A stretch of DNA of 64,000 nt, from positions 597,501-661,500 of the forward strand of contig NZ_AP025696.1 of the NCBI RefSeq assembly GCF_027943725.1, given 5' to 3'. The notes below the pieces were generated by a model that saw only the letters and a program-made list of their open reading frames with translations, made no database searches and was not told where the DNA came from. Numbering within the stretch: the stretch's first letter is position 1; the number at the start of each line of letters is the position of its first letter. Below, piece by piece: positions 1-64,000 of this stretch. Made by a program: the position numbers and the translations under genes. The stretch comes from Nitrosophilus kaiyonis. Lineage in GTDB: Bacteria > Campylobacterota > Campylobacteria > Campylobacterales > Nitratiruptoraceae.

Positions 1-1
1 T

Positions 2-121
2 TTAGAAGAATCTTTTAAAATAATTGATAAAAAAGAGGCTGAAAAATTTAAAAGATTAAGATATGAACTTTATAATTTGGAAAAAGAAATTTTAAATATT
101 ACTCCATCTCAATTCTCATAA
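2..121 (+). CDS. C-terminal end of an unidentified protein (partial)
   Basis: An open frame enters from the left edge and stops at TAA 119-121, leaving about 39 residues. The visible peptide is charged and rich in Lys, Glu and Leu, so it is probably a helical or coiled-coil tail. It ends in TPSQFS. Its last 23 bases overlap the 3' end of the convergent hypA gene. Too little is left to name a family. Confidence 0.5.
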   Translation, partial: LEESFKIIDKKEAEKFKRLRYELYNLEKEILNITPSQFS

Positions 122-446
122 GATACATATCTTCACCACTTAATACCTCCAAATCTACACCTTTACAATTTGTACATTCAAAAATCAAAGATTTATGGTC
201 TAACTCATTTATACTATTGCACTCTTTACATTTAACTTTTAATGGATCTATTATCATTTCAAAAGTAGCTTCTTCGCACACAGTTCCTTTTTTGAAAGTA
301 TTAAAGGCACTCTCAAGTAAATAAGGCTCCACTCCACTTAAAACTCCAATCTTAACTACTACTTTTATAACTTTTTTACCTCTATTTTTTTTAACATTAT
401 CCTCTATAATATCTAAAAGACTTTGAACAATAGAATATTCATGCAT
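99..446 (-). CDS. hypA: Hydrogenase maturation nickel metallochaperone HypA
   Basis: HypA helps HypB put nickel into the [NiFe]-hydrogenase large subunit. The 115-residue reading starts at MHEYSIVQSLL, whose Met-His N-terminus supplies nickel ligands in the family. The open frame extends 20 codons further upstream, but those residues do not resemble HypA and lie inside hypX. The C-terminal half has the zinc site as two CxxC pairs (CKEC near residue 73, CTNC near residue 91). It is the last gene of the nickel transporter-hypBCDEXA operon. Its start overlaps the hypX stop by 8 bases, which suggests coupled translation. It meets the partial plus-strand gene tail to tail. Confidence 0.93.
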   Translation of the reverse strand: MHEYSIVQSLLDIIEDNVKKNRGKKVIKVVVKIGVLSGVEPYLLESAFNTFKKGTVCEEATFEMIIDPLKVKCKECNSINELDHKSLIFECTNCKGVDLEVLSGEDMYLMRIEME

Positions 447-2115
447 TTTTTCTCCTATGTTTTGCAAGACGAAGCGGTGTTTGTAATGGACAAATTTTAT
501 AAACAAAATCGTGTCTAAGCCTATGAAATAAACTTTTTGAATTCCAAAACTCAGGATACATTTTTTCTAACTCATTTTCTATACATCTATTAATTAATAT
601 TTCCTCTTTTTCCAAGCAATCTCGTTTTTTATCAAGTAACTCATAAAATTTATCATCTTGCGCTAAGTTTATTGCAAAAGATTCTATTTCTGCGAAATCT
701 TCATATATCATATCGATTAAACCGATATTTTTTGCCTCTTTTGCATTAATTGGTAAGGCTTCATCTAAAAGCTTTTGTGCTATCTCTTTTCCAACTCTTT
801 TTGGCAAAGTGTATGTATGATATTCACTACCACTAAGTCCTATTGTTTTATAGTGAGGGTTAAGTACTGTACCTTTTTTAGCAAAAACGATATCGCATGC
901 AAGTCCTAAAAAGACACCTCCAGCTCCTGCATTTGCACGAAATGCCGTAATGGTTAGGATATCATCACTAAAAAGAATTGTTTTAATGAGATTATTCATA
1001 GCATTGATATTGCTCCAGCCATCTTCTCCTTTTTTTTTGCTATCTTCTAAAATCGTCAAGTGAATTCCATTACTAAAAAACTGCTCACCACCCATCAAAA
1101 CTAAAATATCAACCTCTTCTCTAAGTGTCTCTATCGCATATTTAAGTCTAATGCATTGCTGGCTACTCATAGCACCATTATAAAAATCAAATGCTAAAAA
1201 ACCTACATTTTCTTTTTTATAAAAGGTTATCTCTTTAAATGTTGGCAAATCTGGATCAACATACAAAGAGATTCGCTCCTCTTTTATCCCTTTGAGTCTT
1301 TCTTTTAACACATAGGTTGAAGGGAGTTTGATTTGACGTACTCTATTTTTAATCTCTGTCATCTGCTGTATCCAAACTGCTCCATCAATAGTTTTAACCA
1401 AAACTGCTCCATCTCGTTTTGCTAAGATCTCTTTTGGTTTTACCTCTTTTTTTTCAAGCCCGGTTTGCTCTTTTACTGCTCCAAAAAGATAGACTTCACA
1501 ATCAAAAAAATGATCCTTTACACCAGGATAGTTATCTGAAGCGTTTATTTTTTGTATGACTGTTACTGTGCTGTCTTTGTTCCACTCAATTGCTCTTACA
1601 TTTTGCGTCACTTTTGGATGCAAAGGCTTTTTTGGATTTGCTAAAGGCTCTTGCTTATGTTTTATCTCTTCAATCAACTCATCTATCAGCTTAATTGCCA
1701 AATCACTTACTACCGTTCGATAGAGATACCCTTTGGTAATATTTTTAGATAAAGAAAAGTTTCTATATGCCCATATAGATCCCGCATCAAACTCCTCATC
1801 TGCTTCCAAAATAGATACACCCCACTCTTTTAAATTATTTAATATAGCATTATCGAGTGCATAGGCTCCTCTATCCCCAAATGGACCTGGATGTATGATA
1901 AAAGTTGGATATTTTGTATGAATCTCTTTTGGGATTTTTTTTGTAAGATATGTAGCCAATATAATATCAGGTTTGAAAAGATTTGCTCCTTCTATCATTA
2001 TTTCTTCATTGATAGCATACTCAACACTTACATCATAACCCTCTTCTTTCAAATAACAAAAAACTTTTTGTGTCAAGGTATTAAAAGTATTGCATAGTAA
2101 AAGCACTTTTAGCAT
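439..2115 (-). CDS. hypX: Hydrogenase maturation factor HypX (HoxX), CO-ligand synthase
   Basis: This protein of about 558 residues has two domains. The N-terminal half resembles formyl-tetrahydrofolate transferases (HPGPFGDRGAYALDNAI near residue 75). The C-terminal half resembles enoyl-CoA hydratase/isomerase (NAGAGGVFLGLACDIVFA near residue 395, then a GSEYHTYTLP stretch typical of HypX). In characterised HypX proteins the first domain passes the formyl group of formyl-THF to CoA and the second releases CO for the Fe(CN)2CO centre, mainly when oxygen is present. The start MLKVLLLCNTFN is preferred over the longer frame because its ATG overlaps the hypE stop by 7 bases. It lies between hypE and hypA, which supports a role in maturing the hydrogenases of this locus under microaerobic conditions (inference). 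Confidence 0.9.
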   Translation of the reverse strand: MLKVLLLCNTFNTLTQKVFCYLKEEGYDVSVEYAINEEIMIEGANLFKPDIILATYLTKKIPKEIHTKYPTFIIHPGPFGDRGAYALDNAILNNLKEWGVSILEADEEFDAGSIWAYRNFSLSKNITKGYLYRTVVSDLAIKLIDELIEEIKHKQEPLANPKKPLHPKVTQNVRAIEWNKDSTVTVIQKINASDNYPGVKDHFFDCEVYLFGAVKEQTGLEKKEVKPKEILAKRDGAVLVKTIDGAVWIQQMTEIKNRVRQIKLPSTYVLKERLKGIKEERISLYVDPDLPTFKEITFYKKENVGFLAFDFYNGAMSSQQCIRLKYAIETLREEVDILVLMGGEQFFSNGIHLTILEDSKKKGEDGWSNINAMNNLIKTILFSDDILTITAFRANAGAGGVFLGLACDIVFAKKGTVLNPHYKTIGLSGSEYHTYTLPKRVGKEIAQKLLDEALPINAKEAKNIGLIDMIYEDFAEIESFAINLAQDDKFYELLDKKRDCLEKEEILINRCIENELEKMYPEFWNSKSLFHRLRHDFVYKICPLQTPLRLAKHRRKNA

Positions 2116-3101
2116 ATTCTTGGCAAAATCTCCCCTGTTGGCATATCTAAAAACCGTGTTGTTCCCCACTCGCTTTGTAAAATGACACGACCAGGATAAG
2201 AATCACTCACTTCTCCAACAATCGCAGCATAAGGATTATGTTTTTGTAAAATATTTTGAGCTCTCTTTGCATCTTTTGAATCAACCACAAGTATAAATGT
2301 TCCTTCATTTGCTAAAACAAATGGTTCAAACCCAAGTATCTCACAAATCCCTTTAACACCTTCATCCACACTAAATTTACTCTCTTTTATTTCCATTGTC
2401 ATGTTTGTTACCATTGCCCACTCATTTAAAACTGCAGCCACACCTCCCCTTGTAGCATCTCGCATTGCCTTTATTTTAAGATTAGCTTCTATAAGTTCTT
2501 CTACAATTGGCCATAGGGATTTACAATCGCTTTGAATGGTGTTTGTAAGTTCTATTCCTTCACGTCCTGCAAATATGGTAGCTCCATGTCTTGCAATATC
2601 ACCACTTACTAAAAGTGCATCTCCTACTTCAATGTTTTCTTGAGACGATTGAATAACTCTTTCACCAATGGCAGAAATATTTATATAAACTCCATCACAG
2701 CTTCCCTTAGGTACCACTTTTGTATCGCCTGTCACAATTGCAGCACTATTCACACTAAGCTCATTTTTCATACTTCTCACTATCTTTTCTAAATCACGAA
2801 GCAAAAACCCCTCTTCTATAATAAATGAAAGGCTCAAATATTTTGGCTTTGCTCCCATCATAGCCAAATCGTTGCAACTTCCAGCAATTGATAGCTTTCC
2901 AATGTCACCACCAGGAAAAAAGATAGGAGAAATAGTAAATGAATCTGTTGTAAAAGCAGGATTTGTCAAAGATGGTAAAGCAGTGGCATCTTCAGCCTTT
3001 TGGAGATGTTCATTTTGCAAATGGCGCTGGATCGTTTTTTGGATAAGCTCCATATTTTCTACACCGCCATTTCCCATAGCAAGTGAAACAACCTTTTTCA
3101 T
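2109..3101 (-). CDS. hypE: Hydrogenase maturation protein HypE (carbamoyl dehydratase)
   Basis: HypE is an ATP-dependent enzyme of the AIR-synthase/ThiL superfamily. It accepts a carbamoyl group from HypF on its C-terminal cysteine and dehydrates it to thiocyanate, the source of the cyanide ligands on the iron. The 330-residue protein ends in GEILPRIC, the conserved PRIC tail that carries the acceptor Cys. It also has FFPGGDIGKLSIAGSCNDLAMMGA near residue 60 and TGDTKVVPKG near residue 125. The start MKKVVSLAMGNGG overlaps the hypD stop by 4 bases. Length and motifs are complete. Confidence 0.96.
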   Translation of the reverse strand: MKKVVSLAMGNGGVENMELIQKTIQRHLQNEHLQKAEDATALPSLTNPAFTTDSFTISPIFFPGGDIGKLSIAGSCNDLAMMGAKPKYLSLSFIIEEGFLLRDLEKIVRSMKNELSVNSAAIVTGDTKVVPKGSCDGVYINISAIGERVIQSSQENIEVGDALLVSGDIARHGATIFAGREGIELTNTIQSDCKSLWPIVEELIEANLKIKAMRDATRGGVAAVLNEWAMVTNMTMEIKESKFSVDEGVKGICEILGFEPFVLANEGTFILVVDSKDAKRAQNILQKHNPYAAIVGEVSDSYPGRVILQSEWGTTRFLDMPTGEILPRIC

Positions 3102-4240
3102 TGAACCTCCTGCAAAAGATTGCCATACTTATAGTATGCAGCACATGCTCCTTCGCTGCTTACCATACAACTTCCCAGAGGTTTTTGCGGTGTACAGGCA
3201 GTGCCAAAGACTTGGCACTCTGTCGGTTTTGCCATTCCCCGCAAAATATCGCCACAGATGCAGAGTTTATGATCCTCAATCTCCTCTTTGGGAAGGTTGT
3301 AAAGCTTTTCAGCATCCAAATGTTCATATTCTTTTTTAAGTTTCCATGCACTTTTTGGAATATTTCCAAGCCCTCGCCACTTAAAAAGATCTCTCTTTTC
3401 AAAATATTTTTCAATTAAATTTTGAGCATTGATATTTCCATTGCGGTTAACGCTTCTTTTATACTGGATCTCTACTTCATAGCGATTTTCTAAAAACTGA
3501 CGAACAAGCATCAAAACAGCTTCCATTACATCGACCGGTTCAAATCCAGCAACAACAACAGGTCTATTATATTTTTTAGGAAACTCTTCATAGATTTTGC
3601 TTCCAGTAATTACGCTTACATGGCTTGGTCCCAAAAAAGCATCGATTCTATTATTGTAGCTGTCAATATGCTCATCACGACTATCAATCAATTCTCTCAT
3701 CACTTCTGGAACCGTCACATGATTAATGTGATAAAAAATATTATTTATGTTCTGTTTTAAGGCACTCTCAATGAGTGCAGCTGTCATCGGTGTGGTAGTC
3801 TCAAAACCGATAGCAAAAAAGATAATCTTTTTCGTAGGGTTCTCTTTTGCAATCTTTAATACATCCAAAGGGCTATATACAAATCTTACATCTGCCCCTT
3901 TGCTTCTTGCATCTTGCAAGCTTCCTTGGCTTCCTGGCACCTTTATCATATCTCCAAGAGTACACAAGATCACATCCTCTTGCATTGCTAAAATATAGGC
4001 ATGATCAATCCGCTCTTTTGGCATAATGCAAACTGGACATCCAGGGCCATGGATAAAACGGATATTGGATGGCAAAAGTTGTAAAAGGCCATATTTCATA
4101 ATCGTATGGGTATGCCCCCCGCAAACCTCCATTATGTTTATAGGAAAATCAAGCTTTCTTGCCTCTTTTTGGATCGCTTTTGCAAGAGCTTTGATCGCTT
4201 TTGGATCACGAAATTTTTCATAAAAATCTTTAAGTTCCAC
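3098..4240 (-). CDS. hypD: Hydrogenase maturation protein HypD (Fe-S scaffold)
   Basis: HypD together with HypC holds the iron while CN and CO are attached. Conserved motifs are CGGHTHTI, GPGCPVC and GFETT in the N-terminal half. The C-terminal Fe-S cluster region is CICGDILRG, then GTACTP, then LGSCMVSSEGACAAYY. Three starts are possible. ATG at 4270 has no good Shine-Dalgarno. ATG at 4246 has AGGAG directly against it. GTG at 4240 has AGGAG six bases upstream and gives MELKDFYEKFRDPKAI, a natural HypD beginning, so I prefer it. The gene overlaps hypC upstream by 11 bases and hypE downstream by 4. Confidence 0.95.
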   Translation of the reverse strand: MELKDFYEKFRDPKAIKALAKAIQKEARKLDFPINIMEVCGGHTHTIMKYGLLQLLPSNIRFIHGPGCPVCIMPKERIDHAYILAMQEDVILCTLGDMIKVPGSQGSLQDARSKGADVRFVYSPLDVLKIAKENPTKKIIFFAIGFETTTPMTAALIESALKQNINNIFYHINHVTVPEVMRELIDSRDEHIDSYNNRIDAFLGPSHVSVITGSKIYEEFPKKYNRPVVVAGFEPVDVMEAVLMLVRQFLENRYEVEIQYKRSVNRNGNINAQNLIEKYFEKRDLFKWRGLGNIPKSAWKLKKEYEHLDAEKLYNLPKEEIEDHKLCICGDILRGMAKPTECQVFGTACTPQKPLGSCMVSSEGACAAYYKYGNLLQEVQ

Positions 4241-4523
4241 TGCCATCTCCTGGGCAAATGTCACTCTCATTTATAAGTTGCTCTTTTTCACTCTCCTCCA
4301 TCTTTTCTATTATATCTTGATATAGGGCAATGGACTCTTTTGCATACTCTTCATCGATTATATTCATCGCATATCCTATATGAATAAGAACAAAATCCCC
4401 TACCTTGACTTCATCTGCTATAAAATCGATTCCAACTTCTCTTTGCACACCCAAAGTATCTACAATAGCAGTACATTTTTCTTGATCGATACTTACAACC
4501 TTGCTTGGAATTGATAGACACAT
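4230..4523 (-). CDS. hypC: Hydrogenase maturation chaperone HypC
   Basis: HypC is a small OB-fold chaperone that carries the Fe(CN)2CO unit from the HypD complex to the hydrogenase large subunit. The N-terminus MCLSIPSKVV has the essential Cys2. VGDFVLIHIGYAM near residue 42 is typical of HypC/HupF. At 97 residues it is slightly long, with an acidic C-terminal tail. Its ATG shares one base with the hypB stop (position 4523) and its end overlaps hypD. Only one HypC-type chaperone is seen, so it probably serves both hydrogenases (inference). Confidence 0.95.
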   Translation of the reverse strand: MCLSIPSKVVSIDQEKCTAIVDTLGVQREVGIDFIADEVKVGDFVLIHIGYAMNIIDEEYAKESIALYQDIIEKMEESEKEQLINESDICPGDGSGT

Positions 4524-5251
4524 TAGCGCATCTCCTTTTTAAATGAAATCCATTTTGCAAGCCTTTGGATTGATTCCTCATCCTTTGTAGAGATTTCCAA
4601 AATATCTACATTTGGTTTGAGTCTTCTTGCTGTTTCTTTAGCTTTTTGTATATCAAAATCAAAATATGGTAAAAGATCGGTTTTTGTAATGAGAATAAGA
4701 TCAGCTTGTCTAAACATTACAGGGTATTTTTCTATCTTGTCATCCCCTTCTGGAACACTTACTAAAACGATATTAATATGTGCTCCAACATCATAACTTG
4801 CAGGACACACTAAATTGCCAACATTTTCGATAAAACAGACATCAATTTCATCTAATTTAATATGATGCAAACCCTTATGAACCATAAAGGCATCTAAGTG
4901 ACATGCACTTCCTGTAGTGATTTGGTAAGCCTGTACCCCTTTTGCTCTGATACGATCTGCATCCCTGTTCGTTTCCAAATCTCCTTCAATCACTGCAAAT
5001 TTAAATCTATCTATTTCGGCTAGCTTCTCTAAAAGCGAAGTCTTACCACTTCCTGGACTACTCATAAGATTGATTGCTAATACTCCTGCTTTGTCAAAAT
5101 GAGACCTGTTATGCGTTGCTTCATGGTCATTTTTATCAAGTATTTTTGTAATTATTTCTATTGTTTTTGTGTCATTGAGCTGGGGGTTTGTATGAAGCTC
5201 ATGAGTATGCTCATGATTATCTGTTATGCTGCATCCACAATCTTTGCACAT
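4523..5251 (-). CDS. hypB: Hydrogenase nickel incorporation GTPase HypB
   Basis: HypB is a SIMIBI GTPase that delivers nickel with HypA. The N-terminus MCKDCGC has the CxxCGC high-affinity metal motif, followed by a short His-containing stretch (NHEHTHELH) instead of the long poly-His of some homologues. The P-loop is SSPGSGKTSLLEKL near residue 62. The base-recognition motif TKTD is near residue 195. The metal-binding G-domain residues in SACHLDAFMVHKGL are present. At 242 residues it is within the family range. It is the first hyp gene after the nickel transporter, 12 bases away. Confidence 0.96.
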   Translation of the reverse strand: MCKDCGCSITDNHEHTHELHTNPQLNDTKTIEIITKILDKNDHEATHNRSHFDKAGVLAINLMSSPGSGKTSLLEKLAEIDRFKFAVIEGDLETNRDADRIRAKGVQAYQITTGSACHLDAFMVHKGLHHIKLDEIDVCFIENVGNLVCPASYDVGAHINIVLVSVPEGDDKIEKYPVMFRQADLILITKTDLLPYFDFDIQKAKETARRLKPNVDILEISTKDEESIQRLAKWISFKKEMR

Positions 5252-5263
5252 TTTCTCTCCTCC

Positions 5264-5905
5264 TTAAAAAAACATATTTGTGCCAACAATTAATGAAATT
5301 ACTCCTGCTGTTGCAAAAGCAAACTGAACATTTTTTTGAGTTTGTAACAGATTTTCATTGACAAGTGATATAAAATATCCAAAAACTAAAAATACAAGCA
5401 TTACGCCAACTGTAAAACTTGCTACCATCAAAAGATTAACTTCATGATGAGCAATAGCGCTCAGAGTTATGAGCATACCTCGTACACCCCCTATTCCCAT
5501 AAGAGTACCAACAGTAAGAGCAGAGGTTATCTGTTTTTTTTCACTATGTTCATGAATTTTGCCATACCATATATGGATATGTTTTTTACCATCATGCTCA
5601 TGCCATCCAACATTAATACGACCACTCAAAGCCATAAAAAGTAAAAAAAGTCCAATTGCTATAATAACACTTGAACTAATATAATCACCCCATGCAAGAA
5701 TCTCTTCATTAATGTCAATATGTTGTAAAAGTTTTGCAAAAATAAAAAGTGTAACACCGTGCCCTATAGCAAAAGCAAGGGTAATAAGCATCGTTTTCTT
5801 TTTACTCTTACCAATACTAAAATCAGTAATGGCTGTTAGGTGATCTGGACCAAAAGCGTGTAAAATACCATACCAAAAGATTAAAAGAAGCGGTAAAGAA
5901 TCCAT
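5264..5905 (-). CDS. Nickel/cobalt transporter, UreH/NicO-like membrane protein
   Basis: This 213-residue inner-membrane protein has about six hydrophobic segments. The first segment carries HAFGPDHLTAI, the His-x4-Asp-His type metal signature of the NiCoT/UreH/NicO group. A second histidine occurs in AFAIGHGVTLF near residue 47. A polar His-rich loop near residues 100-120 contains HEHDGKKHIHIWYGKIHEH and may sequester metal. As first gene of the operon ending in hypA it most likely supplies nickel for hydrogenase maturation. An efflux role is possible from the family alone. An operator-like palindrome overlapping a TATAAT box lies just upstream. Confidence 0.8.
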   Translation of the reverse strand: MDSLPLLLIFWYGILHAFGPDHLTAITDFSIGKSKKKTMLITLAFAIGHGVTLFIFAKLLQHIDINEEILAWGDYISSSVIIAIGLFLLFMALSGRINVGWHEHDGKKHIHIWYGKIHEHSEKKQITSALTVGTLMGIGGVRGMLITLSAIAHHEVNLLMVASFTVGVMLVFLVFGYFISLVNENLLQTQKNVQFAFATAGVISLIVGTNMFF

Positions 5906-5921
5906 AATCTTCCTTTATATG

Positions 5922-5938
5922 AATAGTTGTTCACTATT
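5922..5938. promoter_or_regulatory. Inverted repeat overlapping the promoter of the nickel/hyp operon
   Basis: The sequence AATAGT-TGTTC-ACTATT is a perfect 6-bp inverted repeat with a 5-bp spacer. On the minus strand it starts inside a TATAAT box (plus-strand 5936-5941) that lies 31 bases before the nickel transporter ATG, and T-rich sequence lies further upstream. A protein bound here would cover the -10 box and the start point. The binding protein is not known. The TetR protein of the hup operon or a nickel regulator are candidates. The site is also upstream of the divergent gene at 5990. Confidence 0.5.
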
Positions 5939-5989
5939 ATAGTAATATTTGGTAAAATAAAAATAAAAGAAAAAAATAGTTATATAAAA

Positions 5990-6637
5990 ATGGAACCAGA
6001 TATGAGATGTATTTATTGTAATAATGGGACTTATCTTCTTAAAAATGGCTATAGAAAATGTAAAGTATGTAAAAGAAAATTTAGTCCTCAAAAAATTATT
6101 AGAAAACAGAAAATATTGGACTGTTTCTGCAAAAATTTGACTATCAATCAATGTACAAAAGAGAGTAAATATAACTATATTACAATTAAAAATTATTATG
6201 AAGATTTTAGAAAAAAGATAGCTTTTTTTATGGAAGAGGAGTATCTCTCTCGTAAAGATATAAAAGCATATGAAGAGTATATCTATTTGGAACACTCAAA
6301 AGATCCGAAAAAAGATATTTTTGATGGATATAATTTTTTAACATTCGATTATGGAGGAAAAATCTATAATCTATTGATGCCTAATCTTTATAGATTCAAG
6401 CCCTATTTTAGTAAAGATGGATTAAATGAGATATACTATAGGGAATTTAAAAGTTTTTTACGAATCTCTAAAGTGAAAAACAATGTTCACAATAGTCTCA
6501 TTTACAATTTTTGGAATTATCTAGAAGATTTTATGCCAAAATTTAAGGGAATAAAAAGAGAAAACTTTTTCTATTACCTCAAAGAGGCAGAATTTAAATT
6601 CAATTTTGATTGTCAAAAATTAAAGGAAATAGTATGA
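5990..6637 (+). CDS. Transposase-like (IS1595/ISXO2-type) zinc-ribbon protein
   Basis: The protein has about 215 residues if it starts at MEPDMRCIYC; ATG 6002 (MRCIYC) is an alternative. It opens with a CxxC...CxxC zinc ribbon (CIYC, then CKVCKRKFS), as in IS1595-type transposases. It ends with NFWNYLEDFMPKFKGI...FFYYLKEAEFKFN, which resembles the C-terminus of that family. The catalytic DDE region is hard to recognise. I see no terminal inverted repeats or target duplications. The stop TGA overlaps the ATG of the next gene (ATGA), so it sits inside a co-translated operon. This favours a domesticated protein, perhaps a DNA-binding regulator, over a mobile element (inference). Confidence 0.6.
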   Translation: MEPDMRCIYCNNGTYLLKNGYRKCKVCKRKFSPQKIIRKQKILDCFCKNLTINQCTKESKYNYITIKNYYEDFRKKIAFFMEEEYLSRKDIKAYEEYIYLEHSKDPKKDIFDGYNFLTFDYGGKIYNLLMPNLYRFKPYFSKDGLNEIYYREFKSFLRISKVKNNVHNSLIYNFWNYLEDFMPKFKGIKRENFFYYLKEAEFKFNFDCQKLKEIV

Positions 6638-7821
6638 AAAAAGTTGTTATTATTGGTGGTGGGTATGGAGGGATAAAAGCTTTAGAGGAGTTTGCAAAAC
6701 TTAAGCAAAATATTGAAGTAACCCTTATTGATCAGCACACTTACCATTACTTACAAACTGAAAGTTATGATTTGGTTACTTCTAAAATCCCTATTCAAGA
6801 GACTTTTATCTATCTGCCAACTTTAGTTGCTAGCTTTGGAAAAAATTTTTATTTTGTACATGATGAAGCTGTAACGATAGAGGATAATCAAGTGGTTTGT
6901 AAAAAAGACTCCTACCATTTTGATTATTGCATTATAGCAACAGGTAGTGTAACAAAGTTTTTAAAAGGGTTTGAACAAAAGGGAGAGCACTCTTTAGGTG
7001 TTAAAAGTCTCCGCGGTGCCATTCATATAAAGCAGTTTTTTGAACAAGAGCTTTTTGCAAGATTAGAGCCACAAAGAGCAAAGAAGTGTTTTAAAGTAAT
7101 TGTTATTGGTGGGGGCTTGAGTGGAGTAGAGATAGCTGCTGAAATGCGATACTATTTTAACCAATATATCAAAGAAAATGCTCTTAGTTGCGGGAATATT
7201 GATATTCAATTAGTTTCTAAGCATATTTTAAAAGGATTAGCCGAAAAAACACGTAATAGAACCATTAAAAGATTGCAATATTTAGGTGTTTCTTTAATAC
7301 CTCAATATGTTAGCGAAATTAAAGAGCAAGAGGCTATTTTGAGCAATAAAGAAAAAATAGATTTTGATTTTGCCATATTTACTGGAGGAATTGAGCCATC
7401 TCCTTTTATAAAAAATCTCTCTTTTAAAAAAGATAAAAGAGGATTTTTGATTGTTGATGAGTATTTAAAAGTCGAAAAAAATATCTTTGCTATAGGTGAT
7501 GTAGCAGTTTTAAAAGATAAGCAAGGAAACCCTGTTCCTCCAACTGCACAAAGTGCTGAACAAAGTGGAGTAATTGCAGCAAAAAATATCTTGCATACCA
7601 TTTTAAATAGACCTATGCAAAGAGCCGATATTAAACTTCAAGGACTTGCTATTGCATTAGGTGGTAGATATGCTGTGATTGTAACGCCTTTTGGCTTACA
7701 AATTAGTGGTTTTTTGGGTTGGCTTGGAAAAAAAGCGATTGAAAAATGGTATAAAACACCTCTAAAATTCAAAGCAAAACAGGGATTTAAAAAACTAAAA
7801 CAGTGTAAGGAACATACATGA
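6634..7821 (+). CDS. NDH-2-like NAD(P)H:quinone oxidoreductase (FAD flavoprotein)
   Basis: This 395-residue two-dinucleotide-binding-domain flavoprotein has the FAD motif VVIIGGGYGGIKALEE at its N-terminus. The NADH motif VIVIGGGLSGVEIAAE is near residue 157. IFAIGDVAVLKD near residue 285 is followed by PPTAQSAEQSG, the AQxAxQ-like motif of type II NADH dehydrogenases. Such enzymes pass electrons from NADH to quinone without pumping protons. The start MKKVVIIGGG is preceded by AAGGAA. It overlaps the transposase-like gene and the yaaA gene by 4 bases each. Sulfide:quinone oxidoreductase is a less likely alternative because its paired catalytic cysteines are not evident. Confidence 0.82.
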   Translation: MKKVVIIGGGYGGIKALEEFAKLKQNIEVTLIDQHTYHYLQTESYDLVTSKIPIQETFIYLPTLVASFGKNFYFVHDEAVTIEDNQVVCKKDSYHFDYCIIATGSVTKFLKGFEQKGEHSLGVKSLRGAIHIKQFFEQELFARLEPQRAKKCFKVIVIGGGLSGVEIAAEMRYYFNQYIKENALSCGNIDIQLVSKHILKGLAEKTRNRTIKRLQYLGVSLIPQYVSEIKEQEAILSNKEKIDFDFAIFTGGIEPSPFIKNLSFKKDKRGFLIVDEYLKVEKNIFAIGDVAVLKDKQGNPVPPTAQSAEQSGVIAAKNILHTILNRPMQRADIKLQGLAIALGGRYAVIVTPFGLQISGFLGWLGKKAIEKWYKTPLKFKAKQGFKKLKQCKEHT

Positions 7822-8516
7822 AAATTCTTTTTGCACCAAGTGAAGCTAAACGCACTGGTGGTGTTCAAAACCATATGCAGTTTTGTTTTAATATCGATAG
7901 AGAAGAGATTTTACAAAAGTATGATACCATTATAAAAAGTGGGGATAAAGAGAAAATATTGAAACTTTTTGGTACAAAAGAGCTTTTGGATGTGGATATT
8001 TTTAACTCCCCTACCCTCAAAGCAGTACAACGATATACTGGAGTGGCTTATGAGTATCTTGATTATAACTCTCTTCATACTCTATATCAAGAGTTTATCG
8101 ATGAGCATCTTATAACTTTTTCAAACCTTTTTGGACCATTGTGTGCTAAGGACTTAATTCCATTTTACAAATTAAAATAAACAGAAGCGGTTGATAATAT
8201 AAAACCAGAAAAAATTTATGCACCATTATGTAAAAATTTGCTTCAAGATGACGAGATTTTAGATTTACGGGCAGGATATTATGAGAAATTTTATAAGCCA
8301 AACTTTACTATAAAAATGAAATTTATCAAAAATGGTAAAGTTATCAGTCACTGGGCAAAAACTTATAGAGGAAAAATTCTTCGCCAGATTGCTCAAAATA
8401 GAATAGATAGTTTTAAAAAATTAAAAGATTTTAGCTTTGAAGGATTAAATCTAAAAGAGATTATCAGTAAAAAAAATGAAGAGATTTGGGTAATGGAAAT
8501 AGAAAATAATCAATAA
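7818..8516 (+). pseudogene. yaaA: yaaA (peroxide stress protein family) with one in-frame stop
   Basis: YaaA proteins (about 240-260 residues) limit peroxide damage, probably by lowering free iron. The first half starts MKILFAPSEAKRTGG and includes FSNLFGPLCAKDLIPFYKLK, ending at TAA 8178-8180. The same frame continues without shift through TEAVDNIKPEKIYAPLC and ILDLRAGYYEKFYKP to ISHWAKTYRGKILRQIAQNRI, all typical of YaaA. A single substitution, most simply CAA to TAA, would explain the break. Together the halves give a normal length. A TTG at 8238 could restart the second half, but this is unlikely to give a working enzyme. A sequencing error or readthrough cannot be excluded. Confidence 0.8.
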
Positions 8517-8521
8517 TATTT

Positions 8522-10630
8522 TCATAATTTTTTGAGTGCATACCAAAGCTGCCCCAAACTAATCCCACCATCATTGATTGGAGTTTGCGTTGGAAAGAAG
8601 TAAGTGATTCTGTTTTGTTGTAGTTTTTTAATACTATTTTCAAGCAGTGTTTTGTTTTGAAAAACACCACCAGTAAGTATAACTGGAAGTTTATTTTGTT
8701 TTGCAGTCTCTATAATAATGGTAGTAAGCGTATTTAAAAATTTTGTTGGAATATTTTCTTTTTTATCTTTTAGAAGCGCTTCAAAATCGATATCAATTAC
8801 TCCATTATTTATATAAAAATCATACCTATCCTCTCCGCCTCTGTACGCTTTTTCTACCAAAAGTCCGGTATAGCCTTCATACTCTTGGTATTTGCAAAGT
8901 TCTGAAATATAGGCTATAGCATCAAAAAGTCTTCCAACAGAACTTGTTTCAAAACAGTTGATATTTTTTTCATAAGCAAGATTGAAAAGTTTATCTTCTA
9001 CTTCAAAACCATATTTTTTTAATAGACTCCAAGCAATAAATTTAATATTTTTAATTGCTTTTTCTCCGCCAGCAATTTTTAGATAGTCAAAATGGTATTT
9101 TCTCTCATCACCTACAAATATCTCCCCACCCCATACTTTTCCATCATCACCATATCCTGTTCCATCCCAGCTAAATCCAAGAAATTCCTCATATGAGAGT
9201 GCATGATTAGTTAGTTCCATCTCTGCTTTTGCAGCATAAATGTGAGCAAGATGATGTTGCACTTGAATAGTTTGAAATCCTGAGGATTTAGCATATTGTG
9301 TTGTCTCATACTTTGGATGCTTATCGCAAACTATCACCTCTGGTGTAAAATCATACATTTTTTTGAAATCTTCAATCACTTGCATAAAATATTCATAACT
9401 TTGAATATTTTTAATATCTCCTATATGAGGTGATAGGATGACACTGTTTGCAAAACTTAGCGCAATTGTGTTTTTTTGCCTCGCACCAACTGCTAAGATA
9501 GCAGGTAGTTGTTTAGAAATATAAAAACTTTTTGGAGCATATCCTCTACTAAGTCTATAAAATAGCGGCTTTTTATCTGCACTGACTAGGACACTATCAT
9601 CGCAACTGCGAACAATTTCTCTGTTGTAATATAAAACTTTTTGCGTAAATTTTTTAATATTTTTTTCATCTTTTATAATTGGTTCATCTGATATGTTTGC
9701 ACTTGTTACCACTAAAGGGGAATCAATCAAAGAAAAGAGCAGATAATAAATTGGTGAATATGGTAAAAAAACCCCTAACCTATCAATATCCGGCGCCACA
9801 TCTTCAAAATACTCTTTTGATTTTACAATAACAATAGGAGATTCTTTTGATAAAATAAGTTTTTCTTCATATTCATTAAGTTTACAGACCTCTTTTATTT
9901 TATCTATTGAGGGAAACATCATTGCAAAAGGTTTTTTGGGTCTTCTTTTGATTTGTCGTAGCTTGTAAGCAGATTTAGGTACACATACAAGATGATATCC
10001 ACCTAATCCTTTTATAGCAACAATCTTGCCATTTTGAATATCTTTTGCTACTGCTTTAACTGCTTCATATCCTTGTAGTTCACCATAAAAAAGCTTTGGT
10101 CCACATCTATTACATCCAATTGGTTGAGCATGGAAAAAGCGGCTATTTGGGTCATTGTACTCCCTTTGACACTCTTTACACATAGGAAAATTTTCCATTG
10201 ATGTATTTTCTCTATCATAAGGAAGATCTTTTATAATAGTATAGCGAGGTCCACAGTTTGTACAATTGATGAGAGGGTAATGGTATCGTCTACTCTTGGA
10301 ATCAAAAAGATCATTTAAACACTCATCACATATAGATATATCTGGAGATAAAAATGTCTCCTTCTTTCCAACTTTACTATCTATAATAGTAAAATCTTCA
10401 AAGTTTTGAATTGGAGTATCTTCTATGCTCAATGAAAATATTTTTGCTAAAGGGGGAAGTTTTGATTTTAGATACTCTATAAAAAGTTGCTCCTGTTCCC
10501 CCTCCACTACAATCTCTACGCCATCGCTACAGTTTCGAATGAATCCTTTGAGATTTAGTTCATTAGCAAGTTTATATACAAAGGGACGAAAGCCCACACC
10601 CTGGATAATCCCTTTAACAAATATTCTCAT
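8522..10630 (-). CDS. hypF: Carbamoyltransferase HypF
   Basis: HypF uses carbamoyl phosphate and ATP to make the carbamoyl group passed to HypE. Domains in order: acylphosphatase (VKGIIQGVGFRPFVYKLA, residues 5-22); two zinc fingers (CDECLNDL, CTNCGPRYT, CKECQREY, CNRCGP, about residues 99-175); a YrdC-like domain (IAIKGLGGYHLVC); and a Kae1-like domain with HHLAHIYAAKAE and TGGVFQNKTLLE near the end. At 702 residues it is slightly shorter than the usual 750. Its ATG shares base 10630 with the hydE stop, so it is the last gene of the hydABCDE-hypF unit. Confidence 0.95.
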   Translation of the reverse strand: MRIFVKGIIQGVGFRPFVYKLANELNLKGFIRNCSDGVEIVVEGEQEQLFIEYLKSKLPPLAKIFSLSIEDTPIQNFEDFTIIDSKVGKKETFLSPDISICDECLNDLFDSKSRRYHYPLINCTNCGPRYTIIKDLPYDRENTSMENFPMCKECQREYNDPNSRFFHAQPIGCNRCGPKLFYGELQGYEAVKAVAKDIQNGKIVAIKGLGGYHLVCVPKSAYKLRQIKRRPKKPFAMMFPSIDKIKEVCKLNEYEEKLILSKESPIVIVKSKEYFEDVAPDIDRLGVFLPYSPIYYLLFSLIDSPLVVTSANISDEPIIKDEKNIKKFTQKVLYYNREIVRSCDDSVLVSADKKPLFYRLSRGYAPKSFYISKQLPAILAVGARQKNTIALSFANSVILSPHIGDIKNIQSYEYFMQVIEDFKKMYDFTPEVIVCDKHPKYETTQYAKSSGFQTIQVQHHLAHIYAAKAEMELTNHALSYEEFLGFSWDGTGYGDDGKVWGGEIFVGDERKYHFDYLKIAGGEKAIKNIKFIAWSLLKKYGFEVEDKLFNLAYEKNINCFETSSVGRLFDAIAYISELCKYQEYEGYTGLLVEKAYRGGEDRYDFYINNGVIDIDFEALLKDKKENIPTKFLNTLTTIIIETAKQNKLPVILTGGVFQNKTLLENSIKKLQQNRITYFFPTQTPINDGGISLGQLWYALKKL

Positions 10631-12384
10631 TACACTCCCAATAAAGCATTTTCTTTATCTATTGGATACTCAATATTGACTTTTGTCATCGGTGCATTTC
10701 TTACAAACCTACTAAAAAAGGCACTATTTGCGATATATGCTCCACATAGAACAATATACTTAGCTTTTGATTCTCTCAAGATTGAGACAGCTTGAGAGCT
10801 TAAAAAATCACCCAAAGACTCAAAAATAGAATATGCTAACAGTTTTGAATCAGCTTCGGCTAAAACAAAACTCATAATAGAAGCGTAAAAACTTGAATAA
10901 TCAAAACCGTTTTCTACCACTCTACAATCAATACTAACACCTCCTTTACCTCCAAATTCAAGACTAAATCTATTGAAAGCTTCAAAATCTCTATCAAATC
11001 CAATAACTCTTGCAGCCTTTAAAAGAAAATCTCTCTCTTCTTCAAAAGCTGCCCATCTTTTTGGATATTTTTTTTGAAACTGTTCTACAACTTTTCTTTT
11101 TGGCTCAAAAATGATTTTCCCAAATTCAAAAACCTCTTTAGTTACTTGCTTTTTATAAAAAAACTTGACTTTACTTGAAAAATAGACTCCAACAGTTGGC
11201 TCTATTATGGTATGCTCTTTTAAAACACTTTCAAAAGCAGCTCTTGATAGATCTTGCACTCTTATATGAGAATGCTCAATTGGCTCTTCTTTAAATACTA
11301 TGATGGAGTCTGTTTCTACATTATCAAAATGCTCTACTTTATCAATGATGCCATTGTACATTAAAAAGGAGTCTAAAAGAGCTGTTTTAGAACTATCACA
11401 ATATTTTGGAAAAAGGGATTCACTTTCGGGGCGAAAAAAGGAATATTGCTTATTGATAAAATATTTTGGTGCTTTATAAAATTCTATTGGAAGTTCAAAA
11501 TCAATAAATATATCAGCCTCTTCTTTCTCATCAAAATAGCAGTAGTCTTCATTGAGTGATGCCATAAGAAGCGTTGTAAAACCGTCCCATACACCAACAG
11601 CTTCAACAATTTCACCACTATTTGATGTAAGATAAAGATGAGGTCTTTCAATACTAAAAAGGGTTCTTTTTTCCATTGGTAGTATCAAAAATGTATCATT
11701 TAAGCGATTAATAAGCACAAAGCTTTGTATATCTTTTTCCAAATAGAATCGCTTATATCCTCTAAACGTTTTTATACGAACCGATTTGCCATTCTTTATA
11801 GCATTGGCTGCAATATCAAATATCTGTTTATAATCCTCTTTTTCATTGGCAAATAAAACTTTTGAGCCCTTTTTGTCAGTTAGTTTCAAAGGAATATTAC
11901 ACTCTATGCAGGTAATGAGTGGATAGTTTTTTCGAAAAGGATTTGATTTAAGCTCTTCTTGACATTTACTACAAGGTTTGAAAAAGTTCATCAATGTATT
12001 GGAACGCATAAATGGATAGTGTACCACAAAACTACTCTGACAGCCACATGAGTTACAGCTGGTAAATGGATAGTAATATCTTCTTGAACTTGGATCTAAC
12101 ATCTCTTTAATGCAATTTGGGCATAAAGAGATTGATGATGGAATATATTCAATATGTGATAAAGATGGGAACTCGTCACTTACTTGAACCTGTTTGAAAA
12201 ATAGTGAGTTGTAGAGATGCTCATCTAAAGCTTTTGTAAACTCTTCAATATTTTCATCAAATGATACATAAATAAATGGAAATTTTACATCTATCTTTAT
12301 AGAAGTGTTGGTTAGCTCTGCAATTACTTGAATACGTTGTAAAAAATATGTGGTATGGGAATAAAACTCAAACTGCAATGTCAT
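10630..12384 (-). CDS. hydE: HydE-like hydrogenase accessory protein, degenerate HypF paralogue
   Basis: This 584-residue protein follows hydD, the position of hydE in Helicobacter and Wolinella hydABCDE loci. It keeps the HypF zinc-finger layout (CPNCIKEMLDPSSRRYYYP near residue 92, then CNSCG, CSKC, CIEC). It lacks the acylphosphatase motif and the conserved YrdC and Kae1 catalytic stretches. The C-terminal part weakly echoes the end of HypF (YIVLCGAYIANSAFFSRF against the TGGVFQN region). It is probably a maturation or assembly factor specific to this hydrogenase, since HydE is required in Helicobacter pylori, but its biochemistry is unknown to me. It overlaps hydD by 17 bases. Confidence 0.7.
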   Translation of the reverse strand: MTLQFEFYSHTTYFLQRIQVIAELTNTSIKIDVKFPFIYVSFDENIEEFTKALDEHLYNSLFFKQVQVSDEFPSLSHIEYIPSSISLCPNCIKEMLDPSSRRYYYPFTSCNSCGCQSSFVVHYPFMRSNTLMNFFKPCSKCQEELKSNPFRKNYPLITCIECNIPLKLTDKKGSKVLFANEKEDYKQIFDIAANAIKNGKSVRIKTFRGYKRFYLEKDIQSFVLINRLNDTFLILPMEKRTLFSIERPHLYLTSNSGEIVEAVGVWDGFTTLLMASLNEDYCYFDEKEEADIFIDFELPIEFYKAPKYFINKQYSFFRPESESLFPKYCDSSKTALLDSFLMYNGIIDKVEHFDNVETDSIIVFKEEPIEHSHIRVQDLSRAAFESVLKEHTIIEPTVGVYFSSKVKFFYKKQVTKEVFEFGKIIFEPKRKVVEQFQKKYPKRWAAFEEERDFLLKAARVIGFDRDFEAFNRFSLEFGGKGGVSIDCRVVENGFDYSSFYASIMSFVLAEADSKLLAYSIFESLGDFLSSQAVSILRESKAKYIVLCGAYIANSAFFSRFVRNAPMTKVNIEYPIDKENALLGV

Positions 12385-12919
12385 TTATATCTTTCATTGA
12401 AGGGTTTGCATACTTTTGGATAATTTTGTCTAACATTACATCATCTTTTTTCCTATACCCAATACCACTCTTTTGCAACTCCTTCAAAAGGGTTTGAATA
12501 TAATCTTTGAAAGATTGTTTCATAGCATCTGTAAGCCCTATTCCAACACTTTCAATATCCTTTGGAACTATTCCAATGATGTTTACTTTGGCTATTGATT
12601 CAAGCATACTGCAAATCTCAAGCATCTCAACCACTTCAACTTCATGTGCAGTTTTTCTATACTCTCCAAGCCCAAGCAAAACCTCACTTGGTAGGTTATA
12701 TACTGAGCCTGGAGCATCTTCTATAGAGACTGTATCTAAAATTATTACTTTATCATATTCTTGATAATATCGCATCAGTTTAAAGCCCAATGTTCCGCCA
12801 TCGATAATATCTATATTTTTATCAAAACTGTAATTACTCTCTAAATACTTTGACGCATATACCCCAATTCCTTCATCCATAAATAAAATATTACCTATTC
12901 CTATAATAGCTGTTTTCAA
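12368..12919 (-). CDS. hydD: Hydrogenase maturation endopeptidase HydD
   Basis: HydD belongs to the HybD/HupD protease family. It cuts the C-terminal peptide from the large subunit after nickel insertion. The motif TAIIGIGNILFMDEGIGVY has the metal-binding Glu/Asp of the family. The second conserved acidic region is VIILDTVSIEDAPGS, and a conserved His lies in TAHEVEVVEML. The open frame could begin at ATG 12955, but that would overlap hydC by 35 bases. A TTG at 12919 has AGAGG five bases upstream and gives MKTAIIGIGN, the usual family start, so it is chosen. The likely substrate is HydB; the HupL in this window has no tail to cut. Confidence 0.92.
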   Translation of the reverse strand: MKTAIIGIGNILFMDEGIGVYASKYLESNYSFDKNIDIIDGGTLGFKLMRYYQEYDKVIILDTVSIEDAPGSVYNLPSEVLLGLGEYRKTAHEVEVVEMLEICSMLESIAKVNIIGIVPKDIESVGIGLTDAMKQSFKDYIQTLLKELQKSGIGYRKKDDVMLDKIIQKYANPSMKDINDIAV

Positions 12920-12920
12920 C

Positions 12921-13616
12921 TCAACCTCTCTTAAATTTATATCCACCAAATACAATAGCGATATCTCCTTCTCTCCAAAAGATAGTTCGCCATACTACAT
13001 AATAGATATGAAACATTATCCATACAAGAATGATATACATTGTTAGATGATGGACATATCGCACATCCATTTTAGTTCCTCCACAAACAGGCACTGTCCA
13101 ATCAGTTGCTACATGTAATATCCATGGCCACCAAGAACCTATACTACTCATCCCAGACTCTAAACCATGAACATAAAGTTGCAATCCTGTTAAAAGCATC
13201 CAGGCCAAAAGCAGGTGAAATATAGTAAAAAAGACAACATGAAAACTATCTTCATGGCTGCTATCAAATCTTTTCACACGGTTGAGAGTAATTAAATTGA
13301 TAAAAACCTCCCAAAACTCTTTGATATTTTTGGCATTTGGTATGAGCTTTTTAACAGGTTTTTCAAATCTGCTAAAAAAGTAAAGATATGCTATGACAAT
13401 AGAGCTTACATCAAAAATAATTGCTGCATAAAAATGGATCCATCGATTCCAAGCCATCACATACTTTTGTACCGCCGGTTCATTTATAAGCGTTTGATAA
13501 TATGGATGACCAATATAAAACCCAGTTACAACAGCTGCAACCATACACAAAGCAACCACCCAGTGATTAAGACGCATAAAGAGTGTCATTCGCTTTACTT
13601 TTTGATACTTTTTCAT
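12921..13616 (-). CDS. hydC: [NiFe]-hydrogenase b-type cytochrome subunit HydC
   Basis: HydC anchors the hydrogenase dimer in the cytoplasmic membrane and moves electrons from the small subunit to quinone through two b hemes. The 231-residue protein has four main hydrophobic segments. Candidate heme histidines include RLNHWVVALCM near residue 17, WNRWIHFYAAI near residue 60, FTIFHLLLAWM near residue 133, and HHLTMYIILVWIMFHIYYV near residue 190. It sits 10 bases after hydB and directly before hydD in the usual operon order. Confidence 0.94.
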   Translation of the reverse strand: MKKYQKVKRMTLFMRLNHWVVALCMVAAVVTGFYIGHPYYQTLINEPAVQKYVMAWNRWIHFYAAIIFDVSSIVIAYLYFFSRFEKPVKKLIPNAKNIKEFWEVFINLITLNRVKRFDSSHEDSFHVVFFTIFHLLLAWMLLTGLQLYVHGLESGMSSIGSWWPWILHVATDWTVPVCGGTKMDVRYVHHLTMYIILVWIMFHIYYVVWRTIFWREGDIAIVFGGYKFKRG

Positions 13617-13626
13617 TTCAGCCCCC

Positions 13627-15351
13627 TTAAATTGAGCAAGAGGTATTTACTTTAAACTCACCTAAATTTTTTCCTTTTGTATCCACTATATGCACTGCAC
13701 ATGCGATACATGGGTCAAAACTGTGTATTGTTCGTAAAATCTCCAAAGGCTCTTCAGGTTTTGCCACTTTTGTACCAACAAGACTTGCTTCATAGGCACC
13801 CATTCTATTTTTATAATCTCTTGGTGCTGCATTCCATGTAGATGGTACAACTGCTTGATAATTTTCAACTTTGCCATCTGTAATTTTTACCCAATGTCCC
13901 AATGCTCCTCTTGGAGCCTCTTCAAGTCCATAGCCTTGTGCGTTTTTACTTACATAATCAAAATCAAATTCCGTCCATGTTGACAGATCTCCTGCTGCGA
14001 CATTGGCTGCAAGCTCATCTACCCAATCAAAAAGCATATCAGCCATAAGTTCTGTTTCAATTGCCCTTGCCGCAGTTCTACCAACGGTTGAAAAGAGTAC
14101 TTTTGCAGGCAGGTTTGCATTTTTCAAAAATCTGTTCACATAGTCGCTAATTCGTTTATCACCTTTTATATATCCTACAACCATTCTTGCAAGAGGTCCA
14201 ACCTCAACTCTTGTGTCGTCATAGATTGGCGATTTAATCCAAGAGTATTTTCCTTTGGTATCAAGATAGGCAATACCATCTTCTTTTTTACCAAATCCTG
14301 TGTAGTTCGGAATAGTTTGTCCATCAAATGGATGAAGTGGCTTATCTCCATTATACCAAGAATGTGTTACATCTTCTGCCACTTTTTCTTGATCAAACTC
14401 TTGATATTTTCCATCGATTACAAGTCCACTTGGGAAAAGAAGCTCAGATTTGTAAAATCCATTATCTTGAAGTCTAAATCCACCATAAGATAGATAGTTT
14501 TTTAGACCTGCTCCCGTACCATCGAGCGCCTCATCTCCATACATAGTTCCAGCCATATAGATATCAGGCAGATATGCTCCTTTGATAAATCGTGTAAAGC
14601 CTTTTAAAAGATCTTTATATAGAGCAATTCTTGCTGGATTTTTTATATCTTGAACACAGGTTACACCACCAACAACTATGCTTTGTGGATGTGGATTTTT
14701 CCCTCCAAAAATAGCCATCATTTTTGCTGCATCACGTTGTAAATCAAGGGCTTGAAGATAGTGTGTCACTGCAAGCAAGTTTTGCTCAGGAGTTAGTTTA
14801 TAGTGTGGATTTCCCCAGTATCCTTTTGCAAAAAGACCTAATCGACCTTGCTTGACAAATTTCTTTAGGCGATCTTGCACCTCTTTAAATTTTACACTAT
14901 CTGCAACATATGGAGTTGTTCCAGCCACATTTGCCCATTTTTTTGCTTCATCTACTGTCTTTGCTGGATCAGCTTCCAAAGCTTTTGTGATATCTACCCA
15001 ATCAAGTGCATGAAGATGATAAAAATGTACAACATGATCATGTACATAGAGTGCCCCTTGTATGAGGTTTCTCACAAGCCTTGCATTTTTTGGAATTGTC
15101 ACACCAAAAGCATGCTCAACCGCCTCAATACTTCTTTGATAGTGGGTTCCTGTGCACACACCACAAATTCTCATTGCAAGCAGACCACAGTCTCTTGGAT
15201 CACGCCCCTTTAAAATCTCTTCAATACCTCGAAACATCGTTGAAGAGCTGTAAGCATCTACGATAGTGTTGTTTTCATCGATGACTGCTTCTATACGCAA
15301 ATGCCCCTCTATTCTGGTAATAGGATCAACAACTATATGTTTTGTACTCAT
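13627..15351 (-). CDS. hydB: [NiFe]-hydrogenase large (catalytic) subunit HydB
   Basis: HydB is the H2-activating subunit of the membrane-bound uptake hydrogenase. The nickel ligands come from RICGVCTGTHYQ (L2 motif, near residue 62) and DPCIACAVH near the C-terminus. After that His a 20-residue tail (IVDTKGKNLG...) follows, which HydD would remove. The N-terminus VVDPITRIEGHLRIE is the L1 motif. The length of 574 is normal for group 1 enzymes. Its ATG overlaps the hydA stop by 4 bases. The gene looks less AT-rich than the housekeeping genes later in the window. Confidence 0.97.
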   Translation of the reverse strand: MSTKHIVVDPITRIEGHLRIEAVIDENNTIVDAYSSSTMFRGIEEILKGRDPRDCGLLAMRICGVCTGTHYQRSIEAVEHAFGVTIPKNARLVRNLIQGALYVHDHVVHFYHLHALDWVDITKALEADPAKTVDEAKKWANVAGTTPYVADSVKFKEVQDRLKKFVKQGRLGLFAKGYWGNPHYKLTPEQNLLAVTHYLQALDLQRDAAKMMAIFGGKNPHPQSIVVGGVTCVQDIKNPARIALYKDLLKGFTRFIKGAYLPDIYMAGTMYGDEALDGTGAGLKNYLSYGGFRLQDNGFYKSELLFPSGLVIDGKYQEFDQEKVAEDVTHSWYNGDKPLHPFDGQTIPNYTGFGKKEDGIAYLDTKGKYSWIKSPIYDDTRVEVGPLARMVVGYIKGDKRISDYVNRFLKNANLPAKVLFSTVGRTAARAIETELMADMLFDWVDELAANVAAGDLSTWTEFDFDYVSKNAQGYGLEEAPRGALGHWVKITDGKVENYQAVVPSTWNAAPRDYKNRMGAYEASLVGTKVAKPEEPLEILRTIHSFDPCIACAVHIVDTKGKNLGEFKVNTSCSI

Positions 15352-16577
15352 TCTTTATCTCCTTCACTTTTCTTTCCAGCAACTACACTTGCCGCAGCAT
15401 GAATTGCAATGCCTACACCAGCAGCAGTTAATAGTCCTAATCCAAACTCATCCACACTCTTTTCAACTCCGCCATCTGGAGCCATTTTGATATTTGCATC
15501 TGCCATAGGTCTTTCATATGCATATTTATCCCAAAATCCAGGCTCACTACATCCAATACATCCATGCCCTGAGCCAATTGGCCAGTTGACAGCTTCGTTA
15601 TAGCGTACAATTGAGCAGTTGTTAAATGTCATAGGACCTTTACATCCCATCTTATAAAGGCAGAAGTTGTTTTTCGCACCTTCATCGCCCCACTCTTCTA
15701 CAAACTCACCCGCATCAAAGTGTGCTCTTCTTTCACAATTATCGTGGATTCTATATCCAAAAGCAAATTTTGGTCGAAGAAGCGAATCAAGCTCTGGAAT
15801 TTGTCCAGTAAGAACATAATGTAAAATAACTCCAACCATATTTGCAGGATTTGCCGGACATGCTGGAATATTAATAATTGGTTTATTATTAACAACATCC
15901 ATAACACCCACTGCACCAGTTGGATTTGGAGCAGCGGCTGGAACACCACCAAATGTTGCACATGTTCCAACTGCTACTATTGCTGCTGCATCTTTGGCAA
16001 CTCTTTTTAGATGCTCTTCAAAAGTTTCACCACTTGCCCCGATCGTACACCACTCTCTTCCTGTACCTACTGGAATAGCACCTTCTACAAATAATAAATA
16101 CTTTCCTTTAAAATGCTCAATCGCATCTTCAAGCTGCGCTTCTGCTTGATGTCCAGCTGCAGCCATAAGAGTCTCTTGAAATTCCAGAGAAATGATTTCT
16201 AAAATAATCTCATCCACTTTTGGTCCATCACTTCTAATAAAAGCTTCCGAGTTTCCTGCACAATCTTGCAGCTCTATCCAAATTACTGGAACTCTTGTCA
16301 TCAGTTCAGCAGCTTCTGCTACAAGAGGGGTAAAAGAGCTAGGAAGCATCAGCATCGCTGTAGTTGCACTAGCCCACTTTAAAAAGTCTCTTCTAGAAAC
16401 TCCTTCATCTTCTAAAATCTCTTTAATGGAGATTTTACGAAGCGGCTCAATTTTTTTAAGCTCTTCGAGCCTCGCTTTACACTCTTTATAAAGTCTTGTA
16501 TAGTAGGCTTCACCTCTGTTTGTATCAACTCTGGCACTCTTGGTTGTAAAGAGCGAGCGAAGGTGTTCTCTATTCAT
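15348..16577 (-). CDS. hydA: [NiFe]-hydrogenase small subunit HydA, Tat-exported
   Basis: HydA carries the Fe-S relay of the periplasm-facing uptake hydrogenase. The Tat motif SRRDFLKW lies at residues 61-68, unusually deep after a charged N-terminal stretch, and is followed by a hydrophobic region. Fe-S ligands are visible in GTCATFGG, IPACPANP, the NCERRAHF region, YKMGCKGP, NNCSIV and GHGCIGCSEP. The proximal-cluster motif reads LQDCAGNSEAF, so the second Cys of CxxC is Asn. A C-terminal hydrophobic helix (LLTAAGVGIAIHAAASVVAG) would contact HydC. The start MNREHLRSL has AGGAGAGG upstream. The longer frame would place a palindromic operator inside the coding region. Confidence 0.95.
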   Translation of the reverse strand: MNREHLRSLFTTKSARVDTNRGEAYYTRLYKECKARLEELKKIEPLRKISIKEILEDEGVSRRDFLKWASATTAMLMLPSSFTPLVAEAAELMTRVPVIWIELQDCAGNSEAFIRSDGPKVDEIILEIISLEFQETLMAAAGHQAEAQLEDAIEHFKGKYLLFVEGAIPVGTGREWCTIGASGETFEEHLKRVAKDAAAIVAVGTCATFGGVPAAAPNPTGAVGVMDVVNNKPIINIPACPANPANMVGVILHYVLTGQIPELDSLLRPKFAFGYRIHDNCERRAHFDAGEFVEEWGDEGAKNNFCLYKMGCKGPMTFNNCSIVRYNEAVNWPIGSGHGCIGCSEPGFWDKYAYERPMADANIKMAPDGGVEKSVDEFGLGLLTAAGVGIAIHAAASVVAGKKSEGDKE

Positions 16578-16590
16578 AACCTCTCCTTTG

Positions 16591-16608
16591 ATTGAATACT
16601 CATTCAAT
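16591..16608. promoter_or_regulatory. Operator-like palindrome upstream of hydA
   Basis: ATTGAAT-ACTC-ATTCAAT is a perfect 7-bp inverted repeat with a 4-bp spacer, ending 14 bases before the hydA ATG. Size and form suit a TetR-type dimer site. The nearest regulator is the TetR gene of the hup operon, whose end is about 2.1 kb away. Binding here would block the leader or start region of the hydABCDE-hypF operon. The intergenic gap is only about 100 bases. Confidence 0.5.
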
Positions 16609-16681
16609 AATTTTAGCTAATATTACTTACAAATTACTTATGTATCACGCAAAATCTATGGTTTCTTATATATTTTTGGAA

Positions 16682-17881
16682 CTAATGTGTAGTGCATACA
16701 GAGCAGATATCAAAACTTCTAAAAATGAGTTCTGCCAATTGTTTATCTCTAAGCCCTCTAATTGCTTTTCTTGCAACACCTGGCTCTTTTTTTGTACCTT
16801 GTAAAAGATTCCATTGTGTTGGGGTAATAATTTGATATTTATCAATTTTTCTATCTTTAATCCAAATACGATGCAGTAATGAACCTCTTGCAGCTTCTAC
16901 AATACCTTCCCCATAGCCATCATTTATTTGTGATGATATATATGAGGGTTCTTCTAAACTGATAGTATCTAATAAATATTCAATTTTTTTCAAAATTATA
17001 TCTATCTCAACTATACGTGCTGAAACTCTTGTAATCAATGCATCTTTATATCGTCTATGCAGTTGCATTACTAAAGGGTGGCGAATTACTATCATCCTTG
17101 CTAATGGCCCAGTTTCATACATTTTTCCACGATACTTTATTGCATTATTGTTCTCTTCAATATATTTTGTAGAAATACTTTTTTTCACAGTTTTTAAAAT
17201 TTTTACAGAATCTACATAGGCACTCTTTCCAAAAACCACATACCTATCATAACTTTGTCCTACTTTACCAAATTTTAATAAGTAGCGAAAAACATCTCCA
17301 AAATCACTCTGTTCATTTTTCATATTATTTATATCAAAAGGCTCACATAAAAGATTTGATCTAATAATATCTTTTACATACTCAAGATAATTTTTTGCTT
17401 TATATATCTCTATATAAGACGGATCACATGTTACTCCACCTGGAAGCATATAGGAACTGTGTGGATATTGTCCACCAAAAAGAGCAATAATTTTGTTTAC
17501 TGCCACAATTGCAGGTTGTATTGTTAAAAATTTTGTATCTAAACCTACAAAAGGAACGATTACTAAATAAAACCATTTAAGATGATTTTGCACAACCTCA
17601 CAAAGGGTTGTAATCTCTCGAATAATTTTTGCTTTTTTGGGAGGAACTATTTTAAATGCATCCTCTAAAGCTTCTGCAGTGGCTCGCAAGTGTGCATGAC
17701 CACAAATTCCACAAATTCTTGGATTAATCACAAGTGCATCAAGGGGATCTTTCCCAACAAGAAGTTTTTCAAATCCACGGTAATGTTCAAATTTAATCTC
17801 TACATCTTCTATAATATCTTTATCCCAGAAATAGTGTAGATATACTTCTCCTTCTACTTTTTGTAAAATATCAATCTTCAT
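16682..17881 (-). CDS. hupL: Group 2-like [NiFe]-hydrogenase large subunit without C-terminal tail
   Basis: This 399-residue large subunit has RICGICGHAHLRATAEALE near residue 56 and PGGVTCDP near residue 151. It ends exactly at FDICSVCTTH, so there is no cleavable C-terminal extension. The absence of the tail is typical of H2-sensing HupV/HoxC proteins, which mature without a protease. The usual DPC is DIC here. It is shorter than HydB. It is encoded after hupS (11-base overlap) and a TetR gene in one operon. The product is probably cytoplasmic. Sensing or cytoplasmic H2 oxidation are the two likely roles, and sequence alone does not decide between them. Confidence 0.85.
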   Translation of the reverse strand: MKIDILQKVEGEVYLHYFWDKDIIEDVEIKFEHYRGFEKLLVGKDPLDALVINPRICGICGHAHLRATAEALEDAFKIVPPKKAKIIREITTLCEVVQNHLKWFYLVIVPFVGLDTKFLTIQPAIVAVNKIIALFGGQYPHSSYMLPGGVTCDPSYIEIYKAKNYLEYVKDIIRSNLLCEPFDINNMKNEQSDFGDVFRYLLKFGKVGQSYDRYVVFGKSAYVDSVKILKTVKKSISTKYIEENNNAIKYRGKMYETGPLARMIVIRHPLVMQLHRRYKDALITRVSARIVEIDIILKKIEYLLDTISLEEPSYISSQINDGYGEGIVEAARGSLLHRIWIKDRKIDKYQIITPTQWNLLQGTKKEPGVARKAIRGLRDKQLAELIFRSFDICSVCTTH

Positions 17882-18710
17882 TAAAAATTCTCTTATTAAG
17901 TCTTGGAATATAAAAACTCTTTGCTATTCCAGTAAGAGTTAGATATGCTCTTTTTGGTACTCCTAATGGCATCTTTGCAGGTATACCCATATGTGTTTTT
18001 GTTTTAAATAGATTATTAGTAGGAAAAGAAGGCTCAGTACATCCAAAACATGGAGTTCCAATACGTGTTTTTGAGCTTACTCCATTCCACAAAATCTTAT
18101 TACAGCTTCCATGTGTAAATGGTGCTTGGCATCCTTGTTCATAAAAAAGGCACCCCTCTTTAGTTCCAAAACTCTTGGCATCTATTTTCCATTCAAAATA
18201 TTCATTACGTATGCACCCACTATGTACTGTATATGCATAAATCTCTTTTGGTCTTTGGAAATTATCAATACGAATAGATTCACCCTTTTGTATAATATTT
18301 ATTGCAAAAGATATCCATTCTGGATGAGCAGGACAACCTGGAATATTGATAATATTTAGTGAATCTATTTGACGATCTTTGGCAAAATTAATTCCTCTTT
18401 CTCCCAAAATTCCACCATACACTGCACAACTTCCAACAGCTATAATATGTTTTGCTCTATTTTTTAATCTATTAAAAATCTCAATAAAGGAGCATCTTCC
18501 TCTATTAATATTGCCATAGGCTCCTTCTACTATCAATAGATCAAAATTATCCTCAAAATAACAGAGATCTTCTATTGATAGTTTAGAAGGTAAAAGAGGA
18601 TGATATAGAAACTCTATCTGCTTAATAAATGATGAAAGCTGTTCATAATGTAAAAAAGAGTGTGTGTTTCCATTACAAGTAATACCTTGTAACCAGATAG
18701 TTTTAACCAT
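17871..18710 (-). CDS. hupS: Group 2-like [NiFe]-hydrogenase small subunit, no signal peptide
   Basis: This 279-residue Fe-S subunit has no Tat signal, so the dimer with HupL stays in the cytoplasm. The proximal motif is WLQGITCNGNTHSFLH (CxxN), as in cyanobacterial HupS. The other ligand segments are AVGSCAVYGG, NIPGCPAHPEW, HSGCIRNEYF, EQGCQAP, SCNKILW and GTPCFGCTEPSFP. It overlaps tetR by 8 bases and hupL by 11, so the three genes are one transcript. No histidine kinase like HupT/HoxJ is seen beside it. The assignment to group 2 rests on size, lack of export signal and the CxGN motif. Confidence 0.85.
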   Translation of the reverse strand: MVKTIWLQGITCNGNTHSFLHYEQLSSFIKQIEFLYHPLLPSKLSIEDLCYFEDNFDLLIVEGAYGNINRGRCSFIEIFNRLKNRAKHIIAVGSCAVYGGILGERGINFAKDRQIDSLNIINIPGCPAHPEWISFAINIIQKGESIRIDNFQRPKEIYAYTVHSGCIRNEYFEWKIDAKSFGTKEGCLFYEQGCQAPFTHGSCNKILWNGVSSKTRIGTPCFGCTEPSFPTNNLFKTKTHMGIPAKMPLGVPKRAYLTLTGIAKSFYIPRLNKRIFNED

Positions 18711-19299
18711 TCTTTAAAGCTCTATAGATGTTATTGGCAATATCTTGTTGATAGTATGAAAGTTCATTAGGAAGCATTCCCTCTTCTTTCAAAAAAGCCA
18801 TACCACCTAAATATCCCATAAAAAGACCAAAAGCACAAAAAAAATCCTGATTTTTAAGCTCACCTTTGCTTACTCCCTCCTCAAAAAGTACCATTATCTC
18901 AGTCACAAATGGGCTTACACATATCATTCCTTCACAACCATTTTTAAATATTTCCTTATGTGATAGGTAAATGCGCAAAAAATATTGAATCAATTCAGAA
19001 CGTTTCTGTGCTATTTCAAAATAAAAAGCAACAATCTGCTCTATTTTCTCTTTTGTACTGATAGGCTTAAGATTTATCTGACGTATTTGATTTCCCAAAA
19101 TTTTAGAGATATAGAGCATAAGTTCTTTAGCAAGCGCATCTTTGGATGAAAAGTAGTTATATAAATTTCCAACACTCATACCTATCTCTTTGGCAATATC
19201 AGATATAGTAATTTCATAATAACCCTTCTTTGCAAAAAGCTGCAGGGCTGTATCCATGATTTCTATCTTTCTTTGCTCCTTTTTAATCTCTTTTTTCAT
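18703..19299 (-). CDS. TetR/AcrR-family regulator leading the hupSL operon
   Basis: This 198-residue protein has an N-terminal HTH (KIEIMDTALQLFAKKGYYE, then ISDIAKEIGMSVGNLYNYF, residues about 12-55) followed by a helical ligand-binding domain with no recognised specificity. AAGGAG precedes its ATG. Upstream, GGAGTATAAA occurs twice and may be promoter and leader sequence. It overlaps hupS by 8 bases, so regulator and cytoplasmic hydrogenase are made together. Candidate targets are the palindromes at 16591-16608 (hydA) and 5922-5938 (nickel/hyp). An H2-linked signal is inference. Confidence 0.9.
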   Translation of the reverse strand: MKKEIKKEQRKIEIMDTALQLFAKKGYYEITISDIAKEIGMSVGNLYNYFSSKDALAKELMLYISKILGNQIRQINLKPISTKEKIEQIVAFYFEIAQKRSELIQYFLRIYLSHKEIFKNGCEGMICVSPFVTEIMVLFEEGVSKGELKNQDFFCAFGLFMGYLGGMAFLKEEGMLPNELSYYQQDIANNIYRALKNG

Positions 19300-19353
19300 A
19301 TATTTATACTCCTTTATACTCCCTCGATTCTAAACTTTGAAATAATCTATTCA

Positions 19354-19698
19354 CTACTCCTCAAAAAACTCTTCATTCTCACTATTAACAATAAAACTTG
19401 TTTCAGCACTTTCATTAGTATCTAAATCTTTTACCTCAACAATCCATTTTCCATTTTCTCTACCAGGAAGGTATCTATAATCATAAACTGAACCATAATA
19501 TGGGGGAATTTCAAAAACTCTTTTTCTATCATCTTTACCAGATGGAGAGTGCCAATGAAAAAGCACTCTTTTACCATTTTCATTATCAGATCTATCAATA
19601 AAATATTTACAATATATTCTCTCATACTCTATGGTACATTTTACTTCTTGAGAATAAACAACTGTAAATATTAAAAATATAAAAATAAAAATTTTCAT
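19354..19698 (-). CDS. Small secreted protein of unknown function
   Basis: This 114-residue protein begins with a signal peptide (MKIFIFIFLIFTVVYSQ). The mature part is short, charged and contains two Cys (CTIEYERIYC), so a disulfide is possible. It also contains aromatic residues such as FHWHSPSG and PPYYGSVYDYRYLPG. The fold may be a small beta-rich domain. Its start overlaps the end of the methyltransferase gene by 4 bases. I do not recognise the family. Periplasmic or cell-surface location is inferred from the signal peptide. Confidence 0.7.
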   Translation of the reverse strand: MKIFIFIFLIFTVVYSQEVKCTIEYERIYCKYFIDRSDNENGKRVLFHWHSPSGKDDRKRVFEIPPYYGSVYDYRYLPGRENGKWIVEVKDLDTNESAETSFIVNSENEEFFEE

Positions 19699-20381
19699 TT
19701 TTTATTCCATAAAAAAACTACTTCAAATTCCAAGTATTTATAGGGATAATTATCTATAAGAAATTTCATCTCTTTATAAGAGAGTCTTTTTCTTCCAGAA
19801 CTTACTCCACTTTTTTTAATATATCGAAACATTTCTAAACTATTTTTAAAAAAAAGTCTATACCTTTTTATCTCATAGTTTATCAAAAAATATTTTTGAG
19901 ACAAAGAAAGAATCTCTTCTAAACTATAAATAGGAGATTTTATATTTACTATTTTATGAATTGTTTCAAATGTTTTATCTGTAAAAATAGCAAAAATAAA
20001 ATCTTTATTTAATTTTGAAATCTCTTTAAATGTAAAATCAAGATCTTGACTCCATTGCAGTGAAGAAGAAGCAATAATTAAATCAAATCTCTCTTTTTTC
20101 AAGATATCAAAACAGCTATTTGTGGAAAAATCGCATAATAATTTTTTTACTTTAAAATCTGGATGCAGATTTAGCATCTCTTTTGAAGAATCAACTGCAA
20201 TAAAATTATCAAAATCCCAGTTTATATTTTTATATACCTCTCCACTGCCAGCACCTAAATCAAGAATTTTTTTTGGCTTTGAATCTATTTTTGATATAAG
20301 ATGTTTTGCTACTTTTGTTTGAATTATTTTATATTTTTGATACGTTTTTGCAAAGCGGGAAAACTCTTTTGATGGATTCAT
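19695..20381 (-). CDS. BioC-like SAM-dependent methyltransferase
   Basis: This 228-residue class I methyltransferase has the SAM-binding motif ILDLGAGSGEVY near residue 39, an acidic residue in FIAVDSSKEML, and LIIASSSLQW near residue 102. The last two match BioC (malonyl-ACP O-methyltransferase), which begins biotin synthesis. The opening SREFxxxAxxYxxxxxxQ pattern (KEFSRFAKTYQKYKIIQ) and the late SGVSSGRKRLSYKEM also fit BioC. No other bio genes are nearby, so I keep the name tentative. Its ATG is close to the divergent secG promoter. Confidence 0.7.
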   Translation of the reverse strand: MNPSKEFSRFAKTYQKYKIIQTKVAKHLISKIDSKPKKILDLGAGSGEVYKNINWDFDNFIAVDSSKEMLNLHPDFKVKKLLCDFSTNSCFDILKKERFDLIIASSSLQWSQDLDFTFKEISKLNKDFIFAIFTDKTFETIHKIVNIKSPIYSLEEILSLSQKYFLINYEIKRYRLFFKNSLEMFRYIKKSGVSSGRKRLSYKEMKFLIDNYPYKYLEFEVVFLWNKK

Positions 20382-20439
20382 ATTAAGGGCACCTTATAAA
20401 ATTACCTCTATTTTTAACCAAATTATAAAATAATTTAGG

Positions 20440-20445
20440 TATAAT
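20440..20445 (+). promoter_or_regulatory. Likely sigma-70 -10 box of secG
   Basis: TATAAT preceded by GG lies 34 bases before the secG ATG, in the 97-base gap between divergent genes, with T/A-rich sequence upstream as is usual for Campylobacterota promoters. No clear -35 box is visible. Confidence 0.4.
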
Positions 20446-20478
20446 TGGCTTAAATTTTTCAGATTAGAGGATTTATTA

Positions 20479-20817
20479 ATGTTACAGGTATTGTTTATAT
20501 TACAAATAATTTTAGCAATAGTTTTAACTATTATAATTTTATTACAAAAAAGCTCTTCTATTGGACTTGGAGCATATAGCGGAAGTAATGAATCTCTTTT
20601 TGGAGCAAAAGGCCCTCAAGGATTTTTGGCAAAACTTACATTTATATTAGGTACTCTATTTATTATAAATACTATAGCTTTAGGATATATGTACAATAAA
20701 GAGCATAACAAATCTTTAATTGACGAAGTAAAAGTTAAAGAAGAAAAAAAGATTATTCCTGAAGTTCCAATCAAAAAAGAGACAAACGAAGTGCCTGCAG
20801 CCCCAAAAAACAAATAG
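20479..20817 (+). CDS. secG: Preprotein translocase subunit SecG
   Basis: SecG is the small accessory subunit of the SecYEG channel. The 112-residue protein has two transmembrane helices (residues about 3-22 and 52-72). Between them lie LLQKSSSIGLGAYSGSNESLFG and GPQGFLAKLT, both conserved in SecG. The C-terminal tail is charged and ends in a Pro-rich stretch, as in other Campylobacterota. SecG is often next to frr in this phylum. Here they are separated only by the polysaccharide deacetylase gene. Confidence 0.93.
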   Translation: MLQVLFILQIILAIVLTIIILLQKSSSIGLGAYSGSNESLFGAKGPQGFLAKLTFILGTLFIINTIALGYMYNKEHNKSLIDEVKVKEEKKIIPEVPIKKETNEVPAAPKNK

Positions 20818-20826
20818 GAAAATGTT

Positions 20827-21816
20827 TTGGAATGTCATAGGAGGAAAAAACTTTTTTATATAATTTTCCTCTATCTCTTTTTTTCATTCATAAACTTATC
20901 CCCTTTCATTTTAAAAGCTGATGCCCATATTTTCGTATATCATAGATTTGGAGATGAAAGATATCCTTCAACAAATACTTCAATAGAAGAACTAAAAAGA
21001 GAGTTTGAATATTTTAAAAAAAATAATTACAAAATAGTTTCATTAAAAAAACTTGTAAAATCAATAAAAAATAAAAAAGAGATACCAGATAATTGGATTG
21101 TTTTAACAATTGATGATGGATATAAAAGTTTTTATAAAAATGCTCTTTGGCTATTTAAAAAATATAACTATCCTTTTACTCTTTTTGTCTCTACAAAACC
21201 CACTGAAGAAAAATGGAAAGATTTTATGAGTTGGGATGAGATTAAAGAGTGTGAAAAATATGGTGAAATTGCCCTTCATTCGCATTCTCATCCGCATCTT
21301 ACACATTTAAGTGATAGTAAGATTAAAAAAGATACAAAAACTTCTATAACTATTTTTGAAAAAAATTTGGGTTATATGCCAAAATATTACGCTTATCCTT
21401 ATGGGGAGTATGATGATAGAGTGAAAAAGATTATAAAAAGTTTTGGATTTGAAGCTATATGTAATCAAAATATCGGTGCAATAAATAAAGATAGTGATAT
21501 TTATGATTTAGATAGAATAGCTTTGGTTGGAGAGATTAAAAATTTAAACTTTTTTCTAAAACTAAAACATTTAAATGCATTATGGATTGAGCCAAAAAAT
21601 TATCCAAAAAATGGTGTTTTAAATAAAATAAAAGTAAGAATTTTTGAAAACGTTAAAAAAGCACAAATTTATGTGACAGATTATGGCTGGAAATGGGTTA
21701 AAGTAAATAATGGATTAATAGAAGAAAATCTAAACTATAAACTAAAAAAGAGTAGAGTTAGAGTTATTATAAAGGTAAAAAATAGTAAAATTAATACGAA
21801 GATTTTGGTTAAATAG
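20827..21816 (+). CDS. Polysaccharide deacetylase (NodB domain) family protein
   Basis: This protein of about 329 residues has an N-terminal hydrophobic signal or anchor (LFYIIFLYLFFSFINLS). NodB motifs are VLTIDDGYKSF near residue 96 (Asp-Asp), ALHSHSHPHLTHLS near residue 147 (metal-binding His) and YAYPYGEYDDRV near residue 190. It probably removes acetyl groups from a cell-envelope glycan. The C-terminal 70 residues form a separate basic beta-rich region. The start is uncertain: the TTG at 20827 keeps the whole signal peptide. AGGAGG at about 20839 has no normal start codon after it. Confidence 0.8.
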   Translation: MECHRRKKLFYIIFLYLFFSFINLSPFILKADAHIFVYHRFGDERYPSTNTSIEELKREFEYFKKNNYKIVSLKKLVKSIKNKKEIPDNWIVLTIDDGYKSFYKNALWLFKKYNYPFTLFVSTKPTEEKWKDFMSWDEIKECEKYGEIALHSHSHPHLTHLSDSKIKKDTKTSITIFEKNLGYMPKYYAYPYGEYDDRVKKIIKSFGFEAICNQNIGAINKDSDIYDLDRIALVGEIKNLNFFLKLKHLNALWIEPKNYPKNGVLNKIKVRIFENVKKAQIYVTDYGWKWVKVNNGLIEENLNYKLKKSRVRVIIKVKNSKINTKILVK

Positions 21817-21961
21817 TTAGTAGTTGAGTGGTTAAGAGATTGAGTTGTTTAGTGGTTTTATGGCTAAGTTGTTGAATTGGCTAAAAACTACTCAACTATT
21901 TTAACTTTTTAACAACTCAACAAAAAAATCCACTTAACCATTTTAACCATTTTAACTAATT
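21817..21961. repeat. Heptad-periodic inverted-repeat element before frr
   Basis: The left arm (about 21817-21882) is built of degenerate TTAGTTG/GTTGAGT-like units 7-8 bases apart. The right arm (about 21886-21961) has units such as ACTCAAC and TTTTAAC, which are their complements. Folding gives one long imperfect stem-loop, with TTAG near the start of the left arm facing CTAA at 21955-21958. It ends about 10 bases before the AAGGAG of frr. It belongs with the similar elements near 22541, 29933, 40097 and 48260. Confidence 0.6.
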
Positions 21962-21979
21962 TACAAATAAGGAGTAAAG

Positions 21980-22540
21980 ATGGAGTTACAAGAAATTTAT
22001 GATTATGCAAGAGACCATATGCAAAAATCTCTTGAAGTATTAAAAAAAGATTTTAATACCTTAAGAACTGGTCGTGTCACTACAGCAGTAGTAGAAAATA
22101 TTAAAGTTGATTATTATGGAACACCAACACCTTTAAATCAAGCTGCAAGTGTTGTTGCTACTGATGCTACAACTATTGTAATCTCTCCATGGGACAAATC
22201 TTTACTTGGAGAAATAGAAAGAGCTATTCAAGAAGCAAATATAGGGGTAAATCCAAATAATGATGGAGAGCAGATAAAACTCTTTTTTCCACCAATGACA
22301 GTGGAGCAAAGAGAAGCTGAAGCAAAAAAGGCTAAACAGTTTGGTGAAAAAGCAAAAATTGCAATTAGAAATGTAAGACGCGATGCAAATGATAAAATCA
22401 AAAAGCTATTTAAAGAGAAATTAATAACTGAAGATGAAGAGAAAAAAGCGCTTGAAGAGATACAAAAAATAACTGATGAATTTGTTAAAAAAGTTGATGA
22501 TTTAGTCAAGGCAAAAGAACAAGAGATTATGAAAGTTTAG
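21980..22540 (+). CDS. frr: Ribosome recycling factor
   Basis: Frr splits the post-termination ribosome together with EF-G. The 186-residue length is typical. Motifs include [36 protein letters not shown] near residue 18 and the C-terminal coiled-coil region [25 protein letters not shown] precedes the ATG. It lies between two heptad-repeat elements and upstream of pyrE, an order seen in other Campylobacterota. Confidence 0.98.
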
Positions 22541-22672
22541 TCATTAGTCATTGGACATTAGTAATTAGTAACTGGTTTATTGGTTAATAGAGTTAAGAAT
22601 TTAGCTATAGTTTAAGAATTTAATACTTAATACATAGCATTTAATACCAATCCCAATGTCCAATGTCAAAAT
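22541..22672. repeat. Heptad-periodic inverted-repeat element before pyrE
   Basis: The left arm starts directly after the frr stop with TCATTAG and TCATTGG units every 7 bases. The right arm has TAATACC, CCCAATG and TCCAATG units. ATTGGACATT (22550-22559) pairs perfectly with AATGTCCAAT (22655-22664). The 14-mer TCCCAATGTCCAAT (22651-22664) recurs exactly at 30021-30034. The element stops a few bases before the AAAAGGAATATAAATG start region of pyrE. Confidence 0.65.
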
Positions 22673-22688
22673 TGTAAAAGGAATATAA

Positions 22689-23300
22689 ATGGTTGATATT
22701 GAAAAAATCTATAAAGATAGTGGTGCTTTATTAGAGGGGCATTTTCTACTTTCAAGCGGAAAGCATAGCCCAAACTATCTTCAAAGTGCAAAAGTATTGG
22801 AAGATCCAAAAAGAGCAGAAATTTTGGCAAAAGAGCTTGCAAAACAGATAATGGATTATGGTTTAAAAATAGACAGTGTATGCTCTCCTGCAATTGGAGG
22901 ATTAATTGCTGGATATGAACTAGCTAGGGCTTTAGGAGTAAGATTTATATTTACAGAAAGAAAAGATGGAAAAATGACCCTAAGAAGAGGATTTGAGGTA
23001 AAAAAGGGTGAGAAAATATTAATATGTGAAGATATTATTACTACCGGTGGTTCCGCAATGGAAGCTGCACAAGAGATTGAAAAAAGAGGCGGAGTTGTTG
23101 TTGGATTTGCAGCATTAGCAAATCGTGGAGTATGTAATAGAGTGGGGTCACACATTAAAAGAAAAAAAGAGTGTAAACTTCCAGAAGATAAACCATTTTT
23201 TGCATTGGCTGATTTTGATTTTCCTATATATGAGCCAGATGAGTGTCCTATGTGCAAAGAGGGAAGTAAACCTATTAAGCCAGGAAGCAGAGGAAACTGA
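22689..23300 (+). CDS. pyrE: Orotate phosphoribosyltransferase
   Basis: PyrE joins orotate and PRPP to give OMP in pyrimidine synthesis. The 203-residue protein has the PRPP-binding motif [18 protein letters not shown] near residue 115. It also has [18 protein letters not shown] near residue 24 and [17 protein letters not shown] near residue 65. The C-terminus has an extra Cys-containing tail ([10 protein letters not shown]), a feature of the longer PyrE type. AAAAGGA precedes the ATG. The stop overlaps the next ATG by one base. Confidence 0.96.
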
Positions 23301-23782
23301 TGCCAAGATGGCGTGATGTAAAACATAAAAAAATTAAAAAAAATATCGAAAAAAAAGAAGAAATTAGTTTCATTCCTGCTTCTATACCAGATAGATTAAA
23401 AGCTTTTTTAACAGATACATTTATGATAACTATGCCAATTCTCTATATAGTAATATATCTTGTTATGGGAAGCAGAGAAGAGTTTAAATCTCATATGGGA
23501 GAAGGCTGGCTATATATATTGATACCTCATTTACTAATTGTTACATCTTTTTGGAGTTTTAAAGGTCAAACTCCTGGTATGAAAGCATATGATATAAAAA
23601 TTGTAAACAAAGCAATGAAAAATCCAAATATATTTCAATCAATAATAAGATATTTTTTAATGCAAATATCGATATTTTCTATTATAGGTATATTATTGGC
23701 ACTTTTTAGAAAAGATAAGCAGACTCTACATGATATTTTATCTTTTACTTATATGATTAAATCTGAAGATGAAATTGACTAA
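23300..23782 (+). CDS. RDD-family membrane protein
   Basis: This 160-residue protein has a basic N-terminus (KHKKIKKNIEKKEE) and then the RDD signature region (IPDRLKAFLTDTFMI). Two or three membrane helices follow, and a TPGMKAYDIKIV segment near residue 94. RDD proteins have been linked to ion transport in some bacteria, but the role here is unknown. It is co-transcribed with pyrE (1-base overlap) and the MFS gene (14-base overlap). Confidence 0.75.
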   Translation: MPRWRDVKHKKIKKNIEKKEEISFIPASIPDRLKAFLTDTFMITMPILYIVIYLVMGSREEFKSHMGEGWLYILIPHLLIVTSFWSFKGQTPGMKAYDIKIVNKAMKNPNIFQSIIRYFLMQISIFSIIGILLALFRKDKQTLHDILSFTYMIKSEDEID

Positions 23783-24893
23783 AAATAGTTTTTCACTTTT
23801 TTTCAATATATCCGCATTTTATTTTTTCTTTTTTTCTATAATTGGAGTTTATATAATATATCTTCCAAAAGTTCTTGAACTAAAAGGATATAGTAGCTTA
23901 GAAATTGGCGTTGTATTTGCAATGAGTCCTTTAATGAGATTTATTACTCCGTTTTTTTTTCTAAAACATTTTTCTTTAACAAAAAAAGTATATATTTTTT
24001 CACTTTTTCTTTCAATAATTTCAGCAATACTCTTTTTTATAACTATAGAAAATTTTTATCTATTTTTAATACCAAATATTTTGCTTGGAATTAGTTTTGC
24101 TCTTATTTTGCCATTTGCTGAAACTATTGCATTAGAAAAAATTGGAAAAGAAAATTATGGCAAAAGCAGATTGTGGGGCTCAATTGGATTTATAATTATT
24201 GCTCTTGTTTTAGCAAAATATATGAACAATCCCAAAAATGCTTTAATTTTTCTATTTTTCACGATTTTTTTTACTTCAATTTTTGGATATTTAATAGCTG
24301 ATTATGAAAAAAAAGAGAGTGTTAAAAGTTCTCAAAACTCCTTTTCTTTACTTAAATATTGGCAATTTTGGGTTAGTCTATTTTTAATGCAGGTTAGTTT
24401 TGGTCCATTTTATAACTTTTTTACAATATATGAAACTTCTCATGGCTTAGATTATGATACTGTTAGCTATTTATGGACATTTGGAGTTATATGTGAAATT
24501 GTTATGCTATATATGCAAACTCCTTTGATGAAAAAAAATCTTCTTTTATTGATAAAAATATCTATATTTAGTGCAGTAATTAGATGGTTTTTATTATATC
24601 TATATCCAGAATCTATATTTATTGCATATTTTACTCAATCACTTCATGCATTTAGCTTTGCTCTTTACTATTCAGCTGCTATAGCTTATCTATTTTCTAT
24701 TTATGAAAATAAAAAATTGGCTCAGCAGTTTTTTGGAGGGATATCTTTTGGTTTAGGAGGATTTGTAGGAAGTATATTTGCTGGAATTTTTTATGGTAAA
24801 TATCTTTTTTTATATGCTTCTATTGTTGCTTTATTTAGTCTTTTAATATTAGTTGATATAAAATCAATAAAAATATTATGGCAAAAGCCCTAA
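23769..24893 (+). CDS. MFS transporter (MFS_1-like)
   Basis: This 374-residue, very hydrophobic protein has about 11-12 membrane helices. FFFSIIGVYIIYLPKVLELKGYSSLEIGVVFAMSPLMRF at the N-terminus matches the MFS_1-like group related to phenylpropionate and nucleoside permeases. GKSRLWGSIGF near residue 135 is another typical motif. Substrate cannot be read from the sequence. It overlaps the RDD gene and ends one base before the convergent small HTH gene. Confidence 0.78.
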   Translation: MKLTKNSFSLFFNISAFYFFFFSIIGVYIIYLPKVLELKGYSSLEIGVVFAMSPLMRFITPFFFLKHFSLTKKVYIFSLFLSIISAILFFITIENFYLFLIPNILLGISFALILPFAETIALEKIGKENYGKSRLWGSIGFIIIALVLAKYMNNPKNALIFLFFTIFFTSIFGYLIADYEKKESVKSSQNSFSLLKYWQFWVSLFLMQVSFGPFYNFFTIYETSHGLDYDTVSYLWTFGVICEIVMLYMQTPLMKKNLLLLIKISIFSAVIRWFLLYLYPESIFIAYFTQSLHAFSFALYYSAAIAYLFSIYENKKLAQQFFGGISFGLGGFVGSIFAGIFYGKYLFLYASIVALFSLLILVDIKSIKILWQKP

Positions 24894-25064
24894 CTATTTA
24901 GCTTGATAAAAGCATCTTTTAGGAGATTCTATTTTTTCCTCTTTTTTTAATTTTTTTATAACTTTATCAACCTCTTTTTTATCAACCTCTAAAGCTTCAG
25001 CGATTTCACCAGATTTCATTGCTTTATCTTTAATCAATTCCAATATCTTATTTTCTAAATCCAT
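24894..25064 (-). CDS. Small HTH (winged-helix-like) protein, 56 residues
   Basis: A complete 57-codon frame starts at ATG 25064 with AGGAGGG five bases upstream and stops at TAG 24894-24896. The peptide begins MDLENKILELIKDKAMKSG and contains EIAEALEVDKKEVDKVIKKLK, a clear helix-turn-helix pattern as in the first half of a winged helix. It ends in a short tail with one Cys. It is convergent with the MFS gene and 12 bases from the DUF481 gene in the same direction. It may be a small DNA-binding regulator. The strong RBS and absence of other genes in this gap support it. Confidence 0.7.
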   Translation of the reverse strand: MDLENKILELIKDKAMKSGEIAEALEVDKKEVDKVIKKLKKEEKIESPKRCFYQAK

Positions 25065-25076
25065 TTTCCCTCCTTT

Positions 25077-25811
25077 TTAAAATTTATAACTTATACCAAT
25101 TTTTTGAGATAGATCATATTTTTTAATATCTTTTGGTGGACGCGAATCATAATCATAATTTGTTAGAATTAAAAGATCCAAATTTTTGGATAATTTTACT
25201 GAAAATTCTAATGAATTTGTACTTTCATAATCACTAAATTCATCAAGTTTTGGCTGATAATATGAAATAAAAGCCATTTTTACATTATCATTGAACCTTT
25301 TTTTAAAACTTATATAAAAATTCCCTCTAAAATAGTCTTTTGTATCTTCATCTTCTATTTTTTCTCTCTCCAAAAAGGCTCCAATTCCAATATAAGTTTT
25401 TGTTTCATTTTCATTAAAAAATCTATATCTCTCACCAGTACCAATCAATGCTCTTAATTTTTGATCTTTAAACTCATCTTTTTGAAGCTGTGCAAAAAAT
25501 TCCCATACATTATCTTCATTAATCTTTTCAAGATGTCTAAGATGTAAAAAAGCTCTATCTTTGTTTTTTTCTCCACTACTTTCTCCATACTCATATGAAA
25601 GAGTTGCAAAACATAAGCAGTGGTCTTTATCTATTTGTAAACTTGCAGATAAAGATGTAGATGTAGTGTCTGTATTGCCTCTATTTATCTCTAAAGAAGC
25701 TCCTATTTCGCCACTTATTCCAGGATTTTTTTCACCTATATCTTTTGGTTCTATTGAAACTATAGCAAATGAGTATGTTATAAAAAGGAATAATAAAACT
25801 ATATTTCTCAT
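25077..25811 (-). CDS. DUF481 outer-membrane beta-barrel protein
   Basis: This 244-residue protein has a signal peptide (MRNIVLLFLFITYSFA) and alternating beta-strand patterns. DUF481 features are GEIGASLEINRGNTDTTS near residue 34, LRALIGTGERYRFF near residue 120 and a final aromatic residue (KIGISYKF), which fits outer-membrane insertion. Function is unknown. DUF481 proteins are often induced by salt or envelope stress. It is transcribed toward the small HTH gene. Confidence 0.75.
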   Translation of the reverse strand: MRNIVLLFLFITYSFAIVSIEPKDIGEKNPGISGEIGASLEINRGNTDTTSTSLSASLQIDKDHCLCFATLSYEYGESSGEKNKDRAFLHLRHLEKINEDNVWEFFAQLQKDEFKDQKLRALIGTGERYRFFNENETKTYIGIGAFLEREKIEDEDTKDYFRGNFYISFKKRFNDNVKMAFISYYQPKLDEFSDYESTNSLEFSVKLSKNLDLLILTNYDYDSRPPKDIKKYDLSQKIGISYKF

Positions 25812-25827
25812 TTATATATCCTTAATG

Positions 25828-26460
25828 TTAATTTTTATATTCAACTATCTCTTCTAAAGATAATCTTTTTTTCTCAGGAGCTGGCTTTACTCTGTATCCA
25901 AAAGTTATTAAAAGCGCAATTTCTTCTTTTTTTGTATCAATATTTAATAGCTCTTCAACCTTATCCTTTTCAAATCCTTCAATCATACAGCTATCTATTC
26001 CTATAAATGCAGCTGAATCAACCATATTAGCTGCAGCTATATAACACTGTTTTGAACTCCAGCAAAATAGCTTTTCATTATCCAATTTATCTTGCATAAA
26101 ATCTTTATATCTTTTAAGATAAGCTTCAATTTTTTCTTTTGGAAGTTCTCTTCTATTAAACATTTTTTTTACATAATCGCTATCTGGTTTTAAAATCTCT
26201 TTTTGTGCCTTTATTATAACAAGATGTGAACAAGTGTTAATCTGTTTTTGATTCCAACACAATGGCTTTAATTTATCTTTTAGATTTTGATCTGTTATAA
26301 CTAAAAAACGCCATGGCTCCATTCCAAAAGAGCTTGGACTAAGCCTAGCACACTCTAAAATAAAGTCAAAATCCTCTTTTGGAATTTTTCTATTTTCATC
26401 AAATATCTTACATGCATGTCTAAAATACATCATTTTTAAAAATTCATCTTTTCTATTCAT
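25828..26460 (-). CDS. Nitroreductase-family NAD(P)H oxidoreductase
   Basis: This FMN-dependent enzyme of about 210 residues opens with MNRKDEFLKMMYFRHACKIFDENRKIP, similar to YfkO/NfsB proteins. LSPSSFGMEPWRFLVI near residue 46 (FMN binding) and AALLITFGYR-like sequence near the end are conserved. The ATG at 26460 has GGAG six bases upstream. A TTG at 26472 would add four residues and is less likely. It overlaps the DUF3137 gene by 4 bases. Substrate is unknown. Confidence 0.85.
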   Translation of the reverse strand: MNRKDEFLKMMYFRHACKIFDENRKIPKEDFDFILECARLSPSSFGMEPWRFLVITDQNLKDKLKPLCWNQKQINTCSHLVIIKAQKEILKPDSDYVKKMFNRRELPKEKIEAYLKRYKDFMQDKLDNEKLFCWSSKQCYIAAANMVDSAAFIGIDSCMIEGFEKDKVEELLNIDTKKEEIALLITFGYRVKPAPEKKRLSLEEIVEYKN

Positions 26461-27416
26461 AATCTGCTCCAAAGTTTTTTATTTAAATTTAACTCTTCCA
26501 CTAATCCTACTGTATATTTGAGTGTTATTATATAATTTTTAATTAAACTAATATCAAAAAGAGAACTAAAAATTGATGGCTCAAAACTATCAATATCACT
26601 AATCGCTACAAAAATGTGATTGTTAACAAATGATATATAAATAGGTTTGTTTAATTTTTTTTTCATTCTTACAAGTTTTTCCATTAAATTTGTAGTTAAA
26701 ATATATCTTGCTTCAATTTGGTCACTACTATAAACAACAAACTCTTTTTCAAATTGTGGATGGTCTAATTTTACAAGTTCTAATCCCTGTTTTTTAAAAA
26801 TCTCTTGTAAAAATTGTCCCAAATATCCAAACAGTTTTTGTGCCGTATCTGGAAAAATAAGAGTCTTCCCATAAAAATCTTTATTAAAATCTGCCATAAA
26901 AAAAAGACCCTTAAATATTGTATGCCAATGTGTCCTTCCTTTTGAATCTTTTGTTTTATATTGAGTGTGAATATCTGAAAAAATTACTGGAATATTTTGA
27001 ATCTGCCCAACAACAAGATCATTTCCATTATATCTATCAAACTTTTTTGGAAAAAGCGAAGATAATATATATAAATTTTGAGGAAAATAACTATTAGGTG
27101 AATATTTTAGATTTTTATCAAGATGTAAAATGAGTTTTTTTATAATCTTTTCTTTAAAATTTTCTCTATACTTTTTAGTTACAATTTTTTGTATAAAAAA
27201 ATAGATAGAAACTGAAGCTGCAATTACAAAAATAATATTTTCCAAATCTTGAGAATTTTTATAAATAAAATATATTAAAATTGTATCTATAAAGAAAATA
27301 GAAATAGCAATAGTTTTTAATCTTGAAGCAAGTTTTTTTCTCTCTTTTTCAAAAATTTCTAAATCATTGTATAAATCATTATAATATAGATCTAATAAAG
27401 AAGATAGTCTGTTCAT
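26457..27416 (-). CDS. DUF3137-family membrane protein
   Basis: This 319-residue protein has two transmembrane helices near residues 33-50 and 58-76, and a soluble C-terminal region. The signature is an HTQYKTKDSKGRTHWHTIFKGLFF segment near residue 155, typical of DUF3137. DUF3137 genes are regularly paired with lemA, as here (4-base overlap). The joint role is unknown. It lies between lemA and the nitroreductase gene in one operon. Confidence 0.75.
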   Translation of the reverse strand: MNRLSSLLDLYYNDLYNDLEIFEKERKKLASRLKTIAISIFFIDTILIYFIYKNSQDLENIIFVIAASVSIYFFIQKIVTKKYRENFKEKIIKKLILHLDKNLKYSPNSYFPQNLYILSSLFPKKFDRYNGNDLVVGQIQNIPVIFSDIHTQYKTKDSKGRTHWHTIFKGLFFMADFNKDFYGKTLIFPDTAQKLFGYLGQFLQEIFKKQGLELVKLDHPQFEKEFVVYSSDQIEARYILTTNLMEKLVRMKKKLNKPIYISFVNNHIFVAISDIDSFEPSIFSSLFDISLIKNYIITLKYTVGLVEELNLNKKLWSRL

Positions 27417-27967
27417 GAATTAAAAAGATTTTTTACATCTATATTTTCTCTTTCATTTTCGCTTATCTCAAACACTTTTTTTCTTTTATATCCCATATAT
27501 TTAGCCAAAATATTTGTAGGAAACATCTCAATAGCATTATTATAATCAGTAACAGCTTGATTATATGCTCTTCTTGCAGCGCTAATCTGTTCTTCAATCT
27601 CATTTAGTGTATGTTGAAGATGTAAAATATTTTGATTTGCTTTTAATTGGGGATAGTTTTCTACTGTAACTAAGATAGAATTTAGAAGTTTACTCATTTT
27701 TTTATCAATATCAATCTTTTCTTCATCACTTATATAAGGATTTAAAGCTTGAGATCTTAATTTTGTTATCTCTTCTAATATATCTTTTTCATGTTTCATA
27801 TACTCTTTAACAGAAGCTACAAGATTTGGAATAAGATCATATCTCTTTTTTAGTAAAGCATCAACTGAAGCAAAAATATTTTCTACCTGGTTTTTTCTTG
27901 AAACTAAAAAATTGTACATTAAAATGAAAAGGAGAAGTACAATCCCTATTGCAATGAGAATTTGCAT
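27413..27967 (-). CDS. lemA: LemA family protein
   Basis: This 184-residue protein has one N-terminal membrane helix and a long helical domain. LemA motifs are YNFLVSRKNQVENIFASVDALLKKRYDLIPNLV near residue 24 and NPYISDEEKIDIDKKMSKLL near residue 75. AYNQAVTDYNNAIEMFPTNILAKYMGY near residue 137 is the most conserved stretch. LemA is thought to be an envelope protein facing outside the cytoplasm. Its exact function is not known. Confidence 0.93.
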   Translation of the reverse strand: MQILIAIGIVLLLFILMYNFLVSRKNQVENIFASVDALLKKRYDLIPNLVASVKEYMKHEKDILEEITKLRSQALNPYISDEEKIDIDKKMSKLLNSILVTVENYPQLKANQNILHLQHTLNEIEEQISAARRAYNQAVTDYNNAIEMFPTNILAKYMGYKRKKVFEISENERENIDVKNLFNS

Positions 27968-28023
27968 ATCAATCCTTTTTGGAATTTAAAACATATTACC
28001 AAAAAAGAGTTAAAATTAAACTC

Positions 28024-28044
28024 AAAGGAGTCAAAGACCCCTTT
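28024..28044 (-). terminator. Likely terminator of typA
   Basis: Directly after the typA stop, the minus strand reads an AAAGGGGTC-TTT-GACTCCTTT stem-loop followed by a T-rich stretch (GAGTTTAATTTT). The stem has one mismatch. The loop is three bases. Position and form fit a Rho-independent terminator. Confidence 0.5.
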
Positions 28045-29855
28045 TATGCTTTTTTCTGTTTCGCCATTCTTTTTCTTATATGCGGATCAAGATATCTTTT
28101 TCTAATTCTTATGCTTTTTGGAGTAACTTCAACAAGTTCATCCTCTTCTATCCATTCAAGTGCTCTCTCAAGTGTCATTTTTCTTGGAGGAACAAGTTTT
28201 ATCGCTTCATCACTTCCTGCAGCTCTTACATTTGTTAGATTTTTTCCTTTTATAGGATTAACTTCCAAATCATTTGGACGAGAATGCTCTCCTATTATCA
28301 TCCCTACATAAACTTCGGTTCCTGGTTCAATAAATAAAACTCCTCTTTCTTGAAGATTAAATAGAGAATAAGCTAGAGCCTTTCCATTTTCCATTGAAAT
28401 TAAAGCACCATTTTTTCTATGTTCAACCTCTCCAACAAAAGGTCTAAAATCTAAAAATGAGTGGTTCATTACACCCTCGCCTTTTGTATCTGTTAAAAAT
28501 TCGCTTCTAAATCCTATCAAACCCCTTGCTGGAATTTCAAACTCAATTCTAGTATAACCTTCTCCCATTGGATTCATTGAACTCATTACAGCTTTTCTAC
28601 GTCCAAGTTTTTCTATTACAGCACCGCTAAAATCATCAGGAACATCAATAACTAATAGCTCAAAAGGCTCTAATTTTACGCCATTTTCCTCTTTTATAAT
28701 TACTTCTGGACGAGATAGACTAAATTCATAACCCTCTCTTCTCATATTTTCAGCTAATATGGTTATTTGAAGCTCTCCACGTCCAGAAACTTTAAATTTA
28801 CCCTCACCAACCTCTTCAACTCTCATAGCAATATTTGTTTCAACCTCTTTTTTCAATCTATCTTTTAATTTATTACTTGTTACATGTTTTCCTTCAAGCC
28901 CAGCTAATGGTGAATCATTTACACTAAAATATACACTAAGTGTAGGCTCTTCTATATGAAGAGGATCTAGTGGTGCTGGATTATTTGGATCAACCAAACT
29001 ATCTCCTACATCAATTGCTTCAAATCCAGCAATTGCAACAATATCTCCAGCCTCAGCCTCATCTATTTCCATTCTATTTAGCCCTAAAAATCCGATAAGT
29101 TTGGAAATTCTTCCTCTTATCTCTTCTCCATCTGCTTTAACAAGTAAAAGATTTTCACCTCTTTTTACTTTTCCATTAAAAATTCTTGCTATTCCTATTC
29201 TTCCAACATAATTATCATAATCTAGAGTAAAAACTTGAATTTGAGTTGGATTATCTTTGTTTCCTGTTGGTTTTGGAACATATTTTATAATAGCTTCAAA
29301 AAGAGGAGTTAAATCTTTGTTCTCATCTTCAAGGTTGTATTTTGCATAGCCATCTCTTGCAGCTGCATAAAGTATTGGAAAATCAAGTTGCTCTTCATCT
29401 GCTCCCATAGCAACTAATAGATCAAATACCTCATCAACAACTCTTTCAGGCTCAGCTGCAGGTTTATCAATCTTATTTACAACTAAAATCGGTTTTAATC
29501 CTAAAGAGATTGCTTTTTTAACAACAAATTTTGTTTGAGGCATAACACCTTCTTGTGCATCAACTAAAAGCAATACTCCATCAACCATCTTTAATACACG
29601 CTCAACCTCTCCTCCAAAATCTGCGTGTCCTGGTGTATCTATAATATTAATTTTTACATCTTTATATTTTATTGCTGTATTTTTAGAAAGAATTGTTATT
29701 CCTCTTTCTCTCTCAAGCTCATTGCTATCCATTGCACGCTCAGCTAACTCTTTATGAGCTTCAATAGTGCCAGATTGTTTAAGAAGTTCGTCAACTAAAG
29801 TAGTTTTTCCATGATCAACGTGAGCTATAACTGCTATATTTCTAATATCTTGCAT
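28044..29855 (-). CDS. typA: Ribosome-associated GTPase TypA/BipA
   Basis: TypA is a translational GTPase involved in 50S assembly and stress growth. The 603-residue protein has G1 [15 protein letters not shown] near residue 10, G2 with RERGITI, G3 [12 protein letters not shown] and G4 VNKIDKP. EF-G-like domains III and V and the BipA-specific C-terminal domain follow. The C-terminus is basic ([19 protein letters not shown]). Length and motifs are complete. Confidence 0.97.
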
Positions 29856-29932
29856 TCTTTTCCTCTAAATTTTTTTTGAAATAATACTATCTTTTGATAT
29901 ATTATACAAATTGTTTGTATTAGTTAAAGAAT

Positions 29933-30047
29933 GGTAATTAGTATATTGGTTATTAGTTATTGGTGATTAATTATTGGCAAAAAGCAAAATATTTAATATA
30001 CCTATAACCAATACACCAATTCCCAATGTCCAATATCTAATGACAAT
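29933..30047. repeat. Heptad-periodic inverted-repeat element before the HAD gene
   Basis: The left arm has ATTRGTN-like heptamers (ATTAGTA, TATTGGT, TATTAGT, TATTGGT, GATTAAT, TATTGG). The right arm has NCYAATN units (ACCAATA, CACCAAT, TCCCAAT, GTCCAAT, TCTAATG). The arms are near-complementary across a short A-rich loop. It ends before AAAAGGATATAAATG, the start region of the HAD gene. The right arm shares a 14-mer with the element before pyrE. Confidence 0.65.
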
Positions 30048-30061
30048 TTAAAAGGATATAA

Positions 30062-30694
30062 ATGATTAAATATCTAATTTTTGATATGGATGGGACTTTG
30101 ATAGATAGCTCAGAAATTATCTCAAATTCCATAAATTATGTTAGAAAAAAATTAAATCTAGAGCCTTTACCAAAAAAAGTGATCATTGAAGCTGTAAATG
30201 ATCCATATTTAAACAAACCTAAATTTTTTTATAATGCAAATGAATATACTAAAGAGCAGATTGAGTGGTTTAGAGAATATTATGCAAAAAATCATAAAAA
30301 TGAGGTATTTGTATTTACAGGTATAAAAGAGTTATTAGAGGATATAAAACCTTATTTTAGACTATCTTTGGCAACAAATGCATATAGATCTTCTGCAATG
30401 GAGATTTTAACTCATCTTGATCTATTAAAATATTTTGAAATAGTAGTGTGTGCAGATGAGGTAGAAAATCCAAAGCCAGCACCAGATATGATTTTTAAAA
30501 TAATAGATTTTTTCAAATGTAAAAAAGATGAAATTTTATTAATTGGCGATGGAAAAACTGATGAAGAAGCAGCAAAAAATGCAGGGATTAAATTTTTGAA
30601 AGTGAACTGGGGATTTAGCGATTATAAAGATGCCTTAAATAGTGTAGAAGAGCTCAAAAATTATCTACTATCAATAAATAAAAATTCTAAATAG
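30062..30694 (+). CDS. HAD-family phosphatase (phosphoglycolate phosphatase-like)
   Basis: This 210-residue HAD hydrolase has motif I FDMDGTLIDSS at the N-terminus, motif II in LSLATNAYRSS near residue 103, and motif IV LLIGDGKTDEEAAKNAG near residue 160. VENPKPAPDM near residue 137 gives the conserved Lys. It resembles Gph, which removes 2-phosphoglycolate, but HAD substrates are hard to predict. The last 8 bases overlap the end of the convergent dgt gene. Confidence 0.8.
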   Translation: MIKYLIFDMDGTLIDSSEIISNSINYVRKKLNLEPLPKKVIIEAVNDPYLNKPKFFYNANEYTKEQIEWFREYYAKNHKNEVFVFTGIKELLEDIKPYFRLSLATNAYRSSAMEILTHLDLLKYFEIVVCADEVENPKPAPDMIFKIIDFFKCKKDEILLIGDGKTDEEAAKNAGIKFLKVNWGFSDYKDALNSVEELKNYLLSINKNSK

Positions 30695-31790
30695 TTATTC
30701 CAAAAATTTCATGATAAAGCTTCATTGCATATCTATCGCTCATCCCAGCTATAAAATCTGCTACAACTCTATAAACTTTCTCTTTTTCGCATCTTTTATA
30801 AAAATCTTCTGGCATAAGTTTTGGCTCTTCATTCAATGCAATAAAAAGATTTTTTATGCACTCTTTTCCTGCATACATTTTTCTTAAAATTTTTGGATGT
30901 TTATAAAGTTTATTGAATAAAATTTTCTTTAGCTCTTTTATCTTTTTATTTAGCTCTTTATCATAATCAATTAAAACTGGTTCATCTGCCGGTATAGTTT
31001 TACATAAAATTTTTGAAGTATCTAAATTTTTACTTTTTGAATTTTCAATAAGAGAAATAACAAGTTTAGCTATTAAAAGAGAGGAAAATCTATAACGAAA
31101 TAGCTTATCATTTTCATCTTCTAATCCATCTTTTTTTACCTCTTCTATTATCTCAGATACTAATGAACTGCTTTTTAAAGTTTTAAAATCAATCAGTTTA
31201 TATTTAATACCATCATCAATATCTGCACTGATATATGCAATTTCATCAGCTTTATCTACAACCATCGCCTCTAAACTTGGATGCTTATCTAAATCAAAAA
31301 CCTCATCATACCAAGAGGTTAAAAAAGGCTTTTTATATGGATAAGAGTGTTTTAAAATTCCCTCAAGTGTAGCAAATGTTAAATTTAATCCATCAAAATT
31401 TTTATATCTTTTTTCCAGTTTTGTTACTACTCTAAAAGATTGAAAATTATGTTCAAAACCATTTTTGCTGTATTTTTCTTTTATTAAATGATTAAGTTCA
31501 TCTCCACCAACATGTCCAAATGGCGTATGGCCTAAATCATGAGCCAAAGCTATTGCTTCAGATAAAGATTCATTTAATCCTATCTCTTTTGCTATAGTTC
31601 TTGCAATTTGACTAACTTCTAAAGAGTGAGTAAGTCTTGTTCTAAAATAATCACCTTCATGATTTATAAAAACCTGAGTTTTATATTCAAGTCTTCTAAA
31701 AGATGAACAGTGAATAATTCTATCTCTATCTCTACTAAAAAAATTTCTAAAATCATTAATACTTGGATAAAATCTATCAGTACATTTCAA
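30687..31790 (-). CDS. dgt: Deoxyguanosinetriphosphate triphosphohydrolase-like protein
   Basis: This 367-residue HD-domain enzyme hydrolyses dNTPs to nucleosides and triphosphate. The motif FRRLEYKTQVF (residues about 31-41) is followed by RTRLTHSLEVSQIARTIA and by ALAHDLGHTPFGHVGGDELN near residue 80, giving the HD metal ligands. VDKADEIAYISADIDDG near residue 185 completes the metal site. The Dgt-like short form without extra N-terminal domain is common in Campylobacterota. It is divergent from thyX. Confidence 0.92.
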   Translation of the reverse strand: MKCTDRFYPSINDFRNFFSRDRDRIIHCSSFRRLEYKTQVFINHEGDYFRTRLTHSLEVSQIARTIAKEIGLNESLSEAIALAHDLGHTPFGHVGGDELNHLIKEKYSKNGFEHNFQSFRVVTKLEKRYKNFDGLNLTFATLEGILKHSYPYKKPFLTSWYDEVFDLDKHPSLEAMVVDKADEIAYISADIDDGIKYKLIDFKTLKSSSLVSEIIEEVKKDGLEDENDKLFRYRFSSLLIAKLVISLIENSKSKNLDTSKILCKTIPADEPVLIDYDKELNKKIKELKKILFNKLYKHPKILRKMYAGKECIKNLFIALNEEPKLMPEDFYKRCEKEKVYRVVADFIAGMSDRYAMKLYHEIFGITI

Positions 31791-31824
31791 ATTATATTGC
31801 CTTTAATAAATTTTTTTTACTTGG

Positions 31825-31830
31825 TATAAT
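31825..31830 (+). promoter_or_regulatory. Likely -10 box of thyX
   Basis: TATAAT, preceded by TTGG, lies 30 bases before the thyX ATG in the 69-base divergent gap with dgt. T-rich sequence occurs upstream. No clear -35 box. Confidence 0.45.
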
Positions 31831-31859
31831 TAACTAAATTATATCATAGAAGGATTTTT

Positions 31860-32480
31860 ATGAAAGTAACTCTTCTTCACTATACTCCTTTAGAAGTTGC
31901 AGCCCATGCTATTAGAACATGCTGGCAAAGTTTTGATAAAAGTGACCATGGTGGAGAAAAAGATAAAGAGTTAATAGATAGAGTTGGAAATAAGTATAAA
32001 CATGCTTCAACATTAGAACATTTAGTTTATACATTTTATATTCAAGGAATTAGTAGAGCCCTTTTGCAAGAGTTAGCGCGTCATAGAATGGCAAGTCTTA
32101 GTGTAAAATCTACTAGATATACTCTAAAAGAGCTTAAAAATATAGAACCTTTTAATGAAGATGATTTTGAGGGAGCAAGCAGATTTATTGTTTTAACAGG
32201 TAATGAAAAAGTAGATAAAATGAGTATAAAAGCTCTAAACAACCTTCAAGAAGTTTTAAAAGAGGGTATATCAAATGATATTGCAAAATATTGTCTTCCT
32301 GAATGTTATAAAACAGAATTAACTTGGACTATTAATGCAAGAAGCCTTCAAAATTTTTTATATCTTAGAAGTAGTAAATCAGCTCTTTGGGAGATAAGAA
32401 AACTATCTTATAAAATATTTGATTCTTTACCAAATGACCATAAATATCTATTTGAAGACTATATTCAAACTATTGATTAA
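31860..32480 (+). CDS. thyX: Flavin-dependent thymidylate synthase ThyX
   Basis: ThyX makes dTMP from dUMP with FAD and methylene-THF. The 206-residue protein has the ThyX motif [15 protein letters not shown] near residue 78 (RHR...S). [17 protein letters not shown] lies near the C-terminus. GAAGG precedes the ATG. Its last bases overlap the end of convergent ruvC by 11 bases. No thyA is seen in the window. Confidence 0.96.
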
Positions 32481-32946
32481 ATTTTACTCTTTGTGCATGT
32501 GTAATAGCTACTGCCATTGCATCAGTGATATCTAAAGGCTTTATCTCTTTTTTTATTCCTAAAATTTTCTTTACCATAAAAGCAACTTGCTCTTTTTTTG
32601 CTTTTGCTTTTCCAGTGAGAGCTTTTTTTACCTGCAAAGGTGTATATTCACTAAAATTTCCATGAATTTGTAAAATTCTAAGTGAAAGAGCTCCTCTAAA
32701 TTGAGCAAGCTTTAAAACTGTTTTTGGATTGTACGCAAAAAAGATATCTTCAACAGCAACCTCATCTATTTTGTGATTTTTTAAAACAAGATCTAAACCT
32801 TCAATAAGTTGAGAAATTTGATATTGTAAAGTATCTTGCTTTATTTTTATAAGTCCTGCTTCTACCAATTTTAGGGAACTCTTATCAAAATTAATAATTG
32901 CATAACCTAAATTTTTACTACCAGGATCAATTCCTAAAATATTCAA
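32470..32946 (-). CDS. ruvC: Holliday junction endonuclease RuvC
   Basis: RuvC resolves Holliday junctions with RuvAB. The 158-residue protein has the catalytic Asp in [16 protein letters not shown], Glu in [15 protein letters not shown] near residue 65, and [13 protein letters not shown] near the C-terminus. Length is normal. It is divergent from dnaA, with the origin-like repeats between them. The first repeat begins two bases before its ATG. Confidence 0.96.
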
Positions 32947-32947
32947 A

Positions 32948-33054
32948 TTTTCACACCTTTTTCACATAGTGATTTATTTTTTATTTTTTACAATTTTAAC
33001 TAAAGTTAGGAAAGTTTTAGATAAAATATTCACATAATTTTCACATTGTGAAAA
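32948..33054. other. Probable replication origin, first part (DnaA-box-like repeats)
   Basis: Between ruvC and dnaA lie TTTTCACA at 32948-32955 and 32959-32966, TATTCACA at 33027-33034, TTTTCACA at 33038-33045 and its inverse TGTGAAAA at 33047-33054. The last two form a near-perfect palindrome. An AT-rich stretch (32970-33000) separates the groups and could unwind. The position beside dnaA and the clustering support an origin. No other copy cluster is seen apart from the one after dnaA. Confidence 0.65.
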
Positions 33055-33072
33055 AAATTTTCAAGGGTAAAT

Positions 33073-34380
33073 ATGTTAGCAGATAATATTTTAGAGATGT
33101 TAAAAGATGAAATATCAAATATTGAATATGAAAGATATATTAAACAGCTTAAGTTTGATGAAAAATCTTCAAAAAGCGATTTTTTAGTATATAAAGCACA
33201 AAATCCGCTTATTGCAAATTGGGTAAAAACAAAATATTCAAAAAAGATAGCTCAACTATATGAGATAAAAACAGGAGTAAAACCAAAAGTTGAAATAGTA
33301 GTAACAAAATTTGATAAAAAAAGAAAAAAAATAATTCCAAAAGAGACACAAAAAAATACATCTAGTACTAAACTAAATCCATCATATACCTTTGAAAATT
33401 TTGTTGTAGGAAGTTCAAACCAATTTGCCTATACGGCTGCTTTAAGTGTAGCTGAAAAACCAGGACAGCTATATAATCCTCTTTTTATATATGGAGGAGT
33501 TGGACTTGGAAAAACACACCTTTTACAGGCAATTGGAAACTATAATTTAGATAGAGGAAAAGCTGTTATTTATACAACAATAGAGCAGTTTATGAATGAT
33601 TTTACATATCATCTTAGAAACCAAACAATGGATAGATTTAGAGAAAAATATAGACAATGTGATCTTCTTTTAATTGATGATGTTCAATTTTTAAGTAGAA
33701 AAGAGCAAACTCAAGAGGAGTTTTTTCACACATTCAACGAACTTCATAATAAATCAAAACAGATAGTATTAACAAGTGATAAGCATCCAAAACTCATAGC
33801 TGGACTTGAAGATAGACTAAAAAGCAGATTTGAATGGGGTTTGATTGCAGATATTCAACCTCCTGAACTTGAAACAAAAATAGCTATAATTAAGAAAAAA
33901 TGCGAACTTGATGGAATAAGTTTAGGAGATGATGTTGTAAACTACCTTGCAACAACAATGGATAATAATATTCGTGAAATTGAAGGTACTATTATTAAAC
34001 TAAACGCATATGCATCTTTAATGAATCAAAAAATTACTCTAGATTTTGCAAAAAGTGTTTTAAAAGAGCAAATAAAAGAGCAACAAGAAAATATAACAAT
34101 GGATGATATTATAAGAGTTGTATCTAAAGAACTAAATATAAAACCTAGTGAAATTAAAAGTAAATCAAGAAGCAGACAGATTGTTAATGCAAGAAGAATT
34201 GTTATGTATCTAGCAAGAAATTTAACACCAAATTCAATGCCAGCATTAGCACAATATTTTGGCATGAAAGATCACACTTCTGTAAGCCATGCTATGAAAA
34301 AGATAAATGAAATTATGGAAAAAGATGAAAATTTTAAAGTTCAAATTGAGGAGTTAACAAACAAAATTAAACATTCATAA
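33073..34380 (+). CDS. dnaA: Chromosomal replication initiator DnaA
   Basis: DnaA opens the origin and loads the helicase. The 435-residue protein has an N-terminal domain, then Walker A GGVGLGKTHLLQAIGN near residue 137, Walker B LLLIDDVQFL near residue 196, and the C-terminal box-binding HTH with KSRSRQIVNARRIVMYLAR and the signature MKDHTSVSHAMKKI. The ATG is preceded by AAGGG. dnaN and gyrB follow in the same direction. The repeats on both sides suggest that DnaA represses its own gene (inference). Confidence 0.98.
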   Translation: MLADNILEMLKDEISNIEYERYIKQLKFDEKSSKSDFLVYKAQNPLIANWVKTKYSKKIAQLYEIKTGVKPKVEIVVTKFDKKRKKIIPKETQKNTSSTKLNPSYTFENFVVGSSNQFAYTAALSVAEKPGQLYNPLFIYGGVGLGKTHLLQAIGNYNLDRGKAVIYTTIEQFMNDFTYHLRNQTMDRFREKYRQCDLLLIDDVQFLSRKEQTQEEFFHTFNELHNKSKQIVLTSDKHPKLIAGLEDRLKSRFEWGLIADIQPPELETKIAIIKKKCELDGISLGDDVVNYLATTMDNNIREIEGTIIKLNAYASLMNQKITLDFAKSVLKEQIKEQQENITMDDIIRVVSKELNIKPSEIKSKSRSRQIVNARRIVMYLARNLTPNSMPALAQYFGMKDHTSVSHAMKKINEIMEKDENFKVQIEELTNKIKHS

Positions 34381-34460
34381 GTGAAAATTTGTGAAAAATT
34401 TAAAAATCTTTTTTATAAATTTTCACCCCTTAAATAAAGAATTAAAACATATTTTTCACA
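34381..34460. other. Probable replication origin, second part (DnaA-box-like repeats)
   Basis: Directly after the dnaA stop lie GTGAAAA (34381), TGTGAAAA (34390), TTTTCACC (34420) and TTTTCACA (34453). AT-rich sequence continues to the dnaN start. Paired repeat clusters on both sides of dnaA are the layout of the bipartite origin described in Helicobacter and other Campylobacterota. The repeats here differ from the common TTATCCACA, so assignment rests on position and clustering. Confidence 0.6.
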
Positions 34461-34553
34461 AATTCAACACAAACTACTACTATTTCTAATTATTTAATAA
34501 TAATATAGGTATTTTTTATATAAAATTGAATAAGCAAACTTAAAGGAGAAAAT

Positions 34554-35621
34554 ATGAAAATCTCTATACAAAAAAGTATATTGGAACAGACTCTTAGTCA
34601 AATGCAGCCTTTTTTAGAAAAAAAAGATACAAGTCAAATAACTTCTCATATTTATCTAGAAGCAGATGATAATACCCTAACACTAAAAGGAACAGATTAT
34701 GAGATAGGATTAAAAACCAAAATAAATGATGTAAATGTTATAGAAAAAGGAAAAGCAACAGCAAATGGAAAAAAACTACTTGATATTGTTAGAATATTAA
34801 AAGATAATGAAATAACTCTAGAACAAAAAGATGATCACCTTTTTATAAAACAGGGACATTCAAAATTCAAACTCCCAATATTTGATCCAGAGGAATATCC
34901 AACTTTTCCATCAACACAAAATCTTCCAAACATCTCATTAAACAGTGTTGAGTTTATAACATCTCTTAAAAAAATAACCCCTGCAATTGACACAAACAAT
35001 CCAAAATTTGAGCTTAATGGTGCTTTAATAGATATAAAAGAGAATTTAATAAACTTAGTTGCTACAGACACTAGAAGATTAGCAATAGTAAAACTTAAAA
35101 ATTCTCCTGATACAACACTATCTCTTATTATTCCAAGAAAAGCTATTTTAGAGATTCAAAAACTATTTTTGGAAAATATAAATCTATTCTATGATGAAAC
35201 AAATTTAATTATAAAATCTGATAATTATCTATTTTTCACAAAACTAATAAATGGAAAATTTCCAGATTATGAAAGAATTATTCCAAATAGTTTAAAATAT
35301 GAACTAAACCTGCCTAAAGATAAAATGGTTGAAGCAATAAAACAGATTACTACTATTTCAAATGAGATAAAACTAACATTTTTAAAAGATAGAATTATTT
35401 TTAAAAGCTTAAGTGAAGAAAATATTGAAGCACAAACAGAAATTGAAGTTCAAACTCCATTTGAAGAAAAATTTGTAATGGCCGTAAATAGTAGATTTTT
35501 ACTTGATTTTTTAAATAATATTGATGGCAATAATTTTATAATGGGAATAAATGAATCAGAGCTTCCTTTCCTTTTAAAAAATGAAAATTTCATAACAATT
35601 ATTATGCCAATAGTAATATAA
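34554..35621 (+). CDS. dnaN: DNA polymerase III beta subunit (sliding clamp)
   Basis: DnaN is the ring clamp that keeps the polymerase on DNA. The 355-residue protein has the three-domain layout. Recognisable motifs are LVATDTRRLAIVKL near residue 165, NGKFPDYERIIPN near residue 232 and a C-terminal NFITIIMPIVI in place of the usual YLVMPMRL ending. AAGGAG precedes the ATG. It follows dnaA by 173 bases. Confidence 0.97.
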   Translation: MKISIQKSILEQTLSQMQPFLEKKDTSQITSHIYLEADDNTLTLKGTDYEIGLKTKINDVNVIEKGKATANGKKLLDIVRILKDNEITLEQKDDHLFIKQGHSKFKLPIFDPEEYPTFPSTQNLPNISLNSVEFITSLKKITPAIDTNNPKFELNGALIDIKENLINLVATDTRRLAIVKLKNSPDTTLSLIIPRKAILEIQKLFLENINLFYDETNLIIKSDNYLFFTKLINGKFPDYERIIPNSLKYELNLPKDKMVEAIKQITTISNEIKLTFLKDRIIFKSLSEENIEAQTEIEVQTPFEEKFVMAVNSRFLLDFLNNIDGNNFIMGINESELPFLLKNENFITIIMPIVI

Positions 35622-35651
35622 AATATAATAAGTTATAAAGTTATAAAAAGA

Positions 35652-35657
35652 TATAAT
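35652..35657 (+). promoter_or_regulatory. Possible -10 box of gyrB
   Basis: TATAAT lies 49 bases before the gyrB ATG in the 84-base gap after dnaN. AT-rich context reduces certainty. No -35 box is clear. Confidence 0.3.
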
Positions 35658-35696
35658 CTATATATTTATAATTAGGGAGTTTTTATCCCATTTTAA

Positions 35697-38020
<2,324 letters not shown>

Positions 38021-38021
<1 letters not shown>

Positions 38022-39472
38022 TGCTTTCATTAGATATTGAAAGAAGTAATAAATTCAAACTTGCTTTAAGGATAGGATTTCCTATCCTTCTTCTAATATC
38101 TTTAATCTTATTTATTATCTTTAGTGAAGGTGGTTTGACTCTAACAAATTTTACTATTTTAATTCTTACTGTTTTTATTATTATATATTTTATATTTTTT
38201 ATGATTTATGAAGGATTATCACAAAATATTTTAGATCCTATATCTAAAGCTTTTAATAGAGAAGCAATTGTTAAAATCTTGCAAAAAAATTTAAATAAAA
38301 ATGATCCATATAGTATTATTTTGATATCTGTAGATAATCTTTCTGATATAAATGAGAGATATGGTGTTGAAAATGGTGATAAAGTATTAGAAAAAATTGC
38401 ATTTATCATTGATGATTTTTTTAAAAAAAAATATAAAAAAAATATTCCTATAGGTCATTATAAAGGTGGAGAATTTTTAATAGGTATTTCAGACAAAGAA
38501 GAAAACCTTAAAAAATTAATTGATGAGTTTATTAAAAAATATGACAAAACTAAGATAAATGATATAGAAGTAAAACTTTTTGCTGCAATTTCTGATAAAA
38601 GTTATAGTAAAGATATAAAAAAAATTATTGAATATCTTTATGAATTATATTCAAATTATCTATATAGGCCGGTTTCTAAAAGAGTTTATATTGCTAAAAA
38701 GAAAAATATTGAAGCAAATGAATTTGAAAAATTTATTATTGAAACTATAGAAAATAAAAATATTTCAATTAGATTTCAGCCTGCATTAAATCTTAAAACA
38801 AAAAAATATGATCTTGTTGAAATAATAGTAAAATTAATAGATAATAATGGCTCAATTATTCATCCTAGCCAATTTATTCCAGTAGTAAATAGACTTGGTT
38901 TTGAAAAGAAGTTTGATCTTTTGTTAATTGAAAAAATTTTAGAAACTATTGAAAAAAAATCTCTGCCTTTAAATATTTTTTATAGTTTTAATGTATCTCC
39001 ATTTTCTATAAGAGATAGAAATTTTTCAAATAGAGTTTTTGATATTTTTTCAAAAACTAATATTCCAAAAGATATTATAGTTTTAGAACTTTTTGAAAAT
39101 AGATTATATAAAGATATAAGATATTATAAACATGTAATAGATCTATATAAAAAAGAGGGATTTAAAATAGCATTTGATAATTTTGGCTCACTTAATGCTT
39201 CAATTGAATATATAAAAGAGATAAAAGCAGATTTTATTCATTTTGATAAATATTTTACTAAAATGATAGATAATGAGATATATTTTAATCTTTTAAAATA
39301 TTGGATAGAGTTTTTTGAATCAATTAATACAAAAACTGTTGTTAAATTTATTGATAACAAAGATTATATAAAACTTTTTGAAAGTTTGGGTGCTGATTAT
39401 ATTGAAGGATATGCAGTTGCAAAACCTATGGATGCAGATGAACTTTTCACATTTTTAGAGGAGAAAAGATGA
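38021..39472 (+). CDS. Membrane protein with degenerate GGDEF and EAL domains
   Basis: This 483-residue protein has two transmembrane helices (residues about 15-31 and 40-66), then a GGDEF-like domain whose active site reads [12 protein letters not shown] (GGEF), then an EAL-like domain. There the EAL triad region reads [10 protein letters not shown] and the DDFG region reads [11 protein letters not shown]. Catalytic residues of both domains are therefore altered, so neither c-di-GMP synthesis nor hydrolysis is expected. A binding or scaffold role is possible (inference). It overlaps gyrB by one base and queF by 4 bases. Confidence 0.82.
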
Positions 39473-39858
39473 AATATGGAGAAAAAATTGTAAAAGAGTT
39501 TGATGTTGAAAAAGATTTAGAGATTTGGCCTAATAAGCATAAAAAAAATTATAAAATCTCTATAACTCTTCCAGAATTTACATGTCTTTGTCCAAGAAGT
39601 GGATATCCAGATTTTGCAACAATCTATTTAGAATATATTCCAAATGAGTGGGTAGTAGAATTAAAAGCTATAAAACTTTATATAAACTCTTTTAGAGATA
39701 GATATATTTCTCACGAAGACAGTACAAATGAGATTTTTGATACATTATATGATAAATTGAAGCCAAAATGGATGAAAATAACTGCTGATTTTAATCCAAG
39801 AGGAAATGTTCATACTATTATAGAAATAGATAGTGAGAAATTAGAAAAGAGTCTTTAG
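39469..39858 (+). CDS. queF: 7-cyano-7-deazaguanine (preQ0) reductase QueF
   Basis: QueF reduces preQ0 to preQ1 with NADPH in queuosine synthesis. The 129-residue short form has the catalytic Cys in [17 protein letters not shown] near residue 40. The conserved [21 protein letters not shown] is near residue 63. The stop codon lies inside the hairpin that probably terminates the convergent ffs gene. It ends the gyrB operon. Confidence 0.93.
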
Positions 39859-39863
39859 ACTCC
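39850..39863 (-). terminator. Likely terminator of the SRP RNA gene
   Basis: GAGTC-TTTA-GACTC is a perfect 5-bp stem with a 4-base loop. On the minus strand it directly follows the SRP RNA and is followed by TTTTCTAATTT. It overlaps the queF stop codon on the other strand, so it may act for both directions. Confidence 0.55.
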
Positions 39864-39963
39864 CCTCCAGATACCCGCGGCACACAGCCATCGAAGGTGC
39901 TCTGCTGCGTTCCCGCCCTGAAGCTTTGCCTCCAATGGCTGTTGCACGGGTCTGAAGAGGAGC
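39861..39963 (-). ncRNA. ffs: Signal recognition particle RNA (4.5S-type)
   Basis: Read on the minus strand, the sequence folds as a long hairpin. CCTCTTCAGACCCG at the 5' side pairs with CGGGTATCTGGAGGGG at the 3' side, and CAGCCAT pairs with ATGGCTG. The tip holds TCAGGGCGGGAACGCAGCAG, which is the SRP core with the Ffh-binding symmetric and asymmetric loops. Size is about 103 nt. It is the last member of the tRNA cluster. Ends are approximate. Confidence 0.85.
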
Positions 39964-39997
39964 ACTCAAAGCACTAAATGCTTTCAATGCTCCTCTT
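39955..39997. repeat. Hairpin between tRNA-Ser and ffs
   Basis: AAGAGGAGCA (39955-39964) pairs with TGCTCCTCTT (39988-39997), with an inner AAAGCA/TGCTTT stem (39968-39973 with 39979-39984). The first strand is also the 5' strand of SRP RNA, so the two folds compete. It may be a processing site between the tRNA and SRP RNA. Confidence 0.55.
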
Positions 39998-40000
39998 GAG

Positions 40001-40088
40001 CGGAGAGAGAGGGATTCGAACCCTCGAAGGGCTATCAACCCTTACACGCGTTCCAGGCGTGCGCCTTCAACCACTCGGCCATCTCCCC
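40001..40088 (-). tRNA. tRNA-Ser (anticodon GGA)
   Basis: The minus strand reads GGGGAGATGGCCGAGTGG at the 5' end and a GGGTTCGAATCCC T-arm. The anticodon loop CTGGAAC gives GGA. It has the long variable arm of a type II tRNA. Acceptor GGGGAGA pairs with TCTCTCC with one G-U. CCA is not encoded. Confidence 0.92.
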
Positions 40089-40096
40089 TTTATAGT

Positions 40097-40169
40097 TTTA
40101 AGAGTTAAGCGCTAAGCGCTAAGTAATTTTTTAATCTACTTAATGCTTAATTCTTAAATCTTAATGCTA
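40097..40169. repeat. Heptad-periodic element between two tRNA-Ser genes
   Basis: Left units include GAGTTAA, GCGCTAA and GCGCTAA again in exact tandem, then GTAATTT. Right units are ACTTAAT, GCTTAAT, TCTTAAA and TCTTAAT. The right units are complementary to the left, giving an imperfect stem. It shares the 7-base periodicity with elements at 21817, 22541, 29933 and 48260 but lies between tRNA genes. Confidence 0.55.
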
Positions 40170-40172
40170 ATA

Positions 40173-40264
40173 TGGCGGGGAGGCAGGGATTCGAACCCTG
40201 GGTGGGCTCATCACCCACGCCGGTTTTCAAGACCGGTGCATTAAACCAGCTCTGCCACCTCCCC
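40173..40264 (-). tRNA. tRNA-Ser (anticodon TGA)
   Basis: The minus strand begins GGGGAGGTGGCAGAG. Anticodon loop TCTTGAAAA gives TGA. A long variable arm and GGGTTCGAATCCC T-arm follow. Acceptor CCTCCCC pairs with GGGGAGG. Discriminator G and CCA are encoded (plus-strand TGG 40173-40175). Confidence 0.93.
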
Positions 40265-40281
40265 ATTGGAGATGAGAGGTT

Positions 40282-40356
40282 TGGAGGCGGCACCCGGATT
40301 CGAACCGGGGATCAGAGCTTTGCAGGCTCCTGCCTTAGCCACTTGGCTATGCCGCC
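40282..40356 (-). tRNA. tRNA-Cys (anticodon GCA)
   Basis: The minus strand begins GGCGGCATAGCCAAG. Anticodon loop CCTGCAAAG gives GCA. T-arm CCGGTTCGAATCCGG. Acceptor GGCGGCA pairs with TGCCGCC. T discriminator and CCA are encoded. Confidence 0.94.
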
Positions 40357-40465
40357 CTATTTTTTTATTTAAAATATTTGACTAATATTAGCCTTTTAAA
40401 TATTATTTTTTCAATTAACCTATGTAAGAAAATCTTCTACAAGCAGTTGTCAAAAAAATTCCATA

Positions 40466-40552
40466 TGGTGCCCGAGGCCGGACTTGAACCGGCACGGAGA
40501 AACCTCCGAGGGATTTTAAGTCCCTTGCGTCTACCAATTCCGCCACCCGGGC
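40466..40552 (-). tRNA. tRNA-Leu (anticodon TAA)
   Basis: The minus strand begins GCCCGGGTGGCGGAATTGG. Anticodon loop ACTTAAAAT gives TAA. It has a long variable arm. T-arm GCCGGTTCAAGTCCGGC. Acceptor GCCCGGG pairs with CTCGGGC. A discriminator and CCA are encoded (40466-40468). Confidence 0.94.
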
Positions 40553-40554
40553 GA

Positions 40555-40647
40555 GAAAAAGCAAAAGCTTTAGCTTTTAGAAAGCAAACTGCTTTGCTTT
40601 CGGCTTTTTCGAGGCTGTTTTGATGTGTATACTTGCACCAAAACAGC
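40555..40647. repeat. Array of strong hairpins between tRNA-Leu and tRNA-Gly
   Basis: Three nested or serial inverted repeats lie here. GAAAAAGC (40555) pairs with GCTTTTTC (40603-40610). Inside it are AAAAGCT/AGCTTTT (40563-40578) and GAAAGCAAA/TTTGCTTTC (40580-40601, perfect 9-bp stem, CTGC loop). GCTGTTTTG (40614-40622) pairs with CAAAACAGC (40639-40647). They may guide tRNA precursor processing or form a small RNA. No coding frame fits. Confidence 0.55.
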
Positions 40648-40677
40648 GGGGCACCTATTTGAACATTATATTAAATC

Positions 40678-40752
40678 TGGAGCGGGAGACGGGATTCGAA
40701 CCCGCGACCCCAACCTTGGCAAGGTTGTGCTCTACCCCTGAGCTACTCCCGC
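40678..40752 (-). tRNA. tRNA-Gly (anticodon GCC)
   Basis: The minus strand begins GCGGGAGTAGCTCAG. Anticodon loop CTTGCCAAG gives GCC. T-arm GCGGGTTCGAATCCCGT. Acceptor GCGGGAG pairs with CTCCCGC. Discriminator T and CCA are encoded. It is the first RNA of the minus-strand cluster and diverges from ilvD. Confidence 0.94.
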
Positions 40753-40808
40753 ACAAAATTTGGATTGAAATTATAACTAAAATATTTTTAATTGTAAATA
40801 GTTTGTTG

Positions 40809-40814
40809 TATAAT
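40809..40814 (+). promoter_or_regulatory. Likely -10 box of ilvD
   Basis: TATAAT lies 36 bases before the ilvD ATG, preceded by GTTTGTTG, in the 97-base divergent gap with tRNA-Gly. Confidence 0.4.
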
Positions 40815-40849
40815 TATTTGCAAATTTATGATTAAACTAAGGAGATTTA

Positions 40850-42544
40850 ATGCGAAGTGATGAGATAAAAAAAGGTTATCAAAGAGCACCTCATAGAAGT
40901 TTATTAAGAGCAACAGGATTAAAAGATGAAGATTTTGATAAACCATTTATTGGTGTTGCTAATTCATTTATAGAGATAATTCCAGGGCACTTTTTTTTAA
41001 ATAAATATGCAGCAATTATAAAAGATGAGATTAGAAAATGTGGATGTGTTCCTTTTGAATTTAATACAATTGGTGTAGATGATGGTATTGCTATGGGACA
41101 TGATGGAATGTTATATAGTTTACCAAGTAGAGAAATTATTGCAAACTCTATTGAAACTGTTATGAATGCTCATAAACTTGATGCACTTATATGTATTCCA
41201 AACTGTGATAAGATTACTCCTGGAATGATTATGGGTGCTTTGAGAGTAGATGTTCCAACAATTTTTGTTAGCGGTGGACCAATGAAAGCTGGACATTTGC
41301 CAGATGGTACTCCTATTGATTTAGCAACTGCATTTGAAGCTGTTGGAAAGGTTGCTGAAGGGAAAATGAGCGAAGAAGAACTTTATCAGATAGAGTGTGC
41401 AGCATGTCCAAGTGGTGGAAGTTGTTCTGGAATGTTTACTGCAAACTCTATGAATACATTAATGGAAGCTATGGGAATAGCTCTAAAAGGAAATGGAACA
41501 ATTTTAGCACTAACACCAGAGAGAGAAGAGCTTTTAAGAAAAGCTGCAAGAAGAATTTGTGAAATTGCAAAAGATGAAAAATTAACAAATGAGTATAAAA
41601 TAAAAAATATTTTAAATGAGAAAGCTATCCATAATGCATTTGTTGTTGATATGGCTATGGGTGGAAGTACAAATACAGTTCTTCATATGATGGCAATTGC
41701 AAAAGAGGCTGGAGTTGATTTTGATTTAAGTAAACTTAATGAAATTAGTAAACATGTTGCTCATATTGCAAAAATATCTCCATCACTTCAAACAGTTCAT
41801 ATGGAAGATATTAATAGAGCAGGTGGTGTTAGTGCAGTTATGAAAGAGGCAAGCAAAAGAAGCGATACAGTTTTATATCTTGATAACTTAGTAATTGAAG
41901 GTGGTACAATAGGTGATAGAATAAAAGATGCAAAAATTATTGATACTTCAATAATTCATAAAGTAGAAAATCCTTATAGTGAAGTTGGAGGACTTGCGAT
42001 TTTATATGGAAATTTAGCTACTGAGGGTGCAGTTGTAAAAACAGCTGGAATTGATCCAAATATGAGAGAATTTACAGGCCGTGCAATCTGTTTTGATTCT
42101 CAGCAAGAAGCAATTGATGGAATTATAGGAGGAAAAGTAAAACCTGGTCATGTGGTAGTTATAAGATATGAAGGACCAAAAGGTGGACCTGGAATGCAAG
42201 AGATGCTATCACCTACAAGTTTAATTGCTGGAATGGATTTAGGTGATAAAGTAGCTCTTATTACAGATGGCAGATTTAGTGGAGCAACAAGAGGTGCAAG
42301 TATTGGACATGTTTCTCCAGAAGCAGCAGAAGGTGGAGTTATAGGACTTTTAAAAGATGGAGATGAGATATATATAAATGTTGATACATATACATTGGAA
42401 GTAAGCTTGAGTGAAAAAGAGTTAGAAGAGAGAAGGAAAAATTTTAAACCAAAAGTCAAAGATATAAAAGGCAGATGGCTTAGACAATATAGAGCTCTTG
42501 TTACAAATGCAGCAAATGGTGCGGTATTAAAAGATGAGTGTTAA
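40850..42544 (+). CDS. ilvD: Dihydroxy-acid dehydratase
   Basis: IlvD makes the 2-oxo acids for valine, isoleucine and leucine synthesis, using an Fe-S cluster. The 564-residue protein has [16 protein letters not shown] near residue 121, [20 protein letters not shown] near residue 184 and VGDG-type loops near [19 protein letters not shown] (residue 266). [24 protein letters not shown] near residue 471 is conserved. AAGGAG precedes the ATG. It overlaps rsgA by 11 bases. Confidence 0.97.
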
Positions 42545-43403
42545 AGGACTTGTTACTTACCGCAGCGCTGCTGCGAGTAGGGTAACTATTTTTGATAGTT
42601 TTAAAATATATCCTTCAATAATTCGTAAAAAATTAAAAAAATTAAAACTTTATGCCGGAGATTTTGTTGAAGGTGAAATTGTAGATGATAAATTTGTAAT
42701 TGAAAAAATTTATGAGCGAAAAAATCTCCTTACTCGCCCACCTGTAGCAAATGTTGATAATGTTTTGATAGTGGTAGCAATTAAAAATCCAGATTTTGAT
42801 AACTATTTGCTTGATAATTTTTTGGCAGTCTATGAATACAAGCAGATTGAACCTGTTATTATTTTTAATAAAATCGATCTTTTATCAGATAAAAGTGAAC
42901 TAAAAAAATGGATGGAAATATATAAAAAAATAGGTTATGAAACACATGCTCTAAGTGCTAAAGAAAATAGTGCAATTGAAAAAATAAAAGATTATATAAA
43001 AGGGCAAATCTCAATTCTTGCAGGACCAAGTGGAGTAGGAAAAAGCACAATTCTTTCAAAAATTTTAGATATTCCTATAAAAACAAAAGATATAAGCAAT
43101 AAATTAAAAAGAGGTCGCCATACTACAACTGCTGTAACTCTTTATAGATTCAATGAAAACTCTTTTATTGCAGATACTCCAGGATTTAGTAAAGTTGAGG
43201 CTACATATTTTATGGAGAAAAAGGATGTAAGATTATATTTTAGAGAATTTTTAAATTATTCTTGCAAATTTCCAGATTGTACACATACAAGTGAGCCAGG
43301 ATGTAAAGTAAAAGAGGCGGTATTAAAAGGTGAAATATCTTGTGAGAGATTTAAAAGCTATCTAAAAATTATGAACTATTTTTGGGAAGAGCTTCCTTGT
43401 TAG
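42534..43403 (+). CDS. rsgA: Ribosome small subunit-dependent GTPase RsgA
   Basis: RsgA is a circularly permuted GTPase that checks late 30S assembly. The 289-residue protein has an OB-like N-terminus, G4 FNKIDLL near residue 113, then G1 [13 protein letters not shown] near residue 164, G3 DTPGF near residue 213 and a zinc site of [19 protein letters not shown] near residue 245. The N-terminal codons for YRSAAASRV form a GC-rich hairpin unlike the surrounding sequence. Its 3' end overlaps the convergent FAH gene by 35 bases. Confidence 0.95.
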
Positions 43404-43998
43404 CTTTGTAATTTACATCAATTAAAATTTTACCATTTTGTAAAATTTTTCCTTCAAAGATATCTCCAGCTTTTACTTCACCCACTCCTTTTGGAGTTCC
43501 GCTCATAATGATATCTCCATCATCAAGCCCAAAAATATTATCGATATCTTTTATCAAAAAATCTGGTTTATATATCATAAGCTCCACTGAGCCTTTTTGA
43601 ACAAGCTCACCATTTTTATAAAGTTCAATTTCCAATCCTTGCCAATCTTTAATCGCTACAAATTTACTAAAAATAGCAGAATTTTTAAAAGCTTTTGCCC
43701 TCTCCCAAGGAAGACCTTTTGCTTTTAGTTTTGATTGGATATTTCTTAAAGTCAAATCAAATCCAAATCCAACACCAGCTATCTTTTTATCTTCTATCAA
43801 AAAGCAAATCTCTGCTTCATAATGAAGCCCTTTTCTTGCTATAAGTCTATCACCAATTGCAGAATTTGGCTTGATGAAATAGACTGGCTCATCTGGAATT
43901 TCATTATTTAGCTCTTTGATATGTTCAACATAGTTTCTGCCAATACAGACTATTTTGCAAGGAGTTAATTTTTGGTTTTGAAAATTTATACTATGCAA
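43369..43998 (-). CDS. Fumarylacetoacetate hydrolase-family protein
   Basis: This protein of about 209 residues belongs to the FAH/acylpyruvase group (YcgM-like). It has IVCIGRNYVEHIKELNN near the N-terminus, LHYEAEICFLIE for the metal-binding Glu residues, and LDDGDIIMSGTPKGVGEVKAGD near the C-terminus. In Campylobacterota these enzymes may decarboxylate oxaloacetate or cleave acylpyruvates; the substrate is not fixed. A TTG at 43998 with GGAG six bases upstream is the likely start. Another TTG at 44010 is possible. It overlaps nnrS by 8 bases. Confidence 0.85.
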   Translation of the reverse strand: MHSINFQNQKLTPCKIVCIGRNYVEHIKELNNEIPDEPVYFIKPNSAIGDRLIARKGLHYEAEICFLIEDKKIAGVGFGFDLTLRNIQSKLKAKGLPWERAKAFKNSAIFSKFVAIKDWQGLEIELYKNGELVQKGSVELMIYKPDFLIKDIDNIFGLDDGDIIMSGTPKGVGEVKAGDIFEGKILQNGKILIDVNYKANKEALPKNSS

Positions 43999-45178
43999 TT
44001 TTTTCTCCAAAAGCCAAAACTTTAAAATATTTTAACATCCACCATACAAATAAAACTATCCATAGAGTTGCACTTATATCAAAAAATGGGGAAATTTTCC
44101 CAAAATAAGCCATTATGCTAAATATAACTCTTCCTAATATCACAATTTGAGTAAAATAGAAAATATAAACTGTAACTCTATCAACGATAAGCATATTGCC
44201 AGAATGCCCCAAAGTTACTCTTGTTCCAAAGCCTATAAGAATTGTTGTTAAAAAACCAAGAGCTAAAAGATGTATAGGAAGTTGAAAGCTATAAATTCCA
44301 TAAAATTTTTCAAAAAACTCTATTAAACTTCCTATAAACAAAGCAGCAGGAAGCCAAAAAATACTTATATGAAGTATCCAAAGAAGTGGCTCTTTATTTG
44401 GAAAAGGAAGTTTTATCTTTTTTAACTCATTTGCTATTAAGATTGCAGCTATTAAATCAATTAAAAAAAGAGCCTTTGGATATAGATTGTATAAAAATGA
44501 GTGGAGCAAAAAGAGAGTAAAAATTTCAATATGTAGATATCTATTTTTTTCCCAATTCATTACATGAGAAAAAAATGGCACCATTCTAAAAGCAACGACA
44601 AAAGCTAAAAATATTAAATAAAGATATATTCCAAAATTAATAGCTGTATCATAAATAATATTTGATTTGCAGCTGCAAGGTATGTAGGATAATAAAAAGA
44701 AAATATTAGATATTGCCCCAACTCCAATAGCTACAATAAGCCAATATTGGTCATTTTTTGGAAGAGTACATACTTTATAAATAGAGTAAAACTCTTTTAG
44801 AGTTAAAGCAAAACTAATAGCCATAAAAATTGCAGCAGCAAAAAAAGCAAGATTTAGCCAAATAGATACAAAAAAGCTAACAGTTGCTAATAGATTAAAT
44901 AGAAAAACCATTAAATATTTTCTTGGGTGTATCGGAAATGTTCCTGAAAATCTTGGAAAAGTTGTATATAAAAAACCTAAGAAAAAATTTGTAAAAACTA
45001 AAAAAATCATAGAATAGCTATGAAAAAATTTGGCATCTATACCAAAAATTCCTTTGTATGCAGGAATGAATAACAGCATTGAAATAATTGCATTAATAAT
45101 CCCTAGAGTAAAAAATGGTTGATGGGGTTGAGAGAAAAAATAGTCTCTTTTTGAGAGTTTTTCAGTTGAAAATTGCAT
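43991..45178 (-). CDS. NnrS-family heme-copper membrane protein
   Basis: This 395-residue protein has about 12 hydrophobic segments. HQPFFTLGIINAIISMLLFIP near residue 19 and the FRMVPFFSHVMNW segment near residue 199 are typical of NnrS. FGTRVTLGHSG near residue 320 is the most conserved stretch. NnrS contains heme and copper and protects against nitric oxide-related stress in denitrifiers. This fits a nitrate- or oxygen-using chemolithotroph. It is divergent from the efflux tetR gene. Confidence 0.9.
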   Translation of the reverse strand: MQFSTEKLSKRDYFFSQPHQPFFTLGIINAIISMLLFIPAYKGIFGIDAKFFHSYSMIFLVFTNFFLGFLYTTFPRFSGTFPIHPRKYLMVFLFNLLATVSFFVSIWLNLAFFAAAIFMAISFALTLKEFYSIYKVCTLPKNDQYWLIVAIGVGAISNIFFLLSYIPCSCKSNIIYDTAINFGIYLYLIFLAFVVAFRMVPFFSHVMNWEKNRYLHIEIFTLFLLHSFLYNLYPKALFLIDLIAAILIANELKKIKLPFPNKEPLLWILHISIFWLPAALFIGSLIEFFEKFYGIYSFQLPIHLLALGFLTTILIGFGTRVTLGHSGNMLIVDRVTVYIFYFTQIVILGRVIFSIMAYFGKISPFFDISATLWIVLFVWWMLKYFKVLAFGEKIA

Positions 45179-45254
45179 ATAGACTCCTAAAATTTTTGAA
45201 AAAGTATAACCAAATTACAAAAATTTTAACTTGATTTTAAGCAAAAAATATTTA

Positions 45255-45274
45255 TACTTACTAAACGGTAAGTA
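45255..45274. promoter_or_regulatory. Operator-like palindrome before the efflux tetR
   Basis: TACTTAC-TAAACG-GTAAGTA is a perfect 7-bp inverted repeat with a 6-base spacer, ending 10 bases before the tetR ATG. This is a typical TetR-family autoregulatory site. It overlaps the Shine-Dalgarno area of the gene. Confidence 0.6.
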
Positions 45275-45284
45275 AGGAAAAGGT

Positions 45285-45896
45285 ATGAGTAAAAAAGAAG
45301 ATATCTTAAAAGTAGCTGCACAGCATTTTTCAAAATTTGGATATAGTGGTGTATCTTTAGACTCTATTGCTAAAGAGGTAGGTATAACAAAAGCAGCAAT
45401 ATATTACCATTTTAAGGATAAAGCAAATCTATATGAAGGAGTTTTGCTTTTTAGACTTGAAAATCTTGTTAAATTTATTGAAAAGAAAATTACATCAAAA
45501 GATCCTCAAAATAGATTGAAAGAGTATATTGAAGGTTTTGGCGAATTTTTACAAAACTATCCATGTTTTGCTGCAATCTTGGCTCATGAGTTTGCAGATA
45601 ATGGAAAAAATATGAGCGATAAGGCAGTAAAAGAGTTATCAAAAACACTAAATTTATTAACTTCCATTTTAAATGATGGAATAAAAAAAGATATTTTTGA
45701 GATTAGCAATCCTATGGTTGTTCAAATGATGATAGTTTCAACTCTTATTATGCATCAAACAACAAAAAATTTAAGAAAAAGAGTAACAGATTTTATAGAA
45801 GGCTATGAAATATTGCCTGAACCAGATATAAAAGATATCTCAAAAATTGTTGCAAAAAAAATATTAAAGGCTATAGAGCATTTTGAAAAATTATAA
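45285..45896 (+). CDS. TetR-family repressor of the RND efflux operon
   Basis: This 203-residue protein has the HTH KEDILKVAAQHFSKFGYSG, then LDSIAKEVGITKAAIYYHFKDK (residues about 4-48), and a helical ligand domain. It is the first gene of the tolC-MFP-RND operon and has a palindrome at its own start. Repression of the pump, lifted by a toxic compound, is the probable logic. AGGAAAAGG precedes the ATG. Confidence 0.92.
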   Translation: MSKKEDILKVAAQHFSKFGYSGVSLDSIAKEVGITKAAIYYHFKDKANLYEGVLLFRLENLVKFIEKKITSKDPQNRLKEYIEGFGEFLQNYPCFAAILAHEFADNGKNMSDKAVKELSKTLNLLTSILNDGIKKDIFEISNPMVVQMMIVSTLIMHQTTKNLRKRVTDFIEGYEILPEPDIKDISKIVAKKILKAIEHFEKL

Positions 45897-45905
45897 GGAA
45901 GGATT

Positions 45906-47174
45906 ATGAAAAAATTACTTATTTTTTCACTTGTAGGAGTTTTGTTAAATGCAAGTGAATTAAGTGAGCTTTTTAAAGAGTTAAAGAAAAAACCTGTAAC
46001 CAAGATAGATGAAGAGTTGGTAAAGATTACAAAATTAAAAAAGCAAAAAGTTATTGATGAGCTATATCCATCAATTAATCTTTTTGCAACATATGAGCAC
46101 TATACAAAATATACAAATCTTCGTCCTGTCCCACCACCAGAGGCCAACTCTTTAATAGCTCATAAAGAGGCTTTGCCATTTGCAAAGGATATAAGAAGAG
46201 TTGGGGCAAGTTTTGATATGCCTCTTTTTGTAAAAGAGCTTTTTACTTTGCAAGATAAATTAAATCATATCATTAAAAGTGCAGAATACAAAAAAAATAT
46301 AGATATTTATAAAAATGAAGCCATAATTTTAGCAAGCTATGCAAATCTAAACTATCTAAAAGAGCTTGAAAATACACTAATTGCAAGGGAAAAATCATTA
46401 AATAAAACATATGAAGATTTAAAGATAAAAGTAGATAGTGGAAGAGCTGCTCCAATTGCTCTTGATAAGATTGAAAGCGCAATTGATTCAATAAAGATTA
46501 CTTTGCAAAAAATAAAAACAAATGAAACTTTGGCAAAAGAGAAAATTGCATCTTTAGTTGGAAGGGAACCAAAAAATATTACTAAAATTGAGCAGATAAA
46601 TAGTTTAAATACCAATAGTTTTTATACATTAAAACCATTAAAAGAGCAATTAAATGCTGCAAAATATGATTTAAAAGCAAAAAAGGAAAAATTTTTGCCA
46701 AAGCTATTTTTAAGTGGCAAATATACGCAAAATTATGCAGATGAAGATGTTATGTTTGATAAAAGTATAAATACAGGTTATGGAAATATTTTATTAAAAC
46801 TTGTTATTCCTATCTCTAAAAGCAAATTTACAGATATAGAGATATCAAAAAGAGAGCTTATACAAAAAAATGAAAACTTAATAAAAACGCAGATTGAATT
46901 AAAAGCAAAAGCAAAATCTTTAAAAAATCAGTTAAAAATATATAAAAATATGCAAAAGATAGCTCATCAAAAAGTAAAAAGGCAAAAAGAGCTTTTAAGA
47001 TATGCAAAAACTGCCTTTGATGTTGAAAGGATTACAGAAGAGGAGTATCTAAGATATGAAGATAATCTACTACAAGCTCAAGCAGAGCTATCTCAAATAA
47101 AAGCAAAATATTGGCAGACTTTAGCTCAGCTTGCAGTAATTTATGGAAATGATTTAGAAAGGATTGTAAAATGA
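45906..47174 (+). CDS. TolC-family outer-membrane efflux protein
   Basis: This 422-residue protein has a signal peptide (MKKLLIFSLVGVLLNA) and long alpha-helical coiled-coil halves (residues about 110-210 and 300-415) typical of TolC. SGRAAPIALDKIESAIDSIK near residue 178 matches the conserved repeat pattern. It forms the exit duct of the tripartite pump. It follows tetR by 9 bases and overlaps the adaptor gene by 4. Confidence 0.88.
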   Translation: MKKLLIFSLVGVLLNASELSELFKELKKKPVTKIDEELVKITKLKKQKVIDELYPSINLFATYEHYTKYTNLRPVPPPEANSLIAHKEALPFAKDIRRVGASFDMPLFVKELFTLQDKLNHIIKSAEYKKNIDIYKNEAIILASYANLNYLKELENTLIAREKSLNKTYEDLKIKVDSGRAAPIALDKIESAIDSIKITLQKIKTNETLAKEKIASLVGREPKNITKIEQINSLNTNSFYTLKPLKEQLNAAKYDLKAKKEKFLPKLFLSGKYTQNYADEDVMFDKSINTGYGNILLKLVIPISKSKFTDIEISKRELIQKNENLIKTQIELKAKAKSLKNQLKIYKNMQKIAHQKVKRQKELLRYAKTAFDVERITEEEYLRYEDNLLQAQAELSQIKAKYWQTLAQLAVIYGNDLERIVK

Positions 47175-48262
47175 AAAAATGGCTTAAAATACTGATTTTT
47201 TTGGTGATTATTGTGCTTTTAATTGTTGGTGCGGTTAGACTAGTTAAAAAGAAAAAAGCTCAGCTTGCATCTACTCCTATTGCTAAAGAGTATGCTGTAG
47301 TTGTAAAAACATTTAAACCTATTAAAAAGAGTCTAACTCTTACAACTTCTTATATATCATTAGTTAAAAATGATATAAACAGTGTAGTTTCTTCAAAATT
47401 TCCTGGGAGAGTTTTATATGTAAAAAAAGAAGCAGATTTAGTTAAAAAGGGAGATGTTGTAGCAAAAATAGATGATACAAATCTAAAAACAAAACTAAAC
47501 TCACTAAATTTACAAATAGAATCAACAAAAAATGAAATCTCTTCAACAAAGACTATCTTAAATAATCTTTATAAAATTCATGAAAGAACGCAAAAACTTT
47601 TAAAGGTAAAAGGTGCTTCAATCGAGCAGTATGAAAAAGAGCAAAACCAAATAGAAGCTACAAAAGCAAAATTATCAAACTTACAAGCAAAATTATCAAG
47701 CTTAAAAGAAAGCATAAAAGAGATAAAAAATGAGCTAACTTATGCAACTTTAAAAGCAAATATTGATGGAGTTGTAGCAAAGCAGTTTTTACATATTGGC
47801 GATTTAGCAATGCCAGGACATCCAATATTGAAGATAAACTCAGATAAAGGAAATTATCTTTTAGTTAGAGTTCCAAAAGATATAGATATTTTTGGAGTAG
47901 TTTATAAAAATAAAATATTTCCTGTAAAAAAGCTAAATTCTACATTTAACTCATTAAATGAGTATAGAGTTGATGTTAAAGATAAAGATTTAGTTGAAGG
48001 TCAAAGAGTAGATATTGATGTTATTACTTATAAAGGAGAAGCAATTTTACTTCCAAAAGACACTATTTTAAATAGAGATGGAAAAAGCTATGTTTTAGTA
48101 GTAAAAGGTGATAAGGCTGAGCCAAAAGAGATAAATATAGTTACAAACTCTCAAGATGGAGTTGTAGTAAAAGAGGATTTAGAGGGTGTTAAATTGGTGG
48201 TTGCAAAACCAGATATTTTATTGAAATTATTGAGTGGAATAAAATTGAAAGAGACTAAATAG
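47171..48262 (+). CDS. RND efflux periplasmic adaptor (MFP) subunit
   Basis: This 363-residue protein has one N-terminal membrane anchor (LKILIFLVIIVLLIVGAV). A lipoyl-like half is GRVLYVKKEADLVKKGDVVAKID near residue 78. A coiled-coil hairpin covers residues about 100-195, and the second lipoyl half is LKANIDGVVAKQFLHIGDLAMPGHPILKI near residue 196. It links the RND pump to the TolC-like duct. Confidence 0.9.
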   Translation: MKKWLKILIFLVIIVLLIVGAVRLVKKKKAQLASTPIAKEYAVVVKTFKPIKKSLTLTTSYISLVKNDINSVVSSKFPGRVLYVKKEADLVKKGDVVAKIDDTNLKTKLNSLNLQIESTKNEISSTKTILNNLYKIHERTQKLLKVKGASIEQYEKEQNQIEATKAKLSNLQAKLSSLKESIKEIKNELTYATLKANIDGVVAKQFLHIGDLAMPGHPILKINSDKGNYLLVRVPKDIDIFGVVYKNKIFPVKKLNSTFNSLNEYRVDVKDKDLVEGQRVDIDVITYKGEAILLPKDTILNRDGKSYVLVVKGDKAEPKEINIVTNSQDGVVVKEDLEGVKLVVAKPDILLKLLSGIKLKETK

Positions 48263-48357
48263 TAATTAGTAATTGGTGTATTGGTTATTAGTATTTATTA
48301 AGATTTTTTGAGATTTTTAAAACCAATATACCAATACACTAATACACTAATAACCAA
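48260..48357. repeat. Heptad-periodic inverted-repeat element before the RND gene
   Basis: The left arm has TAGTAAT twice, then TGGTGTA, TTGGTTA, TTAGTAT. The right arm (48320-48357) has CCAATAT, ACCAATA, CACTAAT, ACACTAA, TAACCAA. The arms are complementary over about 35 bases with a short T-rich loop. It ends before AAAAGGATATTTAAATG, the start of the RND gene. Confidence 0.65.
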
Positions 48358-48371
48358 AAAAGGATATTTAA

Positions 48372-51300
48372 ATGTTTGAATATTTTTATAAAAGACCATA
48401 TCTACTATTTAGCTTGATTGTTGGCTTTTTTGTGATGGGGATTATTGGTTTAAAATCTCTTCCTAAAAATCTATTTCCTGATGCAAATAGACCGCAAGTT
48501 GTGGTAATTACTTCAATTCCAGGAGCTACTGCAGAGGTTGCTGCAAGTACTGTTAGTAAGCCAATAGAAGAGGAGATTAGTAGAATCAGCCTTGTTAGAG
48601 ATGTATCAAGCATAAATGTTGCAAACTTTTCTATAGTAAAGGCTGAATTTGAATATGAAAAGGGGCTTGAAGCAGCTGCAGTGGATGTAGCAAATGCTTT
48701 GTCTATAGCTAAAAGTAAACTACCTAAAAATGCAAATCCATCTATTTATACAGTTGGAGATTTTACGCTTCCTGTTGAAGTTGTAGCACTCTCTCCAAAA
48801 AATAAAAATATAAGTTTAGCGGAGATTAGAAAGATTGCAGAATCGCATATAAAACCATATCTCTTAGCAAATCCTCATATAGGAAATGTTGAGGTTTTTG
48901 GCGGGTATCAGAGTGCGATAAATATAGAAGTTGATCCATTTAAAGCAAAAAAATATGGTATTAGTTTTGATAATTTAGCAAAAGCTCTTTTTGCAATCAA
49001 TAAAGATATTCCTATTGGTTTTACTAAAAGTAAAGATAGCTTTTATACTGTTACATTTTATGGTGAAAAAGATAATATTGAAAAATTAAAAAATATTAAT
49101 ATCTTGCCAAATGTAAAACTAAGTGACATTGCAAAAGTTAGCTGGAGTTATAAAAAAAGAACAAGTGGCTATCTTGGAAATGGAAAAAATGCAATTGCCT
49201 TGTCTATTCAGAGAGCTCCAGCTGGAAGTGTTTTAGATGTTAGTGATGCTGCAAGAATAGAGATTGAAAAACTAAAAAAGCTATATCCAAATATAGATTT
49301 TCAAATAGCTGACACTCAAAGGGATTTAATAGAGACTGCAAATACTAATATGCTTGAAGCTTTAAGAGATGCAATTATCTATACCCTTTTAGTACTACTT
49401 TTCTTTCTTGGAAATTTTAGAGCTATAATTGCTGCTGGTATTTCTATACCACTTGTTTTCTTTGGAACTATAGCAATTATTTGGCTAACTGGAGGTGAAT
49501 TAAATATTGTTATCTATACAGCAATAATTCTTGCTCTTGGAATGCTGGTAGATGATGCAGTTGTTGTTCTTGAAAATATTGAAAGGCATCTTGAGCTTCA
49601 CGAAGATATGCAAACAGCTATCATTAAAGGGACAAAAGAGGTTTTAGGACCTGTATTTGCAGGAACAGTTGGTACAATTGCTATTATTTTTCCACTGATG
49701 TTCGTTGGAGACTTTCCACAGCATATATTTAGACCGCTTATTTCAACACTAATTATTGCTCTGCTTGTGAGCTATTTTTTATCTATTACATTTATTCCAA
49801 GATTTTCTGCTGTCCTTTATAAAAATGGAACAGGCAAAACAAAGATAGAAAAATGGTTTGAAAAGGTTTATGAAAATTCATTGGGACTTTTAATTGGTCC
49901 ATATCTTAGCGTTATAAAATTTTCTAATGGAAAATGGTGGGCGCTAAGAAGAATGCTTTTAACTGCTGCAGTTGTTTTAACTTTTATATTGAGTTTAAAA
50001 AATGTAATGCCTCTTATTGGCAAAGATGTAATGCCTCCTATGGATACAGGAATTATTAAAGCGCAAGTTGCTTTTAGTGCAAATGAGACAGTTGATGATG
50101 CTGAAAAAAAACTTAAAAAGTTTCTAACTTGGCTTCATAAACAGCCTTGGGTAAAAACAAGCTCTGTTGCTTTTGGTAGTGAATCTGGAGTTTTAAGCCT
50201 TGGAAGTGGAAATCTTCCAACTGAAGCAACAATTACAATAAATGCTGTAAATAGATTTGAAAGAGATAAGAGTATTTGGGAGCTTGAAAATATTATTAGA
50301 GATGAAATTGCAAAACTTCCTGGAGTTAAGAAAAATGATGTATTTGATTTTGGAGCAACAGCTCTTTCTACTATAAAAGCGCCACTTGATATAAGAATAA
50401 AAGCAGCCGATTATGAAAAACTACCAGACATTGCAAAAGAGATAATTGATGAAATTAAAAATATAAAAGGATTAACCTCTATTAGCCAAAGTTGGGATAA
50501 AGATTTTAGTGAAGTAGAAATAAAAATAGATACAAACAAAGCTTTAAGCTATGGTATAACACCACTTCAAATTGCTATGCAAATCCCAATTAAAGGTCAA
50601 ATTGTGTCACTTGCAGCAGATATGGCTACTATGAATACACAATTTGTAAGACTATATCTAAAAGGAAAATTTAATGAAAATATACAAAATATAAAACTTC
50701 TTCCAATAAAAACAAAATTTGGTGAAATTCCACTTGCTGAGTTTGCAAAAATCTCTTATAAATTAACTCCAGCTAAAATTGAAAGAGATAAGCTTTTATA
50801 TAGTGTAGATGTAAATGGATATAGATCAAAAAGAGCTGTTACTCATATTACAGAAGATGCCAATAATGCTTTAAAAAATGTAGATACAACGGGATTTATA
50901 GTAACACAAGAAGGAGATATAGCTCAACTAAATGATAGCTTTAAAAGAATGATAAAAGCGATATCAATAGGTGTAATTATTTTAATAATGACATTAACTG
51001 CTATATATGAATCTGTTCGTCTTGCAATTATTATGATTTTGGTATTGCCACTTTCTATGATAGGGGCTGCTTGGGGCATGATGCTATTTGACAAACCAAG
51101 CTGTATGCCAAGTATGGTGGGACTTTTGCTTCTATTTGGAATAATTATAAAAAATGCAGTTTTATTAATTGACTTTTATAAAGAGTATAAAAAAGAGGGA
51201 GAGCCTCCATTTAAAGCTGCTCTAGAGAGTGTTAGAGTCAGATTTAGACCTGTTATGATGACAGCTTTTGGAACAATAGCAGGTATGATTCCAATAGCAT

Positions 51301-51476
51301 TAGAACAAGCAGTTGGGCTTGAGAGACTCTCTCCACTTGCAGATGTGGCAATTGGTGGACTTTTAGTTGGAACACTGCTTACTTTAATCTATGTTCCAAT
51401 GTATGCATATGCAACAGATCCTGATAACAGAAAAACAAATCCTATAGAAAAAGTTGAAGAGTTTATTGAAGAGTAA
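48372..51476 (+). CDS. RND efflux transporter permease
   Basis: This 1034-residue inner-membrane pump has 12 expected helices and two large periplasmic loops. Conserved features are FPDANRPQVVVITSIPGATAE near residue 37 and the proton-relay Asp pair in ALGMLVDDAVVVLENIERH near residue 393. GGLLVGTLLTLIYVPMYAY near the end is typical. Likely role is export of drugs or organic compounds. It belongs to the tetR-tolC-MFP operon, although a repeat element of about 100 bases precedes it. Confidence 0.95.
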   Translation: MFEYFYKRPYLLFSLIVGFFVMGIIGLKSLPKNLFPDANRPQVVVITSIPGATAEVAASTVSKPIEEEISRISLVRDVSSINVANFSIVKAEFEYEKGLEAAAVDVANALSIAKSKLPKNANPSIYTVGDFTLPVEVVALSPKNKNISLAEIRKIAESHIKPYLLANPHIGNVEVFGGYQSAINIEVDPFKAKKYGISFDNLAKALFAINKDIPIGFTKSKDSFYTVTFYGEKDNIEKLKNINILPNVKLSDIAKVSWSYKKRTSGYLGNGKNAIALSIQRAPAGSVLDVSDAARIEIEKLKKLYPNIDFQIADTQRDLIETANTNMLEALRDAIIYTLLVLLFFLGNFRAIIAAGISIPLVFFGTIAIIWLTGGELNIVIYTAIILALGMLVDDAVVVLENIERHLELHEDMQTAIIKGTKEVLGPVFAGTVGTIAIIFPLMFVGDFPQHIFRPLISTLIIALLVSYFLSITFIPRFSAVLYKNGTGKTKIEKWFEKVYENSLGLLIGPYLSVIKFSNGKWWALRRMLLTAAVVLTFILSLKNVMPLIGKDVMPPMDTGIIKAQVAFSANETVDDAEKKLKKFLTWLHKQPWVKTSSVAFGSESGVLSLGSGNLPTEATITINAVNRFERDKSIWELENIIRDEIAKLPGVKKNDVFDFGATALSTIKAPLDIRIKAADYEKLPDIAKEIIDEIKNIKGLTSISQSWDKDFSEVEIKIDTNKALSYGITPLQIAMQIPIKGQIVSLAADMATMNTQFVRLYLKGKFNENIQNIKLLPIKTKFGEIPLAEFAKISYKLTPAKIERDKLLYSVDVNGYRSKRAVTHITEDANNALKNVDTTGFIVTQEGDIAQLNDSFKRMIKAISIGVIILIMTLTAIYESVRLAIIMILVLPLSMIGAAWGMMLFDKPSCMPSMVGLLLLFGIIIKNAVLLIDFYKEYKKEGEPPFKAALESVRVRFRPVMMTAFGTIAGMIPIALEQAVGLERLSPLADVAIGGLLVGTLLTLIYVPMYAYATDPDNRKTNPIEKVEEFIEE

Positions 51477-51486
51477 AGGAGTGAAA

Positions 51487-51852
51487 ATGCAAACACCTAG
51501 ACCTGAACAAGTTATGAATATGATGAAAGAGCGCTTTGGAAAGTTGCCAAAGTCGATAGAAGATGCGGCAAAAGTTGATCCATCTTTAATAGTTGAGCAA
51601 GCTATTAGCTCAAAGCTTAGTATGCAAAGTGAAAAAAATACTCTCGATCCAAAAACAAGTACATTAATATTTTTAGCGGCTGCTTTGGCTCTTGGAAGCG
51701 AAGAGTGTGTAGAACTTAATACAAAAGCTGCTAAAAAAATGGGCGCAACAAATGAAGAGATACTCTCAGTCATCCGCATAGTTCGTCATGCAGCAGCAAG
51801 TAGTGTTGTTGGAGTAGCTGATGCTGCACTAAAAAATCTAAAAGAAGAGTGA
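51487..51852 (+). CDS. Carboxymuconolactone decarboxylase/AhpD-like protein
   Basis: This protein of about 121 residues has the CMD fold with LDPKTSTLIFLAAALALGSEECVELNTKAAKKMGATNEEILSVI near residue 55. The catalytic CxxC of AhpD is not present; only one Cys is seen in SEECVEL. So alkyl-hydroperoxide-linked redox activity is doubtful. The start MQTPRPEQ has GGAG upstream and follows the RND stop by 10 bases. Co-transcription with the pump is likely. Confidence 0.8.
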   Translation: MQTPRPEQVMNMMKERFGKLPKSIEDAAKVDPSLIVEQAISSKLSMQSEKNTLDPKTSTLIFLAAALALGSEECVELNTKAAKKMGATNEEILSVIRIVRHAAASSVVGVADAALKNLKEE

Positions 51853-51880
51853 TAACTCTTCTTTTTAAAAAGAGATATAA

Positions 51881-52771
51881 ATGGGATATCACCATCATCA
51901 CCATGTAGAAGGTAAAAATCTTTTTATCACCATTATCTTAAATATTATCATTACACTCTCCCAAATAGTGGGTGGAATATATGCAAACTCTTTATCACTT
52001 CTTAGTGATGCTATGCATAATCTGAGTGATGTTCTTACTTTAGTTATTGCATGGGCCGCAAATAAAATAGCTAAAAAACCATCAACTAAAAGCTATACTT
52101 TTGGCCTAAAAAGAGCAGAGATAATTGCAGCTTTGTTTAATGCCTCACTGCTTCTTGGGATTGCTATTTTTTTAATAGTAGAATCATTTCATAAATTTTT
52201 TTATCCACAAAGTGTTGATTCATTATGGGTTATTTGGCTTGGAATTTTAAGTATCCTTTTAAATACTCTTAGTGTTTTATTTGTCAAAAAAGATTCAGAA
52301 AAAAATATTAATATAAAAGCTGCCTATTTACATCTTTTAACAGATGTTTTTACATCTATTGCTGTTGTAATAGGTGGTTTACTTATGCAGTTTTATAAAA
52401 TCTACTGGGTCGACCCAGCTATTTCTCTTTTAATAGCTTTTTATCTGATATTTGCTTCAATTGATATTATAAAAGAATCTATCACTATTTTGATGGAGTT
52501 TGCTCCAAAATCTATAGATATAGAAAAGATTGCAGATGAAGTAAAAAAGATAAAAGAGGTGGAGAACATTCATCATATCCATATCTGGAGATTGGGAGAG
52601 CATGATATTTTTTTAGAAGCACACATCGATTTTAAAAAAAATCTATCTTTAAAAGAGGTAACACAAATAATTATTGATATAGAGAAACTTCTTTTTAAAA
52701 AATTTCATATTTCTCATGTCACATTACAGCCAGAGTTTCAAAGAGAAGATAATAAAGCTATAGTGGTTTAA
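51881..52771 (+). CDS. Cation diffusion facilitator (CzcD/ZitB-type) metal exporter
   Basis: This 296-residue protein has six membrane helices and a cytosolic C-terminal domain. The N-terminus is MGYHHHHHVEG with five consecutive His. The metal site lies in SLLSDAMHNLSDVL near residue 38 and AYLHLLTDVFTSIAVVIGG near residue 148, typical HxxxD pairs. IHHIHIWRLGEHDIFLEAHI near residue 227 is the C-terminal domain signature. It likely exports zinc or cobalt using protons. Confidence 0.93.
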   Translation: MGYHHHHHVEGKNLFITIILNIIITLSQIVGGIYANSLSLLSDAMHNLSDVLTLVIAWAANKIAKKPSTKSYTFGLKRAEIIAALFNASLLLGIAIFLIVESFHKFFYPQSVDSLWVIWLGILSILLNTLSVLFVKKDSEKNINIKAAYLHLLTDVFTSIAVVIGGLLMQFYKIYWVDPAISLLIAFYLIFASIDIIKESITILMEFAPKSIDIEKIADEVKKIKEVENIHHIHIWRLGEHDIFLEAHIDFKKNLSLKEVTQIIIDIEKLLFKKFHISHVTLQPEFQREDNKAIVV

Positions 52772-53055
52772 AAGTTATTTTTATGTACTAAAAGAAAAAA
52801 AGAATTTTGATGTATGTTTGAGAAGTTTTGATAATGATAAATGAAAGGGCATAAAAATAGGGTTTTAATAGATATTCAAGCTTATGCAAAAAATAAATTA
52901 AAAGTTATGAATATCAAATTCAAAAACAGATAGCATAAATAAGACTAGAGTATGGCTTACAAAATAAGAATTTGAAGCTAAATATATTTAGGGAGGCCTG
53001 TTAAATCTCATGTATTATTTCAAAGGTGTAAAAATTAAGGAGATAAAATTATAAA
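52772..53055 (+). promoter_or_regulatory. Gap before the iron operon with a Fur-box-like site
   Basis: This 284-base gap holds no convincing gene. GATAATGATAAATG at 52830-52843 resembles two GATAAT-type Fur hexamers and lies upstream of the FeoAB operon. AAGGAG stands at 53038-53043. Some short frames are present but lack start signals and recognisable similarity, so they could be decayed sequence. Fur control is inference. Confidence 0.35.
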
Positions 53056-53802
53056 ATGGGTAACGAGATTATTTATTATGCAATATACTTTTTTTTAACA
53101 TTGGTTCTTTCTACTCTTTTTGCAATGGGTGGAGTTGGAAGTGCTATAGCATTGGTGCCAGTGCTTCACTTTTTTGGATTGGAATTTAATCTATCTAAAG
53201 CAATTGGACTTTTTGTAAATACCTCAACAACTGTTACTGCAACTATTATGAATTTAAAAAGAAAAGTTTTAGATATTAAATTTGCTTTTCCACTTGCTAT
53301 ATCTTTAGCATTTGCTGCTCCAATTGGAGCATACTTTTCGAAAATTGTGCCAGAAAGCTTTGTAAAGATTATATTTATTGCTTTTTTGTTTTTTGCAGGT
53401 AGTATGTTACTTTTTGGAAGAAAGGAGCAAAAATTTCATTATGTCAAAATATGGGTATTGATAGTTTTAGGATCTATTGTAGGAGTTATAAGTGGGCTTT
53501 TAGGTGTTGGTGGTGGAAGTTTGCTTATGCCAATACTGATACTTCTTGGATTTGATGCTAAAAAAGTAGCTATTGCTATGAGCTTTGTGATTCCTTTTTC
53601 AACTTTTAGTGCATTTTTAACATATCTTAGTTTTGTAGAAATTGATTGGCTACTTTTGTTTATTGTAACAATTGCAGCAATTTTAGGTGGATATATAGGC
53701 AATTATATAATGCATTTTCACTTAAATCAAAAACATATAAAAAAGATTATAGGATTCTTGTTATACTTAATAGGAATAAAAATGATTTTTAGACTGGTTT
53801 AA
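53056..53802 (+). CDS. TauE/SafE (TSUP) family permease
   Basis: This 248-residue membrane protein has about eight helices. TSUP repeats show as LSKAIGLFVNTSTTVTATIMNLKR near residue 48 and GLLGVGGGSLLMPILILLGFDAKKVAIAMSFVIPFSTFSA near residue 147. The family moves sulfur compounds or other anions. Its location at the head of the feoAB operon, with no sulfur genes, suggests another substrate or a metal-linked role (inference). Confidence 0.88.
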   Translation: MGNEIIYYAIYFFLTLVLSTLFAMGGVGSAIALVPVLHFFGLEFNLSKAIGLFVNTSTTVTATIMNLKRKVLDIKFAFPLAISLAFAAPIGAYFSKIVPESFVKIIFIAFLFFAGSMLLFGRKEQKFHYVKIWVLIVLGSIVGVISGLLGVGGGSLLMPILILLGFDAKKVAIAMSFVIPFSTFSAFLTYLSFVEIDWLLLFIVTIAAILGGYIGNYIMHFHLNQKHIKKIIGFLLYLIGIKMIFRLV

Positions 53803-53811
53803 AGGTAAAAA

Positions 53812-54231
53812 GTGAGATTTTTAAATAAACTTATAGACTCTTTTAAAAATTTTTTCAAAATATCTCCAATGATTTTAGCTGTTATAGGGCTTATAGGAAT
53901 TTTTAAAGTTTTTATAACACCTGATATACTTTCATCACTTTTTACTAAAAATCCTATACTTGATACATTTATAGGACTATTTACTGGGGCTATTGCTGTT
54001 GGGCAGGCTCTTATTAGCTATATTTTAGGGGGAGAGTTATTAAATAGTGGTATATCTTTATATGGAGTAACTGCATTTATTTTAGCCTGGGTTACTCTTG
54101 GAATTGTGCAGCTTCCTCTTGAAGCAAGTGTCCTTGGTGCTAAATTTACAGTTTTTAGAAATATATTAGCACTTATTTTTACATTTTTAATAACTTTAGC
54201 AACAGTTTGGACATTAAAGTTTTTACAATGA
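53812..54231 (+). CDS. Half-size permease (UPF0718/ArsP-like), first
   Basis: This 139-residue protein has four likely helices. The segment GAIAVGQALISYILGGELLNSGISLYGVTAFILAWVTLGIVQLPLEASVLG resembles the repeat of ArsP_1/UPF0718 permeases (G...YxxxxxLxxxGxxxxxAF). It begins with GTG and ends as TGA overlapping the next ATG. It probably pairs with the next half-size permease. Family placement is moderate in confidence. Confidence 0.6.
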   Translation: MRFLNKLIDSFKNFFKISPMILAVIGLIGIFKVFITPDILSSLFTKNPILDTFIGLFTGAIAVGQALISYILGGELLNSGISLYGVTAFILAWVTLGIVQLPLEASVLGAKFTVFRNILALIFTFLITLATVWTLKFLQ

Positions 54232-54719
54232 GAGGGATTAGATTTCTGTTTTTAGTAGTTTTAGTTTATATTTTACTATTTTATTTTTTTCCACAAAAGA
54301 GTTTATTGGCTTTAAAAGAGTCATTTTCTGTTTTAATAAAAATTTTGCCTATTTTATTGGTAGTTATATTTTTTAATGCACTAATAAATTATTTTTTTAA
54401 ACCTAAAAAACTCTCTTATCATCTATCAAAAGATAGGGGAATAAAAGCTTGGATTATAGCTTTAATTGCAGGTATTTTAAGTCATGGCCCTATGTATGCG
54501 TGGTATCCATTGATAGAGGATTTGAAAAAAAAGGGGCTTAGAGACTCCCTTATTGCAATGTTTTTTTATGCAAGGGCAGTAAAACTTCCTATTTTGCCTT
54601 TAATGATTCATTATTTTGGGCTAAAGTTTGCTATAGTATTAAACATATATATTATCATTGGAGCAGTTTTACAAGGTATGATCGTTGAAAAAATAGAGAA
54701 AGGAAAAGAGTGGGTTTAG
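54228..54719 (+). CDS. Half-size permease (UPF0718/ArsP-like), second
   Basis: This 163-residue protein has four or five helices. GILSHGPMYAWYPLIEDLKKKGLRDSLIAMFFYARAVKLPILPLMIHYFGLKF repeats the pattern of the preceding protein. The ATG overlaps its stop (ATGA), so the two are made together and could form a heteromeric permease. A TTG at 54207 would give a longer overlapped form and is less likely. Substrate unknown. The Feo neighbours point to metals. Confidence 0.6.
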   Translation: MRGIRFLFLVVLVYILLFYFFPQKSLLALKESFSVLIKILPILLVVIFFNALINYFFKPKKLSYHLSKDRGIKAWIIALIAGILSHGPMYAWYPLIEDLKKKGLRDSLIAMFFYARAVKLPILPLMIHYFGLKFAIVLNIYIIIGAVLQGMIVEKIEKGKEWV

Positions 54720-55024
54720 AATATTGCTATCCTTTAAAAGAGGGTGAAATATTAAATGAAGATAAAGATTATCCACTTTTTGAAGTGACTATTCATGGAA
54801 GTGATGTTGAGAGAGTGAAATTATCAAAAAGATTGGTTTGTGCTGTGAAACATCTGCCTTTGAGGTTGAAAATTCATTATGAAAAAGATCCTTTAAAATC
54901 TATTGAGATAGGCGTAGCAAAAGATCCAACACTTACACTTAATGATAAGATTTTGTTAGAAGGACTTGTAAGTTCAGAAGAGATAACAAAAACTTTTGAA
55001 AATCTCCTTGAAGAGAAAAAATGA
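54710..55024 (+). CDS. Small thioredoxin-fold-like protein without CxxC
   Basis: This 104-residue protein starts at GTG 54710, overlapping the permease by 10 bases. Its second half (EIGVAKDPTLTLNDKILLEGLVSSEEITKTFENLL) follows the C-terminal pattern of small thioredoxins of the thioredoxin_3 type. The redox CxxC is missing; Cys occur only at residues 6 and 44. The first half contains LPLRLKIHYEKD. It may bind metal or regulate the permease (inference). It overlaps feoA by 4 bases. Confidence 0.5.
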   Translation: MGLEYCYPLKEGEILNEDKDYPLFEVTIHGSDVERVKLSKRLVCAVKHLPLRLKIHYEKDPLKSIEIGVAKDPTLTLNDKILLEGLVSSEEITKTFENLLEEKK

Positions 55025-55266
55025 GCCAAAAAAAACTTTCCCAAATGAAACCAAAAGAAAAAGGCATAATTAAAAAAATAGGTAATATTGGAGAGCTTAA
55101 AGATAGATTATTGGAGCTTGGAGCATTAACAAAAACACCAATAGAAGTAGTTCGTATAGCTCCATTTGGTGATCCAATTGAGCTTAAAATTGGAAATACC
55201 CATATAGCTATTAGAAAAAGTGAAGCAAAAAAAATAGAAGTAGAGACCTTTAAGGAAAGATATTGA
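55021..55266 (+). CDS. feoA: Ferrous iron transport protein FeoA
   Basis: FeoA is a small SH3-like protein that supports FeoB. The 81-residue protein has LSQMKPKEKGIIKKIGNIGELKDRLLELG and then APFGDPIELKIGNTHIAIRKSEA, matching the family. The start overlaps the preceding gene by 4 bases. The stop overlaps the feoB TTG start. The six-gene unit from 53056 to 57380 is one operon by spacing. Confidence 0.9.
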   Translation: MSQKKLSQMKPKEKGIIKKIGNIGELKDRLLELGALTKTPIEVVRIAPFGDPIELKIGNTHIAIRKSEAKKIEVETFKERY

Positions 55267-57380
55267 TAACAATAGCTTTTGTTGGAAATCCAAATACTGG
55301 AAAAACTGCACTAATCAATGCGATAGCTGGTAGCGATTTACAAGTTGGAAATTGGCCTGGAGTAACAGTTGAAAAGAAAGAGGTAACTTTTATATATGAA
55401 AACGAAACAATTCATCTTATTGACTTACCTGGAGCCTATACATTAACACCCTACTCTCTTGAAGAAAAAATCACAAGAGATGTTATCTGCTCACAAAAAA
55501 TTGATGGAATAATTGATGTTATAGATACAACCGATATTAGAAGAAATCTCTATCTTACATTAGAACTTATAGATATGCAAAAACCTCTTGTATTAGCACT
55601 TAATATGTTTGATGAATTCACAAAAAGAGGATATGAGCTTGATATAGAAAAACTGCAAAATATTCTTGGAATTCCTTGTGTACCTACAATTGGCTCAAAG
55701 GGCATTGGAACAAAAAAACTTATAAAGAAAAGTTTTGAAGCTATTAAAAATAAAACTTTACCAAAAATAGTTCCTTATCAAGAGCATATTGAAAAAGAGA
55801 TAGATTTTTTAATAAAAAGAATGGAAAATGAAGATTGCAAACTTAAAAGATTTTTTGCCATCAAACTCTTAGAAAATGATGAGTTTGCAATTAAAAGAGT
55901 AAAAAGGATGGATCCAAGCGTAATAGAGGCTGCAATAGAAGCAAGAAAAAGATTAGAAAAACATTTCAAAATGAGCGTAAAAGAGTTTATTGTTCAAGAT
56001 AGATATCAAAAAATAGACAAGATTTTAGATAAGATATTAAAAAAGCCATTGATTGATAGAGTTCTTTTAAGTGATAAGATAGATAATTTAGTTTTAAATA
56101 GATGGTTTGGTCTTCCTATATTTTTTATTATGATGTTTTTAATGTTTAAAATAACATTTGATGGAAGCTCTCCATTTGTAGATTGGATGGGGGGATTTTT
56201 TGAAAATTTTATATCTCCGCATCTAAGAGCAGTTATGATAAATTTTCCTCCTTGGTTTAGCTCTTTGATAGTTGATGGGCTTGTTAGTGGTGTAGGACTT
56301 GTTCTATCTTTTTTGCCTCTTTTAACATTTTTATACTTTTTTATGGCTGTTTTGGAAGAGAGCGGTTATATGGCAAGGGTTAGCTTTTTATTGGATAGAT
56401 TGGCTGCAGGTCTTGGAATAAAAGGAAATGCTTTTATATCTTTGATTGTTGGTTTTGGATGTAATGTTCCAGCTGTATATTCAACAAGAACAATGAGCAC
56501 TTTAAGAGAAAGAGTTATAGCTACTTTAATGATTCCATTTATGAGTTGCAGCGCAAGACTTCCTGTATATGCACTTTTTACTTCTTTATTTTTTACTTCA
56601 CATCAAGCAATTATTATTTTTTCATTATATTTTCTTGGAATTATAGTAGCTTTTATAACAGCTTTTTTAGCGAACAAACTTCTTCCAAAAACTCAAGCTA
56701 AGCCTTTTTTTATAGAGCTTCCAACATATCACATGCCAACATGGAGCGCTATTTGGGTTTTGATGTGGCCAAGACTTAAAGACTTTATAGTTAGAGCTGG
56801 AACTGTGATAGTAGCAGCTTCTATGATTCTTTGGGCTATTATAAATCTTCCACCATCTTCTACTCCTCAAACATCCTATTTAGCTCAGATTTCAAAAAAG
56901 ATTACACCAATATTTAAGCCTGTAGGATTTGGTGAGCATTGGGAGCCAGTGGCTGCTTTGATTCCTGGAACTTTGGCAAAAGAGGTAGTAATTGGTTCAC
57001 TTGGTACAATTTATGGAGTTGAATCTACTCAAAAACCTATAGCAAAAGGAGAAGTTTTAAACGATTTAATTGATCAGATTAAAAGTTTATATAACGCTTT
57101 TTTAGAATCTATAAAAAATCTTTTTTCTATAGAAGTAACTACATTAAAAACAGAAAAACAGCCATCAAATCTGCAACAAAAAATAAAAAATCAGTTTACT
57201 CCATTAGGAGCATATAGCTATCTTGTTTTTGTTCTTTTATATATTCCTTGTGTTTCAACTATGGCTGCTATTAAAAATGAGTTTGGATGGGGCTTAATGA
57301 TATTTGAAATACTCTTTTTGCCAATAATTGCATATATTGTATCATTTATGATTTATAATTTTGCAATTATATTTTTATAG
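55263..57380 (+). CDS. feoB: Ferrous iron transporter FeoB
   Basis: FeoB imports Fe2+. The 705-residue protein has an N-terminal G domain with G1 GNPNTGKTALINAI near residue 8, G3 DLPGAYTLTPYS near residue 55 and G4 NMFDEF near residue 119. The membrane part has two Gate domains, seen as ESGYMARVSFLLDRLAAGLGIKGNAFISLIVGFGCNVPA near residue 364 and a second CSARLPVYALF. GTLAKEVVIGSLGTIYGVE near residue 572 is conserved. It starts with TTG (AAGGAAAGATA upstream). A linker near residues 600-640 is long. Confidence 0.95.
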   Translation: MITIAFVGNPNTGKTALINAIAGSDLQVGNWPGVTVEKKEVTFIYENETIHLIDLPGAYTLTPYSLEEKITRDVICSQKIDGIIDVIDTTDIRRNLYLTLELIDMQKPLVLALNMFDEFTKRGYELDIEKLQNILGIPCVPTIGSKGIGTKKLIKKSFEAIKNKTLPKIVPYQEHIEKEIDFLIKRMENEDCKLKRFFAIKLLENDEFAIKRVKRMDPSVIEAAIEARKRLEKHFKMSVKEFIVQDRYQKIDKILDKILKKPLIDRVLLSDKIDNLVLNRWFGLPIFFIMMFLMFKITFDGSSPFVDWMGGFFENFISPHLRAVMINFPPWFSSLIVDGLVSGVGLVLSFLPLLTFLYFFMAVLEESGYMARVSFLLDRLAAGLGIKGNAFISLIVGFGCNVPAVYSTRTMSTLRERVIATLMIPFMSCSARLPVYALFTSLFFTSHQAIIIFSLYFLGIIVAFITAFLANKLLPKTQAKPFFIELPTYHMPTWSAIWVLMWPRLKDFIVRAGTVIVAASMILWAIINLPPSSTPQTSYLAQISKKITPIFKPVGFGEHWEPVAALIPGTLAKEVVIGSLGTIYGVESTQKPIAKGEVLNDLIDQIKSLYNAFLESIKNLFSIEVTTLKTEKQPSNLQQKIKNQFTPLGAYSYLVFVLLYIPCVSTMAAIKNEFGWGLMIFEILFLPIIAYIVSFMIYNFAIIFL

Positions 57381-57390
57381 ATTTTTGCTT

Positions 57391-57966
57391 TTAAACTTTC
57401 TCTTTTTTTAACTCTTTAAAAACATATATAGTTGCTGTAACTATTACAAATCCAAGCAGTAAGAGGCTAAACCATATCTCGGCACTATGTGCCTCTTTTC
57501 CTTTACCAAAAATATAACCAATTAAAAGCATAAATCCAACCCAGATTATATTTGCCAAAAATGTTAAAGGAATAAATCTATAAAGTGGCATATGGGATAT
57601 TCCTGCAGGTATTGATATATATTGTCCAAGTCCAGGTGTTAAAGGGGCTAAAAAAACAGAGATATTTCCATGATGTTTGAAAAATAGAATCGTTTTTTGG
57701 ATAATTTTTTTATCTTTATATCTACGAATAATCCATTTAGCAAGATAGTAGTTTATAAGTGCTCCGCTAAGACTTCCAAAAGCTCCACTTATCAATAATA
57801 AAAAAAAGTTTTTTTGGCCAATGCTTGCTAAATAGCCAGAAGGAATCAGAATTATCTCACTTGGAACGGGGATAAATGTTCCTACAAGAAGCATATATAA
57901 ATAAATTCCAAAATATCCAAGTGAATCTGCTAAATGAATTAGAAATTGAATAATTTGCTCTATCAA
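57391..57966 (-). CDS. DedA-family membrane protein
   Basis: This 191-residue SNARE-associated (DedA/VTT) protein has the hallmark GTFIPVPSEIILIPSGYLA near residue 28 and FGSLSGALINYYLAKW near residue 63. FFKHHGNISVFLAPLTPGLGQYISIPAGISHMPLYRF near residue 92 is the most conserved stretch. DedA proteins flip lipids or keep membrane potential. It is convergent with feoB (10-base gap) and overlaps the ferritin-like/VIT gene by 4 bases. Confidence 0.93.
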   Translation of the reverse strand: MIEQIIQFLIHLADSLGYFGIYLYMLLVGTFIPVPSEIILIPSGYLASIGQKNFFLLLISGAFGSLSGALINYYLAKWIIRRYKDKKIIQKTILFFKHHGNISVFLAPLTPGLGQYISIPAGISHMPLYRFIPLTFLANIIWVGFMLLIGYIFGKGKEAHSAEIWFSLLLLGFVIVTATIYVFKELKKEKV

Positions 57967-58817
57967 ATCTCTATTCCTAAATATTTATTTACAAAATATC
58001 CTATAATAAAAGATATTAAAGCAACACCAAATGTGATTAAAAACATCTCCCCTACTCTTTTTTTGAAATTCTCATCTTTTGCAACAGATATATAAAAATT
58101 ATAAAAAAGAATAGAGACAACTGCTCCAATAAACATAAAAACAAGAGCAACTTTAGCACTTTTTATTAAGAAAAAAGGTGAAACTAAAATAGCTGTAGTT
58201 AATATATATGCAAATCCTGTGTATATTGCATATTTTTTTGGCTCAATTGTGCTGTCTGCATTTTCTCTAGCTTCCAAATAGGCACTTCCAGCCATTGAAA
58301 GTGATGCTGCTATACCCATTATCATTCCAGTTATTCCTACATATTTTGCGTTATCAAATGCTAAAGCAATACCTGTTAATGTTCCAGTAAGCTCAACTAA
58401 TGCATCATTCATTCCAAGAACAACTGCTCCAGCATATAAAAGTTTTTGGTCATTTAACATATTTAAAAGTTTTATTTCATGTGTTTTTTCATCTTCATAT
58501 ATTTTTTTTGCCTGTGGATATTTTAATATCAACTTTTTGTAAAAATCTTCAGCTTTTTCCTCATTTTTTTCAAGAAGTTTCAAAGTAAAAGAGATACCAA
58601 AAAGTTTTGCTAAAAAAATATACATTAAAATTAGCCATTTTTGAGGTTTTAAATCTTTTTTTGTTATTTTTTTCCAAAATTCATAATGAGACTTTTCTTG
58701 CAAGGCAATCTCTTGTAAAATCTTTTTATTATTTTTATTCTTTTGAAGTTTTGAAAGCTCCATATATAAAAAGAAGTCATTTATCTCATTTTGTTGCTGT
58801 TTTAAAGCTTCCATCAT
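57963..58817 (-). CDS. Ferritin-like plus VIT1/CCC1 fusion (MbfA-type iron/manganese exporter)
   Basis: The N-terminal 125 residues form a rubrerythrin-like helical domain with ExxH pairs in ALQEKSHYEFWKK near residue 42 and YEDEKTHEIKLLNML near residue 108. From residue 130 a VIT1/CCC1 membrane domain follows: LGMNDALVELTGTLTGIALAF and AASLSMAGSAYLEAREN. Related MbfA proteins export iron under high-iron or peroxide stress. It sits across from the FeoAB importer. The start (AGGA upstream) overlaps cobB by 32 bases. Confidence 0.88.
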   Translation of the reverse strand: MMEALKQQQNEINDFFLYMELSKLQKNKNNKKILQEIALQEKSHYEFWKKITKKDLKPQKWLILMYIFLAKLFGISFTLKLLEKNEEKAEDFYKKLILKYPQAKKIYEDEKTHEIKLLNMLNDQKLLYAGAVVLGMNDALVELTGTLTGIALAFDNAKYVGITGMIMGIAASLSMAGSAYLEARENADSTIEPKKYAIYTGFAYILTTAILVSPFFLIKSAKVALVFMFIGAVVSILFYNFYISVAKDENFKKRVGEMFLITFGVALISFIIGYFVNKYLGIEI

Positions 58818-59526
58818 AATTTCCTAATAATTTTTCCAAATCTTTTAGAGAATCAACTGCTCTTTTTTGTATAAAAATATCAAAAAACTCATCAATATAC
58901 TTTTCATGCTCGCCAAAAATTGTAACATACTTTTCTCTATTTGGATTTATTAAAATAGTAGTTTTAAATTCATTAGATAAATCTACTATATCAATAACCC
59001 TTCCACTTGTGCCAATAGCTATAAAAATATCTGCCTCTTTTGCAAGAGTATATAGATATCTATAATTTAAAACAACCTCTCCAAACATAACAACATTATG
59101 TCTTATATTTTTTGATTTGCATTTTGGACAGATTTCATTTTCTTTTTGAGCTCTATATCCTATATAAAAGATATTTTTACAATCTTCACATCTTAAATCG
59201 GTTAAAGTTCCATGAAGATGAATAACATTTTTGCAACCAGCTCGCTCAAGGAGATCATCAACATTTTGAGTTAGATGAAATAGATGATCTTTATATCTTT
59301 TTTCCAGTTTAGCAAAAAAGTAGTGAGCAGGATTTGGCTTAAAATTTTTAAGCTCTATTCTTCTGTTATCATAAAATTTTGTAACAAAATCTCTATCTTT
59401 TTGCCAACCTTCAAGTGAGCAAACCTTTGAAATATCATATTTATTCCAAAGTCCACCACTCTCTCTAAATGTAGAGATTCCACTATCCTTACTAAGCCCT
59501 GCTCCACTTAATATATAAATTTTCAT
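58786..59526 (-). CDS. cobB: Sirtuin-type NAD-dependent protein deacylase
   Basis: This 246-residue Sir2 protein has the NAD-binding motif ILSGAGLSKDSGISTFRESGGLW at the N-terminus, HLTQNVDDLLERAGCKNVIHLHG (catalytic His near residue 104), and a zinc site of two CxxC (CEDC near residue 113, CPKC near residue 134). FIAIGTSGRVIDIVDL near residue 169 is conserved. The short zinc-binding form is common in Campylobacterota. It probably deacylates lysines on metabolic enzymes. Confidence 0.93.
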   Translation of the reverse strand: MKIYILSGAGLSKDSGISTFRESGGLWNKYDISKVCSLEGWQKDRDFVTKFYDNRRIELKNFKPNPAHYFFAKLEKRYKDHLFHLTQNVDDLLERAGCKNVIHLHGTLTDLRCEDCKNIFYIGYRAQKENEICPKCKSKNIRHNVVMFGEVVLNYRYLYTLAKEADIFIAIGTSGRVIDIVDLSNEFKTTILINPNREKYVTIFGEHEKYIDEFFDIFIQKRAVDSLKDLEKLLGNYDGSFKTATK

Positions 59527-59529
59527 ATA

Positions 59530-59751
59530 TTACATAAAGCCAAGCTCATCTAAGATTGGTCCGAGTTTCTCGCTTATCTCTAAAAGTTTGTTTTTAATTT
59601 CATCCCATAAAATTCCTTGAGCCTTATCCTCTTCATACCACTCTTCTATGTGGGCTATTGCATTTGATTTTTCTTCTTGGCTCAATTTTGGATTAGCCTC
59701 TATTGCTTCTTTAAGGGCTTGAAGTTTTTCATGATGTTTATGATGTGGCAT
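59530..59751 (-). CDS. Small conserved-looking hypothetical protein, 73 residues
   Basis: This charged, probably helical peptide begins MPHHKHHEKLQALKEAIEANPKLSQEEKSNAIAHIEEWYEED. It has a His-rich beginning (HHKHH) and many Glu/Lys. AGGAG stands upstream of its ATG. It lies 3 bases before cobB in the same direction. I do not recognise its function. Metal binding by the N-terminus is possible. Confidence 0.65.
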   Translation of the reverse strand: MPHHKHHEKLQALKEAIEANPKLSQEEKSNAIAHIEEWYEEDKAQGILWDEIKNKLLEISEKLGPILDELGFM

Positions 59752-59771
59752 ATCTACTCCTAATGTTGATT

Positions 59772-60206
59772 TTAAAAATTATCAATTTTTTTGAATAATT
59801 CCAAAGAAGATAGAGTTTTTATATCACTATTTTTAAAATCTTTTTTGTTATTTGTGATTATAAATTTACAATCTTCTTTTTTTGCACAAACATATTGTAA
59901 AGCATCTTCAAAATCTAAAAATTTCTTATTTTTACAGAGAATTATTACTATATCTAAATCTGCTTTATCAATATATACAATTTTATAAATTTTTAAAAGA
60001 TTTTCTATGATATTTAAAACATTTTCAAACTCTAATTTATATCTATTTTTTAGGATATAAAAAATATTGGTTATCATATCTGAACTGATATAAAGTTCAT
60101 ACTCTTTTTCTAATAAATATTTTATTATCTCTTTAGAATATATATGATTTTTTCTATCTTTAGAAAAGATATCTAAAATAATATTTGCATCAATAAAAAT
60201 TCTCAT
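59772..60206 (-). CDS. PIN-domain RNase toxin (VapC-like)
   Basis: This 144-residue PIN protein has the first acidic residue in RIFIDANIILDIF, LDFEDALQYVCAKKEDC near residue 97 (Glu/Asp), and CKFIITNNKKDFKNSDI near residue 113. PIN toxins cleave RNA. It overlaps the antitoxin gene by 4 bases, the usual type II toxin-antitoxin layout. Confidence 0.85.
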   Translation of the reverse strand: MRIFIDANIILDIFSKDRKNHIYSKEIIKYLLEKEYELYISSDMITNIFYILKNRYKLEFENVLNIIENLLKIYKIVYIDKADLDIVIILCKNKKFLDFEDALQYVCAKKEDCKFIITNNKKDFKNSDIKTLSSLELFKKIDNF

Positions 60207-60454
60207 ATTAATTCTTGGATTTTTTTATCTTTAAAAATATCTTTTTCAATTATATCTGAAATATCTTCTAATGCTTTTAATTTTTCATTTTTTGAAATAG
60301 CCTCTTTTTTTAGAAAACTCTCTACTGCATTATATACAATTTGACTCTTTTTTTGATTAGTTTTTTTAGAAAAATCCTCTATCATATCTACAATATATTT
60401 TGGCAATGTAAAAGTTACTCTAACCCTTTTTGTTTTATCAACTAAAGTTGCCAT
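60203..60454 (-). CDS. Ribbon-helix-helix antitoxin
   Basis: This 83-residue protein has the RHH pattern RVRVTFTLPKYIVDMIEDFSKKTNQKKSQIVYNAVESFLKKEA (residues about 10-53). The C-terminal tail is probably the part that binds the PIN toxin. It is first in the operon, as usual for antitoxins that repress their own promoter. The upstream gap (60455-60666) is shared with sufB. Confidence 0.85.
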   Translation of the reverse strand: MATLVDKTKRVRVTFTLPKYIVDMIEDFSKKTNQKKSQIVYNAVESFLKKEAISKNEKLKALEDISDIIEKDIFKDKKIQELI

Positions 60455-60633
60455 GAATTCTCCTAAAGTGAATATAAAAAATTATAACTTTTAATATGAA
60501 TTATGTCAATTAGTGCTTTAAAAGCTATATTTCTTTCATATAAAATCTTGGCGATAAAACTATTAAAATTTTAATTAAGATAAATTTTATCCTATTTGAG
60601 ATATATTAAAACAAAATTTATTTGTAACTAACT

Positions 60634-60650
60634 TCGAAATCATATTTCGA
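60634..60650. promoter_or_regulatory. Palindrome in the sufB leader
   Basis: TCGAAAT-CAT-ATTTCGA is a perfect 7-bp inverted repeat with a 3-base spacer, ending before AAGGAG and 16 bases from the sufB start. GATAAA-T-TTTATC, another palindrome, lies about 60 bases upstream (60581-60593) and looks AT-rich Fur/operator-like. Either could be an iron or Fe-S regulator site. A leader hairpin is the alternative. Confidence 0.45.
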
Positions 60651-60666
60651 GGTTTAAGGAGATATT

Positions 60667-62106
60667 GTGAGTAGTGAAGAGAAAAAGATACAAGAGGTTG
60701 TTTCTAAAGAGTATGATATAGGATTTACCGTAGATATCGAAGAAGAAACTGCGCCTCCAGGATTGAATGAGGATATTATTGTTTTTTTATCAAAGAAAAA
60801 GGGTGAGCCAGATTGGATGACCAATATGAGGCTTCAAGCTTATCATATATGGCAAAAGATGGAAGAGCCTCACTGGGCACATTTAAAATATGAGCCAATC
60901 GATTATCAATCGATTAGCTATTATGCAGCTCCAAAGAAAAAGCCAAAAAGTTTAGATGAGGTAGACCCTGAAATTTTAAGAGCTTATGAAAAACTTGGAA
61001 TACCTTTAGAAGAGCAAAAAGCTTTAGCTGGGGTTGCAGTTGATGCAGTTTTTGATAGTGTAAGTGTTGCTACAACTTTTAAAGAAAAACTTCATGAAAT
61101 GGGAATAATCTTTTGCTCAATAAGTGAGGCTATAAGAGATTATCCAGAACTTGTACAAAAATATATGTTTAGTGTTGTTCCAATGAGTGATAACTTTTTT
61201 GCTGCGCTAAATTCTGCTGTTTTTACAGATGGGACTTTCGTATATATTCCAAAGGGAGTTAGATGTCCATTGGAGCTTTCTACATATTTTAGGATAAATG
61301 CGCAAAATACAGGTCAGTTTGAAAGAACATTAATCATTGCAGATGAGGGAAGTTATGTAAGCTATAATGAAGGATGTTCAGCTCCAATGAGAGATGAAAA
61401 TCAGCTTCATGCAGCTGTTGTTGAATTAATCGCTTTAGATAATGCTGAGATTAAATATTCAACTATTCAAAACTGGTATCCAGGAGATGAAGAGGGTCGT
61501 GGAGGAATATATAACTTTGTTACAAAAAGAGGCTTGTGTGCTGGTAAAAACTCTAAAATCTCTTGGACTCAAGTAGAGACTGGCTCAGCTATTACATGGA
61601 AATATCCAAGCTGTGTTTTAAAAGGAGATAACTCTGTTGGAGAGTTTTATTCAGTAGCAATTACAACTAAAGCTCAACAAGCAGATACTGGAACAAAGAT
61701 GATACATATTGGAAAAAATACCTCTTCAACAATTATCTCTAAAGGTATTTCAGCAATGAAGGGGCAAAATAGCTATAGAGGTCTTGTAAAGATTCAATCA
61801 AGTGCTCAAAATGCAAGAAATTATAGTGAGTGTGATTCTTTATTGATAGGAGATAGATGTGGTGCTCATACTTTTCCATATCTTGAGTCAAAAAATGCAT
61901 CTGCTACTATAGAGCATGAGGCAACAACATCAAAAATAAGTGATGAACAACTGTTCTATTTAAGACAAAGAGGTATCAGTGAAGAGGATGCTGTAAGTAT
62001 GATAGTTCATGGATTTTGTAAAGAGGTTTTGGCAAATCTTCCTATGGAGTTTGCAGCTGAAGCAAAAGATCTATTAAATTTAACTTTAGAAGGAAGTGTA
62101 GGATGA
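60667..62106 (+). CDS. sufB: Fe-S cluster assembly protein SufB
   Basis: SufB is the scaffold of the SufBC2D complex that builds Fe-S clusters. The 479-residue protein has the [26 protein letters not shown] segment near residue 185, [29 protein letters not shown] near residue 230 and the C-terminal [31 protein letters not shown] near residue 416. The start is GTG with AAGGAG upstream. It overlaps sufC by 4 bases. The many Fe-S subunits encoded here (hydrogenases, HypD, IlvD) need such a system. Confidence 0.97.
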
Positions 62107-62855
62107 TAATGATGGAGATAAAAAATTTACATGCAAAAATAGGTGAAAAAGAGATTTTAAAAGGGGTAAACTTAGAGCTTCAAAAAGGAAAAGTTCATAC
62201 CATTATGGGGCCAAACGGGGCCGGTAAATCAACTCTTTCAAAAACGATAGTAGGCCATTATGATGTTGAGGTAACTAATGGAGATATTATTTATAAAGGT
62301 GAGAGTATATTGGATTTAACACCAGAAGAGAGAGCTCTAAGAGGGATATTTATGAGCTTTCAAAACCCTGTTGAGGTTCCAGGTGTAACAAATGCATACT
62401 TTTTAAGAACAGCTGTTAATGCAAAAAGAGAATATGAAGGAAAAGAGCCTTTAAATCCAGCTGAGTTTTTAAAGATGGCAAGAGAGTATGCAAAACTTCT
62501 TGGAATGAAACCAGAGATGTTAAATAGAAGTTTAAATGAGGGATTTAGTGGTGGCGAGAAAAAAAGAAATGAAATTTTACAGATGCTAATGCTTGATCCT
62601 GATTTAATAATTTTGGATGAGATCGATTCTGGACTTGATATAGATGCGCTTAAAGCTGTTAGTGAAGGGATAAATAAAATAAAAGGGCCAGATAAGACAT
62701 TTTTAATTATTACTCACTATTCAAGAATCCTTGATTATGTTGAGCCAGATTTTGTTCATGTAATGATGGATGGAAAAGTTGTAAAAACTGGAGACTTCTC
62801 ACTTGTAAAAGAGCTTGAAAAAGAGGGATATAAGATTATAGAGGAAGCAAAATGA
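62103..62855 (+). CDS. sufC: Fe-S assembly ATPase SufC
   Basis: This 250-residue ABC-type ATPase has Walker [19 protein letters not shown] near residue 34, the Q-loop in [12 protein letters not shown], the ABC signature [15 protein letters not shown] near residue 149 and Walker [18 protein letters not shown] near residue 172. It drives SufB-SufD remodelling. The ATG overlaps the sufB stop by 4 bases. It overlaps sufD by 4 bases. Confidence 0.97.
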
Positions 62856-64000
62856 AAGTAGCTCTATCAAAAATGGATATAGGCTCTATTTTAGATTTAT
62901 CAAATAAAGAAAAAACAAAAACCACATCAGCTGTTGCTCTTAGCTCTTTAGGAGTCAATTTTAAAAAGAGTGAACATTATAGATATTTTAATCTTTTTTA
63001 TCTATTATCAAATGAATTTGAGATTTATTCTCCTATAACATCTACAATAAAAGAGGGAGATTTAATTATAGAAGATGGAGCTATAGTTAGTGCTCCAAAA
63101 GATTTAAAAGTTAATATTGTAGATGAGATTGATATATGCAAAAACCATTTTGATCAGATTTATTATATAAATCATCTATTAAGTCAAAAAATTATAAAGA
63201 TTGATGTTGATAAAGATATGGTTTTAAATCTAAAACATATATTTTTACAAAATGAAAAACTTTTGCCATATAGAATAAATTTAAATATAAAAAATGGTGC
63301 AAAAGTTACACTTTATGAAGATTTTGAAGACAGACTAAACAGTGGTCTTATATTTTATGGATGGGATATAAATATAGAAGATAAAAGTTATTTAGAATTT
63401 ATCAGAGTTCAAGATGAGTTTGAAAAAAGTTATAATATGGTTGCTTCACATTTTATCAACGTAGAAGATGAGGCAAAATTTGATATAAAAAGTTTTGATA
63501 TAGGCGAAGGTAAAATCTGTCACAATTTAAAAATTGATATCCATAAAGACTCAATCTGTGATGCAAAACATCTTGTCTATACAGATAATAATGCAATTAG
63601 AGCAAACAATATAAAAATTTCTCATATAAAAGAAAATGCAAAAACTAACCAAGAGGCAAGACATGTATTAAAAGATAGATCTACTGCTATTTTTGATGCT
63701 TTGATTAAAGTAGAAACAAAAGCAAAAGGTGCAATTGCACATCAAAACAATAAATCGATTTTATTAAACGATAAAGCATATATGGTATCAAAGCCTCAGC
63801 TTGAAATTTATATAGATGAACTTGAAGCAAGCCATGGTTCAACTACGGGCCAAATAGATCCTGAAGAGCTTTTTTATATTAGAGCAAGAGGGATAAGAGA
63901 AAATGAGGCAAGAAAAATGATAGTTCTTGGATTTATGAAAGAGGTTATTAATAGTATTAAAGATGAAAAAAAACAGAATGAAATTTATAAAAGATTTGAA
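62852..64000 (+). CDS. sufD: Fe-S assembly protein SufD (3' end outside window)
   Basis: A frame from ATG 62852 runs open to the last base (383 codons without stop). It begins [18 protein letters not shown]. The SufB/SufD core is seen near the end as ARHVLKDRSTAIFDALIKVE, HQNNKSILLNDKAYMVSKPQLEIY and DPEELFYIRARGIRENEARKMIVLGFMKEV. The stop is beyond the window. It completes the sufBCD operon; sufS/U are not in view. Confidence 0.92.
   Translation, partial: MKVALSKMDIGSILDLSNKEKTKTTSAVALSSLGVNFKKSEHYRYFNLFYLLSNEFEIYSPITSTIKEGDLIIEDGAIVSAPKDLKVNIVDEIDICKNHFDQIYYINHLLSQKIIKIDVDKDMVLNLKHIFLQNEKLLPYRINLNIKNGAKVTLYEDFEDRLNSGLIFYGWDINIEDKSYLEFIRVQDEFEKSYNMVASHFINVEDEAKFDIKSFDIGEGKICHNLKIDIHKDSICDAKHLVYTDNNAIRANNIKISHIKENAKTNQEARHVLKDRSTAIFDALIKVETKAKGAIAHQNNKSILLNDKAYMVSKPQLEIYIDELEASHGSTTGQIDPEELFYIRARGIRENEARKMIVLGFMKEVINSIKDEKKQNEIYKRFE

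Follow-up and report, generated by a model that had tools for sequence, protein, structure and literature searches.

The analysed window, a stretch of 64,000 nucleotides from the 1.77-Mb single-contig genome of Nitrosophilus kaiyonis, carries a compact trio of genes on its reverse strand. A TetR/AcrR-family regulator of 198 amino acids (tetR, 18703-19299; PF00440, 8.6e-17) is followed by hupS, which encodes the 279-residue small subunit of a cytoplasmic [NiFe] hydrogenase (17871-18710; PF14720, PF01058), and by hupL, which encodes a tail-less large subunit of 399 residues (16682-17881; PF00374). An earlier note on this DNA had claimed overlaps of 8 and 11 bases, and the open reading frames bear these out on the reverse strand at 18703-18710 (tetR/hupS) and 17871-17881 (hupS/hupL). 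No export signal was seen on inspection of the HupS N-terminus (MVKTIWLQGITCNGN), again as claimed. The ligand positions of the HupS iron-sulfur clusters are conserved: the proximal motif is of CNGN type, the distal positions are H163/C166/C187/C194 and the medial ones C203/C221/C224, as judged by invariant columns among HupS proteins and by an alignment with HoxB and HoxK. The Ni-Fe ligand cysteines and the catalytic arginine of HupL are likewise conserved, the invariant residues of this subunit being R55, C57, C60, R332, C393 and C396. The best sequence match of HupSL among solved structures was a hydrogenase-2 (7uur/7utd), which we take to be Huc of M. smegmatis. No gene for an electron acceptor or redox partner adjoins hupSL in the window cassette.

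HupL terminates with FDICSVCTTH, no tail follows, and all complete trio members examined are tail-less. The earlier statement that the protein stops at its final metal-ligand histidine thus holds for this genome, but the histidine itself is not strictly conserved among relatives. In several trio HupL proteins the last residue of CxxCxxH is glutamine or lysine (CTTQ, CTTK, CTVK; for example at loci L010, L051, L052, L057, L060, L061, L063 and L065), which seems unusual for a hydrogenase.

Two operons on the reverse strand are the predicted targets of the regulator. The first begins with hydA, the small subunit of a periplasmic uptake hydrogenase (15348-16577; TIGR00391, 1.4e-139; start taken as the ATG at 16577), continues with hydB, whose large-subunit product extends at its C-terminus beyond CxxCxxH (13627-15351), and is completed by hydC, the hydD protease, a HypF-finger protein and hypF (8522-13616). 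The second, the nickel/hyp operon (99-5905), encodes an unnamed 213-residue protein, HypB, HypC, HypD, a HypE-like (AIRS) protein, a HypX-like protein and HypA. The HypX-like protein (439-2169, reverse strand) has formyl-transferase C-terminal and enoyl-CoA hydratase domains, a hint that the CO ligand of the active site may be matured oxically.

The promoters of both operons contain palindromes that conform to a single 14-nt consensus, TGAAY-N4-RTTCA, a shared pattern that is new relative to the earlier note. The predicted operator of the hydA promoter (TGAATGAGTATTCA) occupies 16593-16606 of the reverse strand, next to a -10-like hexamer, TAAAAT (16610-16615, reverse strand), assigned from the offset pattern of sites; that of the nickel/hyp promoter (TGAACAACTATTCA) occupies 5920-5933 of the reverse strand, next to the hexamer TATAAT (5936-5941, reverse strand), assigned from sequence and offset pattern. 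Both palindromes had been noticed before, and both exist, with adjusted positions. The one at hydA had been given as 16591-16608 and placed at the start of the gene; its conserved 14-mer is 16593-16606, and it lies not at the start codon but in the promoter or 5' UTR, 15 nt before the likely ATG. The one at the nickel/hyp promoter had been given as 5922-5938, and its conserved 14-mer is 5920-5933. In the window, the palindromes start 2-3 nt downstream of their -10-like hexamers. Among relatives, such a hexamer ends 0-4 nt upstream of the operator in 42 of 62 sites, 27 of them at exactly 2 nt, as compared to 7-18 sites in each of the other offset bins. Since the box lies just upstream, the operator should cover the transcription start.

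Within its own genome the consensus occurs at only two sites, those of hydA and the nickel/hyp operon; reversing the pattern as a control gave 6 hits. This count is partly circular, because the consensus was first drawn from those very sites, and rarity of the motif was consequently rejected as evidence. Weight was put instead on conserved position in relatives. The palindrome was found within 300 bp before hydA in 48 of 53 genomes with the trio (accepting two sites with one changed base, TGAAT-N4-ACTCA) and in 2 of 30 trio-less genomes (Fisher p 8e-15, a nominal value since the species are related). It was absent before hydA in all seven trio-less genomes that were clade-matched by a hydA of 74-78% identity to the window's. 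A stricter motif (TGAATRRYYATTCA), counted over whole genomes, was present in 77 of the 114 genomes that have TetR and in 20 of the 283 that do not, and several genomes of family f9 that have two hydA operons carry the site before the second one as well. Eleven further sites were read in sister genomes. Ten stand directly before the nickel/hyp operon, nine of these before the gene of the 213-residue protein and one before hypB; the remaining site precedes a gene whose product starts MHIPDGYLSP and appears CbiM/NikM-like by eye. Three additional sites, chosen as extra, have no hydrogenase gene alongside. Counting against a sensory role of the trio are the five trio genomes in which the strict hydA site is missing and two trio-less genomes (L106, L119) in which an operator is present.

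These comparative patterns make it very likely that TetR binds the palindrome and represses the hyd and hyp operons, and the uptake-hydrogenase regulon very probably has TetR as its dedicated repressor. In S. multivorans, Kruse et al. (2017, PMC5357620) noted a TetR gene ahead of hupSL and proposed that its product acts on hupSL as a repressor, a role that would agree with the adjacency of tetR and with hupL transcripts that were hardly detectable in that organism. The operator map disfavors this as the main role. A site before tetR is strict at 1 of 53 loci and near (at least 9 of 10 matches) at 7 of 53, against 38 and 46 of 57, respectively, before hydA, and in the genome analysed here the pattern marks hydA and the nickel/hyp operon only. 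We therefore rejected repression of hupSL as the principal function and regard it as very improbable.

A survey of the trio in other genomes, which the earlier note had proposed, showed that TetR and HupL orthologues occur together in 112 of 397 Campylobacterota genomes and that the trio recurs at 9 of 20 Aquificota HupL loci. In the Campylobacterota, a TetR orthologue (E<=1e-35) was detected in 114 genomes and HupL (E<=1e-45) in 113. The single genome with HupL and no TetR (G323) has a contig end inside hupS (L142). The two genomes with TetR and no HupL, G176 (L141) and G375 (L140), lack HupSL between tetR and hydA and keep the hydA operator, which again counts against a sensory role; these loci are natural test cases for a TetR devoid of its HupSL partner. 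Relatives keep the order tetR-hupS-hupL, usually directly upstream of hydABCD...hypF. Trio and hydA are divergent in L007 and L059, and in one genome (L063/L064) the trio is apart from hydA and adjoins the nickel/hyp operon. Plasmid-borne copies of the trio with its hydrogenase cluster were observed in Sulfurimonas paralvinellae (L192, NZ_CP041407.1) and Sulfurovum mangrovi (L194, NZ_CP087125.1).

In the Aquificota, a profile search recovered HupL in 45 of 101 genomes. Of the 20 loci that were read, the nine with an adjacent TetR encode regulators of 51-59% identity, and several of these trio genomes have operator sites before hydA, hypB or hypC. The other Aquificota HupSL loci have no adjacent TetR, and several are ordered hypB-hupS-hupL-hypE-hypA-hypF, a further point against a sensory role. 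On a tree of HupL sequences, the genomes labeled as having TetR clustered, yet 7 changes were needed, some of them due to truncated contigs. The 112 genomes that share both support a link by descent between TetR and HupSL. The C-terminus of HupS also varies: tails resembling RLxKRLxD tend to mark TetR-linked genomes, and TetR-less Aquificota mostly have APERLKxED. The RLxKRLxD tail may possibly be a docking site.

Of the three proteins, TetR is the most conserved, with a mean column identity of 72% compared to 61% for HupS and 52% for HupL. The protein has the features expected of its family, namely the TetR_N helix-turn-helix, an all-helical ligand domain whose model matches TetR structures, and a palindromic operator over the target promoter, here a site predicted by comparative genomics. 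Its only conserved cysteines, C122 and C127, lie in the ligand domain and are invariant in 62 of 62 trio-type TetRs from two phyla. This C-x4-C pair was not found in paralogous TetRs of the same subfamily (L185-L191). Judging by genes named from their sequence, the paralogues in L187 and L190 adjoin a putative group 4-like hydrogenase cluster with hypA, and those in L188 and L191 adjoin putative molybdate-transport genes. The AlphaFold (AF2) model of TetR has a pLDDT of 90 overall and a dip over residues 111-130, the cysteine loop, for which an absent cofactor or partner may be one reason. A structure search aimed at a special TetR subfamily returned generic TetR structures alone, so this idea was rejected. 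FadR of B. subtilis (3whb) shares the fold (TM-score 0.82 by query length) and, like the trio TetR, has a palindromic operator, which in our case is predicted. However, the identity is about 19%, the trio TetR has the invariant cysteine pair, and its partner is a hydrogenase, whereas TetR repressors such as FadR are known to bind small ligands.

In the known H2-sensing circuits, HupUV-HupT-HupR and HoxBC-HoxJ-HoxA (group 2b), the regulator of uptake hydrogenase is likewise linked genetically to a cytosolic [NiFe] hydrogenase of two subunits that lacks a tail. HupL ends in CSVCTTH and HoxC in CMVCTVH, both lacking a cleavable tail, and soluble PAS kinases are encoded elsewhere in the genome, so that HupSL might be a sensor of the classical kind that signals to an unlinked HupT/HoxJ-like kinase. 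The sequences speak strongly against this. HupSL is only distantly related to HoxBC of C. necator (25% identity for the large and 31% for the small subunit), no close relation to HoxBC or HupUV being found, and the proximal-cluster motif is CGGC in HoxBC but of the Asn type, CNGN, in HupS. No PAS kinase is encoded in the cluster, in agreement with the earlier note, which had allowed for a HupT/HoxJ kinase elsewhere in the genome. When HoxJ was compared with 15 histidine-kinase-like proteins of the genome, the matches were distant (20-25% identity) and mostly confined to the kinase core; no HupT/HoxJ orthologue was recognised, and an unlinked kinase of this type was rejected. A classical sensor is accordingly a very improbable account of the trio. 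Tail-lessness was also discarded as proof of sensing, since a tail is equally missing from Aquificota HupL proteins that have no TetR next to them. Of the two residues of the narrow gas channel of HoxC (Ile and Phe, at provisionally mapped positions), the first is matched by I59 of HupL and the second is replaced by V107, which may count against a sensor; some relatives have Phe at the equivalent position.

HupSL is homologous to HupSL of the Aquificota and falls with it in a shared tree, and the campylobacterotal cytosolic enzyme has been classed as group 2d (PMC5401914). Enzymes of this group are described as a source of reductant for the rTCA cycle, whereas here the enzyme goes together with a TetR whose operators are predicted at the hyd and hyp promoters. 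A 2015 review listed sensor, rTCA-reductant and H2-evolution proposals for the cytoplasmic group 2 hydrogenase and called its role speculative (PMC4584964); the sensor proposal for such enzymes is credited there to Nakagawa et al. (2007), and H2 evolution to Campbell (2009). The literature is divided on catalytic H2 oxidation feeding reductive metabolism (PMC4584964, PMC4149538). If HupSL evolved H2 as a valve for reduced ferredoxin, as that citation of Campbell would have it, TetR would only adjust hydrogenase dosage; the window cassette has no ferredoxin gene or other partner and the predicted regulon is H2-uptake machinery, so we find this reading hard to credit.

The earlier note had offered as its own alternative a group 2d oxidizer with an unrelated regulator. 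An unrelated regulator is disfavored by the 112 shared genomes and the operators, but a catalytic HupSL whose TetR represses hyd and hyp in response to a different cue (nickel, O2, redox state or a metabolite) stands as a minority reading, unlikely in our judgment though worth serious weight. It would be in keeping with the intact active-site and cluster-ligand positions, the Aquificota HupSL loci without an adjacent TetR, the two genomes that keep TetR without HupSL, and the published view of these enzymes (PMC5401914, PMC4584964). Against it stand the near-perfect co-occurrence of TetR and HupSL with overlapping genes and the lack of a redox-partner gene in the window cassette. Furthermore, the cytoplasmic hydrogenase of S. 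denitrificans is transcribed, yet the soluble fraction showed no H2 uptake (Han and Perner 2014, PMC4149538), and the very low hupL transcript levels of S. multivorans (PMC5357620) would fit a regulator.

We favor the view, with a probability of roughly 0.6, that the trio is an H2-responsive regulatory cassette in which HupSL would provide the H2 input of TetR. The different H2-sensing circuit proposed in the earlier note is partly supported by the TetR-HupSL linkage in 112 genomes, the operators on the hydA and nickel/hyp promoters, and the kinase comparison. The main experimental point against it is that H2 caused no significant change in hydB of S. multivorans (PMC5357620). This organism also has a Hyf hydrogenase that is thought to make H2, and an H2-free state may thus not have been tested. 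The same study noted a missing H2 sensor and that regulation of hydrogenase genes in Epsilonproteobacteria was nearly unknown as of 2017. In the literature searched we found no publication linking the trio TetR to hydA or hyp operators, although such absence is no proof.

In the favored cassette, TetR would sit on 14-bp palindromes overlapping the likely transcription starts of the hydA...hypF and nickel/hyp operons, and HupSL and TetR, encoded by overlapping genes, would probably be translationally coupled. Once HupSL encounters H2, TetR would receive electrons or a redox-dependent contact, most likely through C122/C127 acting as a thiol switch or a metal or Fe-S site; TetR would then leave the DNA, and both operons would be induced. 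That the cysteine pair receives the signal is speculative, as is the direction of the switch. Since HupSL needs nickel and Hyp proteins, such a switch would in addition be a readout of the capacity to mature hydrogenase. The stronger proposal is that TetR, with its cysteine pair, receives electrons or a redox-gated contact straight from a [NiFe] hydrogenase, so that a one-component repressor takes the place of the kinase and NtrC-type activator of the HupUV/HoxBC circuits across Campylobacterota and part of the Aquificota; we advance it tentatively, as slightly less than an even bet. One-component H2 sensing by a hydrogenase and a TetR looks like a previously undescribed arrangement. Hydrogen is a main fuel of vent Campylobacterota and Aquificota, and a sensory reading could settle the purpose of a puzzling cytoplasmic hydrogenase. 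If it is true, many of the hydrogenases whose annotation assigns them to uptake or the rTCA cycle would be sensors, hydrogenase gene counts in metagenomes would be read differently, and a direct link from hydrogenase to repressor would constitute a compact H2 biosensor.

A further gene is oriented divergently to the nickel/hyp operon, and the operator lies between the two. It encodes a Cys-rich protein (5927-6637, forward strand) with no Pfam hit, homologues of which adjoin hyp or hydrogenase genes in L007, L059, L132, L135, L139, L140 and most of L216-L226.

Follow-up and report, generated by a model that had tools for sequence, protein, structure and literature searches.

Results

The window, a stretch of 64,000 nt at positions 597501-661500 of contig C1 in the closed genome of the deep-sea bacterium Nitrosophilus kaiyonis (G000; 1,769,550 bp), contains frr and pyrE, the former with Nitratiruptor MAGs as its nearest named relatives (84-95% protein identity), and several of its gaps are filled by arrays of short repeat units. 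Gene boundaries were taken from a simple longest-ORF caller and ARAGORN, and individual start codons may be off. A preliminary description had claimed five such elements, all of which are present. Copy 1 (21814-21968, + strand) starts at the TAG that terminates the upstream gene and ends right ahead of the frr ribosome-binding site; its G-arm contains GTTGAGTG/GTTAAGAG..., its C-arm ...CCATTTTAACTAA, and the frr ribosome-binding region AAATAAGGAGTAAAG (21965-21979, + strand) follows directly. The word AAATA is also found just 5' of this copy (21811-21815), a possible 5-bp duplication in one single case. Copy 2 (22538-22666, + strand) begins with the frr stop codon, TAG, and reaches almost to the pyrE ribosome-binding site, and copy 3 (29933-30044, + strand) lies in a divergent gap 5' of the gene at 30062. 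Copy 4 (40097-40169, no strand assigned) separates two tRNA genes on the minus strand (40001-40088 and 40176-40264), inside a minus-strand cluster of a small SRP RNA and five tRNA genes (39861-40752). Copy 5 (48260-48352, + strand) begins at the TAG with which the upstream gene ends and stops ahead of the ribosome-binding site that serves the gene at 48372.

The elements had been described as heptameric, with units of the ATTRGTN type. The 7-bp period holds for copies 2, 3 and 4 (lag-7 identity 0.54, 0.51 and 0.62), whereas copy 1 is octameric (21817-21979; lag-8 identity 0.52 vs 0.33 at lag 7), copy 5 mixes periods 7 and 8 (lag identities 0.43 and 0.50), and copy 4 is composed of TTAAGNN and not ATTRGTN units. 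The exact 14-mer reported for two copies is TCCCAATGTCCAAT, common to copies 2 and 3, and an exact 18-mer is common to copies 3 and 5. Four of the five copies end within about 20 nt of a ribosome-binding site, while copy 4, between tRNAs, precedes none. An Rfam search of the window gave no match to the elements.

Across the whole genome, three consecutive ATTRGTN units (two or fewer mismatches) were matched 463 times, against 27 matches to the backward pattern, and in 400 kb of sequence that is 92% coding, 101 of 105 matches were intergenic. Genome statistics were drawn from 784 kb of the 1.77 Mb, sampled as stretches, and the periodicity survey from 464 kb, with a threshold at which shuffled gaps of 70-400 bp pass about 1.6 times per period. 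Strong 7- or 8-bp periodicity was present in 58 of 160 gaps of this size, period 7 in 47 and period 8 in 23 (about 1.6 expected for each). Period 9 was weakly raised (8 gaps vs 1.2 expected), periods 5 and 6 were at chance, and 0-3 coding control segments passed per period. Over 784 kb, periodicity was present in 103 of the 258 gaps measuring 70-500 bp, so that the genome may hold roughly a hundred or more elements, or about 200 such gaps by extrapolation. The search for further copies that had been suggested therefore returned many, and the original observation is real and genome-wide. Comparison with shuffled sequence, also suggested earlier, showed stronger folding for the periodic gaps as a class than for the other gaps (mean z -2.94 vs -1.52, p = 1e-4); copies 1-5 of the window gave z of -2.0, -1.7, -1.9, -3.3 and -3.8, and copies 1-3 are therefore individually weak as folds.

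On the strand as read, a G-containing, C-poor array is followed by a C-containing, G-poor array, and the G-rich arm preceded the C-rich arm in all eight triplet-hit clusters having both arm types. The 7-bp units include ATTRGTN, GGAATTN, TTAAGNN and TTCGTAA, and the 8-bp units include GTTRARTN, GTTAGAAA and GAAGCNGN. An arm matches its own partner better than the arms of other elements (score 30.5 vs 20.1, p = 1e-7). Exact inverted matches inside one element are short, all below 20 nt in a set of 87 elements, and in about a quarter of the elements the arms consist of differing unit types and do not pair. Exact 20-mers are common to 145 element pairs, a count that takes in some pairs sharing a 172-nt repeat (see below), vs 0-2 once the sequences had been shuffled as 14-bp pieces. 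With this repeat masked, the pairs with a common 20-mer in codirectional gaps numbered 65 (sense-sense) and 23 (sense-antisense). The order of modules was constant in 166 of 175 informative comparisons (166:9). The element at C1:181773-182150 is interrupted by an inverted repeat of another kind, about 190 bp long and including CTGAAAAATTAC...; in the sister genome G003, a heptamer element (L135:13765-13888) encloses a stretch that resembles it, CTGAAAAATTACAAAG...CTTTGTAATTTTTCAG.

Six unit classes in codirectional gaps follow the direction of transcription, with 89 motif hits vs 3 and 38 gaps vs 3, hits that are not independent because blocks are common by descent. One word, GTGGAATAG, is short and found in coding sense strands; leaving it out, the count is 72 vs 2. 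The replichore is not supported as the cause of this orientation, since the units at lagging-strand genes also follow transcription (14 vs 2; small numbers). The bias is weak in G003 (11:5), and the bias in G000 may therefore be partly inherited from a small number of founder blocks. Among the element gaps there is some excess of codirectional ones (75 of 103, compared with 70 of 122; p = 0.018). Capture of TAG stop codons was considered and rejected, as TAG is not clearly commoner before elements (28 of 89) than before other gaps in the same size range (28 of 99).

The frr and pyrE gaps, about 150 bp in G000, are reduced to a few bases or to overlapping genes in several relatives. The gap 5' of frr measures 58 bp in G003 and comprises at most a few bases in several Nitratiruptor MAGs, with relatives L015 and L020 reading CAAATAAGGAG and carrying no insert, and the gap 5' of pyrE measures -1 to 5 bp in L013, L015 and L017-L021. 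The elements are thus inserts placed after a stop codon and ahead of the ribosome-binding site that follows, and other operon gaps in G003 are likewise short where G000 holds an element. The frr-pyrE gap of two further loci, L009 and L014, holds a sequence resembling the 172-nt repeat. Copy 3 is partly kept in the sister loci L114 and L115 and missing from L118 and L119. For 30 element gaps there is an orthologous gap in G003. Of these G003 gaps, 7 measure at most 45 bp, 15 are longer without an element and 8 contain one; in most of these 8, sequence similarity is at the level of random elements, while ordinary gaps of the two genomes align well (65.7 vs 19.1). The elements turn over faster than the remaining intergenic DNA.

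In four congeners the ATTRGTN pattern was counted 0, 21, 65 and 6 times. A four-unit pattern occurs in 28 of 298 Campylobacterota genomes, spread over 12 of 58 genera; just five of the 298 reach 28 four-unit matches or more. Within the phylum, G000, G024, G026, G045 and G269 are rich in elements and G001, G043 and G059 poor. Other genera (G024, G045, G005) carry 7/8-bp arrays of their own, often with the same G-arm-then-C-arm polarity. Genus g35, where the dispersed pattern is missing, has long and perfect arrays of ATTAGTG, with one or two in each genome (G112:C1:1833463-1833573 and G085:C1:1526304-1526414, among others).

Pairing that is kept for the structure of an mRNA should tolerate G.U far more than A.C mismatches. 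In 55 heptamer/octamer hairpins read in mRNA sense, G.T mismatches numbered 102 and A.C mismatches 98. A dispersed 172-nt repeat with about 20 copies in G000 (C1:348976-349147; L156:1501-1672) was used as a positive control, an imperfect one as its pairs come from a multi-copy alignment, and gave 33 wobble vs 4 A.C mismatches, which indicates that the test is able to detect selection on RNA structure. The even counts in the hairpins therefore do not support selection for an RNA hairpin. The proposal that a leader hairpin controls translation is disfavoured by this result, and further by the non-pairing arms of about a quarter of the elements and by the window copy that lies between tRNA genes.

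An alignment of 24 copies of the 172-nt repeat supports a multi-helix structure with compensatory changes in 13 of 35 pairs, and because of these changes, together with wobble far above A.C, the repeat is probably a structured RNA. A search of Rfam with the repeat gave no match. It is present in 12 of 41 genomes, all within the window's family, and often sits inside heptamer elements; further copies lie at L184:8994-9333 and L185:7241-7411 and in L186 and L187. In two relatives, G008 and G012, genes for RT-Cas1 fusions (L184:6049-8202 and L185:4384-6663) have 172-nt repeats within about 1 kb downstream, and the fusion in L185 (G012) adjoins a Cas10-like gene. The reverse transcriptase beside the repeat is thus the RT-Cas1 fusion, and the adjacency is probably incidental.

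The survey of mobilising enzymes in G000 covered PF00078 (reverse transcriptase) and PF01797 (Y1/RAYT transposase), and neither family had a match in the genome. Mobilisation of the RAYT/REP kind is ruled out by the missing Y1 transposase, and an origin as a retroelement-derived repeat by the missing reverse transcriptase.

Discussion

Short heptamer repeats are known as STRRs, a name used for Calothrix, and REP/BIME elements are short intergenic palindromes mobilised by RAYT (Y1) transposases. Like REP/BIME, the elements of N. kaiyonis are present in many short, self-complementary intergenic copies, but they are built of 7/8-bp units with no fixed palindrome, in a genome without a Y1 transposase. 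Compared by description, the family fits with the known degenerate heptamer repeats and is STRR-like. In the P6b region of the Nostoc tRNA-Leu intron, degenerate heptanucleotide repeats pair into a hairpin and vary in unit number, with extra indels (PMC3488679). Similar to these and to cyanobacterial STRRs, the genome studied here has degenerate 7-bp units in many copies and, as in P6b, arms that can pair into a hairpin, although the arms of about a quarter of its elements lack pairing. In contrast to both, it mixes 7- and 8-bp units, places them in intercistronic gaps and not inside an intron, and has an ordered vocabulary that follows transcription, with no RNA-level selection detected.

Other heptamer families share part of this picture. 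TAACTGA repeats of Beggiatoaceae, some Cyanobacteria and Bacteroidetes consist of one exact unit in direct repeats, with no predicted structure and a single indirect repeat (PMC4679880). They too are 7-bp, intergenic, located before start codons, patchy among relatives and without a known mobilising enzyme; the units in N. kaiyonis differ in being degenerate, of many types (mainly ATTRGTN, TTAAGNN and octamers) and arranged in inverted arms, and TAACTGA was met only incidentally in this genome (gap 56154). The available part of another report (PMC4692102) describes GGGAATC / GGGGA(T/C)T heptamers of Xanthomonas and Nostoc as intergenic, in some cases inverted, and widely variable in length and sequence between close species, features seen in our family as well; these units are G-rich and G-quadruplex-forming, and that part of the report describes neither ordered modules nor orientation with transcription. 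It also cites three heptanucleotides in Calothrix and GTGATTA in Helicobacter pylori, of which the ATTAGTG of genus g35 is the cyclic equivalent. Given this Helicobacter case, as cited there, and the arrays in several g35 genomes, the statement that such repeats are undescribed in Campylobacterota was not quite right. The fixed order of words and the orientation relative to transcription look new. So far, heptamer repeats have been described in scattered reports (cyanobacteria, Beggiatoaceae, Xanthomonas, one Helicobacter case), and there is no agreement on how they arise. N. kaiyonis offers a dense set of comparable elements together with sister species lacking them at the same gaps, so that slippage, mobility and RNA function can be tested against each other, and the G-to-C arm polarity, module order and transcription bias act as constraints on any explanation.

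We propose, with a probability of about 0.55, that the elements are STRR-like repeats, which have grown through unit-wise slippage together with template switching and are tolerated where they lie in gaps. Passive replication slippage and a link to cyanobacterial STRRs had both been raised in the preliminary description, and they fit the data best. In the mechanism that we infer, a short seed in an intercistronic gap would be lengthened as slipped-strand copying added complete units of 7 or 8 bp, and fold-back or template switching would supply the complementary arm and, with it, the G-arm-then-C-arm polarity. Later, template switching or recombination at shared words would carry blocks from one element to another, and host replication and repair enzymes would be enough for both growth and copying. 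Elements would survive only where the gene stays intact and the ribosome-binding site uncovered, a limit that would lead to filled stop-to-ribosome-binding-site gaps and rapid turnover. The nearness to ribosome-binding sites is largely explained in this way, as mostly a reflection of where inserts survive in short intercistronic gaps. The only direct hint of unit-wise change comes from a phage family outside N. kaiyonis (L210, L211, L222, L235, L261, L281, L290, L293, L295), in which a gene is preceded by an (ATTRGTT)n array and two of the alleles are a single 7-bp unit apart. Pure slippage predicts neither the orientation with transcription (89:3) nor the module order (166:9), which counts against it. 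Our confidence is only moderate, mainly because the slippage model does not cover the transcription bias, and given this bias an RNA role or a mobilising enzyme may still be involved.

A constant module order is what a non-autonomous mobile element, MITE-like or of a BOX-like modular kind, would leave if a founder of fixed order had been placed into many gaps by an enzyme and had then decayed through deletions and unit slippage. Long shared blocks that cross the element centre (for example in gaps 57987 and 181773), the strong species-specific amplification (463 matches vs 0-65 in four congeners) and the possible AAATA duplication at frr point the same way. However, aligned filled and empty pairs show neither fixed terminal repeats nor a consistent target duplication, and the two enzyme families surveyed are missing, so we consider this origin possible at best and rather unlikely. 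It is also unlikely, in our estimation, that the elements are a transcription-oriented modular family with 7/8-bp words that are met again in many unrelated bacteria and phages, a family that would spread without transposase or reverse transcriptase, by copying tied to intercistronic sites, such as through microhomology of stop codons and ribosome-binding sites.

A functional RNA within polycistronic mRNAs, either an intercistronic structure or a low-complexity spacer that affects stability, processing or downstream translation, would be in keeping with the orientation, with the location between stop codon and ribosome-binding site, with the modest excess in codirectional gaps and with the better folding. 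We nevertheless regard it as distinctly unlikely: the hairpins show no wobble bias where the structured 172-nt repeat does (102 vs 98 against 33 vs 4), about a quarter of the elements have non-pairing arms, neither sequence nor presence is kept at orthologous sites, and the window elements have no Rfam match. Terminal repeat addition at double-strand breaks, with G-rich units added to each 3' end before joining and hence a G-arm and C-arm on both strands, would account for the polarity even where the arm units differ (for example in gaps 336840 and 107459), but is highly improbable, as the genome has no reverse transcriptase, the arms usually match each other above chance, the transcription bias is left unaccounted for, phage contigs with TTACGAA arrays show both polarities, and no bacterial enzyme of this kind was identified in this analysis.

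Viral contigs were also considered. A universal ATTRGT vocabulary was rejected there, with 99 stretches vs at least 120 for the reversed pattern, which overlaps the same arrays and is therefore of no use as a control. Three exact TTACGAA units occur in 46 stretches of viral contigs (IMG/VR, L410-L454), vs 3 for the reversed heptamer; the arrays are found in contigs of 29 to 67% GC and are mostly intergenic, many of them running from a stop codon to the next start, with both hairpin polarities represented.

Follow-up and report, generated by a model that had tools for sequence, protein, structure and literature searches.

Gene clusters that deal with reactive sulfur (persulfide) combine a rhodanese with a TauE/TSUP exporter, and paralogous FeoB proteins can differ in the metal that they handle. 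The ArsP family (PF03773, TC 2.A.119) comprises organoarsenical permeases; a survey reports that every ArsP encoded in an ars operon carries a C(S/T)C motif (PMC4435449), and a second article puts family members with four TMS on record (PMC7176098). For the Feo system, the part of a further article that deals with FeoB2 of Porphyromonas and of Magnetospirillum ties these non-main FeoB proteins to oxidative stress or manganese (PMC8749426).

The window analysed here (64,000 nucleotides of DNA from the vent-type bacterium Nitrosophilus kaiyonis) contains six genes on the + strand between positions 53056 and 57380, and our open reading frame calls for them agreed with those of the initial annotation. 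The tight spacing that had been reported (overlaps, or gaps of 10 bases or less) was also found, the successive gaps being 9, −4, −10, −4 and −4 bases. A TSUP (TauE/SafE) permease (53056..53802; PF01925, E 9.4e-41, 140.5 bits against a Pfam cut-off of 32.6) is followed by two half-permeases, of which the first (HC; 53812..54231, GTG start) matched positions 171-290 of ArsP_1 at E 2.6e-4 (20.7 bits, below the cut-off of 32.3) and the second (HN; 54228..54719, ATG start), which carries the motif SHGPxYxWYP...YARxxKxP, matched ArsP_1 at E 1.4e-10 (41.3 bits, above the cut-off). The remaining genes encode a thioredoxin-fold protein without CxxC (TRX; 54710..55024, GTG start; Thioredoxin_3, E 3.4e-4, below the cut-off), FeoA (55021..55266; PF04023, E 2.3e-21, 76.1 bits against a cut-off of 23) and a FeoB that the tree placed in a second, non-housekeeping clade (55263..57380, TTG start; TIGR00437, E 7.8e-184). 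The six genes are probably read as one transcript. Promoter-like matches within the block were no more numerous than expected by chance, a search of 45000-57600 for known RNAs and riboswitches gave none at the gathering threshold, and none of the anti-phage models matched. When the gene order was searched for in other genomes, none of them showed all six genes in this arrangement, but sub-blocks of it recurred.

The block proved to be the 3′-terminal portion of a longer island (about 45285 to 57380) that runs TetR-TolC-MFP-RND-CMD-CDF-[dead rhodanese]-TSUP and onward, again on the + strand throughout. Its first gene (45285..45896) we take, from its context in relatives, to encode a TetR-type regulator, as it fits the TetR-TolC-MFP-RND block found beside TRX in those genomes. 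The next two presumably encode a TolC-like outer membrane efflux protein (45906..47174; cluster c13) and the membrane fusion protein of an RND pump (47171..48262; cluster c1). They are followed by the RND efflux pump itself (48372..51476; PF00873 ACR_tran, E 1.1e-171), a CMD/AhpD-like protein (51454..51852; PF02627, E 1.5e-11) and a CDF cation efflux protein (51881..52771; PF01545, E 7.6e-53). Comparison with relatives points to an internal ATG as the start codon of the CMD/AhpD-like gene. A genome from another family (L291) has the order TetR-TolC-MFP-RND-CMD-TRX-FeoA-FeoB-CDF-x-rhodanese-TSUP. HC was absent from four other genomes of the genus, which indicates that the island is dispensable, and the base composition of the island is close to that of the rest of the window and so gives no sign of transfer.

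The Fur-like site that had been proposed upstream of the block did not withstand comparison with chance: the highest score within the 284-bp gap, 12/19, was also reached by 730 of 1274 stretches of the same size from the window and by 1467 of 2000 shuffles, and Fur regulation through this site was therefore ruled out. The sequence concerned, at 52830, lies inside the remains of a rhodanese gene (52803..53051, + strand) with several stops and deletions, which sits between the CDF and TSUP genes. In tblastn searches with rhodaneses of relatives this remnant scored 51 bits (E 9.4e-12 at a database size of 1e6) with the protein from L076, and 35 bits with that from L074, compared with 20 bits or less in 1000 shuffles. 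No intact rhodanese was present in the island, and six rhodanese matches were found elsewhere in the genome.

The initial annotation had also noted that the two small permeases repeat one motif, and profile comparison showed them to be homologous (hhalign probability 96.5%, E 9.9e-10, 130 columns). All 25 HN relatives matched ArsP_1 at E 0.01 or better; against full-length ArsP, HN aligns with either half to a similar degree, and HC fits the second half best. The two genes were found as a pair in Campylobacterota, Desulfobacterota and archaea; of 213 relatives from the wider search, the best 80 were used. HC lay within 0.5 kb of HN, with the order kept, in 24/24 Campylobacterota genomes, and directly upstream of it in 101 of 108 other loci (a set that includes a few repeat loci of one genome, e.g. 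L220 and L142), with no fusion among the 101, which supports the suspected partnership of the half-permeases as an obligate gene pair. In the tree all HN rows, including that of a pair on a Thermococcus plasmid, formed one clade (95/97), and the HC rows nearly did so, with two changes needed; long branches meet in this tree. HC and HN thus represent an ancient pairing of two genes, akin to the halves of ArsP, and not a broken gene; a recent split of ArsP by frameshift is ruled out by the paired loci and the deep tree. The Thermococcus pair has a heavy-metal context (ArsR-family regulator, metal P-type ATPase, permease, permease). No solved relative of HN was found, either by sequence or by the fold of the HN model.

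The neighbours of most HN pairs are diverse. TSUP, CDF and rhodanese were all missing within 6 kb of HN in 19 of 24 genomes; these pairs lie outside the present type of island, and the main function of HC-HN may therefore differ from that of the island. A scan of operon neighbours in other taxa (116 of the 131 listed neighbours, in a list pre-filtered by strand and gap) turned up a mixture of families, among them small numbers of FeoA/FeoB, Nitro_FeMo-Co, radical SAM and rubrerythrin, and hence no single partner. The gene tables of the relatives came from simple longest-ORF scripts, which mis-called some genes in GC-rich genomes, and the later tallies (HN and TRX neighbourhoods, pairing, FeoB distance) were made by tblastn instead; the neighbourhood tables cover the 24 genomes with a strong HN and 22 of the 28 with TRX.

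FeoA and FeoB scored above the curated cut-offs (FeoB_N, 201.6 bits against 27; TIGR00437, 612.7 against 315.65), and they have all the canonical domains. The genome encodes a housekeeping FeoB elsewhere (G000:C1:1667063-1669027), and in the tree each of 29 genomes had one FeoB in the housekeeping clade. Seven island FeoBs and all three usable HN-linked FeoBs fell in a separate clade (SH-aLRT 100) in this tree, from which four HN-linked FeoBs that failed the start-motif filter (L116, L142, L171 and L176) and a G224 fragment were left out. The present feoAB is thus a second Feo system. FeoB lay within 3 kb of HN at six of 80 loci, always on the same strand, where about 0.25 would be expected by chance on a hand estimate, and HC-HN adjoins FeoA-FeoB in three further Campylobacterota genomes. 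The association thus occurs in more than one phylum and in both gene orders, although within Campylobacterota it is concentrated in a few lineages and the counts are not independent.

For TRX, the predicted model (pLDDT 92, pTM 0.82) had a thioredoxin fold, and the top solved match by both sequence and structure was 1ilo (MTH895; TM 0.57 by query and 0.72 by target, E 2.4e-3). The lack of CxxC noted in the initial annotation was confirmed, but it is a trait of the family (0/17 members with CxxC) rather than the decay of one gene, since the family keeps a conserved cysteine pattern of its own: C5 and C43 (numbered without the start Met) are invariant in the alignment, as is a basic motif, K36/K39/R40/K46/H47/R51. 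TRX is a Campylobacterota family; it was found in none of 15 HN-bearing genomes from outside the phylum and gave no match on plasmids. It occurs fused to rhodanese in two genomes (L210 and L211) and to CMD in one (L209). Within 8 kb of TRX in 22 genomes, some of these regions being cut by contig ends, we found TSUP in 13, RND, CDF and rhodanese in 12 each and FeoA in 5; Feo is a rarer companion of the family than are RND, CDF, TSUP and rhodanese.

As a whole, these results are best explained if the block forms the downstream portion of a mobile island for metal and reactive-sulfur stress, extending from about 45285 to 57380, a reading to which we give roughly an even chance. The initial annotation had suggested an iron (or other transition metal) module of FeoAB with uncharacterised transporters. 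The link to Feo does recur, but a self-contained module is not what was found, as the block is the end of a stress island. Were HC-HN and TSUP to handle Fe2+ directly, for example as an iron/transition-metal channel, with TRX as a Feo accessory in place of FeoC, one would understand why TRX-FeoA-FeoB is contiguous in 4 of 28 TRX genomes, why HC-HN adjoins FeoA-FeoB in G263, G219, G221 and L147, and why the order FeoA-FeoB-HC-HN occurs in L116, L142 and L171. However, FeoA occurs close to TRX (within 8 kb) in only 5 of 22 genomes and close to HN (within 6 kb) in 5 of 24, TRX is flanked chiefly by efflux and sulfur genes, and the Fur site is no better than chance; in addition, the invariant R116 and K119 of HN hint at an anion rather than a cation as cargo. 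We therefore regard direct iron handling as unlikely.

We think it still less probable that the locus is a derived arsenic system, in which HC-HN would have come from the splitting of an ArsP and TRX from the decay of an ArsE-type thioredoxin, the whole serving (organo)arsenical export. The ArsP_1 homology fits such an origin, as does the arrangement in Campylobacter-like genomes, where a small thioredoxin with CxxC comes after a full-length ArsP, and as does the ArsP_2 ‘arsenic efflux protein’ that adjoins HC-HN in L139 and L171 (L144 also encodes a member of this protein cluster), but the C(S/T)C motif was present in none of 25 HN and none of 26 HC proteins, no ArsR, ArsC or Acr3 was identified in the block, and the cysteine pattern of TRX speaks against decay. 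The least probable of these alternatives, in our view a poor candidate, is a hotspot of unrelated stress genes whose close spacing merely reflects a compact AT-rich genome. Gene order is indeed fluid between genomes and HC is missing from the congeners, but across several families of the phylum TRX is surrounded by the same kinds of gene, some of them fused to it, and the spread of the HC-HN-Feo link over phyla and orders is also hard to reconcile with chance proximity.

If the block does belong to a stress island, its likely role is the handling of metal and reactive-sulfur stress together with iron resupply, with the following division of labour suggested by the gene families. RND, CDF and TSUP would rid the cell of toxic metals, small molecules or sulfur oxyanions, and HC and HN would assemble as a heteromeric exporter of ArsP fold, each gene supplying one half of the transporter. 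TRX may be a repurposed, non-dithiol thioredoxin fold, with a lone C43 in a basic helix and a second cysteine near the N-terminus, that holds or hands over thiol-bound cargo (a persulfide or a metal/metalloid thiolate) with rhodanese and AhpD-type partners. Fe2+ would then be re-imported by the second FeoAB when iron centres have been damaged or depleted by sulfide or metals. A bolder and unlikely version makes TRX the founder of a class of non-redox thioredoxin-fold chaperones, in which one cysteine in a basic pocket would carry sulfane sulfur or a metal(loid) thiolate, to be passed between rhodanese/AhpD-type partners and the ancient heteromeric half-ArsP exporter; if true, this would be a detoxification route coupled to a dedicated second ferrous iron importer.

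Compared with the described systems, each half-permease aligns to the ArsP repeat, but HC and HN are separate genes (0/101 fused) without C(S/T)C and with conserved R/K and E/D/Q residues instead, and would constitute a widespread transporter of anaerobes built from two obligate half-genes. TRX shares its predicted fold and cis-Pro region with the small thioredoxins of the MTH895/ArsE type (TIGR00412, PF13192, 1ilo), but in place of CxxC it has invariant cysteines and basic residues, a pattern that points to carriage and not to dithiol exchange. FeoA and FeoB are canonical in their domains, whereas this FeoB is island-linked and belongs to a second clade tied to stress genes. In being a non-main FeoB it is like the FeoB2 proteins of Porphyromonas and Magnetospirillum, a likeness drawn from their description, in the available part of which no half-permeases were seen beside them. 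The repeated occurrence of HC-HN beside FeoAB connects a family of uncharacterised exporters with iron in sulfidic habitats. Finally, relative to persulfide clusters, in the present island no persulfide dioxygenase or sensor was identified, and it adds RND, CDF, FeoAB, HC-HN and TRX.

The six genes at 53056-57380 all lie on one strand, in the order TSUP permease, HC and HN (the first and second half-size permease genes), TRX (a thioredoxin-fold protein without CxxC), FeoA and FeoB, and the tight linkage described in the initial annotation was borne out by intergenic gaps of 9, -4, -10, -4 and -4 bases in a genome, probably of a vent-type member of the Campylobacterota, that forms a single contig of 1.77 Mb. 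The two small permeases had also been described as related and paired, which proved correct. Homology between HC and HN is supported by hhalign (probability 96.5%) and extends to ArsP_1; HN scores equally against both halves of full-length ArsP and HC best against the second half. HN was found at E 1e-38 or better in 24 of 298 genomes of the phylum, all 24 with HC within 0.5 kb, and in wider scans beyond these Campylobacterota genomes HC was immediately upstream of HN in 101 of 108 loci, two of the seven exceptions sitting at a sequence end; no HC-HN fusion was seen. A one-genome-per-species scan returned 213 HN relatives, the best 80 of which, used for taxa and neighbours, came from Campylobacterota, Desulfobacterota, ANME and other Methanosarcinales archaea, Zixibacteria, Elusimicrobia and WOR-3, the named ones being for the most part Campylobacterota and Desulfobacterota. 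Of 297 genomes in the phylum to which a Desulfuromonadaceae locus belongs, 26 matched at 1e-15, and a Thermococcus plasmid carries the same pair as overlapping genes, each annotated 'permease', inside a heavy-metal cluster. A 62-row tree placed every HN in one clade (95/97), and HC required two changes. Sequence comparison thus indicates that HC-HN is an ancient two-subunit transporter. A recent gene split as the origin of the pair is ruled out by the recurrent pairing and the single HN clade.

The conserved residues of the pair are polar and aromatic: S85, H86, Y90, W92, Y93, R116 and K119 in HN, and D51, S69, E75 and Q100 in HC. Genomes of the same order hold a full-length ArsP adjoining a CxxC thioredoxin, so that the pairing of ArsP-type permeases with small thioredoxins, previously noted for other organisms, was indeed seen. 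Among individual loci, the pair occurs twice in tandem around a 300-aa gene in L103 (G316:C8), the TSUP gene adjoining HC-HN in L073 (6063-6793, genome G013) consists of two overlapping ORFs, probably through a frameshift, and an ArsP_2 type 'arsenic efflux protein' adjoins the pair in L139, L144 and L171. In some archaeal and bacterial relatives (L143, L157, L164, L162, L183 and L155) the neighbouring genes encode Nitro_FeMo-Co, MinD-type ATPase, radical SAM or MBL-fold proteins, as in metal-cofactor clusters.

TRX has a confident predicted structure (pLDDT 92, element order E-H-E-H-E-E-H), for which MTH895 (1ilo) was the best solved match by sequence (E 4.7e-4) and also by fold. The initial annotation had it as a thioredoxin that lost its redox cysteines; in a 17-row family alignment the CxxC positions are not conserved, as claimed, but this is not mere loss, as C5 and C43 are invariant, together with K36, K39, R40, K46, H47, P49, R51, K70, P72 and others. 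Because these cysteines and basic residues are invariant and the pattern K.[SA]KR..C..KH.P.R was present in all 21 TRX loci examined, the sequences indicate a repurposed protein under selection. Across the phylum, TRX turned up in 28 of 397 genomes; among the HN-bearing genomes examined it was present in two of three within Campylobacterota and absent from all 15 outside. Single-ORF fusions join it to two different rhodaneses (L210, L211) and to CMD, a CMD/AhpD-like protein (L209), any single one of these fusions possibly being a draft-assembly error.

FeoB was present in all 29 genomes searched, and a tree of 43 FeoBs showed two deep groups, one of 29 rows with exactly one per genome and one of 14 rows. 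The latter holds the window copy, all seven FeoBs counted as TRX- or HN-linked in these genomes and the three usable HN-linked Campylobacterota FeoBs (3/3) from the one-genome-per-species scan. The nearest relative of the window FeoB is in another family (78% identity) and HC is absent from all four other genomes of the genus, which is consistent with horizontal movement. The permease-FeoAB link recurs elsewhere, in line with the initial annotation: HC-HN adjoins FeoA-FeoB in G263, G219, G221 and L147, the reverse order FeoA-FeoB-HC-HN is found in L116, L142 and L171, and TRX-FeoA-FeoB are contiguous in 4 of 28 TRX genomes. Among the best 80 of 213 HN loci, FeoB lay within 3 kb of HN in six, always on the same strand, against a chance expectation of about 0.25 by our own estimate for loci that are not phylogenetically independent; in an equally long stretch further out, L184 was the one locus with a FeoB but no inner copy. 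One paper ties second FeoBs to oxidative stress or manganese (PMC8749426), so the window FeoA and FeoB (FeoAB2) may carry iron or another metal.

Directly downstream, on the strand opposite FeoB, are genes for a VTT membrane protein (57963-58817) and a rubrerythrin-VIT1 type protein (57391-57966), the latter resembling known iron exporters; iron import and a possible iron export are arranged end to end. At 59772-60454, PIN-like and ribbon-helix-helix-like ORFs with a 4-base overlap resemble, by eye, a toxin-antitoxin pair.

Upstream of the block lie TetR, TolC, MFP, RND, CMD and CDF genes. Within 8 kb of TRX in 22 genomes, the window included, MFP was found in 14, TSUP in 13, RND, CDF and rhodanese in 12 each and CMD in 6. 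In G074, from another family, one strand reads TetR-TolC-MFP-RND-CMD-TRX-FeoA-FeoB-CDF-x-rhodanese-TSUP (L291). A large island in G029 includes CMD, CcdA, a periplasmic thioredoxin, a ferredoxin-type protein, HC, HN, ChrA, rhodanese, DUF4282, TSUP, CDF, a potassium channel, Crp, protoglobin, TRX, FeoA and FeoB (several names tentative). In the window, CDF and TSUP are separated by a gap of 284 bp, which contains a rhodanese gene decayed by stops and deletions (52803-53051), scoring 51 bits against the L076 protein and 35 bits against that of L074 (1000 shuffles, at most 20), at the rhodanese position of relatives; the intact CDF-rhodanese-TSUP order survives in L290. The Fur-like site proposed upstream, probably GATAATGATAA at 52830, did not hold up: its 12/19 matches are at chance level and it is part of the rhodanese remnant. 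As no terminator-like site was found on the + strand of the gap, transcriptional read-through from CDF into the block is plausible.

Genes for efflux (RND, CDF, TSUP), for sulfur transfer (rhodanese, AhpD-like CMD) and for iron import share the island, which may suit cells exposed at once to sulfide, to metals and to FeS-driven iron starvation. HC-HN would most likely serve as the exporter of a small compound, either anionic or thiol-bound, which would be held by TRX on C43, and FeoAB2 would refill iron. We regard the anatomy of block and island as very likely correct and this mechanism as tentative, somewhat more doubtful than probable; the chances of both together are about even.

Compared with MTH895, TRX has a similar predicted fold but lacks the conserved CxxC positions. 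Every surveyed ArsP of ars operons is reported to carry a C(S/T)C motif (PMC4435449), whereas none of 25 HN or 26 HC sequences has it; 4-TMS ArsP members are mentioned in passing in a superfamily study (PMC7176098). No description of this gene combination was found among the open-access papers listed on ArsP permeases (half-size ArsP included), FeoAB, FeoB1/FeoB2, rhodanese, CxxC-less thioredoxin and Nitratiruptor islands; the combination is apparently new, and its component families are already known.
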